Below are positions 1 through 64,000 of a DNA stretch of 64,000 nt, piece by piece. Source of the stretch: Protonemura montana (Eukaryota > Arthropoda > Insecta > Plecoptera > Nemouridae). Below the pieces are notes generated by a model that was not told the DNA's origin, did no database searches, and was given only the letters and a program-made list of their open reading frames with translations. A program made the position numbers and the translations under genes. The stretch is from the NCBI GenBank assembly GCA_947568835.1, contig OX387606.1, positions 8,060,001-8,124,000 of the forward strand, given 5' to 3'. Positions within the stretch are counted from its first letter, which is position 1, and the number at the start of each line of letters is the position of its first letter.

Positions 1-2220
1 GTAGATCGACTTCTTCGCGCGATCTATACGTTGTCTTGTGTTCGAAAATCTTAAGGGATATCACTTTTGTGCAGCACACAATCTTTTTCGAAAACACTCC
101 AATAAAGTTAAGGGAATCGAGATATAAACGTAAAGTATACTATCTATCCACACTTAAAGTTTGTTTGCTTGTTTGTTGGACGGTCAGTTCGTTTGTTTAG
201 TTGTTGTAGTTTGAAATGCCCCCCAATAACAAGCTGTCCTGTCAGATCCGGCGCGTGTATTCTCTATTCCCTATCACGCTGACCGCCATGTCCACAACAT
301 TGGTAGACAAATTGAATTTCGGTTGATAGACGCCAAGCTGGTGAACAGCGACGCTTCGCGCGAATAGTATCCCTTACATGACAGATATGCAAACACAGAG
401 ACAGGTATAAAATTGGGAAACGTCAACTGTGTGTGCTTCCGCATCTACCATACTCACCCTCCACCTACTTCACTCGAAGGGTGACACAGTCTGCGCCAAA
501 AATGTCGCTGGCCTGTCGGCATGGAAAATCGAAATTAGTCGCTAGACGTGTCAAGTTATTCGTAAAGTGTCAGCCGTGCCAGTTTCAGTTCAGTTGTCTA
601 GACATGGCGCGGTGAATTCCTCGCAAAATGAAGCGACTGTGGATGCTAAATTATTTTAAATTACTTTCGCGTTTTGCATTTAGATTCTGGTATGTATAAG
701 ATTCGACTGCATGCCATCACCAGAGCATCATCGGGTAATATAGGTTGTCGTCTACCTGTCAATTGACATGACAAAGTTAGCAAAACAAAGAATAAAAAAT
801 GCACGTGTAATTAAAAATATAAATAAATTAAATATTTTATGAAATATTTTATTTCCTTGACATGAGTGCTATCGCAAAGAAAGTTGCTGGGAAACAACTA
901 AAGTGTTCCCCGGTGGGCAATGATAGCCCCTTCACGAGGATCGTACAGCCTGGCCATTCCGGTATTATCTATGCAGATGGGAGACACATATATATACGCA
1001 GCTAAGGAATAATTAACAAGGTGCAGTCCGCAAAGAGTGGTATCATTTTATACAAAATTAGAAAACTTTTCGGTAATAGGTACCTACTTGTGGTATTTTG
1101 TCTTAGGTGGGTTGCCGAGTGGATACACTTTCAAATTCACACGATGCCACTTATTGTCGCCTCTAGCGTGCCACAAAATATAATATCGCCTGCTCTATGA
1201 ATGTATTTGAATGAATAATAATGTATTCACCTCGCCAAATAAATCAAACGTCGCTAGCGTTCCATGAAATACATGCGTCTTATTTCTAGTTTTCTCCTTT
1301 TTTTTCACCTGATCCTCTAGGACCTAGGTGGAATCGGTTGAATCCTTTGATCTGCAACTAGCTGCGACCTCTCAGCAAGGAACCATGCATTTCCCACGAC
1401 TGGAAGAAATCATTCATTTGGATTTCGTCGCTCTTGCTTGATCTATTCTGGACAGATCTTGTGGCAAACAGTCTGAAATCGTTGAAAACTGCGGGAAAGA
1501 AGGATAGATTGGATAAGTGCGACTTGAGACTTCCAAATGATATAGCTCATCGCGCTCGGAAATCCTTTAGCTATTCTATCCTTGTCGCGTTGTCTCCCAA
1601 CTTATTCTCATTAGGGCACGCTCGCTCGATGGCAAACAATGGCAAAACGTATACTGCGGCATATTCAAGGAATTCTTTCCATCTTTCTCATTCCTGAGAT
1701 ATCACTTCGGGTGGAAATTCTTCTGTCGCCTTCCCTTATACTCCCCCATTACTGCATTCGCTCTATTTATACGGGACCCGATAAGAGGATTATTGGGAAT
1801 TTTTTCAGCTGCTACTCATCTATATAGACAAGACTACAGATGGTCTGGTGCTTACGTGAATAAACGAACGCCGCACGTAAAGAACGAGCAAAATCATTGC
1901 TAAGTTCGCCTCGTAAATAAAGATTAGAGCTGTGCACGATTTAACTTACGAAAAATGTTTAAACTTTGTCCCCCACTCAGTAATATGAGTGATGCCATGC
2001 CAAGACAAATTCATAACAAGTAATTCTTCTGCTGTCTTTGAAAGTGACTCAGTTTTCACTTCCTTGAAAGATCTTGCCGTGCGTTTTGAACGTTGTCAAT
2101 GTAAGAAACAATTATTTATAAAGTTTTTAAAGGAAGTCGGTGGTTTGAAGTTTGCACTGGCGTTCACTAACTTGATTCCATGGTTCGCTCGTACCTGGTA
2201 GGTGGCAGCACTATGCAGAG
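1..2220. other. Gene-free left flank
   Basis: I see no recognisable exon, RNA gene or repeat here. Short open frames exist on the plus strand (for example 1434-1697), but they have no family resemblance, no splice context and ordinary AT-rich composition. It probably contains distal upstream sequence of the STX17 gene that starts near 2300, and perhaps the far end of another gene beyond the left edge. Confidence 0.5.
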
Positions 2221-2300
2221 CACGTAGTATGACCACGTGACACCTACCATTGAATGACACTGACAGCTGATCTCAAGACGTAGTAATGAGTAAGATGTTC
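2221..2300 (+). promoter_or_regulatory. STX17 upstream region with CACGTG E-box
   Basis: A palindromic CACGTG lies at 2234-2239, about 260 bp upstream of the first STX17 ATG. On the minus strand it reads GTCACGTGGT, close to the CLEAR element GTCACGTGAC recognised by TFEB/Mitf-type bHLH-Zip factors, which control autophagy and lysosome genes in animals. STX17 is an autophagosomal SNARE, so the context fits, although a single E-box also occurs by chance. This stretch lies just left of the tandem duplication boundary at 2301 and is therefore not present in front of the second STX17 copy. The transcription start was not located. Confidence 0.35.
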
Positions 2301-2461
2301 GTAGTGTAGTTAATTATGTTAAGCGATGAGCGTGAGTGCGTTAGTGTCACGTTTAAAAACTGAAACGAATATCAGAAGAGCAAGTAGTTTTAACGTGTTA
2401 TTTATTTATTTTAGCAATGATTTTTGTTTGTTGAGTTACATTTTTGGTTTTGTAGATAGGA

Positions 2462-2492
2462 GGTAGCAGCGTAGGTAGCAGCAGGTAGCAGC
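2462..2492 (+). repeat. GGTAGCAGC short repeat in STX17 leader
   Basis: The nonamer GGTAGCAGC occurs three times (2462-2470, 2474-2482, 2484-2492), ending seven bases before the STX17 ATG. The second tandem unit has only two copies, which accounts for the 10-nt length difference between the leaders. A six-codon upstream open frame, stop included, starts at 2417 and ends at 2434 in the same leader. Confidence 0.8.
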
Positions 2493-2498
2493 TTGGCA

Positions 2499-5400
2499 AT
2501 GTTTACTTCCATGAAAAATGACAAAGAACAATTGTTTAATGTGAAAAAGCAGCCACTGAAAAGAATCGAAATACCTATCAGAAAATTTAACGATGTAGCC
2601 GTTCCTCACCATGTCGACCTTCTCCGGCAACACAAGACCAATATCGAGAAGGTAGGAAGTAGGAACTAACATAACATTCTATAACAATGAACTTTATCGA
2701 CGAAAAACCAAGAAAATTGGTAAACGAGTGCAACAGGTATTTTTGTGCCATTGCATATGATTTAAGCCATACTGTGAGATTTTAAGAATATAACGTTAAG
2801 GTATTTAAACTTATCTAACTCTAGCACTAGTTGTTTTCATAACTCACTTGTGTTTTATTCAGTTATTTATATCTCAGTTTGGAAGCACGCCCAAATACTT
2901 GTACTTGAATTGAAGCTCAATTTTCTTGCATATCTCAAATTTATTCTTTTTTGTAACTAGTTTCAGAGACGAGGACAATGGACGCAAGTTCACCGAGAGC
3001 AGATCAACGCTACGCGTCTAATCAAACAGTTAAAGTCTCTCCTTGCTGAAATGGAAATACTACGTAGCCAAGTTGTTGACACCGATCTGCTGCTTTTCGA
3101 CAAACTTATTTCTCAAACGTGTCAAAATACTCAAAACGCTATCAAAGAGTATTTGAATCTTAATCCCCAACGGCTAATCATGCCAACGTGGAATGAAGAC
3201 ACGTTTACTGATAGTCATACAAATGCCGAAGGGAATATCGAGTTGAATAGCATTGGGGACAAAGAAAATATTAGCAAAAGAATTTTAAAAGATTTGACTG
3301 TGGATGCCTTAGAATTAGAAAAGCAAGAAGAGTGCCTTAAATCGTGGGATAGTTTGCAGTCTGAAGTTCAAGACATTCATCAATTATTTGTGGATTTTGC
3401 AAGAGTTGTTGATGTAAGTATCCAAGGTCCACAAGGAAACTGTTTTTTTAACTACAAAAGACTGTGTATTTCACTACAATAAATGTCATCATTCCTCTGC
3501 CTTCTTCCATAAAAAAGTGACGGTTTGGGAAGGGCCCCGATTTTTTTATGGATACTGCCTTGCAGATGCCAAATGTATCTGCTAGATGGCTTCTCTTTCG
3601 TGGCCAATGGGAATACGGTATCCCACGTTTAAAATTTCTGTGTAACTTTATTGAGATATATATTTTCGACTGTGAAAAGGTATAGTTGTTTAGCTGTGTG
3701 TTTGGGGATTGCTTAGAAACTGGAAACTGCTTAATTGACCGACCCTCGTGTTGACGGTTAACGTTTATTTGGGCAGATGGTGCGCGTCATGAAATTTTGC
3801 CGCAATAAATGTGTGAATTTGTTTCATATTCTTCCATTTCTGTTCAAACAAGGATTTTGATGGTTGATGTGAGTTCTAAATTCTTTACTTATTACTGCTC
3901 AGTTGTTCACAGTCGCTGATTTGACTTCATATTCAAAGTATGATATATTTTGTGAAAGTAAATTTTGTAAATGCTTTATTTCTATATTTTGATTTTTTCT
4001 TTTCTAAAGTAGATTTCTATCAAGTAGGATTTCGATAACCCTCGGGAAATGGAGAAACCTCTTGAATACTTATATGCACCTCCTGATGACAATAAAAAAT
4101 CATGTGTGGAAGTTGATAATTCTGCAAAGCTCACAGTATCAGTATCAGTATTCCAGACAGATACTACAGTATCTACAGAGTATCTGTGGGAAGTATACAT
4201 CCTACTAGTTTATTTTACAGTTCTGCTCAGTATTTAAAAATATATTTATTTTCAACCAATTTTTCAATAGAAATAGAATATTATTCCCCAAATTAAAAAT
4301 TAAAATCTTGCCAAAAATAATTTAACCACAAAAGGGTCAAAATAGCAAATGCATTAGGAGCTTTTGTGGGGTACCATTAAAGCTCCTTAAGTGCGGGTTC
4401 GTCAAATAATGTGGAGCAAATTAATAAACAAAAGTTACTAGCCACATTCTAGATGACTGAAAATCTGTTCCACACAAATAAAAATTCAGCGCACGGTCTA
4501 AATTTCTTTTGTGTGTTAGTATTTTTGGTTATCAAAGTTATCAGATCTCTAATAATTGAACACCATAGGTTCATTTTGAACTTGCCAGCACTTCAGAGAT
4601 GAAAATTGCCTTACGGAAAACTCGGCAATTTGTATCCCTATACCGTCACTGTCTGTGATTCTGAAATTGATCAAAATTTCAAAATCCTTCAAACTAGCTA
4701 TTCATTCATCTTACTTGGTCTCTACCCCACTCTCTACCTTCCTTTCATTCTTTCTTTTTAACTAACAGTCTGCTAGAGACACTAATAAGTACCTAAACAT
4801 TTGGTTTTATTACTTTAGGAGCAAAAAGAGAGCGTAGACCAAATTGAATCAAACGTTGAAACAACTGCCGAGAATGTTGCAGAAGGTGTGTCCCACTTAC
4901 GACTAGTGAAAACTGCAATGTATCCGATTGCCGGTGCGGTGATCGGAGGATGCTTGGGCGGTCCGATCGGTCTGATGGCTGGTATGAAGCTGGGAGGGCT
5001 TGCTGCGATCGGCTGTGGAATGATTGGTGAGATTATGCGTGATATTACAGGCGAATAAGTTGTTAAAAACATAGCTGTAGCACAGCAGCATTAGCTGTTG
5101 CATGTTTCTAACATGAACAAAACAAGATTCTGGATTAATTTTATTATTAACAACACTATAACCATCTCAAAAATTGATGCCCAAACGCGGACTCGGACTC
5201 CTTGAAGAACTGTCATTCTCATCAAATACACTAGAATCGTCTCAAAAAGCCAGTGTCCAAATAGCTCAATGATTCAGAGCAACACCCGCGATAGGTAGAG
5301 ATCGGGGTTCGAGTCCGCGTTTGGGCATCAATTTTTGAGACGGTTATAGTATTGTTAATAATAAAATACCCCGCGCATTGCAAGCGTTTGCAATTTAAAT

Positions 5401-5608
5401 AAGATTTCACCCTGATTCTGGATTAATATTTTGTATTTTATTTTGATACAATTGGTGTTTTATTTTACTTATAGGTTTCACTGGTGGAAAGTTCCTGAAG
5501 AAGAAGAAAGAAGAAGAACTCGAAAATCTTGACACTGAACTCTCCAACCTTCGGCAAACACGAGCCAACATAAAAGGCTCTATATCCCTGCCTTACATCC
5601 CACAATGA
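2499..5608 (+). CDS. STX17: Syntaxin-17, autophagosomal Qa-SNARE (copy 1)
   Basis: There are four coding exons: 2499-2651, 2967-3413, 4819-5026 and 5475-5608, joined through GT-AG introns in consistent phase (0, 0, 1). The product is 313 aa (human about 302). Residues 1-51 carry the conserved N-terminal pattern of the family ending in HKTNIEK. Helical N-domain sequence follows, then a SNARE motif spanning the exon 2/3 junction, with the 0-layer Gln in EQKES at the start of exon 3. The C terminus has the family hallmark: two adjacent hydrophobic segments rich in GxxxG (glycine zipper, from YPIAGAVIGG to GFTGGK), followed by a lysine-rich tail. Known role: the hairpin anchor inserts STX17 into closed autophagosomes, where it pairs with SNAP29 and VAMP to fuse with lysosomes; it also sits on ER and mitochondria. 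The chosen ATG has no in-frame upstream Met after the leader repeat. MOSPD2 begins 410 bp downstream on the same strand. Copy 2 differs at two residues. Confidence 0.93.
5141..5364 (+). repeat. Foldback tRNA-derived SINE in STX17 intron 3 (copy 1)
   Basis: Two arms of about 54 bp (5141-5194 and 5311-5364) are near-perfect inverted repeats, with two or three mismatches. Between and overlapping them is a tRNA-like unit at 5254-5327: the 7-bp acceptor arms TGTCCAA/TTGGGCA pair, there is an A-box-like TAGCTCAATGATTCAGAGC, and a perfect B box GGTTCGAGTCC. The anticodon arm has decayed, so this is a SINE head rather than a tRNA gene. A non-foldback relative sits on the minus strand at 47030-47189 and shares the leader TCATTCTCATCAAATACACTA. 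The left arm is an inverted duplicate of the tRNA 3' half plus tail. It fills half of the 448-nt intron. Confidence 0.8.
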
Positions 5609-5800
5609 CAATTCTTTGTTGTGACAACCTTGACTCTGCCGATTAGTTGAATGTAACCCATTATTTTATTAAATATTTTTCATTAATCTGTTTTTTGATG
5701 AGATGTATTCTTACCTTCAAAGCCCGTAATTGGACATTTTAATGATAGTTATGATGCATAATTTGAACCTTGGATCTGATTTGAAAAATAGTGGGCTCGC

Positions 5801-5850
5801 TTTCCCATTGGCTGAGCACGGCCGCCATTGACAGTTGGTTGGTTCTCTAA
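5801..5850 (+). promoter_or_regulatory. Candidate MOSPD2 promoter
   Basis: In the 410-bp gap between STX17 and MOSPD2, an inverted CCAAT box (ATTGG, 5807-5811) is followed by GCCGCCATTG at 5821-5830, a good match to the YY1 core (GCCGCCAT). Both commonly sit near start sites of housekeeping animal genes. The local GC content is higher than in the flanks. No TATA box is obvious. The same block is repeated in unit 2 near 15286-15335. Confidence 0.4.
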
Positions 5851-6018
5851 AATACCGCTAGGCTGCCCGGTTCGCTGAAAACCGAATGGAAACTACATCG
5901 AAAGTCAGGCAACATGAATACATTTGGAGGGTTTGGTTATCGGTGACATTTTCATCAGGACCGCTAATTGGTAGAAATTCTATCATTAACCTTCGAAAGA
6001 AAAAATAAGTCTGTAAAA

Positions 6019-9000
6019 ATGGAACCCACAGATCAGCAAATTGACGCTGTGAGGAGTCAGTTTCTTGAAAAATTTGAAAGTGCAGGTGATGCAGGTATGT
6101 GCTTGCCCTTTAATTCTGCCCTTACGATTCTAGGCTCATGTATATAGTATGTACCATTCCAGTGCAAGACATTTTCTTATCACGCCCTGTGACTGAATGT
6201 CTTTTTACCATGCAGTCTGGAGTCTTACTATGCAAGTTAATTTTTTGTTTCTTAGGCTTATTTCATCCTGCCGACATAGCTCGAATCAAGAACAACAACG
6301 ACTGGCTACGACGATTCCTTCTCCACCACGATTTAGATATAAATAATGCCACAGCTATGGTATGGGATACATGTGAATGGCGAAAATCATTTGGCACTAA
6401 TGGTAATCACAGCTTTCTTTGCTATACCATAAACTCCAATTACATGTACAATCAGTGGTATGGAACCTAACTACTATCTTATCTTTAATATTTTGTTCTT
6501 TTTCTGCAGAAATTTCAGAAAATAATGTCAAGAGAGAGTATTTGGAGGAGGGCAATATGTTTGTCCACAACAGGGATGTCGATGGTAAAAGTTTGCTGAT
6601 TATGAAATCAAAAAAACATATTAAAGGTCAGAAAAATATGGAAGATTTGAAAAGAGTCACAGTTTATTGGTTTGAAAGAATCGAACGGTAAGCGTGTTAG
6701 ATAGCCATTATCGTGTTACAAGAAAGTTGTAGCTCATATTAACATTTGAAATTGTAGATTTGTGAGCCAGATACAAAAAGTATTTTTTTGTTTTAGAATG
6801 GATAAAGGTGGTCAAATAAGTATATTTTTTGACATGGCTGACACTGGACTATCAAATATGGACATGGAGTACACCAAATATTTAATCAACCTTTTCAAAG
6901 CATACTACCCAGATTTTTTAAACTACATCTTGGTATTTGAAATGCCATGGATTCTAAATGGTAGGTGGATTTTGTTTACCATGGAAAAAACATCAAATTT
7001 CTATTAATTTTTAAATATATTTTTAAAAATCGTGTTACCTAACAATGAAACTATGTTTGTTTTCAGCTGCATTTAAGATAATAAAAACGTGGCTTCCTGC
7101 AAAGGCTGTTCAAAAAATCAAATTTGTGTCGAAATCAAATCTGAAAGAATTTGTGACACCTGATCAAATGCTTACTTGCTGGGGAGGTCAAGATGACTTT
7201 GAGTTTACATTCATCCCGGAGGAGAGACTTCAAACCAGCGATGACATTAAGAAAAAAGTTCATTTTGCCGTAGGATCCCCAATGGTGGAAACATTCCCTT
7301 CTCTTGGTGAAACTAGTGGCATTACGGACGACTCAGCTAAAACCGTTCTGAGTATGTTATTTCTTCTTAAGTAATTGTTTTTATTAATTAAGTAAATAGA
7401 AGCTTCAAGGTCCAAGCAGAGACAAGCTTTCTTTTGTTGTATATGTATTGTTTGGAATGGAATGGTGACACCATCCTATCTCATAGTAAATATAAATCTG
7501 TTTTTTTTATAGGTTCATCTCTTAGCATTGTTCCCAATGATACTATCAATTTTATCAATGATGGTACAGAGTTGACTGGCAGCATTACCCTCACAAACAT
7601 TGGAGATAAGATCATATCTTACAAGGTAAGTAGATACTTGGCACATAATTAATTCAAAACAAATGCCACGATTTGCCCCATTTAATTGTCTTTAATTATT
7701 TCTTATTTGTGATCATCTTATTTTCATTCTTAAACTTATGAATCTACTGAACTTCTCAGATACTTGTAATAAATACTCATATACTCTTATTAAGTCGGGG
7801 CATTGATGATATTTGCAGACTTGTTATAGTTGACATGGATTGAAAGCTTGCACTAAGGGCAGTGTATCGAAGGATGTTCAATCTCAAGTAGTAAACAAAA
7901 TCTCTGTGGCTTCTAGCCTGGGGCTTGTGGATTGTGTTCGGTTTTCTTGGGTGGTTGGTTAACTTACGCCGGAGACCATATAGGGTTTTCTTCCTGTTTA
8001 CAACGCTGATAATTTAGAACCTCACAAATTACTAACACTATTAAAAAATCGTAATTGGATATTATTAGCAGAGCATTTTCTTCTGTGTTCCTATCACCTT
8101 TAGTTTTCAAAATAAAAAATGTTGACAATTTTTTGCAAAAAGTTATATTTTATTAAGCCCCTTGAAACCCAGATTTCTTGCAATTTTTCTCTTTAAGAAA
8201 ATGACACTGACAACGATATAAAAACGAGTTTGTCAGGTAGATTCTTATGTATATATCTGATTGGGTATACATTTTTGAGAAGCTAGAAGTGCTTACAGTG
8301 TTCAAAGATAGATGCCAATTATACCACAGAATTGCAAAACTCCAACATAGCAACATTATATGATATGATATGACATCATATTCATATGCTATGACCAAGA
8401 GTAATACATAGAATTAGCAAACATGTTAATATACAATTAACATGGTGTGATGCAGGTGAAGACCACTTCCCCGGAGAAGTTCCGTGTGCGCCCGAGCAGC
8501 GGGACGCTCCAGATGGGCGCCAACGTAACAATCAATGTGCAGCTCCAGCCCGGCTACATGATGCCGGCGTTAACACGTGACAAGTTCCTGGTGCTCCAAC
8601 TGCCGCTGCCAGGTCCTGGCATGACCACTGCCGAAATTGCTGACCTATGGAAGGTGAGGGAAAAATGATTGATTGATTATTGGGGTTGAACGACACACTA
8701 TTTTGACATCTGGCCATTTGGCACTGGTTGTCGGTAAATGAGTGGATGATGGTGAGCCTAACCTAGATGTGACCTAGAGTGTAACCTGGTACTGGCACAT
8801 AGCCTTCTGCTGTCAAAGCTCAGGGGGCCACCAGCTTAATGTCGCTTTCGAAGGACGGTACAACACGAACAATAGGATTCCTGTACTACCATGCAGTCGA
8901 AGGCCAGCTTAGGGGATCCTGGTGAAATTTAAGTTAGTCTAGATCTAAGTTTGGGGGCTGAAGGGAAGTAAGTGGGCTTGAGGTGACCAATGGCACCGTA

Positions 9001-11305
9001 ACTGGACTTAATATTAGTGGTTTCTGTAAATTTGTAGGCTCTCAGATCCGACCAAAGTATCAGCTGATTTCCCGCACATTTTTACGAGTCGTCGACCACA
9101 CAGTGTTTTTTGATTGTTTTAGTACCAGTTAATTTTGCAAACTTTTTTTGACGTGACTACGTCTTAAAGCACATTATATAGGGAGGCATGTACGGATTTG
9201 CTCTCCAAAATGGCACATGTGTAACAAGCCCTACAGCCTACAGGAAGCTAAGTACAGAGTTTAATGAGGGCTTAATTCTAATGACCCTCAGAGAATTATG
9301 CATGTTTTATATGTTATGTATAATACCTACCCAACTCTGGCTGTGGGTGGTGCAGCCGCTCTTGCCGCTTGCAGAGATGTTTGTTTATTTTCTGATAAAA
9401 ACGCACCATACTCTCTCAGAGTTTTGCAATTCTATTTAACTCCATCTCACCATGATAATAAACACTGTTATTGAATATGCATTGTTTTCCTATTTTAATG
9501 TCTTAACGACGGTCTATTGAGCAAGAGAATAGTGTTTTATGGGGTCATAGAATTTTTTTTAGAGCAAAAAATAAATTAACACCTTTTTTGCAATTTTGTT
9601 TTTTCAATGATTTGCCTCCAAACACAGTTGATCTTTTTAAATTGAAGCTCTCGGATGAAATTGATGAATTGTAGAAGCGATCAAAATTAGAAAGAGATTT
9701 TCTGCAAATTGAATTGATCAGAAGATTGTTTTTATGAGTTTTCTTATCGCAGCTGTTGACTCGTTTGGTCTTGCAGGCTGAGATTTGTAGGCTGTGTTAA
9801 GCTACTTACAGGTATTTATTTTGTGGAACACATACAAATACTGACGTTTTCACCAACCTATTAGCAGCAGGTAACTGAAAATTGGACCACTAGCTTATCT
9901 CAAGATTTTACATTTGAATATGTATTAAATAATTAACTACCGTGATTCTAGACTGAAAAAACAATGCAGAGGACTTTGCTCAAAATGACTAGCTTTTAGG
10001 ATCATGAAACCAAGAGAAGTGATTCTGTCTTGTGTACAAAATAGGTTTTCCTATCTCTAATTATGATTGAATGAGAGTTGAATTACAAAGCAAATAACTT
10101 TGTTTAGCTCAGTGGATTTTTTAAAATTATTTTTGGAGAGATAGTTTAATAACATGTGAGAGTTCAGATTTTGTACTTTGCACACTAACAATCTTTCCGC
10201 AATCTTTCCGGACTCCCGACTATTAGAGCTACCCTGTTACAGCTTCCATCAAGCATGATTGAACAGCACCGACTCAAGTGCGGCGTAGCTCCGACCAACG
10301 AGTCCAATATCAGGAACGGGTCGGCGTATGGAACTCTCAGCTCCCCAGATTCCACCGACAAGCAGATGGCTGCACTCATTTCCAAGGTAGCCGGCTATCC
10401 GTACCTTGTCGTCCTAAGTTTTAAGTAGACTAACTCTTGAGGATGTTTTTTTCAGTTAAAACTATCTTCATGAAAAATATTGACTGACGTCGCTGACATT
10501 TTGTGTGTTGAATATAATTCTGTATTTCTCGCGGATTACCCGCAGTTCTGACAGCTTTACTCTTAATCATCTTTATTAATGCTTTTCTCAATGATGAATA
10601 CATTATACGCATCCATATTTTGAATCATACTATTCTATTTTAAAATTCTGTTAAAAAAGATAGCCGCAAATGCTATCGTGTTGCCACAAGTGTTAGTGGC
10701 TCTAACTCCGACTTGCTATAAAACCAATGACTATGCCAAAATTTTCAATGGGCGACGTTACATCTGCATTGCCGGGTACTGTTCCAGTACTTCTTAAAGC
10801 TGTAGATAAAGTCGAAAGTAACATAGCCAAATAATAGGCAACAAAAAGCATAGGCAATGAAAAGGCAACTTTTCTTGCAAAATCCAATAAGCACCATGCT
10901 TATCGATAGCACCATAGCATCGATATTTTGAACCAAACTCTCTTAATATCTTGGAATTTTATTTGGCTTCCTCATTTTACTCGTGATAATTGCATTGTTT
11001 ACTCAGTAGATTTTCTCCAAACCTAATCTCTATATCTATCTGTCTATCCAACCGTTAAGCACACTGTTCCAACATCATACTTTGTGGATGTCAAACACTT
11101 CCATAATCGTTCCTCTTGCTTTCAGGTGGCACAGCTAAACGAAAACCACGTGAAACTGCACACTGACGTGAAATTTGTGCGTAAACTGCAATGGGTCATT
11201 ACATTGTTAGTGCTGCTGTTTGGTGTGGCTATTCTCTACATCGTGAAGGTTGAAATTCTGCATAATCAGAAACCTAGTGGCCAGTGCTATACCAATGATA
11301 TGTAA
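6019..11305 (+). CDS. MOSPD2: MOSPD2, CRAL-TRIO and MSP domain ER tether (copy 1)
   Basis: There are nine coding exons: 6019-6094, 6256-6402, 6510-6687, 6797-6960, 7067-7351, 7513-7625, 8456-8653, 10243-10386 and 11126-11305, all with GT-AG introns and consistent phases. They give 494 aa (human 518). The order of parts matches the family. First is an N-terminal CRAL-TRIO-N helix bundle (NNDWLRRFLLHHD), then a CRAL-TRIO lipid-binding domain (ISIFFDMADTGLSNMD, LVFEMPWILN). An MSP domain is split over exons 6-7 (LTLTNIGDK-like SITLTNIGDK, then FRVRPSSGTLQMG), followed by a family-typical IEQHRLKC element in exon 8. A C-terminal transmembrane anchor (WVITLLVLLFGVAILYIV) ends in a short tail. Known role: it anchors in the ER and uses the MSP domain to bind FFAT motifs, tethering ER to endosomes, mitochondria and lipid droplets. 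Intron 7 (about 1.6 kb) contains a SINE relic. The protein is identical to copy 2 as read. Confidence 0.93.
8666..8905 (-). repeat. Truncated 5S-derived SINE relic (copy 1)
   Basis: The stretch from the TGATTGATTGATT tail rightward matches the body of the full-length SINE at 45101-45533 in the same (minus) orientation: GGTTGAACGACACACTATTTTGACA, then a GTGGATGATGGTGAGCCTAA block, a GCACATAGCCTTCTGCTGTC block, and a TCGAAGG block. The 5S-derived head is missing. It lies in MOSPD2 intron 7, with the tail starting only 12 nt after the exon 7 donor. Confidence 0.75.
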
Positions 11306-11673
11306 TGTCAAAACTCCCATCTGTCATTCTTAATGGACATTGTAGTGGCTCTGACAAGCATTTCATTATCTAGTTAATTCATTTTTGTTTAATTTCCAGT
11401 ATCTTACCAAAAACATTCATTTGTCTTCACATCACAAAATTATATTTATAGGTATATTTATGGTTGAAAGCCCATTACATTCCACAAATTTAATACTTAA
11501 TAGGTTAGAATACTGAGGTATTCCTATTTTTATATTTGCTTTTTATTAATTAACTACTTAGTTAGTAAAAAATATGGATGATAATGTAACTTGAATACCA
11601 AATAGGCAACCAAAATGTGTGTGTATCCTAAAATTTGTTAAGTTGAGGCCTAATGGTGGTACCGTTCTAAATT

Positions 11674-11679
11674 AATAAA
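11674..11679 (+). terminator. MOSPD2 copy 1 poly(A) signal
   Basis: AATAAA lies 369 nt after the MOSPD2 stop codon, in an AT-rich trailer, about 110 bp before the duplication junction. It is the most likely cleavage signal, although earlier AT-rich variants cannot be excluded. Confidence 0.5.
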
Positions 11680-11783
11680 TACATGTTATTGGTGGAGCTG
11701 AAATCCATTGTAATGGGATACATTCCTTTTTTAATTATTTTGTCTTTTATTCTATTAGGACAACAATGGAAAGATGGATTGAC

Positions 11784-11800
11784 GGCAGTTGGCAGTAGTG
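11784..11800 (+). other. Tandem duplication junction with filler
   Basis: Unit 1 ends in GACGGCAGTT (11781-11790) and unit 2 starts with GTAGTG at 11795. The bases between them (GGCA, 11791-11794) match neither the left flank of unit 1 nor the right flank of unit 2. Together with the next GT they repeat GGCAGT, which occurs at 11784-11789, so the filler looks copied from 7 nt away. Confidence 0.7.
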
Positions 11801-11982
11801 TAGTTAATTATGTTAAGCGATGAGCGTGAGTGCGTTTGTGTCACGTTTAAAAACTGAAACGAATATCAGAAGAGCAAGTAGTTTTAACGTGTTATTTATT
11901 TATTTTAGCAATGCGTTTTGTTTGTTGAGTTACATTTTTGGTTTTGTAGATAGGAGGTAGCAGCGTAGGTAGCAGCTTGGCA

Positions 11983-14900
11983 ATGTTTACTTCCATGAAA
12001 AATGACAAAGAACAATTGTTTAATGTGAAAAAGCAGCCACTGAAAAGAATCGAAATACCTATCAGAAAATTTAACGATGTAGCCGTTCCTCACCATGTCG
12101 ACCTTCTCCGGCAACACAAGACCAATATCGAGAAGGTAGGAAGTAGGAACTAACATAACATTCTATAACAATGAACTTTATCGACGAAAAACCAAGAAAA
12201 TTGGTTAACGAGTGCAACAGGTATTTTTGTGCCATTGCATATGATTTAAGCCATACTGTGAGATTTTAAGAATATAACGTTAAGGTATTTAAACTTATCT
12301 AACTCTAGCACTAGTTGTTTTCATAACTCACTTGTGTTTTATTCAGTTATTTATATCTCAGTTTGGAAGCACGCCTAAGTACTTGTACTTGAATTGAAGC
12401 TCAATTTTCTTGCATATCTCAAATTTAATCTTTTTTGTAACTAGTTTCAGAGACGAGGACAATGGACGCAAGTTCACCGAGAGCAGATCAACGCTACGCG
12501 TCTAATCAAACAGTTAAAGTCTCTCCTTGCTGAAATGGAAATACTACGTAGCCAAGTTGTTGACACCGATCTGCTGCTTTTCGACAAACTTATTTCTCAA
12601 ACGTGTCAAAACGCTCAAAACGCTATCAAAGAGTATTTGAATCTTAATCCCCAACGGCTAATCATGCCAACGTGGAATGAAGACACGTTTACTGATAGTC
12701 ATACAAATGCCGAAGGGAATGTCGAGTTGAATAGCATTGGGGACAAAGAAAATATTAGCAAAAGAATTTTAAAAGATTTGACTGTGGATGCCTTAGAATT
12801 AGAAAAGCAAGAAGAGTGCCTTAAATCGTGGGATAGTTTGCAGTCTGAAGTTCAAGACATTCATCAATTATTTGTGGATTTTGCAAGAGTTGTTGATGTA
12901 AGTATCCAAGGTCCACAAGGAAACTGTTTTTTTAACTACAATAGACTGTGTATTTCACTACAATAAATGTCATCATTCCTCTGCCTTCTTCCATAAAAAA
13001 GTGACGGTTTGGGAAGGGCCCCGATTTTTTTATGGATACTGCCTTGCAGATGCCAAATGTATCTGCTAGATGGCTTCTCTTTCGTGGCCAATGGGAATAC
13101 GGTATCCCACGTTTAAAATTTCTGTGTAACTTTATTGAGATATATATTTTCGACTGTGAAAAGGTATAGTCGTTTAGCTGTGTGTTTGGGGATTGCTTAG
13201 AAACTGGAAACTGCTTAATTGACCGACCCTCGTGTTGACGGTTAACGTTTATTTGGGCAGATGGTGCGCGTCATGAAATTTTGCCGCAATAAATGTGTGA
13301 ATTTGTTTCATATTCTTCCATTTCTGTTCAAACAAGGATTTTGATGGTTGATGTGAGTTCTAAATTCTTTACTTATTACTGCTCAGTTGTTCACAGTCGC
13401 TGATTTGACTTCATATTCAAAGTATGATATATTTTGTGAAAGTAAATTTGGTAAATGCTTTATTTCTATATTTTGATTTTTTTCTTTTCTAAAGTAGATT
13501 TCTATCAAGTAGGATTTCGATAACCCTCGGGAAATGGAGAAACCTCTTGAATACTTATATGCACCTCCTGATGACGATGAAAAATCATGTGTGGAAGTTG
13601 ATAATTCTGCAAAGCTCACAGTATCAGTATCAGTATTCCAGACAGATACTACAGTATCTACAGAGTATCTGTGGGAAGTATACATCCTACTAGTTTATTT
13701 TACAGTTCTGCTCAGTATTTAAAAATATATTTATTTTCAACCAATTTTTCAATAGAAATAGAATATTATTCCCCAAATTAAAAATTAAAATCTTGCCAAA
13801 AATAATTTAACCACAAAAGGGTCAAAATAGCAAATGCATTAGGAGCTTTTGTGGGGTACCATTAAAGCTCCTTAAGTGCGGGTTCGTCAAATAATGTGGA
13901 GCAAATTAATAAACAAAAGTTACTAGCCACATTCTAGATGACTGAAAATCTGTTCCACACAAATAAAAATTCAGCGCACGGTCTAAATTTCTTTTGTGTG
14001 TTAGTATTTTTGGTTATCAAAGTTATCAGATCTCTAATAATTGAACACCATAGGTTCATTTTGAACTTGCCAGCACTTCAGAGATGAAAATTGCCTTACG
14101 GAAAACTCGGCAATTTGTATCCCTATACCGTCACTGTCTGTGATTCTGAAATTGATCAAAATTTCAAAATCCTTCAAACTAGCTATTCATTCATCTTACT
14201 TGGTCTCTACCCCACTCTCTACCTTCCTTTCATTCTTTCTTTTTAACTAACAGTCTGCTAGAGACACTAATAAGTACCTAAACATTTGGTTTTATTACTT
14301 TAGGAGCAAAAAGAGAGCGTAGACCAAATTGAATCAAACGTTGAAACAACTGCCGAGAATGTTGCAGAAGGTGTGTCCCACTTACGACTAGTGAAAACTG
14401 CAATGTATCCGATTGCCGGTGCGGTGATCGGAGGATGCTTGGGCGGTCCGATCGGTCTGATGGCTGGTATGAAGCTGGGAGGGCTTGCTGCGATCGGCTG
14501 TGGAATGATTGGTGAGATTATGCGTGATATTACAGGCGAATAAGTTGTTAAAAACATAGCTGTAGCACAGCAGCATTAGCTGTTGCATGTTTCTAACATG
14601 AACAAAACAAGATTCTGGATTAATTTTATTATTAACAACACTATAACCATCTCAAAAATTGATGCCCAAACGCGGACTCGGACTCCTTGAAGAACTGTCA
14701 TTCTCATCAAATACACTAGAATCGTCTCAAAAAGCCAGTGTCCAAATAGCTCAATGATTCAGAGCAACACCCGCGATAGGTAGAGATCGGGGTTCGAGTC
14801 CGCGTTTGGGCATCAATTTTTGAGACGGTTATAGTATTGTTAATAATAAAATACCCCGCGCATTGCAAGCGTTTGCAATTTAAATAAGATTTCACCCTGA

Positions 14901-15093
14901 TTCTGGATTAATATTTTGTATTTTATTTTTATACAATTGGTGTTTTATTTTACTTATAGGTTTCACTGGTGGAAAGTTCCTGAAGAAGAAGAAAGAAGAA
15001 GAACTCGAAAATCTTGACACTGAACTCTCCAACCTTCGGCAAACACGAGCCAACATAAAAGGCTCTATATCCCTGCCTTACATCCCACAATGA
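11983..15093 (+). CDS. STX17: Syntaxin-17, autophagosomal Qa-SNARE (copy 2)
   Basis: There are four coding exons: 11983-12135, 12451-12897, 14304-14511 and 14960-15093, again 313 aa with all splice sites, the SNARE 0-layer Gln and the glycine-zipper double membrane segment intact. Relative to copy 1 the reading differs by Thr to Ala in the NTQNAIKEYL stretch and Ile to Val in EGNIELNS, both conservative. Only about 190 bp separate its ATG from the duplication junction. Its upstream sequence is the 3' end of MOSPD2 copy 1, not the E-box-bearing region in front of copy 1. It may therefore use a minimal promoter inside those 190 bp, read-through from MOSPD2, or be poorly expressed. No disabling change is seen. 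Confidence 0.92.
14626..14849 (+). repeat. Foldback tRNA-derived SINE in STX17 intron 3 (copy 2)
   Basis: This is the duplicate of the element at 5141-5364, with the tRNA-like unit at 14739-14812. It shows the same paired acceptor arms, A-box-like and B-box sequences and inverted arms. It came with the segmental duplication and is not an independent insertion. Confidence 0.8.
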
Positions 15094-15503
15094 CAATTCT
15101 TTGTTGTGACAACCTTGACTCTGCCGATTAGTTGAATGTAACCCATTATTTTATTAAATATTTTTCATTAATCTGTTTTTTGATGAGATGTATTCTTACC
15201 TTCAAAGCCCGTAATTGGACATTTTAATGATAGTTATGATGCATAATTTGAACCTTGGATCTGATTTGAAAAATAGTGGGCTCGCTTTCCCATTGGCTGA
15301 GCACGGCCGCCATTGACAGTTGGTTGGTTCTCTAAAATACCGCTAGGCTGCCCGGTTCGCTGAAAACCGAATGGAAACTACATCGAAAGTCAGGCAACAT
15401 GAATACATTTGGAGGGTTTGGTTATCGGTGACATTTTCATCAGGACCGCTAATTGGTAGAAATTCTATCATTAACCTTCGAAAGAAAAAATAAGTCTGTA
15501 AAA

Positions 15504-18500
15504 ATGGAACCCACAGATCAGCAAATTGACGCTGTGAGGAGTCAGTTTCTTGAAAAATTTGAAAGTGCAGGTGATGCAGGTATGTGCTTGCCCTTTAATT
15601 CTGCCCTTACGATTCTAGGCTCATGTATATAGTATGTACCATTCCAGTGCAAGACATTTTCTTATCACGCCCTGTGACTGAATGTCTTTTTACCATGCAG
15701 TCTGGAGTCTTACTATGCAAGTTAATTTTTTGTTTCTTAGGCTTATTTCATCCTGCCGACATAGCTCGAATCAAGAACAACAACGACTGGCTACGACGAT
15801 TCCTTCTCCACCACGATTTAGATATAAATAATGCCACAGCTATGGTATGGGATACATGTGAATGGCGAAAATCATTTGGCACTAATGGTAATCACAGCTT
15901 TCTTTGCTATACCATAAACTCCAATTACATGTACAATCAGTGGTATGGAACCTAACTACTATCTTATCTTTAATATTTTGTTCTTTTTCTGCAGAAATTT
16001 CAGAAAATAATGTCAAGAGAGAGTATTTGGAGGAGGGCAATATGTTTGTCCACAACAGGGATGTCGATGGTAAAAGTTTGCTGATTATGAAATCAAAAAA
16101 ACATATTAAAGGTCAGAAAAATATGGAAGATTTGAAAAGAGTCACAGTTTATTGGTTTGAAAGAATCGAACGGTAAGCGTGTTAGATAGCCATTATCGTG
16201 TTACAAGAAAGTTGTAGCTCATATTAACATTTGAAATTGTAGATTTGTGAGCCAGATACAAAAAGTATTTTTTTGTTTTAGAATGGATAAAGGTGGTCAA
16301 ATAAGTATATTTTTTGACATGGCTGACACTGGACTATCAAATATGGACATGGAGTACACCAAATATTTAATCAACCTTTTCAAAGCATACTACCCAGATT
16401 TTTTAAACTACATCTTGGTATTTGAAATGCCATGGATTCTAAATGGTAGGTGGATTTTGTTTACCATGGAAAAAACATCAAATTTCTATTAATTTTTAAA
16501 TATATTTTTAAAAATCGTGTTACCTAACAATGAAACTATGTTTGTTTTCAGCTGCATTTAAGATAATAAAAACGTGGCTTCCTGCAAAGGCTGTTCAAAA
16601 AATCAAATTTGTGTCGAAATCAAATCTGAAAGAATTTGTGACACCTGATCAAATGCTTACTTGCTGGGGAGGTCAAGATGACTTTGAGTTTACATTCATC
16701 CCGGAGGAGAGACTTCAAACCAGCGATGACATTAAGAAAAAAGTTCATTTTGCCGTAGGATCCCCAATGGTGGAAACATTCCCTTCTCTTGGTGAAACTA
16801 GTGGCATTACGGACGACTCAGCTAAAACCGTTCTGAGTATGTTATTTCTTCTTAAGTAATTGTTTTTATTAATTAAGTAAATAGAAGCTTCAAGGTCCAA
16901 GCAGAGACAAGCTTTCTTTTGTTGTATATGTATTGTTTGGAATGGAATGGTGACACCATCCTATCTCATAGTAAATATAAATCTGTTTTTTTTATAGGTT
17001 CATCTCTTAGCATTGTTCCCAATGATACTATCAATTTTATCAATGATGGTACAGAGTTGACTGGCAGCATTACCCTCACAAACATTGGAGATAAGATCAT
17101 ATCTTACAAGGTAAGTAGATACTTGGCACATAATTAATTCAAAACAAATGCCACGATTTGCCCCATTTAATTGTCTTTAATTATTTCTTATTTGTGATCA
17201 TCTTATTTTCATTCTTAAACTTATGAATCTACTGAACTTCTCAGATACTTGTAATAAATACTCATATACTCTTATTAAGTCGGGGCATTGATGATATTTG
17301 CAGACTTGTTATAGTTGACATGGATTGAAAGCTTGCACTAAGGGCAGTGTATCGAAGGATGTTCAATCTCAAGTAGTAAACAAAATCTCTGTGGCTTCTA
17401 GCCTGGGGCTTGTGGATTGTGTTCGGTTTTCTTGGGTGGTTGGTTAACTTACGCCGGAGACCATATAGGGTTTTCTTCCTGTTTACAACGCTGATAATTT
17501 AGAACCTCACAAATTACTAACACTATTAAAAAATCGTAATTGGATATTATTAGCAGAGCATTTTCTTCTGTGTTCCTATCACCTTTAGTTTTCAAAATAA
17601 AAAATGTTGACAATTTTTTGCAAAAAGTTATATTTTATTAAGCCCCTTGAAACCCAGATTTCTTGCAATTTTTCTCTTTAAGAAAATGACACTGACAACG
17701 ATATAAAAACGAGTTTGTCAGGTAGATTCTTATGTATATATCTGATTGGGTATACATTTTTGAGAAGCTAGAAGTGCTTACAGTGTTCAAAGATAGATGC
17801 CAATTATACCACAGAATTGCAAAACTCCAACATAGCAACATTATATGATATGATATGACATCATATTCATATGCTATGACCAAGAGTAATACATAGAATT
17901 AGCAAACATGTTAATATACAATTAACATGGTGTGATGCAGGTGAAGACCACTTCCCCGGAGAAGTTCCGTGTGCGCCCGAGCAGCGGGACGCTCCAGATG
18001 GGCGCCAACGTAACAATCAATGTGCAGCTCCAGCCCGGCTACATGATGCCGGCGTTAACACGTGACAAGTTCCTGGTGCTCCAACTGCCGCTGCCAGGTC
18101 CTGGCATGACCACTGCCGAAATTGCTGACCTATGGAAGGTGAGGGAAAAATGATTGATTGATTATTGGGGTTGAACGACACACTATTTTGACATCTGGCC
18201 ATTTGGCACTGGTTGTCGGTAAATGAGTGGATGATGGTGAGCCTAACCTAGATGTGACCTAGAGTGTAACCTGGTACTGGCACATAGCCTTCTGCTGTCA
18301 AAGCTCAGGGGGCCACCAGCTTAATGTCGCTTTCGAAGGACGGTACAACACGAACAATAGGATTCCTGTACTACCATGCAGTCGAAGGCCAGCTTAGGGG
18401 ATCCTGGTGAAATTTAAGTTAGTCTAGATCTAAGTTTGGGGGCTGAAGGGAAGTAAGTGGGCTTGAGGTGACCAATGGCACCGTAACTGGACTTAATATT

Positions 18501-20798
18501 AGTGGTTTCTGTAAATTTGTAGGCTCTCAGATCCGACCAAAGTATCAGCTGATTTCCCGCACATTTTTACGAGTCGTCGACCACACAGTGTTTTTTTATT
18601 GTTTTAGTACCAGTTAATTTTGCAAACTTTTTTTGACGTGACTACGTCTTAAAGCACATTATATAGGGAGGCATGTACGGATTTGCTCTCCAAAATGGCA
18701 CATGTGTAACAAGCCCTACAGCCTACAGGAAGCTAAGTACAGAGTTTAATGAGGGCTTAATTCTAATGACCCTCAGAGAATTATGCATGTTTTATATGTT
18801 ATGAACTTATGTATAATACCTACCCAACTCTGGCTGTGGGTGGTGCAGCCGCTCTTGCCGCTTGCAGAGATGTTTGTTTATTTTCTGATAAAAACGCACC
18901 ATACTCTCTCAGAGTTTTGCAATTCTATTTAACTCCATCTCACCATGATAATAAACACTGTTATTGAATATGCATTGTTTTCCTATTTTAATGTCTTAAC
19001 GACGGTCTATTGAGCAAGAGAATAGTGTTTTATGGGGTCATAGAATTTTTTTTAGAGCAAAAAATAAATTAACACCTTTTTTGCAATTTTGTTTTTTCAA
19101 TGATTTGCCTCCAAACACAGTTGATCTTTTTAAATTGAAGCTCTCGGATGAAATTGATGAATTGTAGAAGCGATCAAAATTAGAAAGAGATTTTCTGCAA
19201 ATTGAATTGATCAGAAGATTGTTTTTATGAGTTTTCTTATCGCAGCTGTTGACTCGTTTGGTCTTGCAGGCTGAGATTTGTAGGCTGTGTTAAGCTACTT
19301 ACAGGTATTTATTTTGTGGAACACATACAAATACTGACGTTTTCACCAGCCTATTAGCAGCAGGTAACTGAAAATTGGACCACTAGCTTATCTCAAGATT
19401 TTACATTTGAATATGTATTAAATAATTAACTACCGTGATTCTAGACTGAAAAAACAATGCAGAGGACTTTGCTCAGAATGACTAGCTTTTAGGATCATGA
19501 AACCAAGAGAAGTGATTCTGTCTTGTGTACAAAATAGGTTTTCCTATCTCTAATTATGATTGAATGAGAGTTGAATTACAAAGCAAATAACTTTGTTTAG
19601 CTCAGTGGATTTTTTAAAATTATTTTTGGAGAGATAGTTTAATAACATGTGAGAGTTCAGATTTTGTACTTTGCACACTAACAATCTTTCCGCAATCTTT
19701 CCGGACTCCCGACTATTAGAGCTACCCTGTTACAGCTTCCATCAAGCATGATTGAACAGCACCGACTCAAGTGCGGCGTAGCTCCGACCAACGAGTCCAA
19801 TATCAGGAACGGGTCGGCGTATGGAACTCTCAGCTCCCCAGATTCCACCGACAAGCAGATGGCTGCACTCATTTCCAAGGTAGCCGGCTATCCGTACCTT
19901 GTCGTCCTAAGTTTTAAGTAGACTAACTCTTGAGGATGTTTTTTTCAGTTAAAACTATCTTCATGAAAAATATTGACTGACGTCGCTGACATTTTGTGTG
20001 TTGAATATAATTCTGTATTTCTCGCGGATTACCCGCAGTTCTGACAGCTTTACTCTTAATCATCTTTATTAATGCTTTTCTCAATGATGAATACATTATA
20101 CGCATCCATATTTTGAATCATACTATTCTATTTTAAAGTTCTGTTAAAAAAGATAGCCGCAAATGCTATCGTGTTGCCACAAGTGTTAGTGGCTCTAACT
20201 CCGACTTGCTATAAAACCAATGACTATGCCAAAATTTTCAATGGGCGACGTTACATCTGCATTGCCGGGTACTGTTCCAGTACTTCTTAAAGCTGTAGAT
20301 AAAGTCGAAAGTAACATAGCCAAATAATAGGCAACAAAAAGCATAGGCAATGAAAAGGCAACTTTTCTTGCAAAATCCAATAAGCACCATGCTTATCGAT
20401 AGCACCATAGCATCGATATTTTGAACCAAACTCTCTTAATATCTTGGAATTTTATTTGGCTTCCTCATTTTACTCGTGATAATTGCATTGTTTACTCAGT
20501 AGATTTTCTCCAAACCTAATCTCTATATCTATCTGTCTATCCAACCGTTAAGCACACTGTTCCAACATCATACTTTGTGGATGTCAAACACTTCCATAAT
20601 CGTTCCTCTTGCTTTCAGGTGGCACAGCTAAACGAAAACCACGTGAAACTGCACACTGACGTGAAATTTGTGCGTAAACTGCAATGGGTCATTACATTGT
20701 TAGTGCTGCTGTTTGGTGTGGCTATTCTCTACATCGTGAAGGTTGAAATTCTGCATAATCAGAAACCTAGTGGCCAGTGCTATACCAATGATATGTAA
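15504..20798 (+). CDS. MOSPD2: MOSPD2, CRAL-TRIO and MSP domain ER tether (copy 2)
   Basis: There are nine coding exons: 15504-15579, 15741-15887, 15995-16172, 16282-16445, 16552-16836, 16998-17110, 17941-18138, 19736-19879 and 20619-20798, giving 494 aa. The coding sequence reads the same as copy 1: CRAL-TRIO-N, CRAL-TRIO, MSP split over exons 6-7, the IEQHRLKC element, and a C-terminal anchor. The local promoter block upstream of 15504 is duplicated too, so this copy has the same proximal regulatory sequence as copy 1. CTCF follows 2.5 kb downstream on the same strand. Differences from copy 1 are confined to introns: an 8-nt insertion in intron 7 and scattered single bases. Confidence 0.92.
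18151..18390 (-). repeat. Truncated 5S-derived SINE relic (copy 2)
   Basis: Duplicate of the relic at 8666-8905, inside intron 7 of MOSPD2 copy 2 and directly after the exon 7 donor. It is a passenger of the segmental duplication. Confidence 0.75.
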
Positions 20799-21166
20799 TG
20801 TCAAAACTCCCATCTGTCATTCTTAATGGACATTGTAGTGGCTCTGACAAGCATTTCATTATCTAGTTAATTCATTTTTGTTTAATTTCCAGTATCTTAC
20901 CAAAAACATTCATTTGTCTTCACATCACAAAATTATATTTATAGGTATATTTATGGTTGAAAGCCCATTACATTCCACAAATTTAATACTTAATAGGTTA
21001 GAATACTGAGGTATTCCTATTTTTATATTTGCTTTTTATTAATTAACTACTTAGTTAGTAAAAAATATGGATGATAATGTAACTTGAATACCAAATAGGC
21101 AACCAAAATGTGTGTGTATCCTAAAATTTGTTAAGTTGAGGCCTAATGGTGGTACCGTTCTAAATT

Positions 21167-21172
21167 AATAAA
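21167..21172 (+). terminator. MOSPD2 copy 2 poly(A) signal
   Basis: AATAAA lies 369 nt after the stop codon, the exact counterpart of 11674-11679. Confidence 0.5.
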
Positions 21173-21539
21173 TACATGTTATTGGTGGAGCTGAAATCCA
21201 TTGTAATGGGATACATTCCTTTTTTAATTATTTTGTCTTTTATTCTATTAGGACAACAATGGAAAGATGGATTGACGGCAGTTTGCTTCATAAGTGTTAC
21301 AAAATTTTCATAAAAACAAATTTATATCAGATCTTGTAGCTATGAGTTGCTGTTGCTATGCAACTTCATGGGTCATACATATAGCTTTTTTTTGCTGAAC
21401 CATTTGACATTTTCTTTCGTTTTTTTCTATTCCAATCTTTTCGTTTTGCGTTAAGCTGTATTTGGTCCTTAACATCCTTAGATGTTTTATCAACTCATTC
21501 GTTTCTTGCCTGGAGAGGAGCACCGTATTTGCGCCAATC

Positions 21540-21731
21540 ATTCAAATGTGGGATATCGGCGTCGTCTCTTGCATTGATGCGCCTGCGTATTGGTTACACC
21601 AATGCCAGGCTATCTTTCTGTGACGTCAGGAGTAACGACTTCTGATTTTGTGCTTCGCTCTCAATGGGCGCCATGTTGGCTTCACCGAAAACCAAACAAC
21701 GCCCTCATATGCAGGATTTGGAGTTATCGAG
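21540..21731 (+). promoter_or_regulatory. CTCF: CTCF promoter and untranslated first exon
   Basis: A GC-richer block contains a consensus CRE, TGACGTCA at 21621-21628, and GCGCCATGTTGGC at 21668-21680, which reads as a YY1 site (CAACATGGCGC) on the other strand. YY1 sites of this kind often overlap the start site of TATA-less genes. A strong donor, TCGAG|GTGAGC, follows at 21731/21732. It would splice to the exon that opens at 23314 (acceptor TTATTTTCAG) and carries the CTCF start codon. The resulting 5' intron is about 1.6 kb. The exact start site is inferred. Confidence 0.55.
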
Positions 21732-23313
21732 GTGAGCTATAAAAATTACGTAATTCTTGCTTTAGAGTGTGGCCAGCCATAAAAATTATAGCGGAAAATG
21801 CCTAGTTTTCGCAATCGTATTTTAAGTGCACCTTATTGAAGTATAAGTACTCTTTTCTCGGCAAAAATTTAATTTACATGCCAAGCAACGCTATCGACGG
21901 CTTGGCTAGGGACTCCATATTGATGACAGCGCTGGCCGTGCCAATTCCAAGCAATTTTTGCCTTTAATGCCCCCTGTATCCCGAAATTGTAAGTAAGATT
22001 CAGTGTTAGAATAGTTCCGATAGAATGCGTAAATTAATACTCATGTAATTCCTATGTAACTGGAGACTGTTTTCGGGATTATTGTGACCATTGCCAATCA
22101 TTTTGCAATCTGCCTTTGCCCCCCTCCACCAATATTCGCCTATAAATAGTAGTTTTTGATGCTGTAAAGCCAAGCGACCTAAAGTTCATCGGCAGTTATT
22201 TTATGGAAGTTTGATGTTTGGCTGGATATGTTATCAAAACCATACTTAGACATGGTCACCAAAATTTGAATTTGCTTTAGAGATGTTAAAATTATTAAAC
22301 TTTAATGCAAAGCTGTAATAACAACTGCCTTGCTCTGCTGTTGGGGAGGCACATTATGAACACCAATTGATTGAAACAGTAAACAATGTTTTATAAATAT
22401 TTTTTTATATTCTCTCCTACTACTTACACACTTTTTATGAGTAGTTTACTGAAATATTACTTGCATATCTTTGAGAATAATAACCTCAGCTTCATCCCCA
22501 TGCCCACCCCTCCCATTAAACATCTGTAAAATCCAAGTAAATCATTCCATTAGTTGAAGTGATTGAAGTGTTCATTAATTGAAGTGTAATCATTTTTCTA
22601 TTCGTTAAAGTGTACTCATTGAGCTATTGTATTAGAGTATGGAACATACATTGTAATAGGCTGTTTCCCAGAAGATATCTATTCAATCCATAGGTAATGC
22701 CAGTTTCATTGACCATTAGTTTATTATCAATTAAATACATTGACAGCATGTCTGTGGTTTCAATAAACCTGTCATCGGAGTAATCAGATTAATTTGCAAT
22801 GTTTTGTAATGCGTTCATGTATCATTGACACCTGAGTACTTGTCTGTTAGAGGGGCGCCAATCTCTACCGCGGTAGCTCAGTCGATTCAATTTTATTCTT
22901 TGTAGTTTATGAGTCGGCGCTTATCATATTGCCACCTCGAAGAATTTTTAGTTTGAACATTTTTTTGACCCTGTTGCCGGATAGGTATCAATTACACGAC
23001 TGATTGACTATCAAGCCATTCCATCAGCTTCCAGTTCAACTTCATTCTCCATGGTCCTTTAAGAGTCAATCTAACTGATAAGTGTAGAAAAATATTGCGA
23101 CGCGCGAACAAACAAGTACAGAAACTCGAGTGGATATATTCTATAAATACATGTCCTGTTCCTAGCTGCATTTAGTGCTTCTAATTAATTAGCTTTCATT
23201 TAATATTTATTTAAATACAATTTCTTAATTTGCTATACCTACCTGTCATATAGGTAGCCATACAGTTACAATATAAGCAAATCCTAAAATATATGTAAAA
23301 TTGTTATTTTCAG
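21732..23313 (+). other. CTCF 5' UTR intron
   Basis: AT-rich sequence between the presumed untranslated first exon and the exon with the start codon. I see no open frame of note, no SINE and no RNA gene. A short A-box-like string near 22872 (GCGGTAGCTCAGTCGATTC) has no matching B box downstream. Confidence 0.5.
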
Positions 23314-23349
23314 ATTCTAACGTTATAACTTAGGCTGATTGCTCCTGTA

Positions 23350-26300
23350 ATGAGTTCTGCCAAAGCGAAGAAGGCCGCTGCGGCTGCTGCTGCCGCAGCC
23401 GCTGCTGCAGGTAAGACTATCTTATGCTGATTTCGAGTGTTGCTCTAATGGGCACTTGATGTAACCAACAGAAATTGACACTAGTTAAAAAGTTCCCTGA
23501 TCCAGAATGTTTCTTTGTGGTTCTAAAATGATAGCCAAATGATAAATAAAGATTAGTTTGAATTCAGTTACTGTTAAGAGTATGTATGTTGGTCCCAATC
23601 CAAAACTTACTGGACTTAGTATGACTATGCTGGAAAAGTCTGCTGGAAGGTGCTGGACTCAATTCATCGTCTTTTTTGTTTCCTGTAGACAAAGTCTGTT
23701 GAACAAGACCGACCATCACAAAACTGTTGCTAGTAAATATATGTGACTAGATATGTAAATAGATGCAGTAGAGCAAACAACACACCTGTTTAATAAGTAT
23801 CTAGTGCTGTAGAAGTTAAACCCGTGGCTCGTTTAGTTTCCTGTAGCAAAAAATCACTCAAATCAAAATCTGCGATTGGAATATGATATGAGCACTTTTT
23901 CCCAACGAAGCGATAATGTGATTATTGCCGGGAAAATGATCACAGAAAGTGTCCCTTTCTTTTTGAGGAGAGAAACCTATGGTTATTCAGAGTACCTGCC
24001 TGCAACTTTGTGTGTGATATTTAATAAGGGCCAGATTCTTCTACTCTCTAATCATAGGAGTGTTTTTTTTTAATCTTTTAGAAGAAGAGGAAGAAGCTGA
24101 TATAGAATCTCAAGGAACGCTAGCTGCAGTGAACATCAAAATGGAGGGACACGAAAATCCGGAGACAATAACAGACATCCAAAACTACCTTGCCAGGTTT
24201 AATAAAGAAATTCAAGGTGGTGAGGTTCAACATGTAACAGGTAATTGTTCTTGGTCTCTTAACAAAACTGCAATGCTATTTTATGTTCATGCCATAATCT
24301 TGCGATTGTTTCTCCGTAGTTCAACAAGTAGTGACCGATGGGCAGGAAGAGGATGGCGGCACTTATTTTGTCGACCAGTCCGGTCACTATTACTACCAAG
24401 CGAGTTCCGACCAGCAACCAGTCATGACTGTAGTATCAGGTAGGTCTAAGAACACTATTTTTTTTTTTCGGAATAATTCGAATTATAGCAAGTGCTCTGT
24501 AATCAGGTGATCTTTTTACAGTTTTGGATGAGGTACCTATTCTTTAGGTTTGGGTTCACTTAAATCCGATACTATGATTGACGTAAAATGGTAAATTTTT
24601 TGTCACAATTCAATTTCATGAATCTAAGAGTAAAGGCAAGATCTTACTGTTTTCTTATTTTTCTTATTAAGTTCTTATAATTCTTACCCAAAACTCAAAA
24701 AATATATGGCGTTGGGAAGCACCAATCTTCATTTTCCCACACCAAATATACAGCCTTTTGGTACTAAAACCAGATGTTCAAGTTTTCATTGAGAAACCCT
24801 AATTTTAACTTGAATTAGGCTCTTCAGAGTCACTGGTTTGCAATACCAATTTGAAGTATTCCTAATGTGCGTAAAAATACCTTCCACTCTTGTTAATCGT
24901 TTGGGAATTAATATTTTTTAGGAATGAATGATGAAAATGAAGACATGGAAGGAGATTCTGAGACTCAATATATTGCAATGGAGCCACAGGATGAGATGAT
25001 GGAAGAGCAAATTACCATGGAGACATCTGACGAGGTAAGCACCGTTATTATATATTTTTTTTCTTTACTGAGAGAGTGAAGCACTTGCCAGGCTGGAGGG
25101 TCTTTCCCTGGACACAAATCAATTTGGCTAACAAAATAATGTGCAAAACCCTCTTCAGTCTTCAGAAGATGCCATATAAGAAAACCTTTTTAGTTTCTGA
25201 AATACAGTATTTCATGTTTCTCTACTCCTTTTTGGGGCCGAAAAACTCATCAAAACAGAGCAACACCGCAAAACACATATCCAACAACATTTCTGAAAAC
25301 TTATCCCAAATCTTCATGACAATTTTTTTTCCAGGGGGAGATAGTGACGGGGGATCAAGGGCAAATGATCCTAAACTCCAACGACGCCTACCAAACGGTT
25401 ACAATAGTTCCCTCTGAGGATAATCCCGGTGAAGTAAGCTACGTGCTAATTGTACAGCAGCCCGATGATGACAAAGAAGATAAGAGCGAGGATCAGGATC
25501 TTACTGTGTATGATTTCGATGAAGGAGAGGAGCAAATTAATAATGCAGTGGTATGTATAGTACTTGCAGATGCTTGTCATTATGGTTTGGTAATTGGGTA
25601 AGGGGAAGAAGAATTTAATTACCGAACTTACCGAGAGAAGCAAAGAGATGGTAGTATGCTGCGGTTGATTTATGGTAGGCTTAAACCATCATATTGACCC
25701 TCTTGGTAGATTCTCCTTCCCTTTATTCCTCTTATGTCACAATACACAACATGACAAAAACTTTTTAAACTTGGTTTTGAATGCTAAGTAAAGAACAATT
25801 AAATTTTCCATTGATTTGTAACTTGTACAGTGATACTTTATCAAGGGTGAAAACAGTCCTGAACATTTTCTGATAACAGAAGAACCACAAAATATTAAAA
25901 CAATTACCTAGTTCATACATCCTAAATGCAACTAAAATTACAAAAGTCAACGATAGTTTTTGAATGATTTTAGTTTGATGCATTTAAGAATCCTGAACCA
26001 GGTAATTGGTGGTTCTTTTGTTATTATCAGGACTGCTCTAACTCTTGATAAAGTAACAGGTACTAGTTACAAAATGCTGCAAAATTTAGTTGTTCTTCAT
26101 TAAGCATTAAAACTCCAGTTTAAATAGTTATTTTCAAAACTAGTGTTAAGGTTAGATAAAGTAGACATGAGTCTAAAAACCATAATAATACACAACATAG
26201 TTTGGTGTATGGTGTGTTATTTGTATTGTTTGTATTGTTTGATTTTTAGGAGTCAGGTGATGAAGATGACAAGACAAAGATCATCAAGATCGTACCAAAG

Positions 26301-29300
26301 AAGTCACAGACTGTTACTCAAGCTCATATGTGTAATTATTGTAATTACACAAGCCCAAAAAGGTAAGAAAGTCACTGACAGTTTTGAAACTAATTGTTTA
26401 CAGAACAATAATTGCAGATGTTCATGCAGACACGGATTCATAATTTCAATGGGGGGGTGTAAGTTTTGAGTTTTTTCACTCAAATTTAGAGTCAGTTCAA
26501 ATCTTTTCTCTCAAAGCCTCTTGGATAACTTTGTTCTAAAATTTGCTCTATACTCCAATTTTTCTAAGAAGGTAATTTTCCTTGGCAACTTTAAAAACAA
26601 AAAAACTTTCAAGCTTATGAAATTCAATGATAGATTCAACTTTTGGTAGCCATGGAGATGCTTAGAATGCCTGACAGAGCATCTAAAAATTACCTTCTTA
26701 TTCTACAGGGACTATATGCAAAGCCCTTCTACGTGATCAAATTGGCAGTGACAATTGTCGTGTTGTTGTTTGCAAAGCACAAGTAAAATTTTGATTTCTT
26801 TGTTTGGCTAGGTATTTATTGTCTCGCCACATGAAATCGCACTCAGAGGAGCGACCACACAAGTGTAGTGTGTGTGAAAGAGGCTTCAAAACGCTAGCAT
26901 CTCTACAAAATCATGTAAACACCCACACAGGCACGAAACCCCACCGCTGTAAATTCTGTGACAGCGCTTTCACCACCTCAGGTATGTAGAGATATGCTCC
27001 TCAGTCTCAACTAGTTGCATAGTTACTTTATAAACTATTTGCCTAGTTTCATTTTAAGTACCAGAACCGCTTGGTATTTTTTTCTTTCGTGTGTATTTTA
27101 ATTTTTAAATGAAATTGAAAATTAGGACAATTTATTGAATTTGTCTTCTTTGATACATTGACTGAAGGTGGGTTTTCATCACTGGCAGAACTTCTGTTGC
27201 TGGCAACAATATGCATCAAAATATACATTCTTGACTTTGATGTTCATTGTTGTCGCATGGGATCTTGGTCAATATGGTTAGTCCACTCTAGGCCAACAAT
27301 TAAATTTGTATCACAGTAAGAATCCACCTTCATGAGTAAGTTGCTATGGGAACAGTTTTTTTTTAAACAGGTATTTTGCCATGAAAAGTAGATCTTAAAT
27401 TGATCGAAACTCCTACAGAGGTTTCCTAAAATCCCTAGAAAGACTTAATAGGTTCCTTAGTAATATGTGTAAGTAACAAGAAATGAGTGTAACATGTAAT
27501 TTGTGTGTAGGTAACCAGTAATTGCATGCATATTCCATTAAAGAACTTATTTTTTATTTTAGTTATTTCTAGTTACTACTTTTAGATACCTCTACGATTG
27601 TGTCTTAGTATAACGATGTTTAACTTCCCTTGTTGAAAATTACCGCTTAATTTCTCGTAATTTCCTGTTTGAATGACATCAAGAGTCTTAGTGTTACAAT
27701 CTATTTCGCACAATGTCTTTGCATATTAATCAGGTCTACCTGCCTTCTAAAATGCATTGCCAGCTTTTCTTCAATGTAAATCCCTGATTCACATACTATA
27801 AACTTTCTGTTGTGCCTCAAAAAAACTTTTTATATATTCTTGGTTAAATTGTTGTGTGGTGCACGTACCGAATATCTCAGTAGGCCTGCCGATGCAAATC
27901 TGACTTCCGACACCAAGGCTCGGTGACATTCACAATTTTGAAATTTTTCCAATCCTTGAAAGTTCACCTTTTATTTTTTTTATGATTTTTTGTCCCGTAG
28001 TGTGAACGCTTTTTTTCTTTTATCAACTAACAGAAATTCTGTAGCTTACGTCTCCGTCAATAAGTTGAATGTGCGCGAAATTGCGTGCAGACCCTCCTGC
28101 CCCCAATTTCTATTTAACCGTTGAATCTTTAAGAATCCCGAAGTTCACGCGAAGGCTTCTATTGTAAAACATGTTGCCTTTGGTGTCTTCCGCAGGTGAG
28201 CTTGTCAGACATGTTCGGTACAGGCATACACACGAGAAACCACATAAATGTTCAGAATGCGAATATTCGAGCGTGGAAATGAGTAAATTGAAGCGCCATG
28301 TCAGAAGTCACACTGGCGAGCGACCTTACCAGGTGAGCTGAACAAAACGCAAGTCATAAATTAGCGCTCCGGTCTTTGGTTGTTTGGACAGGCGAGTTGG
28401 TGAGGCATGTCCGCTACAAGCACACCCACGAGAAGCCGCACAAGTGTACGGTTTGTGAGTACGCGAGTGTCGAGCTGAGCAAGATGCGGAACCATATGCG
28501 GTGCCACACGGGCGAGCGCCCGTACCAGGCAAGCGAAACCGCAAGCGTGCCGAAGCCTCCTTAACTTGCCTCGTCCGGAATCCTTGGGGAATCAGATTTG
28601 GACGATTCATTCGAATAGCTTTAGTGATGTAGTTGTGTGAGAATATCCCTGTAGGCGTCGTTGTTAGCTTGCTGTCATTGTTTTACACAGGATCTCTCCA
28701 CTGTCCTTAAAGAGGGGGTTTCCCCACTTGACTGATACAATTAATTGCTGTATGCCCTCAAGAAACTGAGACAATTGGCAATCATTTTCAAGTAAATATC
28801 TTCAAGCAAGTCAGCAAGTGGTAGTTTCAGTAGTACTAGTAATTCAGTAAAGTTGCTATTTTAAGATGGTTCCAAATTATATAATGTTCCTCCATTTACT
28901 TTTATTTCATGCTTTATCTAAAGCCATTTAAAAAGTACTTGTATTTCTCAGCTGAAAGGTGACAATTTTTATTTTTTATTATTTTGTTATTATTTGCCAG
29001 ATCATTTTTATAAAGTCTCCTTGAATATGATGTTTTTTTTATACATTTGATGAAAATATTTTGTTAAAAAATTAGTGGATAAAAATATTGGAGCTCTATT
29101 AACCTCCCAAACATTGGCACCCAACTGGGGACCAAGTCTTGACCCTGTGCAAATATCAAAAGATCAAGTTTATAACCTACCGATTACAGAAATGCTTACG
29201 TTGTTAACTAATGATTCCTTTGTGGTTAGTGTCCGCACTGCACGTATGCCAGCCCCGACACGTTCAAACTGAAGCGGCATCTGCGGATCCATACCGGAGA

Positions 29301-32300
29301 GAAGCCGTACGAGTGCGACATCTGTCACGCCCGCTTCACCCAGTCCAACAGTCTCAAGGCACACAAACTGATACACAGTGGTGAGTTGCTAGCACCTGTT
29401 ACGTCTTGTCAGGAATTGGCACGTAGAGAATCGTGGTACCTGCATATAAAGTTGAGTTAGTCCATTGGAAATTGTTATCTGGCATCGTCGTTCATACTTC
29501 AGTTGTAGGCTGTAAGATTATTGAGCAGTTTTTGCTTATTCTTTTAATGTAAACTGGCAATGCAGCAATCAATATTCTTACCAAATATAAGCATCGTAAA
29601 AGGCAAATTCAATTTAATTGATTGTATTTTTTGTAGACATCAATGACTGGTGGCACTATCTTTAACCAGTGCATTTCACAAAATCATTCACTATGTTTAT
29701 AACATAAAAAACAAAAATCGGGGCAGATAACATAGTGTCAGGTGCCAAATGCACCATTTACTCAGGACACAACCATTGACAGTTTCATGTGTTGCTCTGA
29801 CTTAGTCGGCGACAAACCCGTGTTCCATTGTGAGCTGTGTCCGACGACCTGCGGCCGCAAAACCGACCTACGCATCCACGTCCAGAAACTGCACACGTCG
29901 GACAAGCCGCTCAAGTGCCGCCGCTGCGGCAAATCCTTCCCCGACCGGTACACGTACAAGATACACAACAAGTCGCACGAGGGCGAGAAGTGCTTCAAGT
30001 GTGACTTGTGTCCGTACGCGTCCATCTCCCAGCGGCACCTAGAGTCGCACATGCTCATACACACCGACCAGAAGCCGTACCAGTGCGACCAGTGCGATCA
30101 GGTAAACTTCACGTCCTGTGGTAGAATTTTTGTAATATCAAGAAAGCTGTTGTCTCTATATACTAGGACAGGCGTGTATAGTTTTGACTTTGTGAGTGGA
30201 ATCTACAGTGGCTACGCAGAGCGTGAGGTCAAGTGCCAGAGCTCTATTTTTCCAGCTTTTAACTTAACTAAGGCTCTATACTTGTCTCTTCTTCACTAAA
30301 GTAAAGGAATTACGATCTTGACAGCCTGCAGTCGATTCAAGCAGTAATCACAACTTGTTTTTAAAGATTAAAGCCAGATTCAACAGAGCACTGAAAAAAG
30401 TCAGCGAGCTGGTCAGCTAACCACTTACTCCTTCCTCCGCAGTCATTCCGTCAGAAACAGCTGCTGCGCCGCCACCAGAACCTCTACCACAACCCAACGT
30501 ACGTGCCCCCGCCGCCTCGCGAGAAGACGCACGAGTGTCCCGAATGTCAGCGAGCGTTCCGCCACAAGGGCAACCTCATTCGGCACATGGCCGTGCATGA
30601 CCCGGAATCATCGGTGCAGGAGAAGGCACTAGCACTCAAGCTGGGTCGGCAAAAGAAAATACAGATCATCGACGGCCAACAGGTGCGCATGACAGGGACG
30701 TGAATTTGCGGCGATTTCGCATTGTTCAATCTTATACGTTATAGGCACTAGTTGTGAGTATTTGAATGAAGTTGAAAGGAAACTACTGCTATGAAAGTAA
30801 AAAGGATGTCAAAGAGAAATGGTCCCATACTACAATGTTCCCAAGGTACCTTAATTTACCCACCTAGCAAATTCCATGGTTTATAATCCACAGAAGGGTC
30901 ACTGACAGAAAGATCTTAAGTGGTGTGCTGTGTTGTTTTTAGGTGTCAAAATAGGGAGCCTAAAACTGCCTTATTACTGAGACTAGAACTTTAAGAAGTG
31001 TATGCCTTTTCTTTCTAATAATTGACACAACTTTGATAAGAAGTTAAGTTAGATTTTAGAAGCATGGGTAAGTAAATTTGGGAAGAAGCGAAGGGGACTC
31101 AACTTGCCGAAAAATTCAGCTAATTGCTTTGACACAGAGTGTATGTACTTAAGAATGAAGAGAACCCAGTGGAGCAAGATCTTATTTAATATTGTTAGTT
31201 ACTAGTGTTTTTATTAAGAACCCAGGAGAGTTCCATAACCTAATATTCACCAGCTCTTGTCTTGTTCAGTTGGTTTGGGTGCAGGTAATCCCACCAAACT
31301 AAACCCATTTGGACCTCAGTAAAACCGGCAAAACTAGGATCGTAGCCTGATGTGCTAACCCTTTTGCTCAGGTGGAGGTAATGGCAGGCGACGACGAGGA
31401 TGAGGACGAAGATGAGGACACGGACGTCGAGATGATGGCGGTCGATGGACAGGATGGGCAGCAGTACGTGGTGCTCGAAGTGATCCAGCTGCAGGAGGGC
31501 GAGGATGGCGAGCAGCTTACGGTGATGACCGGCGAGGGCCTCGAAGGCGTCACGCTCGGCGACAGTGACGACGAGATGCTTGCCGGGCAGCATATCACGC
31601 CCGACTCGCGTGAGTAGTCTCCTTGGCTCGGGGTTTTCGTCTTGACATTTACTGGAGAGTTTTGGAGACGATCGCGCGCATAATTAGTGAACAAAGCTTG
31701 GTTGCCTGTTGCCAAGCAGGGTGAAGGGTTGCTTGTGTTATTATTTTCATCGACCCCTGGATACTAAACCTCTTCATTTTTACTGAATCTTAATTTTTTT
31801 GGAAAAATTATACTAATATTCTGCCCTCAAGTAATGGGTAATTATGGTTTGTCACTGTTAAATTTTTTACTTATATTAGAATCTTGTAATTTCTTTTTCA
31901 GACCTGACAGATGATGAGGAAGTCATCCAGGCCCTGAGAAATAGTCGAAGACTGTCGAAGAAAGACGCCTCTGCCATGCGGAAACAAATGGAGTCTGAGA
32001 AAGACATGCAGACCTGCTTCGGTTTTGACGTAAGTTTTTACAGAGATAGGAGAGCTTGTTATGGGGTCACTTCGTGGTTGCTCTTTGCACGCTGGTTTTC
32101 TGTTCCTCTAGCTTCTCTCCAAAGCAATTGATAGTTGCCATCTGGAGGGAATGTCTGTTGTCCTCGATCCTATTCCTGAAATGCTCCCGAACTGCATGAC
32201 AGCCAAGACTATCCAGGTGGTGGAGAAGGGGAAACTCACCACCTTGTTCCTGATGCATGTTTTACCGTCTCGGGAAGCCAAGGTAGCGAATAGCAAAGCT

Positions 32301-32684
32301 GGTGCATGGCAAACGTTGCCTAATAAGTAATAAGCACTGTTCACCCGAATATAACCCGACCTCGAATACTTAACTTTGAATGAGAATTAAACTCGACCTC
32401 GAGCGCAATTATATTTTGCCAAAAAAAAATATGTGTTTTAGGATAAAAAATCTTGTTATATTTGGGCTTATGCTGTCATTAATTAACATAAACAACAACT
32501 GATAATATCTTCATCCTACCCCTTGTGGTTACACGAAGTGGTTTTAACAATTATCTTTGTTGCACAGGACGACGTTGAAGATGTTGAAGCAGATGAAGAG
32601 GAGGAGGAGGAGGAGGAGGAAGAGGAAGATGAGGAAGAAACAGCCAAGTCAACTATACATATTCTAGACTCTATTCAAGAATAG
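23350..32684 (+). CDS. CTCF: CTCF, 11-zinc-finger insulator/architectural protein
   Basis: Coding exons are 23350-23410, 24082-24240, 24320-24439, 24922-25034, 25335-25550, 26250-26362, 26812-26981, then 28196-28332 or 28392-28528, 29230-29380, 29806-30101, 30443-30682, 31372-31609, 31902-32029 and 32568-32684. With one alternative exon the product is 752 aa. It opens with MSSAKAKK and twelve alanines. A long acidic N-terminal region follows, containing [11 protein letters not shown] (25503-25535), the cohesin-binding YDF motif of animal CTCF. Eleven C2H2 fingers run from the MCNYC finger (exon 6/7) to the CPECQRAF finger; the GELVRH...HTHEKPHKC segment and [11 protein letters not shown] are diagnostic. 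A very acidic C terminus ends in ILDSIQE. Known role: nuclear DNA-binding protein that sets chromatin loop and insulator boundaries with cohesin. All phases close with GT-AG introns except a GC donor after 28528. Poly(A) signals follow at 33332-33364. Confidence 0.95.
28196..28332 (+). other. CTCF: CTCF alternative exon 8A (fingers 3-4)
   Basis: The 137-nt exon is flanked by TCTTCCGCAG and GTGAGC. It enters in phase 1 and leaves in phase 0. It encodes the end of finger 3 and all of finger 4, whose helix reads [10 protein letters not shown]: Glu at -1, Ser at +2, Lys at +3, Arg at +6. This matches the vertebrate CTCF finger 4 helix (SVEVSKLKRH), so 8A looks like the ancestral version. Codon usage is more AT-rich than that of exon 8B. 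Confidence 0.9.
28392..28528 (+). other. CTCF: CTCF alternative exon 8B (fingers 3-4)
   Basis: The 137-nt exon, 59 nt after exon 8A, has the same length and phases and differs at 10 of 46 residues. All zinc ligands are intact. The finger 4 helix reads [10 protein letters not shown], so +6 is Asn in place of Arg and +5 is Arg in place of Lys; the tail [11 protein letters not shown] resembles the insect finger 4 tail. The acceptor is TTGTTTGGACAG and the donor is CAG|GCAAGC, a non-canonical but functional GC type. Synonymous divergence from 8A is high (8B is GC-rich), so the exon duplication is old and both copies have been kept open. Confidence 0.85.
28529..29229 (+). other. CTCF intron between exons 8B and 9
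   Basis: AT-rich intron sequence. The acceptor for exon 9, CCTTTGTGGTTAG, has a weak pyrimidine tract. An open frame from 29075 runs into exon 9 in the wrong phase and is not coding. Confidence 0.6.
32112..32282 (+). other. CTCF: Candidate CTCF cassette exon in last intron
   Basis: A strong acceptor (GGTTTTCTGTTCCTCTAG) precedes 171 nt with no stop, followed by GCCAAG|GTAGCG. The previous exon ends in phase 0 and the final exon starts in phase 0, so inclusion would add 57 residues (starting [20 protein letters not shown]) without shifting frame. If the donor is not used, the frame runs on to a stop at 32328-32330, giving an alternative C terminus of 72 residues. I do not recognise the peptide as a CTCF part, and an antisense open frame also exists, so it could instead be a repeat or gene fragment. 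Confidence 0.35.
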
Positions 32685-33331
32685 TGTGGTGAAAATATGA
32701 AGAAAGTTCAAAGTCAACTCTTTCTTTTGTGAAATTGGTTGAAAAATAGTGGCTAGTGAGAATATGTGAATCTTCAATTGAATCTGGACTATAGTTTCAA
32801 GTAGCCAGGCAGAGGGTTCAGCCACAGATGTAGCTTACTGAGTTATACCAACCTTGGGGGCATGGCCCGTGGAAGAAATTACTACTAGTTCTAGTTTAGA
32901 AATCTGCCGCAGAAGTGCGTTAGGTTTGCAATCATAAGGCTCAGGTAAATTGTATATAACACCATTTGTTGGAAGAAGTCCAAACTCTTGTAGCCTATAA
33001 TAGGTGAGGTAAATGCCCCAAAACTTTGCAGACATGCCCCAAGGTTTTGCATAGCAATTTTAAAAGAGGTTGTAATATCTGTGTAAGCTACATCATTGGT
33101 TCAGCTATATTTTCTATTCTAAATTCTAATAACAACTACTGAGAACTACTTCAAAACGATGGACATTTTAGTTATTAAGATGTAAATAAAATCTAGAGAC
33201 TGTCTGGCCTTATTCCAAGCCACGACTAGCTTTAAGAGTGAGCTGGAAATTTGTCTAGGTAAATAATTCCCAATTGTATATATATGTTTAGTTTTAAAAA
33301 ACTACAAAACAGTTTACCAACTACCTAGTTA

Positions 33332-33364
33332 AATAAAAATTAAGTTATAAATAAACTCAATAAA
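33332..33364 (+). terminator. CTCF: CTCF poly(A) signals
   Basis: Three AATAAA hexamers (33332-33337, 33350-33355, 33359-33364) lie about 650-680 nt after the CTCF stop, with a TG/T-rich stretch just downstream. They are the best candidates for 3' end formation. Confidence 0.6.
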
Positions 33365-36270
33365 ACTGATGATCTTTTAAAACTGTTTTCGGGAGTGGTT
33401 GTTGTCACTCAAAAGTCTTGTAGCGGATCCTTAAATCCAAGAACAGCATGTTATGGAAATCGAGCTTACACCCAAACCAATGGTGAAGATCATTTTGAGT
33501 GTGATTGTTTATTCTTAAGTTCTGTAATAAAATGAACAAATCAAAGTGTTAATTTATTCTTCTTGAGTGAGGGCATGTATTTCTTTTTAATGAGAATTTG
33601 GTGTTTTTATGCTCTTGAACTGGCAGTAGTTTATAGGAGCTGAACTGGACTTGCAGAAGGACCGGTGTCGACTTGGTGTCGACTTGAGGTGGTAAATAAC
33701 TTCGTCCTAAAAGTTCTTGATCTCTTTGTAATAATTGAAATAATATTGTTGAAATAGTATATTTTTTCAGAATCTTAGCTATTTATAAATTTTCGATTAT
33801 CTATTAGCAGTTGCTCAAGAGTTGAGATTAATGCTGAGAGTGAATTTTCAATGGATTTGGCGGATTTTTTTTTCCCAATTACAGTACACAAGTAGCAAAC
33901 TCTGTGGAGGCTGAAGGCAGAATAGAAAGTACGTCGGATCTTTGCCCAGAACCCAAGTAAATCCTCGAAGATTTTAGCTCCCACTTTCTGGAGCTTGTTA
34001 TGGTTCAATGAAACTTAGAAAAAATACAGAAAAGCTTAGCAAGTAGCCTAGGATTCTGCCCCAATAGTTTATTTATTTTATTTTGAGGTGGATTTTAAAA
34101 TAACAAAATCAGAGTGTAATAAAATATTGATGCACCAGAGGCTCCTGGAAATAATTTCCTTGAAAACCCCTGAAAAAATGTGAGGCTGATGATTGGATGG
34201 AATTTTGATTTTTCAGGGTCGTGGGTCACCATCAAATCAACATTTCAACTACGACACAATGTGACAATGTGTAAAAAGGAATTTAAAAGACTTTGTAACT
34301 GAAATTGAAAGTCTCCCCCAAAACTACCATTTCCTCATTTTTTCGATACTTTCGCGGGAAAAAACTACATAATCATTTTCATGGCGTGGCCGGGTGGAGG
34401 GCTGCAGAGAAGTCCACTACGGTTTGGCGCCTTGTCGGACTGGCCCTGCCTACCCACACAATCAATAATTCCTTTCCTTCATTGACCGATTATCGTAGTG
34501 AACTGTCCATCGTCTTCTATTGTGACTTCTGCACAAATCTGACTTCGAGTGCTTTCCCCTTTGTACCGATGAAACCGTGTGATTTTCTATATAGTCTGGA
34601 TTCGTCGGAGAGCTGTACTGAAACTTGAAAGTGCAAGCATACTTATAAATAGCACCTGAGTGTATGATGCACCTTTCAGCGTTATCAATCCCCCGATATA
34701 CTGTTGATAAGCTTGCCACTAATCCAAACAGTAACTCTTGCTCATTACCAGATTGCAGGTTCTTTCATACCAGAGGATGATCTGCACGCTATTAAATTAG
34801 ATGCAATTTATATTTGGTAAATCTTTCATCCGACGTCTAGATCACCATTTGTTTATTATTTATAAAGACAGCAGCTGCTATCGGCGTTTGGCTGAGCGAA
34901 TAGAGCGGCACGAACGTTTATGGACTTTTTATTGGTGCACAGTAGAACTTTTTAAATATTGAACGATCATACTAGAAAATTAACAGTAATCTCGAGATTA
35001 AAAACAATAAACATCAGCTTACCATGACGCCAGCGTGAAGTTTGTTGCTAGAAAATTTGAGAAAATAATTTGTTTGTTTGTGCCTATAATCCACATATTT
35101 GAATATAACCGATGCCAGTAGTTACTTTAATATTCTCCGTTGCATTTTTAATTGCAAGGTAAACGCCCTCCCAAAGTTTAGTGCATATTTTTATATGTCT
35201 CACCCTGATTTCTAAATCAAAAAGAAGCAACCGCTTCCCTCGCTTCGCTCGTACCGTACATACACATCCAAAAATAGTATGCAAACCAAAACATGCGGGG
35301 ACCATGTATGTTTACTGGCATGAGTGGGCAGACTTCCTGGCGTTGGGCCCCCTCAGCTGGTCAGACCAGCCTTCCATGGAGACTGCGGTACCGCCTCGTT
35401 GGTGCTGCCGTACAAGAAACCTCAGTCTGCCCGTGTGTCCGTTCGGAGAAACAGCTCTCACAGCGTCAGTTAACGGACCACGTGCGCGGAGGTGGCGCAC
35501 AAATATTGTGACTATTTTTTCTTACCCTGTCTGTGTTAAAAGTGGGGATTTTAAGCGGTGTTTCAATTAGACTTTAGAGTGTATGTATTTATTTTTTATT
35601 TTGCTGATTGGAAAACCCGATGTGTTGTGCTGGGACTGCTGTCCCCCTTGTTTTGTGAGTGACCGTAGTGCAGTCTTGAACTTGCCATGCAAACTGCCAT
35701 TTGGATGAGAATTGAGGACGGTTAGATTAAGTGTCTGGATTATCATTACAAAAATGAGGTAAGATTCCTTATTCCTCCATAAATTACCTTGTTTGATCAA
35801 ATCATCTAAATGACTTCGACAAAGTAAACAAATCATGAGTTCCAACTCATTAGGAGTCAGATGACACTCAACAGTCTTCAAATTTGTTTACCGTGTGCCT
35901 ATAACTAAGATGAACGTATCCCTTTTATTTCTTATTAGCATAGATTATGTAGGTTCACATGTGATGTCGCTAGACATAAAGCAAAGCATACGTTAAAAGA
36001 ACTGCGCTTCAAAAGTATAGTCCTCATTTCATTTCATCTGCTGCTTGAGATTTTTGAGATTCATTGGTGATAATTAGCTCACTACTATTAGGCTTTATAA
36101 ACTACTTGCTTCTACTCTTAAAATCAGTATTATTATATAGAAAATACTTTCTTCAAAAAATCTTAATTGTAAATAGCATTTAACATGCTCTTGCTCTAGC
36201 GCACGTCAAATCTAAATTAAATGCAATAATATGCTCTAGATTACTGTAGCCGAATGGGTTTCTTTTCTTC
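33365..36270. other. Intergenic sequence right of CTCF
   Basis: No gene recognised. A locally GC-rich patch at about 35285-35510 has overlapping open frames on both strands and stands out from its AT-rich surroundings. It could be a promoter or the first exon of an unannotated transcript, but no frame resembles a known family. A short direct repeat, GTGTCGACTTG, occurs twice near 33665-33690. Confidence 0.4.
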
Positions 36271-36273
36271 TAG

Positions 36274-36428
36274 GCGTTGAAGCACAAGCCGTTGCTGGGA
36301 TTAATTGGACACTTCATGCGTCGGTAGACCCAATCACTTATCAAGTCACACACGCAATGGCGTACGTAGTGTGGAGAGTGTTCATGAAGAAATATGCCAA
36401 GATTCGACTCGGACCCAACCGGCGATCG
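36274..36428 (+). other. Exon-like segment of unknown nature
   Basis: TTTCTTTTCTTCTAG, a strong acceptor, precedes 155 nt of balanced composition that ends in CGATCG|GTAAGC, a strong donor. One plus frame is open throughout (containing THAMAYVVWRVFMKKYAK) and one minus frame is also open. I do not recognise the peptide. It could be an exon of an unknown gene or long non-coding RNA, possibly with a first exon in the GC-rich patch near 35.4 kb, or an old repeat. Confidence 0.25.
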
Positions 36429-39400
36429 GTAAGCCACTCGGCAATTCTAATTAACACAGGTGCCATATTTTATGCAGATTAGAGAAGTTGTTTATGCTAT
36501 ATTGAACGCGTCAGAAGTTTTGAATGTGCATTGCTATCAGAAAACAGTCAAAATTATATAGTATGTTATTTCACAACCACCAATTTGAAACCCATCTAGA
36601 TTCTAGACCATATTCTGCCATACGAGCTACTGCAACCAAATCCACGAGTCTTTGAAATCGGTGCTTATATTCAAACATCAACATACATACGTGATTTTTT
36701 AAATACTTGCGGTATGCCTGGTAGTCTACCGACTCGATGACTCATAATAATAATAAAAGTAGATAAATTGATTTAAAGGGTGTATCAGAGATACCTAGAA
36801 GGAGAATATCCTGCAAACACGAAGCCAGGGAAGATGGTCTACAAAGGTACACAAGTTTGTCTAATCCTACACATCTAAGGATGGCAGCCTGCGCCCTCCT
36901 AAGTAGCATCCGATTGCTTTGTAAATCCTTTGTTGAACCAAGGGGGCCATTTTTATTGCCCTCCATCATGGAAATTGATGACCCAAGCTTGTTTGCCCCT
37001 CTCCCACCCTGGTTTGCATCCTGATAACCCTATGGTGACCACACCCCTGAAGTCAATTACTCTAATTGAACACGAATGCACTGACTAATTGGTAACCGTT
37101 ATCAAAAAATATTGCAGACGTTCGTGATCTATTCTAATGAATTGATGATGTAATGGCAATGATTTCGGAAAGGTGAGCAAGTTAATAGTTTGTGATCGAT
37201 ATGAGCATGATGTTCGTTCAACTGAACTTTGTATTATAAACAGCTTGTCAGACTGAAAATTGTCTGCAAGCATATTTGGGGTTAGTTTCATTTTGGTTTT
37301 TGCGCATGAATGCTTATGGTTAGGCTTATGCTTATGCTTAGGTTATGTATGTATGTGTGTACATATTTTGTCATTATGAACATTAATTCATACTCTTTTT
37401 ACTTTTTGGAAAGTGGAATGAGGGTAGGTCGAGGAAAAAAAATACAAAACTATGTTACACTAGTTGGGTAACTGGATGGTTCTGCGATAGGAGGGCCAAT
37501 GGCGATATGCACTTCATAAAAATTATATTCAATATTTCTCATGTAAACATTGAGGCTAAAATACTTCTGAATAACTAAAATTGAAACAAAAAAAAAGGGT
37601 CTAAATAAACCTCACATTTCGTTCGGTTTTGTCACCTCCGAACTGCAACAAATTTTCTTACCCCCCTAACATGAACTGTCCTACATAATAACGTACTGTT
37701 TTTGACAACAATAAATCATGCTTTGACCCATTTTCCTTGTTGGCATTAAGGCTTATTCATCGAGATTATCTGCAGCCAAACGAAAGTGAAATGGATTAAA
37801 TCAATATTTGATTGGCGGTTGAGTAACTGAGATACATAATCGTAGAAAAATTATTTTGCTGATAAGCTTCCTGTTGTAGATAATGTCTGCCATGTAATAC
37901 ATAGGTTTGGCTATAATCGCATAGCATTACAAAATCACATTCTTTGGCGTCGATGGGTTACTGTAACTTGGGTCTACTCAGGTCAGCAGGGGTCATGACA
38001 CTGCTATAAAGTAGTGGAAAGGTATGACTATATTTTTCCTCCGTCTTTAGTTCTGGGTCGTTTATTTTCGTTTGTTTGCTTCTGTTCCCGGCTCCTGAAA
38101 ATTTACACTCTGCGTAAGGCTTTCAAAATTCTAGCACAAATTATGCAATTTGATTATTTTTTTTGCAGGCATATCCGTTTTGAGTACCACACAATATAAA
38201 CACGTCGTTGCATAAAAACCGTATTCGGTTTTTGAGAAACGCTATTCAATCAAATAAAATATATGTCTCAAAATCAAAGCGCAGATCTTATTTTCTCCAC
38301 GCTCTATTATTACCGCTGTCGTGATCGCAGAAACGTTTCGCAATTTTTTTTTTGTGTATTTATTGAGCAAGACATCAATTACATTACAAGCGATTTTATT
38401 ATACGGTCCACCCCTTTTCCGCTGCTTTATTAGTTCAACTTAGCCATGGTTCGGTTTCGACGGCATAGTATTTATGAGCACATTTAGTGACATACGAGCT
38501 CAGTGATCATACCAATGGTGCAGATTGCCACTGCTTGCTGTCTTGTCGACTGATGGTACAGCCATGGCGGATGCTGACGGTCATGGATCATGGAAACTAC
38601 GACACTAATTACTTGAAAACTACTATCGAATCACTGTGACGTGTAATTGGAAACCCAATTGGGCGTGTAGATGTACTATACCGCTAAACGGTCTTAATGC
38701 AATTACCTGCAATCTAAAATTCTAAACATATTTTGGAGGTCATTGAATAAGCGAAAATAGTCAATGTCCATGAGGGATGTGAATTTGAGGACGACCTTCG
38801 AGGAAGGTTACGTGTCTGTTTTGAGTTTAAAGTTACACAATGGTAAAATTGCCAAGAAAATTGATTGTCTTTTTTGCGATTTTGATCGTGTATCTACGTC
38901 CATAGTGATAGACCGTTGAATAAAGTTAACTATCAAATGGTAATGAGTTGAAGCTGGCTGACACGTGTCAGCAAATTATCATATCTTAATGAGCTTCTTA
39001 GTTTTCCTTGGCTTTTGAAACGGGGGTTGGTTTTGGGTTATCAGAGACCAGCTCGGAAAACTTCCAACAGCAAAGATATTGTTGAATACCCATGGGGTGA
39101 AAGATGCCCACTAAACGGATAACGTATTGCAAGGTCAATGATATTTAATTTTTCAATTCAAAGTTTTTATTTTTCATTTCTTTTTACAGAACAGGTACTT
39201 AGTTGTAATGTTTAAGGAAAACAATGAGCATGAAAAAAAGTCGAGAACACACACTTATTACAATACCATATTATAGCACTGTGTTTATTAAGATTAAAAC
39301 ATAATAATCAAATACAGTCTCCTAGTAAATATATATCACAATAATTACATTAGCAATCTTTTTCTACGCTAAATTCATCTATGGTATAAAATCCAGGATT

Positions 39401-42400
39401 TACAAGGAACCTAGGATATTGGTTTATTTGTGCGTGGTTACAGCCCCGGCCAAGCTAAATCTGCAAGCTAAGTACCAACCAAATGCGTGCAAATACCCAA
39501 GGGTTATTGAAGTAGAAATATCTAGTAGTAGGACTAGCCGATATATTTTTAGCTGAACATTAAAAATACAGTCTCTTTGACTGGGCATTCTGTTTGAACT
39601 TTGACAAGAAATAACAGTAGGGGGATGGAGAACGATTTTTCTCTGACTTGAACACCGTACAGGTGTGTATTCTTAAGTGCATGCATAGCTAGGTGCCAGC
39701 ATCCATGCAAAGCTGAAATGACAATAATTGGGTATTTAAGTGTGAATCGAATTATTAAGTCATCTCCAATGTCTTATGCTTCACATTTGCTAACTCAAAT
39801 GTGGGTCGTCATCAATTAGTGGTACATTTTTACTTATCGCAAAAGAATAGGTAAGAGACGTAATGAGCAATTATACCATCGCGCGCTGCAGCTGTGTTTT
39901 TGCACAAATGGAAGAAGAAGAGCTGCATCGAGCGTAAAAATGAGAACGTTGCAGCACGCAAAACTCTTTATTGCATCATTATCCCCTTCCGTTGGCGTCA
40001 TAAATGCGTTTTTACTATATGAATTAATAAGATAATCGTATGTACCGTCATTTTTCTTGGGAAAAATTCTGTGCCAGTGACATCCGACTATTATGGCATT
40101 ACAACCATCCACAAGACATAGCGCTTACCTACAGTCTAAGCACGCGAGAGAAGATACTAGCCCAAGAACTGGCCCTCAGCTTTGCTGCCAATTCATAAAT
40201 GAAATTTCAGTTATAACTTTAGTAACGGACTACCAAAATACTCATTAGATCTGAAATATAATTCAATAGATTTCTATAAATGTTAGAAAAAAATCTTAAT
40301 AATAGCTCGAAAAACAAAATAATTCGGCACGACCAAAGCTTTGTAGAGAAAAGGGAGAATGGCGGCCATCAGCGAAGATGATTAGAATTGTTTTAAAAAA
40401 AAATCCAGTTTACCTGTTAGCCCGCATGCCCCACCAAACCAACCTGAGGCGTCTCTACTGTAAAAGTATGTTCCCTCGCTGAATGAGTGTACACGAAAGG
40501 TTTGAAAAGGGAAACACGCTTGTTTTTATCTTTTACAACCGTATAAACGTAGTGTATACTATGTCTGCCTGTGCGAGCGCGAACGATGAATATTCATGAA
40601 TATGCGTTTGTTAATTAATGAATGACCATATATACGCCGAACATCTAAAGCGTTGCCATTGTTTGCTGGTATTGGGTGAGACCGGTGGCGCACTCGATGT
40701 CTATGAGCCAGAGCTTACAGTGGGACGGATTGGCAATTAGCATTGTCTATGCAATGCGGCGAGCCACAAGTTCATAACCTACTGCCCATGAAAAGTACCT
40801 GCCTTTATCTGGAGGTATTGTGTGGAGAAAAATACCGGTTGCGTTAGACAGTCGAGCTGATATGCAGATGTGCGGAGTGTAGGTGTCAATCGAGTGTGGA
40901 TTTAAACTCGAAAGAAATTATATGAAAAATACAATTGATTTTATATGTATGACTGTGGGCCAGCGTAGATTTTAAACTTTCTGCTGAGTATAAGAAGCGG
41001 TTACCTGTGGTAACGGTAGGTGCTACCCGGTGGCGCTTGCCACCGTCTAAAACGCTACAATTAAACAAGTACGATTCAAAATATCGATACATGTAAATCG
41101 ATCGTTCATTTTACCATTAATTTAGCGTCAGCCAGTCTCGAATGCGAGTAATGTGCGAGCAATAACGTTCTTAACACTCGAAATGACGGTGTCTCCACCT
41201 ATACGCATCCACCATTTTGTCGGTAAAGTAGTCATTTGGCGGCCATTTTCAGCGAAGACAGCTTGAACTTAGTATGGTAATACTTAAATCAATTTGGTGC
41301 TGCATTTAATCCATTTTGTAACCCCCATACGTCGTATGCAAATAAGTTTTTCCTCTTGAATTTAAAAAAAATAAATCAATTAACATAGTATTTCCCGTGC
41401 GCGTCAGAGCGAGCTGCGAGGCTCATAATTCAATTAGCAGACCTTCAGAGCAATCGAATCTCCAGCGTGCCATATTTGCTATTTTCATTAGCAACCACTT
41501 TCTCTGTTAGCTTTGATTATAGACGTGTAAATCACATAGATCACTTTATATTGGAATTACGCAACTAAGGTTTGCGGTTGTTATTTCTTTGGCATCGAAG
41601 TGCACCTGAGGGCAATGAGCTACCGATTTTTGAGCGGTACACATCCATATACAAATGCATGTCTACTGCTTCCCATTTACTGTTTTTTTTTCAGTCGGCG
41701 CCGTGTTCAGGCACAATAGGATTCAACCGGTGTTTGTTTCGGTGCTGGTTAGCACTCCTTGGGACATTTTAATGCCGTTGATAATGTGACTCTGTAAACG
41801 CCCGCCTACACCTTCCGCACACATACCTGTAAATTGAGAGATGTATATGGTGAACAAGCTCAGGCATCATCGCGAGGATTTTGTAGAGAGATCATAAAAT
41901 CCTTGCTAACATAATGATGTTGCCATCTTTTCACGTTTTTTTTGTGTTTTTCAATACCAGTAAAGTCTATCAGGAACATATGGTCGAAACACAGTGTCGA
42001 ATCTCAGATTTAAAATTGGATGCTATTGCCAAGTCATAATCTGGTCAAGGCTTCAACAATTTCCCTGTCAGAAAATGATATGCTGCAGCATAGATATTCC
42101 TTGTATATTTTAATCTATTGCATTATGGATACACCCTATTATCTATTTTATTATAATAGGTAGCCAATGATTGACATTGACTTCGTTGGCAAGCATGTTT
42201 TATGACAGCTGAAGATGATGTAATTTGTTATGATTTCAATCAGATGCGGATGACAGTAAGGTAATAAACATTCGGCCTGTCAGAGGCAACAGATGACAAG
42301 GAAGATGCATTTTGAATTCTGATGTATATGCTCGTGCCGACATTATTTTATAAACTGACATGTTGGCAATAGTGCGAGGTGTTCACGACGATGACGACGA

Positions 42401-44657
42401 CGACGACCTCACCGAATCAGACCACCAATAGCTTCGACGAACATTTCAAACTTTTCAAGGTCCTGAGAAAATATCCCGATTGATCAGAGCGATTTGAGAT
42501 GGTGTGACAATGGAGATAAAAGTATGGAAATGCTGGCCCATCGAGCCATGACAATTTGTATGCATTGAAACGCTTTGAAAAAATAACGCAAGACATTTAA
42601 ATAGTCGATGTATACTGAACAAAGAAATAGGCTGAGCAAATGACCGATATTTTCAATATCTGCCGATGACCGAGAGCGCCAGATAATACCTGTCCGCATC
42701 GTAAAGAAGGGCGAATCAAATTTCCAACAAGCTTTTCAAAGAAAAGTTTTCATGGTTTCATTTATTTTTGTTGCCCAGTAAGCGCAAAACTTACAGATGG
42801 GCAAAAAGTATGCAAAACAAGCACAAGAAACTTTTAAAATTTTACGTTGATTTTCTTTTTTGCATCATCGTTTAATTTTTTAACGAGCTTCTTTTTAACA
42901 CTTCCATTCATATTCTGTTTAACGAAGGCGTTTGTTGATTAATTTCAGTCTCGCAACACAGGGCATCAGCGGGGTGCGCTACCGCATGAGCGATAGCATT
43001 CGGAAATCGAGACATCTCCAATTGTTCATTTGTACCCGAAAACAACACATCTAGAAACCAAACTATTATCTTCTAGAAACGCTACTCCGATTGTCCGGGA
43101 CCCGTTACTTCCCATCTCGACGCCTTTCGTTCGTATACTCACGGGTCGCACAACCGCCAATTTGTGGTGCTGATAATTTATTGTTTTGTATCATTTAACC
43201 AGAGCAGAAAATCTCGATTCACATCTTTGCTCTAGTTTTTCCTTCCTTTTTTGGAAGTCTATGCTTAATTTTAAATGTAAATTAGTATATCGGATGGGTT
43301 AACAAATTAAATTATATGGCTAGAGTTGTTATCAAGACATGTTATTATTGAGGTGCCCAAACACGCAGTTACCATACATGTATTTATATTAAAAAATTTC
43401 AAGCAACTTCATTTACATCGAAAATTTAAACACACAAAAAAAATGTCTTGAACTTGGAAGAAAATTCCATATCTGGAGTAATAATTTCTTCGTAGTGCGC
43501 CCATGACCATCAAACAGACAAAGCAGATTACAACCACTCAATTTGTGATGTAATTTGTCCAATGCTAAAGACGTGGCAGCAGCAAAGTTGAGGTTTCCTT
43601 TGCAATGAACTTTGACTCGAGACATGTCAAGGCGTCCAGACTCAACGCCGAGCGCAAGGCGACTTGAATGCACGTAACTACGAAACGCTGCGCACTCCTG
43701 TTTCATGTTCGAAACGTGACTTCACCTCCGATTCGTCGCCTCCGTGACATTGTTAGTGAAACCCCCATCGGTACAAACTCCTCGAGTTGGCCACTCAGAC
43801 CACACAAATCCTCTTCAAATAGCTGACATTGATCTCTATCGTAAAGGTCATGTACAATTTTTAACATGCAAGTTTCTAAAATAATTAATAGGTTATTAGG
43901 GAACATGTCACACATTGCATTATCTAAAATTGACCGCTAAATCTTTATCTTTCGCTTTATTCACGTGTATATTTTATGCATGTCTTGATCATCTGCTCGT
44001 GGTCCATGGCCGTGGCATACTTGCGATAAAGACTTGCCAGCCAAATATGGAAGCGCCACCTCGCGGGTATAGCATGCATGTCTTGCTTTATCAGGTGGGT
44101 GGAATTTTAGATGCAACCTATTCGTAGAAAGTAGCAACTTGGTGTGTAATTATTTGATTATTTTTAAGAAACTTGTTTCGTCGCAGCGTCCACGAAATTG
44201 TCACCCACATATTTTATTTAAAATTCGTGACATCAAAACTGTGTTGACATTGAAAGGTGTGTGTCATTTTTTGTTTAACCACTTGAGTACTCGGAGGAAC
44301 CTTCGAACTGAGTTTATGCAGAACAATCTGTTTGTATTGCATTATTCTATTGAGAGGTATAGCTATTGACATTTAGCCCTAAGCATTCTCGACAAGTGTT
44401 TGCATAGATCATGCCAAACAAATTAATTCAGATATGTACTAGTGTCACTTATACTAAATCAGCACAGGAGCCTCGTAAAATTCAGGAGAGCAGCTGTTCT
44501 ATCATAGGGATAGTTTTATTTATCTTCTTTGCAAAGTCTTACTATTTGTTTCGATCAGTTTTGAATTATGATTGTCATGCAGACCCGATAAGAGTGATTG
44601 GTGCTTTTCTAAGTAAAATCATAACTTTGTTTGTTAAACGCCTAAGTTCCTAACTGT
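36429..44657. other. Gene-poor intergenic stretch
   Basis: No supported gene in about 8 kb. I see AT-rich sequence, a small CTTATG/TATG-type simple repeat near 37310-37360, and a GAC/GAT run near 42389. The block at about 40560-40640 is rich in homeodomain-like and POU-like strings (ATGAATATTCATGAATATGC, TTAATTAATGAATGA) and may be regulatory. The open frames present are short, on both strands, and not family-like. Confidence 0.45.
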
Positions 44658-44697
44658 CATTCGCCGACGCCATTACACTATGGTGACACAGGACCAG
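44658..44697 (+). repeat. Short 5S-SINE body relic
   Basis: CATTCGCCGACGCCATTA followed by GGACCAG matches the 3' body of the full SINE at 47289-47740 (CATTCACCGACGCCATTAGA then GGGCCAG), same strand. About 40 bp is recognisable; the rest is lost. Confidence 0.5.
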
Positions 44698-45100
44698 TCT
44701 TATACGATTTTTCAAATCAAATATGAACGGATGAATTTATAGATATATTTTTCTTTTGCGAAATAGCGTGAGTGTTGACTTCTTTTACAGATATGCAACG
44801 TTCACTATGCAGGAAAAGTCAATTGTTAAAAGCGCAGCATGCAAGAAGATAATAGTTTTATGATACTTATATCTGAAATGCATTTGAATGGCATTCCAAC
44901 AATGGCTGCATCATGTCTAGACGGAAAACACAAGTTAATTTTCTTGGTAGGCAATTTTAAAGTGCACAGATGCAGAAACGAAATGAATGTGACATGTTCG
45001 AGCTAGTTGTGACATGCTCATCCCGGAATACGCATTCTGGTACTTCCAACAATAAAACAGTAACTTATGGGCGCATTTCATTTTTTTACCAATCGCGGTA

Positions 45101-45533
45101 CAATTGATTGATTGATTAGCGGGGTTTAACGACGCACTGTTTTGACAACGGGCCATGTGGCACTGGTCTAATGGCGTCGATGAATAAGTGGATGATGATT
45201 ATGATGAGCCTAATCTAGTTTGGAAAGGAGCAGGGGAAACCCCATGCCGGCACATAGCCTACTCCTGTCGAAGATCACCAAGTGAACCACTGGCTGCACG
45301 TCCCTTCCGAAGGACAACGCGTGCAACAAGATTCCTCCACAGATCCATGGTGTCGAAAGGTTGGTAAGGAAGGCGAATGAAGTTGCTGCATTAACCTTCA
45401 TCCCTTCAACCTTTCTTCCGAACAGAACTGGTCATGAGTACAAAGGTTACCCATTCAATACCTGACCCAGCGCAGCGTTGCTTAACGTCGATAATCTCAC
45501 GAACACCTGTGTTTCAAATTCCAAACCGTTCGG
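45101..45533 (-). repeat. Full-length 5S-rRNA-derived SINE
   Basis: Read on the minus strand, this starts CCGAACGGTTTGG. A head derived from 5S rRNA follows (GACGTTAAGCAACGCTGCGC, then GGTATTGAATGGGTAACC, matching the 5S A-box and C-box regions). Next come a body shared with the 47289-47740 copy and a CCATTAGACCAGTGCCACA block, and it ends in an ATCAATCAATCAATTG tail. This is the SINE3 design, with an internal pol III type 1 promoter. Identity to the 47.3 kb copy is high but clearly imperfect, so the two are separate old insertions. Open frames inside it are incidental. Confidence 0.85.
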
Positions 45534-47029
45534 TAGTCGCGGTACTAGAATGTGCTAGAATATCATTTCGATACATTGCTAAAAAAAAGAGACACTGCTT
45601 GAACACTTCAGTAATTTCGACTGTCTATTATCGTCGCTGCGTTTAGAAATGCGATGAGCACCGTAGCCGCGTAGAACTCTCTCCTGTATCTTCTGCAGAA
45701 AGCGACAACAATGCCAATTTTGCAATTAATCTGGCGTTTTACTTGGTGAAAAATGCGATTGTCCGACACGCGATGTGTATATCCTTTAAGCCTGGCGCAC
45801 TGCTGTGATTGTGTGCAATCCATATTAGGCGTTACGACCACATGGGAGTCGGACACACTCGAGAGAGAGAGAGAAATGCCGACCATTGTTTCGGGCGCCT
45901 TCTGAAACTGGACATCGGCCATTTGTCCGCACACATTTGTTGATCGCGCAACGGACGTTTTATACAAGTCTAATGCAAAGTTTCCGATTTAAAAAATGTG
46001 CTATTTTCTTAGCGAACACGACAGAGATGCATTGAAATGCCATACCATGTAATACATTACCCTCTGGAGCTTGCGACAAACCTTAGAAACGTCACATAAA
46101 GTTTTTTTCTCTGTCCTATGATGCCTTATTAGCATCATCGGCGAACGCGGCTTTTCGTTTCGTAAAACCTATAGCCCTTATCTGCCCATAACTTTATGAA
46201 AAGTAACTTTCTCGGGTCTTGACATATTTTGGTAATGCACTGCACTTATCCTACATCTCGGCTCATTGCACTGCTCGCAGCACGACACACTTGTTTCGAA
46301 TATTCAAATGCACACACGTATCGACCGCTCTTGGCGCTGGCGAGATAAGATCACGGCACGCCTGCGATAGTTTTAATCGGATGTCGATTCTTCGCGCCTT
46401 CCTCGCAGAAAGGAATCGAGAAAGAGTTTCGGCGCTAACTCGTAACAGACGTCCGATCTGACCTCTTGGCCGTCGGTCATGGCCCAAACCCATGGCCCAT
46501 ACGCTTAGTTTCGTTCGCCGGAATAACCCATCGAAGCCGATCCCATGCAACAGGGTCACTAAGCGAACACGATTTATTGTGTCATGATGGTATTATCCTT
46601 TTATGATACTCCGCATCCTCTGCCGTGATCTTCGATAAAGATCAATGCAATTAAACATGACTTTGTGGTCATATTTCGATTGGATTGTCATCTTTGACGG
46701 TACAGATGCGATAGGTATAATGAAGTCGCCGTTTAGGACAATGAGTCGTGAGAAAATCACGAGCAGGGAAATTGGCCTAGAAATATTTTCTTTTGTGTGA
46801 TCGGGAAATTGAAATGTTGCATTCCAATGTTCCCTGGATGAACGTGGTTGATCGTTCGTGGTTCGGCGATGCTTTGTGGTCGGGTAGTCGGATCCCAAAG
46901 TTAATTGTTCTAGAATTTCTGTACGTTCGGTGTTAAAATCGAAGAAGTTGCGATTTTTTTTAAATATGGTAAAATTGGGTACCGTATGACCTAGAGTGTA
47001 TCAATCAATTTGGTTTTTTATTTGTAGGA
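45534..47029. other. Intergenic sequence between SINEs
   Basis: No gene recognised. It contains a GAGAGAGAGAGA run near 45862 and a GC-richer stretch at 46260-46560 with several overlapping frames on both strands that resemble no known protein. Confidence 0.45.
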
Positions 47030-47189
47030 ACACTAATAACCTCTCAAAAATCGATGCCCAAACGAGGAATCGAACCCCGATCTCCACTGGTCGCGGGTTT
47101 TGCTCTAACCAATTGAGCTTCTTGGACACATCATTTTTGAGAGAATTTTAGTGTATTTGATGAGAATGACGCATCTCCAAGGAGTAAAA
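47030..47189 (-). repeat. tRNA-derived SINE
   Basis: On the minus strand a leader (TCATTCTCATCAAATACACTA) precedes a tRNA-like unit at 47055-47128. The arms TGTCCAA and TTGGGCA pair over 7 bp; there is a D arm GCTCAATTGGTTAGAGC and a T arm CGGGGTTCGATTCCTCG with a perfect B box. The anticodon arm does not fold, which separates it from a true tRNA gene. It is the same family as the foldback elements in STX17 intron 3. Confidence 0.8.
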
Positions 47190-47288
47190 CCACGAGGCTG
47201 TGAATAGTGAATACTCACAGTCACTTTGATTCTAGTAACGCTATACCACCTCACAACCATTTAATCTCAGTAACTCCAATTTTTTTCA

Positions 47289-47740
47289 CCGAACGGTTTG
47301 GCGTGTTGGAAACACCGGTTCTCGTTAGATCACCGAAGTTAAGCAACACTGCGCTGAGTCAGGTATTGAATGGGTGACCATTATACACATGACCAGTTCT
47401 GTTCGGGAGAGAGGTTGGAGGGATGAAAGTTAGTGCAGCAACTTCACTCGCCTTGCTTATCAACCTCTCGACAGCATGGATTTGTGGAGGAATCCTGCTG
47501 TTCGCGTTGTACCGTCCTTCGGAAGGGACGTTAAGCCGGTGGTCCCCTTGGTGCTTTTCGACAGGAGTAGGCTACGTGCCGGCACCGGGTTCCCCCTCCT
47601 CCCTTCTAGGCTAGGTTAGGTTCATCATCATCCTCATCATCATCCACTCATTCACCGACGCCATTAGACCAGTGCCGCAGGGCCAGCTGTCAAAACAGTG
47701 CGTCGTTAAACACCACAAAAATAAAAAATAAAATAAAAAA
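47289..47740 (+). repeat. Full-length 5S-rRNA-derived SINE
   Basis: It begins CCGAACGGTTTGGCGTG, then a 5S-like head with ATCACCGAAGTTAAGCAAC and GGTATTGAATGGGTGACC. The body is shared with the minus-strand copy at 45101-45533, and it ends in TGCGTCGTTAAACACC plus an A-rich tail (AAAATAAAAAATAAAATAAA). The differing tails of the two copies (A-rich here, ATTG repeats there) suggest different priming or tail erosion. Confidence 0.85.
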
Positions 47741-49043
47741 CTCCAATTTGGTGTTCGATTTACGGTTTCGGGTTTACTATTTAAAATTTACAATTTATTA
47801 AAAATGTAATGTTTGGTTGTCTGCTGATTAGAGCAGAGGGAACGAATACCTGTTATTACAGGTACACAACTAAACTAAGGTAGTAACTTAGTTCTAACCA
47901 TAATCGCCCGGACTCAGCACATATTGTGTATCGCACATGCGATCTTTGCGAATAGTAAAATAAAGAAGGAAAGTGACCCGCACGTGCTTGTGTTTCATAT
48001 TTGTATCGGAGCTCATCCAAAAGTGCGAGAATGTGAGATCCGTGGGAACAGATTTCGATTCTTTGGGTAGAAAAAGAAGGTGATAACGCGAATTGGGAAC
48101 AACGCATTAAGAACCGTGTGGGAGGTGGCACATTTTCCTTCAGAGACTAGAGCTTCATTAATCACAATTTTAATTTAAAACACTTATCTGAATCTTGACC
48201 ATTCTGTGCATAGCATAAGCGTGTGCAACGGAAACAAGGAGAGTTTTTGTTTTGAAATGTAAGTGAACTGTTTTAACAAAGGTTTCAATCGATCTTGAAT
48301 ACCTAGTCAATGACTTGCTGTAATTAGTGAGATTTTGTTACAATAATAAAGCTGTCCGAAAAATTCTGTCGCTCTAAGAGACGACCATTTCTACAGATAC
48401 AGTTGGATGACGTAAAATTACATAAACAATGAAATTTGTAAAGTGGATTGTGATAGAAAGACATAATATATAATTTGAAGTTATGACCGAAGAATTCCAG
48501 CGGATGAAAGAGATTTCCCTGCGGCTGAAAATCTGGGATAGTACCCTGTCGCTGGTCATGACCGCCTCTACCGATGTTAGCAATCTTTTCTAGTGGAATG
48601 CCGATTCGATTTATTAAAAAAAAATCACGTCGAGACGTTAGAATTGGTCTAGAATCGTGTCTGCCGCAAAGTGACATGACTAGCACTATAAATAGTTGCG
48701 AGGAGGTCGTACGTAGCGGTGCTGGAGTGGGTTGCACTGATGTAGATGAACTTTGGCATAAATTCGAAAGCAATACCCCTGTCTCGTAGCGTATCCACCT
48801 ATAGAGTCATCGCATGCTTTGCTTGTGGCTATATCTGAGGTCATTTTCTCATGGCGAGACACCCACGCAGAATGAAGAGATAGAATCTTTGTCATACACT
48901 GAGGTCACAGGCCATTTAGCTTCATCGGGATACGGCGATATTACAGAATATAGATTTGCAATTAAGCCTAATAGGCATGTCCTATACCTACCTTTTTCGA
49001 CGCTATTGTAAAAAGTAAAAACACGAGCTTAAAATAATGGTGT
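47741..49043. other. Intergenic sequence
   Basis: No gene recognised. Overlapping short frames on both strands around 48324-48895 have no family resemblance. The next gene, on the minus strand, ends its transcript near 49044. Confidence 0.45.
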
Positions 49044-49049
49044 TTTATT
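49044..49049 (-). terminator. CMPK1: Candidate poly(A) signal of the UMP-CMP kinase gene
   Basis: TTTATT on the plus strand is AATAAA on the minus strand, 870 nt downstream of the kinase stop codon. I saw no closer exact hexamer, so a long 3' UTR (49050-49918) is implied. Confidence 0.35.
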
Positions 49050-49918
49050 TGTACGACCTTTAAACTAGTACATCGTTAACATTTACCCAAGAGATAACCA
49101 GGAAACAAAATATAATTTAAAACTGTTTCGCAAAAAAAGTCACGTTTTTCTAACAAGTTTTGTCATGTCATTGCTTCTTGAATGAATTGAGGCAAACAGG
49201 CTGAACAACGTCAAACTGTAACTATCCAAAAAGCAGCCTACTGAAACTGTCTCTCACTTACCTACCTTACTCCTAAGCATTAATCAATGCAAACATGGTT
49301 ACTTTTGTTTTATAACAGCACAGACTAGCACACTTTGTTTTATATAATTTTAATAAATGCTTAGAAACCACATGCTTATTTGGTGACACTGTACAATTAT
49401 TTCTAAAGCAGCATTCACTGTGTTCCCAGTTGTAAAAGAAGTCAGTGTACCATCTACCTAGATTAGATATTCTGTAAAGTGCAGTGTGGGTTCTACTTTA
49501 ACAAGTTTTAATTTTACTCAACTAATTTATGCTAGGGCATAAGTTACTCTGGGATGTGACGAGGGCGGCGATTCTCAGCCAAGTACAGTACAATTATCAA
49601 ATATAGTTAATAATCGAATATAAATAATTGGAAGTCACTTCTGCACCTGGGACTCTGAAGAGGAATAACACTATTTCCCTGTAATAAAAACGTCAGTTGC
49701 ATATTTATAATCATACAATGATAATAAAGTGATGCGGGGAATAATGGCTCAAGCCAATTTTAACATTGTAACAAATTCAATACTGAACTTAACCTAGCCT
49801 ACCACTTGCTATCCCGGTGTGGTACACTTAATATTGGTTTGCTTATTAATAAGCTACATATTTTCTCTGAGCCCAATGCCAGTTACATAATTGTTTTAAA
49901 CGTTGTTCCCAAACATGA

Positions 49919-50578
49919 TTACAGTGTTTCAAAAATAGTTTTGACATCGTCAAAGACAGCTTTTGGGCTGCGATTGGAGTCAACCCTTTTAACCATATCC
50001 AATGACTCGTAATGCTTGATGATCGGCATGGACGCATTCATGTAGGTGTCAAATCGCAGTTTGAGACTTTCGGGGTTGTCGTCTGACCTCCCACTTCCTG
50101 CTTGTCCTCTATTCAAACACCTCTCGGTGCACTTAGCCTCTGAACAGTCGAAGAACAACACGAAGAGGAGCTTGATGCGTTCCCCCATAGCTTTCGTCCA
50201 GCCATCCAAGTTGTCTTGATTTCTTGGGAAACCGTCGACCAGGAATTTCTTTGTCGCCGACTTATTCATGGCAGCTTCGATCAGACTGCACGTCACTTCG
50301 ACTGGCACGATTTTACCTTCTTTGATGTACGTTTCGATCATCTCGCCAAACTGAGAACCAGGCTTGCTGCGTTCTTCTCTTAGCAAGTCACCGGCAGATA
50401 AATGGACGAAACCGTAGGAGTCCACTATGTTCTTGCATTGCGTGCCCTTGCCGGCGCCTGGCCCACCCAAAACGAACACTACTTGAGGCGTAAGGTCTTG
50501 GCTCATTGTGACAAACTTCCTAATTGGTGACTGGAATATATTTGTACGTATTAAACACGCCGAAAATAAAATTCTCAT
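49919..50578 (-). CDS. CMPK1: UMP-CMP kinase, intronless
   Basis: A single exon encodes 219 aa. The enzyme transfers phosphate from ATP to UMP or CMP (and dCMP), supplying pyrimidine diphosphates. Seen: Walker A loop GGPGAGKGTQ at residues 38-47, the NMP-binding segment HLSAGDLLREE, the motif DGFPRNQDNLDGW, and a short LID with SGRSDDN, as in eukaryotic UMP-CMP kinases; the rest aligns end to end with the family. The first 24 residues (MRILFSACLIRTNIFQSPIRKFVT) are an extension without acidic residues and with four basic ones, followed by a second Met (plus-strand 50504-50506) where the usual cytosolic protein begins. The second ATG has a better context (ACAATGA) than the first (TCAATGA). The lack of introns contrasts with the intron-rich neighbours and may mark an old retrocopy that kept function. 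It is not visibly damaged. Confidence 0.93.
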   Translation of the reverse strand: MRILFSACLIRTNIFQSPIRKFVTMSQDLTPQVVFVLGGPGAGKGTQCKNIVDSYGFVHLSAGDLLREERSKPGSQFGEMIETYIKEGKIVPVEVTCSLIEAAMNKSATKKFLVDGFPRNQDNLDGWTKAMGERIKLLFVLFFDCSEAKCTERCLNRGQAGSGRSDDNPESLKLRFDTYMNASMPIIKHYESLDMVKRVDSNRSPKAVFDDVKTIFETL

Positions 50579-53500
50579 TGACTGACTACCGACAACGTCA
50601 CTTTGTTGATGTGGGATGGGCGGCCAACTTGCGTTTCGCTACCCGTCTGACTACTGCGCCTGCTCGACGAGTTCACGCGTTAGTTTGGCGATACGACGCT
50701 GCGAGCAACGCTCTCATGGACCGTAGCCTTACTCGACCTAGCGGCAGAAGTTGGAAGTAGTAGATGTTATTGATCTCATGGTGAGCATATGGCTGCCAGT
50801 AGAAACGGCACCTCCACCACGTGGTGGATTTGGGTATTTATGAAAGCATGGGGTTAAAGAACCTTGGAATTTGCGATTGTTTTGTATCAATTAGACAGCT
50901 AGTAATTTGATTTTTTTGTTCGAAAATCGAGAATACGTAAGGAAAACCAAGAGGGAAAACGTTTTTCCATCATCTGGTTTGATTTTTTCAAAGGGGCTGT
51001 GAACTATTTCGCATCATCACAGCCACCTTGAGGTAACGAACTCTAATTTTCGACATAATTATTCGCCTCTCTCACAAGAAGCTCGATGCCGTGCAAAGTT
51101 TAAAATTTAAATTCCCTCGGAAAGAAAAAACAAGAATTTCTAAAAAATTACATGTTAAGAACCTTGCGTTAGAACTGGCATGAAGTTTCGAAGCTGTCAC
51201 ATCGCGCATGTCACCCACTCCCAGGAAGCGGCCAGGATGCGTCACCAATTCAGGACGAGATGCAAACTATGGTGCAATCCGTTTTACTTCCGGCCATTCA
51301 ACTCAGCAGCGGAGGCAGCAGCACATTTTACCACTCGTAAATTTTCATTAGGAAGGCTTCGTCGCCCGTAATTCCATCTAATACAATATCGATATCTTTA
51401 TTAGGTTACAGGGAGATCGCCGCATCGGTCACAGCACGGGACTCAAGAATGACAAGCTAAACGCTTCCTTCCTGTTACTCTGGATCAGCGATTATTTTTA
51501 TAGATGGAACGAGCGCGTTGGCCTATTTAAGCCCAGTTTAAAACTCAAGAGGCTGGCTAAAAGCGATCTCGCACGTGTCAAGACCGTCATGCGGTCAGAT
51601 CCAATGCAGAGGGAAATACTTTTTTTTTTTACATCTGGCTCATTAAAATCGTTTGTTTACTTGGCGTGGAATTGAAATGAAAAGTTTCAACTAGAGCTGA
51701 ATTCAATTTGAAAGTGTTGTGTAATTCTGTTTGGTTGGAGGGTCGACCATTCTTTCGTCGCTCTGCGGGTTTTAATTCTGAGGGGCACGCGCGGCGGTGC
51801 AGCGCGGGGCAACGGAAATGGGGCCCATGATTGCTGTCGGTGCCGACGCATTGTTGTTGGCGACACCATGTGATGACGTAGCAATGTGGGCAAGGGTGGT
51901 CGATTGTTTAGTAAACCGACAGATTTGTCTAGTGCGTGGAAATGCGTGGAGTGGCGGTGTGATGTCACTCGAATTACACCTGTTCAGGGTGTATTTTAAT
52001 TTTGCTTTGTTACAGGAAAGGAGTATCATACTTATCCCCCGCTGGCGACCCACTTGGCATTCACAAGAAAACAAATTTAACACCAATTAACGAATTGTCT
52101 ATGCAGTTTTTAAACACTGGTTCGCTAAATGTTTTTGCTGAAAACAATAGCTTGTCGCGCATAGACACGTTTGTTGCATTTTTCGTAATGTATTTTATTG
52201 GCTCAAGGGCTCATTGTTAATTAGAGTATGGAGATGATGACATTTATCATCGACAGACTGGTGTGATGCAATTTCCGTGGGCAACGGCTAGATCTGTACA
52301 CACAGTGCTGTTCCGTGGAAAGAACCCAACCCTTAAGATGAAGCAACTGCCAAGCTTTGCATTCGTAATTGACAGGCATAATCGGTTAATAACGAACGAC
52401 CACGTGTAACGCATTGTTAGGATCTCGTAGATCGAGAACACACTCGTGCATGCCGCAGCGCTGTCCTGTAACAAAAATAACAATACAACTGTAAGATTTG
52501 CGCGGTACCCGTTGCCGAGTTGCGACGTCGGTACCCTATTCGGGAGACAGTTTTCTAGATACGAGGGTGGAACGATGATGACGTGTATGACGTTTCTTTC
52601 AGATGTCCGATTCCTACTCATAATCGTAAAAATCACGGCGCAGCCAACGCACGATTTCGTTGCTATCTGTGCTTGGCACTCAAAATTCTGTTTATTATAT
52701 GCTGACAAAAAATTATTCAATTTAATGTTATGCGATATAGTATTCAATCCTCTTCCTAGTTCGACTCACCGCTCATGTTATAAAAGGGCGTAGCGTAGCA
52801 ACATGTAGTAGGTAAGTAACTTAACCATTCAGGAGCCGAATAAAGAATAATGGTTCAGGAAGTGGACATGCATATACCGTATCGTATCACATGTACGCGG
52901 GAGCAGCACCGTATGCCTCGGCGGCACTGCATGGCCTGGCACGCGGTGGCACCCACCCCACCACGAAGTAACCGATCGAGAAGACGTATGTACGCCTTAG
53001 CACCGCGGGGAGCGTCGTGAGTGGTTCACAATTCAACCACAGATCGGTATTATAGTGCACAATATTCCGTCTAATACCCTTCAGGTCAGCAATTAGTCTC
53101 ACAAGAAAGCTGCTCGCTCGCTTAACTGGCCGGGCGTCGATGATTTTCTAATAGGAAATATCACGTTTTTGACATTTTAATTATAAGGTGCTTCACCCTT
53201 ACGCGCTCCGAAATGATGCTGAGGATACTAACGCAGCTGCTGAACATTTTCGGATCGCGATGACGGATAAGATATTTGTTTAACATCTCATCGCTGGGTA
53301 TAATCGGATGAAATTATTCAATCGGGAGAAGTGGTTTTCTGATTTTCATCCCGCATCGCGCTTTGAGATAAGCAAAGGGGAGGCATCGACGATCGGGTGG
53401 AGTTGGGAAGATAAATCTGTAACACGATGCTTTTTATCGACGCAGCCTAATGGCGCGGCGGAACGAGTTTGTTTTCTTAATTGGGGGGGGCTTTGAAAAT

Positions 53501-56500
53501 AGAATTACGACTTTCTGATGTGGCCAGGTTACCCACGGTATACCCATGTAGTTCGGTTCGAGACTTATAAGAAGCATGTCCGTTCGCATTATCATGGGGA
53601 GCGCATTATTTTTGTAAAATGACATTCGAGATTAATCCATTACAATATGGGACGACTTAATGAACGATTTGGGACAGGTCCAGCCCATGGGCATCTTCTT
53701 ATAACTAATCCGTTACACAAAGTGTAATCGTATTATCTCTACTGTCGAGTAAATAGGGCCATTCTTCGTGAAGAAATCGCTCCCACGAGTCGTCGGGGGG
53801 TTGACGTCGGTCATCAATGTCAGTGGTCTGGTCTATCCATCGAGAATATGTCCTAGGACTCTCGAGACTGGGCCCTGTTCGTGATTAATGCTTTGTTTTC
53901 ATGCTGTAGTCGGCAATCACCAAGGAGGAGGTCGCATTGTTGTCTGAGGACAGACACCGACGACGACGATCTTCTGGAGACAATGAACCAGCCTCCCTGA
54001 AATAAATAAGGCCTACAAGTTAGGCTCCGGTTGAATAAACTCTTAGCCTTCACCTGTGGACATCCCTTGCTTGGTAGAAGCTACGAAATCTTACCATGCG
54101 TATGTTAATCGATACCTGTCCGGCTATCTTAGCTTCGCAATAGGTGCAGGGTACACGCGGTATCCAATAGTCACGTGCGGCAAGAGAAAATCATTTAATC
54201 TGACCAGCTTGTTATTACGTTGCACGCTACAAAATCAGTCGATTGTGGCGTTTTCTCCTTAAATCGGCTCCGAGATTGAAAATTAAGTCACACATTTTTA
54301 TTCCATTTGTCCACGCAGGAAACTGTTGTTGGCTCTCCGGCCACTTAAGATTGCCGCGTGTAAAATGTCGTGCCTGCATTTCAATTCAATTTCAAACCCT
54401 TCGTGGCTAAATCTACAATGGGAAAGAAGAAAGTTAAAACTCTGTTTAGAAAGAAAAAAGTTAAAAAAAAAGAGTAACAATGGTATGTGTCAACAGAGGT
54501 GAGAAGAATAATATCGACAAAAAAAAAGTCGCGCGAAGATATTCCCTTTCACTGCTGGTGCAAAGTGAGCCTGTGTAAGTTATGTCCACTATTATTTAAC
54601 GACTGGTAGACATGTTTGATGGGCGACACAGTGTTTGGGGTTGATGCTTCACCAAGGGGTGTCTTTGCCAGCAGTTTCAGTTGTGGCAGTTGACAATGGC
54701 TGCATTTGTCAGGGTGCTTTAGACAATTTTGGACTCCCAGAGTCGCTACCCTCGGTGTCGCCTCTATTTCCTTCTTCTGAGAAAACGCCCGCATACACGG
54801 ATCAGTTCGATGGAGGTCCACGTCAGAGGGTATCACTCAATAATGCCATGAAAAGGAGCAGAACAAACACAAGGTTATTTAGCTGGACCAGTGGTGGAGT
54901 CCAGAACGTTTTATTTTGGTTTGAATCGTGAACAGGACACAAGCGACGAATGTGTCCCCTAGTTGTACTTAAGTGGAATTCTCGTGCTTATCACAAATGC
55001 TACATACACCACAAGCGAGTATAATTTCAAGCAGATGTATTTGGAAAGGAAATGTTCAGAAACAGTTGTTTAGTTTTGAAGCACATCTAATTGAAAGTTC
55101 TCAGTGTACCTGTGGGCTGTGACCACCTGTAGGGACTTTTAATTAGCATTTCTAGGTCCGCGGCTTGCCTGCAATGTATATTGTATTTATTTATTTTTAT
55201 TTTATTTTTTTATTTTTTGAAAACGTCGCTCGCTCGTTTTAGCCCTTGATTCCCCTCGCATTCGCCACTGGTTCGCCGTAAAATTCCCCATCAGGTTTTT
55301 ATCCCGAATTTTCTCTCCCCACACACCGCTCGAAGCATGATTCCTATATTTAACCCCGGGAATTAATAAAAGGCAATTATACTGAGGTGTTTACGCAGTG
55401 GGAACGGATCGGGGGGCTGCGATCGTGCGCTCGGTGCCGTCGCCCCAGCCCGCGGTCATTGAGAAAATAAACGGCGTCGTCGTGTGGAAAGCGTCGAGCC
55501 GACGGCGCACATGCAGCGCGGCGTCGACGTCGCGGCGCCTGCCCCGGACGGCAATAACATCCCTATCTTGGGAAACGAGCTTTTCCGACGCAAATTTGAA
55601 TCAGTCGCTCGGCTGCCAGCCGTCGTAACCGTCGACCGGGTGCTGCTACGCTAGCATCGCGACGCGTATTGTGATTGATAGCGATTTGCGTTGAAATTGG
55701 GACTCTTAATTAGGGATTTGGGTGCATCGTCCCCTGATTGTGTGTGATTTTTTATATACCAGGTGCTTTGACGTCAAGTGTAGGTATTGACACTATCAGG
55801 TTGATATACCGTTCCAAGACCACAACAATTCATGTGCGTTACAAAAAAAGCCATCTGTACCTACAGTTTTTTTTTTCTGTGAGTCAGACATAATTTTTGA
55901 ATAATTAAACGGACATTACTAAATTTCTGGTCACAGTATTGTACGTGTTACATAATAAGATGAACATTTGAATAGAGTCGAGCCACTCGACAGGCGTGTT
56001 TAAAAAAGTGCTCTGAGAAAATTATTTAACACAAATGCAACTGTTGTTTATTGTCTAGCGAAGCTGTGTGTGTGTGTGTGTGCAGTTGACGAAGACTCAA
56101 AGTTTTAGGCGTTTTCCTCGGCTCGCCCTCTATTCGTCCAGTCGAAGGTCTTCGTGCACCTTTTAGTGGTGGGTGGTGGAGATCAATGGCGGTGGGTGGA
56201 CCACGGTGCCGGGATACGAACGGGATCTGCCTACTACAAATGTTTGTTTTTTTTTACTTCAAGGCTGTCACTTGATCTACGAAAAGCGGTTTAATTATGC
56301 ACAGTGTGCATGGGAGCTCTACAAGTTGATCTTGATCAGTGTGCCCGCGATTGTCCGACGAAGTGTGCAGACCTAGAGCGTTCATCGGCGTCCGATCGCG
56401 ATCAAATGGCGTAGATCGCAGGTGTGATTGTGCTACGCTCGTGTGATTTCTTTGGGACTTGCGTGATTTTTTTTATTTTCTGAGTTGACATTGGGGAAAA

Positions 56501-59464
56501 AATGCTTCGTCGAAAGAAGGTACGGCTCTTTACAACATGTCTAAGATCATCAATTCTTTCTGAACGATGAAGGTAGATTTGTGTCCATGTCAAAGTCTCT
56601 GAGACTTTTTTTTCAGCATCTTAGCCAGACTGTCACTGACCCAGACCAGGGTCAAGAAATCTTTCCCCATCGGACCGTTCCTCCTACCCCTGACCTCTTC
56701 GTATGTGTGTGACAGCCACCGCCTGACACTTCAAGCACATGGGCACGTCGTTTTCAGACACGACCCTAGCCAAAATCGACCGTTGTCAACCAATGAAAAT
56801 GTGTGTGGAAATATCTCCGTGAAAATCCCGTTGCGAGGGATGACATCAGCCGGCGCGGGCGTGCGTCACAGAGATCGATACACCCCCATGTGGAAGTCGG
56901 CATTGGGGCGAGGCCAAAATCGACTCAGCCACTTTCTGAGAGCCCCAAATAACCGACAAGATTAGTGAATTAATAACTGTACGAGAGGATGATCGAGGAA
57001 CTATTTGAATTCACACGATAAATTAATTTCAATCTCGAACGCGTGTCCAAATAATCCATTTCACGGTCATCATAATGTATATGGGAACATATTTCGTTTG
57101 GTCTCTCGACGCGCCATAAATAAGGGGTTAACTCGTTTTGGAAATCAAAGGCGTGTTGCCGCGGTCCGCTTAATGAAACGAAAATAAGCGTTCGATTGGA
57201 TGTCGCGTGTGGTTGTTTTGGGGCAAACGGCGCCCCCCGTGCGTCCCCAAGGCTTGTGTACGAGCGTCGCTCAGATGAAATGGACCCCCGTCGAGTGGGT
57301 ATACCCCCTTGGTCAAACGATTTGATCACGATATTGTCCCAACACCATAACCACGATCAGCGACATGAAAAACTGCGAAAGATATTTTCATTTGACTAAC
57401 CTGGTTATGATCGTAACTAACATTTAGAGTGCATGCAGTGCGCAGAGTCGTCTGCGATCAAAGCTGGCTAACGATTGCTGCATGCTTTTCTATGATTTAT
57501 TATGTGGGGAGGCTTCACAATAATACACGTTGCACACACAATGAGCTTGAGGCTGGATGTGTGCTCTGAGCTCCTTCACAGAGCTGCAAAGAGCTTCGAG
57601 AGAGCTTGGTGCAGAGTAAATAGCCGAGGAATACCATAATCAAGAGGAGGCTGCATTCAAATCGAAAAGTTAGTTTACTGAAAGGTTCACTCTTCCGAGT
57701 GAAAAGACCGTGAAGACTTTGGGGAGTCACGAGGCAATGGTCATAAATTTGTTGATTGAAATCTTGGTACAATTATACAGGTTTATTGTGGATTCCTCTG
57801 TATGGATGTTCACGTACACAAACCTATATTAATTAAACTGATGTGTACGTGCGTCTGTTATTTGTGCCGTTATCGAAGGATTCGGTTTGGAATTCAATGG
57901 ACCGACCGCTTCGTTCAGATTATTTTAGCCCTGGCCCTCAGCAAGTTTGAAAATAATTAGGCTCTAAAACACCAATGCGTGCAGGTCGAGACAGCCCATG
58001 AAATTTGACACAAACGTTTTGAAATAATTAGATATATACAATACATTAATTAAGGGACCTTAAATAGTGTTATAAGTATAATAGTGGTATAAAATTGAAA
58101 GCACAACATGCATTTATTGTTGTGTGAGTGAAATTTGAAGACAACGAACTCGAGAAACTCGATCCATAAAAAGTTCTACACGAAATTAGCATATACATAT
58201 CTTTTGGCCTGTTATAAACATTTCAGTTGTACATGGTTTTCAAGAATGATTATCAAGAAACTTATTACTATTCATGAATGGTTGTTTTCGATTAAGATTT
58301 AGCTCTTTGTCTATCGCTCTGTAGACTTCAACCAATTTCGAGCTGATTGTTTCAGAGTGAGCCGGCAAAAAGTGATGAATCGCGCCCCGCTCTCTGCAGC
58401 CAGGGGATGTTTATGGGGGTGTGGAGGCAATTATAACCTGCTGGGATTTGGGATATGAAGTTACTCAATTATTTATATCCTGTCTGCCGGCGTCTAACGC
58501 CCTCCCCGCTTGGCCTGCAGGATCATCTTCTGCCTGCTCTTTTGGATCTCAGATGAGGCTGCAGCGAAGCAAGATTCGTTCCACCTCTAGAAATCTCTTT
58601 TACTTCCTCCGAAGGATGCACAGTCATGAGAGTAGAGTTTGATAGATTCATTATGCTCTTAGCAAAGGGGAACTTTATGGGATTTTATTCTGTTGAATCA
58701 GTCAGTCTGTTTAAGAGTTCATTAAAATCAGCAAGTGGAATCTGTGCTAATGCAGAAGCCAGAAAGGGCCTAATTCATTTCTCTTCGGCACCCTCGTTTT
58801 CACACCGTCGATGTACACCCTGCCTCATGTCTGGGATTGACTTGTTCGAATGGCTCATTGATTATTCCTGGGTTTGTGCATGGTCTTGCCTTCGGTTTGG
58901 CGTGATATTCTTCGTGCCTGCTGATCTTAGATGACCTGCCGCACATTCTAATGTCTTTTCAATAGGGCTTGCTTATGGAATAATGGAATTGCCTCTAGGA
59001 TGGATATAAATGCACCGTTCGTCTGATTCTCCATGCTTTTTAATGCACAATGGCGTAGGTCATGATCATTTTCACCTGGCAACCTAATGGCTTAGTATAA
59101 CATGCAAAACTGATTGCTTTATAGTGTGTAAGGCACCTATCAAAGTATGCCCATGTTGCAGCAGAGATATCCTGGCTTCGAATAGCTTGCCTGTGTGTCT
59201 CCTTCCTATAGTTACAAAGGTATATCCGTGCCGCTTCACCGCGCCCCATAGATGTGTGAGAAAAATTAACGAGCACTTTTTCAAATTTCATGTTTGAAAC
59301 ATGTGTTATAACTGAAAACAAATCTCACGTTCTTACTTTCTGATTGTTTAAACCCTGCTAATGTATGACCTTTATGGAACTATCTCCAATCAACGATTAA
59401 AAAACTTGTTTGGAGTTTCATTTGAAGTCGAGGACTGATATCGCTTTCTTGATTGGTTTCCCAG
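50579..59464. other. Gene-free stretch, mixed composition
   Basis: Nearly 9 kb without a supported gene. The first ~150 bp presumably hold the kinase promoter (a GGGCGG at about 50618). A GC-rich patch at 55389-55640 with CpG-dense strings is the best candidate for a promoter or untranslated first exon of the gene whose coding exon starts at 59465. A (TG)9 run lies at 56065-56082. Elsewhere there are many homeodomain-type AT cores and GATA strings, as in non-coding regulatory DNA near developmental genes, but this is impression only. Confidence 0.4.
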
Positions 59465-60112
59465 GTTAACCCAACCGATCGCGCTGCGATCTGCATGGAC
59501 AGCAAGCGCAGCGAGGCTCAGCTGGACGAGCAGCCCGTCGAGGTGGCCTGCGAGGCGTTTGACGACGCTGTTCACGAGTTTTCCGGAAACCAAAGTGTCC
59601 GCAAGTCCACCAAAGCGCAGCGCGTGAAATCCTATCTGAAAAAGTGCAAGGATGCCGCTTTGGGGACGAGCTCGAGTCAAGGCACCGAAGATGTGAAGAC
59701 GGAGATTGCGCGGACATCGTCGACGCAGGACGAGGAGTCGAATTCGAAACAGATCGAGCACAAGGCGCAGAAAGAGGTGCTGCCCAACACGTGTTGGTAC
59801 GTCGCGGACAATTTCGAGTCGACGTCCGACGTCCAGGATCAGGTACCGGTGTACGAGATGAGGTCGCCGCCGGCAGAAGAGAGTGAGATTTGCGAAAAAC
59901 TCGTGAACTATGATTTAGGAGGCCCTCCGGTAACTTTTGAAACGTGTAAAATTCGAAAGGGAAATAACTCATCGGAGTGTTTACGCGGCAAAGTTTCCGA
60001 GTCGACAGAAACGGTGCCAAAAAGTCGGCCCTGCAGCGGTTTGGAGTCGGAAAGCAGCGCACAGCGCAATAAAGCGACTAGTAGAGATGTCACTGACGGC
60101 TCGTCTCCAGAG
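59465..60112 (+). CDS. First coding exon of an unrecognised gene (partial)
   Basis: The exon opens after a good acceptor (GATTGGTTTCCCAG). The likely start codon is 59495, preceded by about 30 nt of leader, so a 5' untranslated exon should exist upstream. From there 206 codons are open to a strong donor, CCAGAG|GTGAGT, in phase 0. The peptide is hydrophilic and rich in Ser, Glu and Lys, with low hydrophobicity, no signal peptide and no membrane segment; it looks disordered. The most protein-like element is a basic stretch, KAQRVKSYLKKCKDAALG, which could be a short helix or interaction motif. GC content and codon use are clearly higher than in the surroundings, supporting real coding. I do not recognise the family. 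Later exons must lie to the right, probably past the window edge. Confidence 0.65.
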
Positions 60113-60973
60113 GTGAGTACGCGACTGTTGATAATTGAACCTGATTTAGATTCTTGTAAAGATGATAATTACTTCATCTATCGTTGCGTTTGTCGGCGAT
60201 CTTTGTAAGAAACAAGATCTATTAACAGTGTCTGTTGATTTAATTGCTGTTTCCAATCACTTTTCGTTTTTTTTCTATCGCATAAATATCGATTCGGTCC
60301 TATTGCCTTTTGCGGTTATGGGATCTCTGGTGCTGATTGTGGTTTATAGCAATCTGCAGTTTTATTGCAGTCTTATGCAGCTTTTAGTATATCATAACTT
60401 GAAGTTGATTACAACATTTCGTGACAAAATTAATTGACAAGCTTTACGAGGTCAATCCACTGCCGTTCATGAGAGTGTTTGATAACCATTTTATCGACTG
60501 ATTATCACACCTAAATAGGCTGACATGCCACGCGTGATGAAATTACAAGCTCGCAGAGTTTTGAAAAAAAAAATCGAAGACACAGATTTCACAAATGCAA
60601 TTCCTAGAGAGAAAGACGAACTCGAATTCTGCTTCAAATGCAGACCGATATTTCGTATCGCAACCAACCCACAATGTTGTCCTACAAGCGAGCACAACAC
60701 GCCGATCCGGCGAATACCTATTATAATTGACTTCAAATCAATGGTTAATCCTGGCCGAGGCTGGTTTCGTAAGACGCGCCGTTGATGATGATTACCGTGC
60801 TATTGTTTTGATCAGGATGCTCGCCGCTAAGGATCGTGCTGGTGCAGCTGATATTCATAATCAGGGTAAGGAAAAATGTGCACAGAGGTGAAAGTGCATG
60901 CATGACCATCGTGTATTAAGTCTGGAAATCAGTTAAAAGGAGAGTACATTAGAATAATAGACGTGGCTCAATA

Positions 60974-61093
60974 ATGAACTCTTCCGGGAGGATGCGGTCG
61001 GTGCCATCGGACGGAACATGTGCCCAGCCTAGGAGGTACTTCAGTTCAACGCCGCGATCTTCCCCCCCGTCGTCACGAGTTGCTTACCGAAAG
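60974..61093 (+). other. Weak candidate alternative first exon
   Basis: An ATG at 60974 opens 40 codons ending in a possible donor, CGAAAG|GTGCGC, in phase 0, the same phase as the exon at 59465-60112. Composition is GC-richer than its surroundings and the peptide is Ser/Arg/Pro-rich. There is no good acceptor in front, so it could only be a first exon. Support is weak. Confidence 0.2.
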
Positions 61094-64000
61094 GTGCGCG
61101 ATAATATTATAAATCAATCTGGGGAAACGATTTTGCCCATTTTTGCGAAGGGTTTCGATGAAAAAAGGCGCGGCCTTTGTCTTCTTGGTGTACGTGAGGG
61201 TGGGTGGTGTCCCTCCAATGGCATGGGAAAATGAATTATCTACCATATTAATAATAATAAGCACAATCGTGTGTATTAAAACAGCGACCAGATCGATGGA
61301 CGTGATACGATGATCATATCGACGCGATATATCAGATTCCTTTGAACATGACGCGACGTTTACGAAAGACAATGTTTATTAGTATTGTTTATCCTTTAGG
61401 AAATCTGAGCGCTGAGGTTGGGTTTAATGGACGTATATTTGCAAATGCTTATTTGTTATGTTAAACAATGCGAAATGTGCATGGTGTGCCAGTTTTCCAA
61501 TTGCAGATTATTGGTAAAAAATGAAGATTTTCACCATGTAATCGCTCGCGACAATTGCACGCGTCTTGGCGATTAAAATGTGCACAGAAACTGCGAATTG
61601 CGCGAGATCGTTCCGCTAGCCGTTGTCCTTTTAGGGAAGTCGGTGAAATTGCACGGCTCCTCCACACGGGATAGGAATCGAAACGAATGATGAACGGCGT
61701 CGACTCAGGAAATGCTCGTGGTGATTGACGCCTCATTGAGAGTCAAATCCACGGGCATTTATTACTGAATGCACGCGGATAAATAGTTGCATAAAAACCC
61801 GGACCCGGACAGTGCATGGTCTTTGTTTAAGAGGGGCAGAGGACTAACGAAGTCATGCAATTGCCCCACTGAATGTTGGTCGGCGTTACTTTGGTCTCGT
61901 GCATTGCTGAATCCCAGCCGCGGTTTCGTCATACGATTTGCACGTTTTCCTTTGGTCAGACTGGCCACGATCTTTTAATAAATTCCGGCACGACGGGGAG
62001 TTCTTTTAATTACCTGACTCAATTACTAAAAAAAAAAAAAAAAAAATGTATGTAGCTAATAGGGGAAGGGGACGATTTTGAGTGATTTATTGTAGATCGT
62101 AATCGATTGATCGGAAGGTGAAAGTGCTACCATATATTATTGAAAAACAAATACACATATTACTCTATGGAAGTTGGTTACCTATGCCGTACACTCATAT
62201 GGGTTATGTTTTCCAAGAGACTCAGCACGAGTTTGTAATTGTGTTTTATTAGTTGAAAAGTCACCCATGATCGAGCACAAAGCTTCCTGAATCGCGACTC
62301 CATTCAAGTCGTTCCTTAGCCGTCGAAATGTTCCGCAAGGCACCGTATCGTGAGGATTCGAATAAAGGACCGTTTGTGAATAAATTCAGGAAGGAAACAC
62401 ATTTATTGACAACCGGCGCAGAGCATTCGTAGAGGGCGTTGCCATTGCCAATGCAGTATTTCATTTAATTATGATTCAATTTGTATTGTGATTATAATTG
62501 CAGGCAATTAGCAATAAATGCACTCATAAAGGCGCTATTAACTAATCAATAATCTTATGTAATTGCCCACACACGCTGTGGGTATAACGTGCTGTACTCG
62601 AAGACTGTCGGTAATTTAAATCGCAGCATTTAATGATGATCATCGCTTTCACGATTATTGATGATGGTGGTAGCAGATCATTCAAAACGCGTCGAATCGT
62701 TTAGCTCGCGTTTAGTTATTGGCGTACAGTTGTTAATTAGGACAGGTAACGCATCGCGCTTGTGCCCAGAGGCGGCCCAGAACGGGCCAGAGAACATGGA
62801 TACAAACTGACGAAATTGATTCCGTGTCAGACAGACACCTTAGTGCTGCGCTGGCAAATGAATTTATGTATCGCCTGAACTGATACAGTTATTTCTTGTG
62901 ACAGAAAGGTGTCAGAAAGACGCCTAATGTAATCAAGATATACAGTCACCATGTCGCTATGTGTGTGTTTGGAAGGTGGAATATATGTTCGACGCATTCA
63001 AAGTTTCAGACCCCGTGCTGGGTAATTATGTTGACAACCTGTGCTCATGTACACTTGTACATGACTTAATAGCTCGAGAATGTATCTCTTGCGAATTTCC
63101 CGCGTCGTGTATGGTAGAATAAGGTGAGGTATTTCCGTTCCATTGTTGCATCCAGCCCTAAATTGTGTAATAAGCGGTGGCCTGGTTGTCAAGATCGGTC
63201 CTGAGCAAAAAAAGAGTGCCGCGATATCTTTTGATATTAGACGTCAATTATCGAAGAGCCGACGCCCCAGCTCCTGCCGCGCCGTATGGCAAATGCATTC
63301 CATTCTGGGGAACTGGGTAAATGCAGTTGCAATGCAGATCGATATCGGGCGCCAGTTTCGAAATGTGTGGAGCGTTTTATTTATTTATATATTGATAATT
63401 CAGTTGTATGACAGATGCATTCCGTCGATTGCCAAGTAGGTAGACTGTTATTATGGTTAGGAAATTGAAATTGTGTATGATCGCTTTTATTTTCTATGAT
63501 TTCTTCGATGCAATAAGGATTCGAAGGGAATAATGGACCCATTACTTAACACCTATGTGTCTTGAAATGATTAATAAGGATTCTTAATATTGACAGATGC
63601 TAAGCACGACCGTAGATTGATTGGTACTGAACAATAATCTTTAACCCGACTATTTTTTTTAAATTTTAATTAAGATTGTTTAAACATTAAATTACCTACT
63701 CAAGGCTAGGCAGTCAACAAGTCATAGACAAATAATGAAACGCCGGTTTAAAATCGTGTTAAATGTTCGAATGCTTCTATTTTTCGTGTGGGAGAAAGTG
63801 TTTTTATGTGTTGATGGATGGCACTTGGGTGCACGGCGACAGACAAGAGAGACCTTTACGTAATTTCCACTTGCCGTTGCCGTTGTTTGAGATCTGTGGC
63901 ATTGACACGATGGCACATTGACAAACTTATGAGCGTAGAAACTCTCAACAAGTTCGCGAATCTCTGAACAAGTTGTTTATTGTGTCTTAGCAGTGCAAAC
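61094..64000. other. Gene-free right end, possibly regulatory
   Basis: No coding exon, RNA gene or SINE is recognised. A run of 18 A at 62029-62046 stands alone without a recognisable element in front. The block 62480-62760 is dense in TAAT/ATTA cores (GGCAATTAGCAATAAATG, TTAACTAATCAATAATC, GTTGTTAATTAGGACAG), resembling conserved non-coding enhancer sequence, and would fit an intron or flank of the gene beginning at 59465. Confidence 0.35.

Follow-up and report, generated by a model that had tools for sequence, protein, structure and literature searches.

CTCF is the principal protein by which animal chromosomes are folded into loops. The fingers with which it reads DNA are among the most conserved parts of the protein, and chromatin and methylation, or else a paralogous gene, are regarded as the main means by which its choice of sites is altered. 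In TCF3 (E2A), exons 18A and 18B encode the bHLH region. The two are spliced either-or, yielding E12 and E47 (PMC12585103), and thus resemble the exons described here in being an exclusive choice within a transcription factor gene, but in another gene and another fold. In FOXP1, the mutually exclusive exons 18 and 18b (FOXP1-ES) exchange residues in the DNA-binding domain, which alters the motif that the factor prefers (PMC11701043). The FOXP1 exchange concerns the forkhead domain of a vertebrate factor, whereas the pair reported below lies in one of the 11 fingers of an arthropod CTCF and is known from sequence alone; as in FOXP1, a DNA-contacting position is changed in frame, from R351 to N351.

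CTCF itself is known to vary in other ways. Human CTCF-s is an alternative isoform with an altered finger array and a motif 2 bp shorter, but it arises by skipping of exons 3 and 4, lacks the N-terminus and 2.5 fingers, and involves no exon swap (PMC6449404). A correspondence between the intron before our exon 8 and the human exon 4/5 boundary was considered and dropped, as that report suggests a human boundary a few residues earlier. Vertebrates have two proteins with 11-finger arrays, CTCF and CTCFL (BORIS), made from two genes and not from two exons, and one CTCF has been reported in each of Daphnia and Drosophila (PMC2889900). The vertebrate finger region is spread over seven exons, whereas in the CTCF of Drosophila and Trichinella, members of the same protein family, the whole region is described as lying on one large exon (PMC2749850). 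With the fingers on a single exon, a pair of the kind reported here could not exist in Drosophila or Trichinella, and a lack of such a pair in flies would be explained.

The preliminary description of this locus knew of no comparable switch in CTCF, and in the open-licence literature that we searched mutually exclusive exons were likewise not described for any CTCF gene. By term counts, CTCF is absent from the main text of three papers on duplicated or exclusive exons (PMC9013439, PMC9741552 and PMC7954323). The available portion of a review deals with CTCF as a splicing regulator of other genes and does not contain the terms CTCF isoform or CTCF-s (PMC8373115), and the accessible text of a 110-species survey, which recovered CTCF in 105 transcript sets, mentions no such isoform (PMC5094011). 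On our best reading, an either-or exon pair is new for CTCF, and its kind is already known.

We analysed a stretch of 64,000 nucleotides (the window) that contains the complete coding region of a CTCF gene on its plus strand. The gene model, built from splice sites and the open frame, comprises exons 1–14, with exon 8 present in two versions, 8A and 8B. Exons 1–7 (23350–23410, 24082–24240, 24320–24439, 24922–25034, 25335–25550, 26250–26362 and 26812–26981) end within finger 3 at a phase-1 donor. Exons 9–14 (29230–29380, 29806–30101, 30443–30682, 31372–31609, 31902–32029 and 32568–32685, stop included) are entered in phase 0 and encode fingers 5–11 and the C-terminus. With either version of exon 8, the product is a protein of 752 residues with 11 C2H2 fingers, counted by motif. 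The best PDB match of the finger region is human CTCF (E 3.4e-108, query residues 2–312). Intron 13 also holds an open stretch of 171 nt (32112–32282), a multiple of three, flanked by splice-like borders; it is possibly an extra CTCF cassette exon, or a product of chance.

Exon 8A (28196–28332, plus strand) codes for the remainder of finger 3 and for finger 4 with its canonical helix, and is followed by a GT donor (CAG/gtgagc). Exon 8B (28392–28528, plus strand) encodes an alternative finger 4 with zinc ligands present, and is followed by a GC donor (CAG/gcaagc). The two lie side by side, separated by an intron of 59 nt (28333–28391, plus strand). They had been described as homologous exons of 137 nt with a phase-1 entry and a phase-0 exit, and on recomputation this holds to the base. 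When combined with exons 1–7 and 9–14, either 8A alone or 8B alone leaves the 752-residue frame open. By contrast, joining 8A to 8B leads to a stop at codon 367 (GCG AGT TGG TGA, the protein ending in PYQASW), and leaving out both leads to a stop at codon 377, as expected from the frame breaks claimed previously. A forced choice of exactly one exon, as that description claimed, is shown by these frames and is strengthened by the geometry of the 59-nt intron. Judged by reading frame, the pair is genuine, and the sequence itself forces the choice of one exon or the other.

The likeness of the two exons is not due to chance, since tblastn within the window aligned 8A and 8B at 78% identity over all 46 residues, against at most 57% over 28 residues for the pair and any other CTCF finger. 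With E values up to 10, a tblastn search of the window for further copies of exon 8 returned nothing beyond 8A and 8B themselves, other CTCF fingers, and weak matches of short length. A DNA repeat finder did not report the two exons as a separate family, consistent with heavy silent divergence, and grouped both only with exon 7 in a 39-nt finger-linker family. None of 48 pattern matches in bacterial or archaeal contigs and of 14 in viral contigs encodes a relative, as expected of such collections. An origin of the pair as a haplotype or assembly artefact was rejected because 28 of 46 third codon positions differ, and capture of 8B as a finger from another protein was rejected because its best stretch is finger 4 of CTCF.

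Comparison of the exons base by base reveals how this divergence is distributed. They share 36 of 46 amino acids and 95 of 137 nucleotides, with identical bases at 36, 42 and 18 of 46 sites for codon positions 1, 2 and 3, respectively; only 14 of 92 sites differ at positions 1 and 2 together. Where the two encode the same residue, 24 of 36 codons differ, as do 10 of the 11 shared fourfold sites, bearing out an earlier assertion of strong silent divergence between two exons long held open. The NG86 method gives a dN of 0.134, and dS was not computable. That 36 of 46 residues are common to both exons, despite the differences at third positions and fourfold sites, supports selection at the protein level, under which 8A and 8B were both kept as protein for a long time. 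The corresponding constraint test compares two sequences only, and relies on a simple simulation without a fitted model, in which neutral change was placed entirely on the 8B side (eight settings with 2,000 runs each, 16,000 in total). The observed number of third-position differences was reached in 1,112 runs, and none of these 1,112 had 14 or fewer differences at positions 1 and 2. At t = 0.6 and above, 0 of 12,000 runs yielded at most 10 amino-acid changes and no stop.

The same simulation bears on whether 8B could be a disused or rarely used duplicate heading to decay, with its frame a relic. We regard this as very improbable, as none of the neutral runs with enough silent change kept positions 1 and 2 so conserved, and as 8B contains no stop and retains its zinc ligands and the AG of its acceptor. 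The GC donor and a predicted mask over the acceptor, described below, would suit a decaying exon. A short and recent neutral spell would be compatible with the simulation, which puts all change on 8B: at its lowest setting (t = 0.3) 1.7–1.8% of runs passed with at most 10 amino-acid changes and no stop, these settings producing about 8 third-position changes on average.

Base composition changes abruptly within the pair. The GC content of third codon positions (GC3) is 0.32–0.51 in exons 1–8A, 0.87 in 8B, 0.74–0.86 in exons 9–12, 0.60 in exon 13 and 0.38 in exon 14, and whole-intron GC is 0.31–0.36 in introns 4–7 and 0.36–0.41 in introns 8–13. The GC3 step could be a trace of a fusion of CTCF copies, or of different exon histories. 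In the first case, two diverged tandem copies would have fused, the 5' copy providing the gene up to 8A and the 3' copy providing 8B onward, so that the silent divergence would predate the pair. Such a fusion is improbable in our estimation, even though GC3 steps up exactly between 8A and 8B while intron GC stays nearly flat: GC3 drops again in exons 13 and 14, CpG loss contributes to the low upstream GC3 in the 5' part (though not in 8A, where the observed/expected CpG ratio is 1.08), and no second CTCF is found among the genome matches listed. Observed/expected CpG is 0.23–0.32 in introns 4–6, 0.71 in intron 7 and 0.39–0.72 in introns 8–13, compared with 0.91 for the window, and 500-nt windows from 27.5 to 32.5 kb range from 0.65 to 1.13. 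Over 24500–27500, the depletion of CpG has the look of former gene-body methylation in the 5' part of the gene that stops shortly before the exon pair. We dropped the idea that a methylation boundary caused the GC3 step, because the CpG change falls before 8A and not between 8A and 8B.

The genome search for a second CTCF covered 258 Mb in 34 contigs and gave 231 matches, with 125 of 960 first-look candidates scored. Among the matches listed, four are the window's own CTCF exons (85–98% identical), all others are at most 44% identical, and exon 8 itself is absent. Dense clusters of C2H2 zinc-finger matches, again among those listed, lie on contigs C1 (19.78–19.84 Mb), C15 (3.26–3.41 Mb) and C13 (15.6–16.7 Mb), and the cluster on C15 contains repeated matches of equal score.

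The short intron between 8A and 8B suggests how the choice could be enforced. It spans 59 nt, compared with 292–1,214 nt for the remaining introns between exons 4 and 14. Within it, the final A ahead of the terminal ACAG occupies position 31, so that a branch point is predicted no more than 30 nt from the 8A donor. The intron contains no yTnAy motif and only weaker TnA matches. Exclusive choice by steric exclusion is known from OGDH exons 4a/4b and from alpha-tropomyosin, where branch points lie too near the upstream donor; those of OGDH, 25–41 nt away, force the choice, and a limit of about 50 nt has been proposed (PMC7969005). OGDH differs in that its intron measures 118–131 nt in birds and mammals and its branch points are far from the acceptor (PMC7969005). 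Measured against that limit of about 50 nt, which derives from vertebrates, all internal As of the 59-nt intron fall within 30 nt of the 8A donor, although no strong branch-point motif is present. From this geometry we infer that joining of 8A to 8B is predicted to be sterically blocked in the spliceosome.

The splice sites of the two exons are not equivalent. GC donors, such as that of 8B, are often linked to alternative splicing. The pyrimidine content of the 8B acceptor (59%) is not out of line with that of exon 9 (59%) or exon 4 (53%). The 8B 3' splice site together with the first bases of the exon (28386–28406, plus strand) is predicted to pair with an intron-8 element at 28555–28576 (plus strand), which is complementary to it and a candidate masking or docking site. 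The predicted duplex comprises 16 pairs with one mismatch between 28390–28406 and 28555–28571; positions 28386–28389 pair with the element as well, with a probability of 0.49 to 0.99 depending on context. Its energy is -38.0 kcal/mol, compared with a shuffle mean of -26.0 (s.d. 2.9), a value reached by 2 of 3,000 shuffles. The 8B acceptor has a mean unpaired probability of 0.05–0.10, compared with 0.33–0.40 for the 8A acceptor.

This helix, first seen on folding of the region, was then examined in a screen that set each of six splice sites against four stretches of intron (24 tests), in which the pairing of the 8B acceptor was matched by 0 of 200 shuffles for the first 200 nt of intron 8 and by 0 of 60 for the whole intron. 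Next in rank came the exon 9 acceptor, paired with the last part of intron 7 (3 of 200 shuffles). Repeated at three region sizes, the 8B pairing was reached by 0 of 1,500, 1 of 1,000 and 1 of 300 shuffles. Among 1,522 segments across the gene, the strongest partner of the intron-8 element is the 8B acceptor, whereas its pairing with the 8A acceptor is weak (-10.6 kcal/mol). The region as a whole (28140–28600) is no more stable than shuffled sequence (z -0.43; 31 of 100 shuffles fold at least as well). Having been picked out of 24 site-region tests, the predicted helix has modest support. Exclusion by docking and selector sequences of the Dscam type works through competing, conserved pairings by which one exon is exposed; in this gene, a single pairing is seen, with the 8B acceptor only.

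Both exon peptides match finger 4 of CTCF. When 8B is aligned to human CTCF, finger 4 scores highest at 70.0 bits, compared with 30.0 and 29.3 for the next two fingers, and the alignment covers human residues 335–380, from late finger 3 through finger 4. The human stretch matched by 8A is also 335–380; two ZNF568 chains have higher total scores with 8A because they contain many fingers, each of which matches weakly. Both peptides pass the Pfam cut-offs of two C2H2 families (PF13465 and PF23611), 8B by little (43.9 against 40 and 27.2 against 27). AlphaFold models of the single-exon peptides were unusable, with pLDDT values of 53.8 and 54.0; the 8B model has strands and no finger helix. The zinc ligands C19, C22, H35 and H39 (exon peptide numbering) are found in 8A and 8B alike, in line with the report that all are intact. 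At helix positions -1, +3 and +6, the residues are E, K and R in 8A, as in human finger 4, and E, K and N in 8B. From 8A to 8B, position +1 changes from M to L, +4 from L to M, +5 from K to R and +6 from R to N. The +5 and +6 changes agree with those first noted, the Arg-to-Asn exchange at +6 falling on residue 351 (R351 in 8A, N351 in 8B), which aligns with human R368.

In the code by which C2H2 fingers recognize DNA, helix position +6 contacts a base and reads the first base of the triplet. With Asn at this position, a protein containing 8B should lose or change one core G contact. Finger 4 had been placed in the core DNA-reading region of CTCF; in published structures of the human protein, finger 4 sits on a GGC triplet of the core, with K365 on the central G (PMC11275995). 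Taken together, the helix change and these finger-4 contacts (PMC11275995) make it plausible that the 8A and 8B proteins differ in DNA reading. R368C, which affects the human counterpart of the +6 residue, is listed among tumour mutations (PMC6306835).

Among the human mutants tested, finger-4 K365T was closest to wild type in FRAP although the structure loses the central contact (PMC11275995), and a single finger-4 contact may thus alter binding only mildly. The near-wild-type behaviour of K365T (PMC11275995) would also suit a reading in which both exons are used but site choice is not meaningfully changed, the swap instead tuning residence time, stability or contacts with protein or RNA, or the amount of CTCF by way of unproductive transcripts that contain both exons or neither. 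Glu at -1 and Lys at +3 are the same in 8A and 8B, and transcripts with both or neither exon do meet early stops, but three changes stand side by side at helix +4 to +6, and a role in setting CTCF amount, as for a poison exon, is limited because the 59-nt intron makes 8A–8B joining unlikely. We consider this reading rather unlikely.

The explanation that we favour, and judge to be probably correct as a whole, is a mutually exclusive pair that arose by tandem duplication, with a steric block between the exons, 8A as the default, 8B masked, and a shifted set of CTCF sites. Tandem duplication of an exon that spans the last part of finger 3 and the whole of finger 4 would be the simplest origin of 8A and 8B. 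As all likely branch points of the 59-nt intron fall no more than 30 nt from the 8A donor, 8A–8B joining would be blocked, and transcripts with both exons or neither, if formed, would carry an early stop and presumably be degraded. Exon 8A is the likely default, whereas 8B would be held back by its GC donor and by an acceptor masked by the intron-8 element about 165–185 nt downstream. Given such a donor and a maskable acceptor, 8B would be used only where some factor or condition either opened the helix or assisted the donor. Both proteins are likely to be made. In the 8A protein, finger 4 would read GGC, as in vertebrate CTCF. In the 8B protein, Asn at +6 would cause reading of the first G of the triplet to be lost or changed while the other ten fingers remain the same, and so the sites bound by this protein would overlap with those of the 8A protein but form a shifted set.

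More tentatively, this explanation may be extended to a possibility that we put forward with less than even confidence: that one CTCF gene yields two architectural proteins, acting genome-wide and differing only in finger-4 reading (GGC versus another first base), with the choice set by opening of the RNA helix over the 8B acceptor, such that splicing could switch which sites serve as loop anchors or insulators by tissue or stage. If true, the locus would constitute a natural experiment in which one finger is changed and ten are unchanged under the same promoter, and one could ask whether splicing of an architectural protein redraws chromosome domains.

The possibility that CTCF regulates its own gene by way of a CTCF-like site located at the pair was also considered and is unsupported. 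Searching for AGRKGGCRC, which we take to be a CTCF-like site pattern, with one mismatch allowed, gave 54 matches in the window, compared with a shuffle mean of 41.0 (3 of 100 shuffles reach 54). A single match falls in exon 8A, at 28293–28301 on the minus strand and with a mismatch.

Elsewhere in the window, 2301–11790 and 11795–21283 form a 9.5-kb tandem duplication that is 99.6% identical over 9,499 bp and ends just before CTCF. Open frames are common to both copies, each of which includes a tRNA match; the pair may represent a recent duplication or an assembly doubling. Downstream of CTCF, a 5S rRNA gene lies on the plus strand at 47055–47408 with a tRNA match beside it on the minus strand, and a 239-residue open frame on the minus strand at 49919–50638 looks by eye like a UMP-CMP or adenylate kinase.

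Across the genome, (TTAGG)n is abundant, in keeping with an arthropod: it has 7,938 forward and 7,633 reverse matches, compared with 1 and 0 when the pattern is reversed. The mitochondrial genome is contig C34 (15,885 bp). Between its cox1 and cox2 genes lies a stretch that resembles tRNA-Leu(UUR) by eye and was not called by ARAGORN with the bacterial code. ND1, ND4, ND4L and ND5, named by eye from translations, are on the strand opposite to cox1, cob and ND6. We take this gene order to be the pancrustacean arrangement; as read by eye, it points to Pancrustacea and not to the chelicerate or myriapod setting that the preliminary description had implied. A full-length cox1 match on the nuclear contig C4 (C4:5759425-5763762), with a score equal to that of the mitochondrial contig, may reflect either a very recent nuclear insertion or a misassembly.
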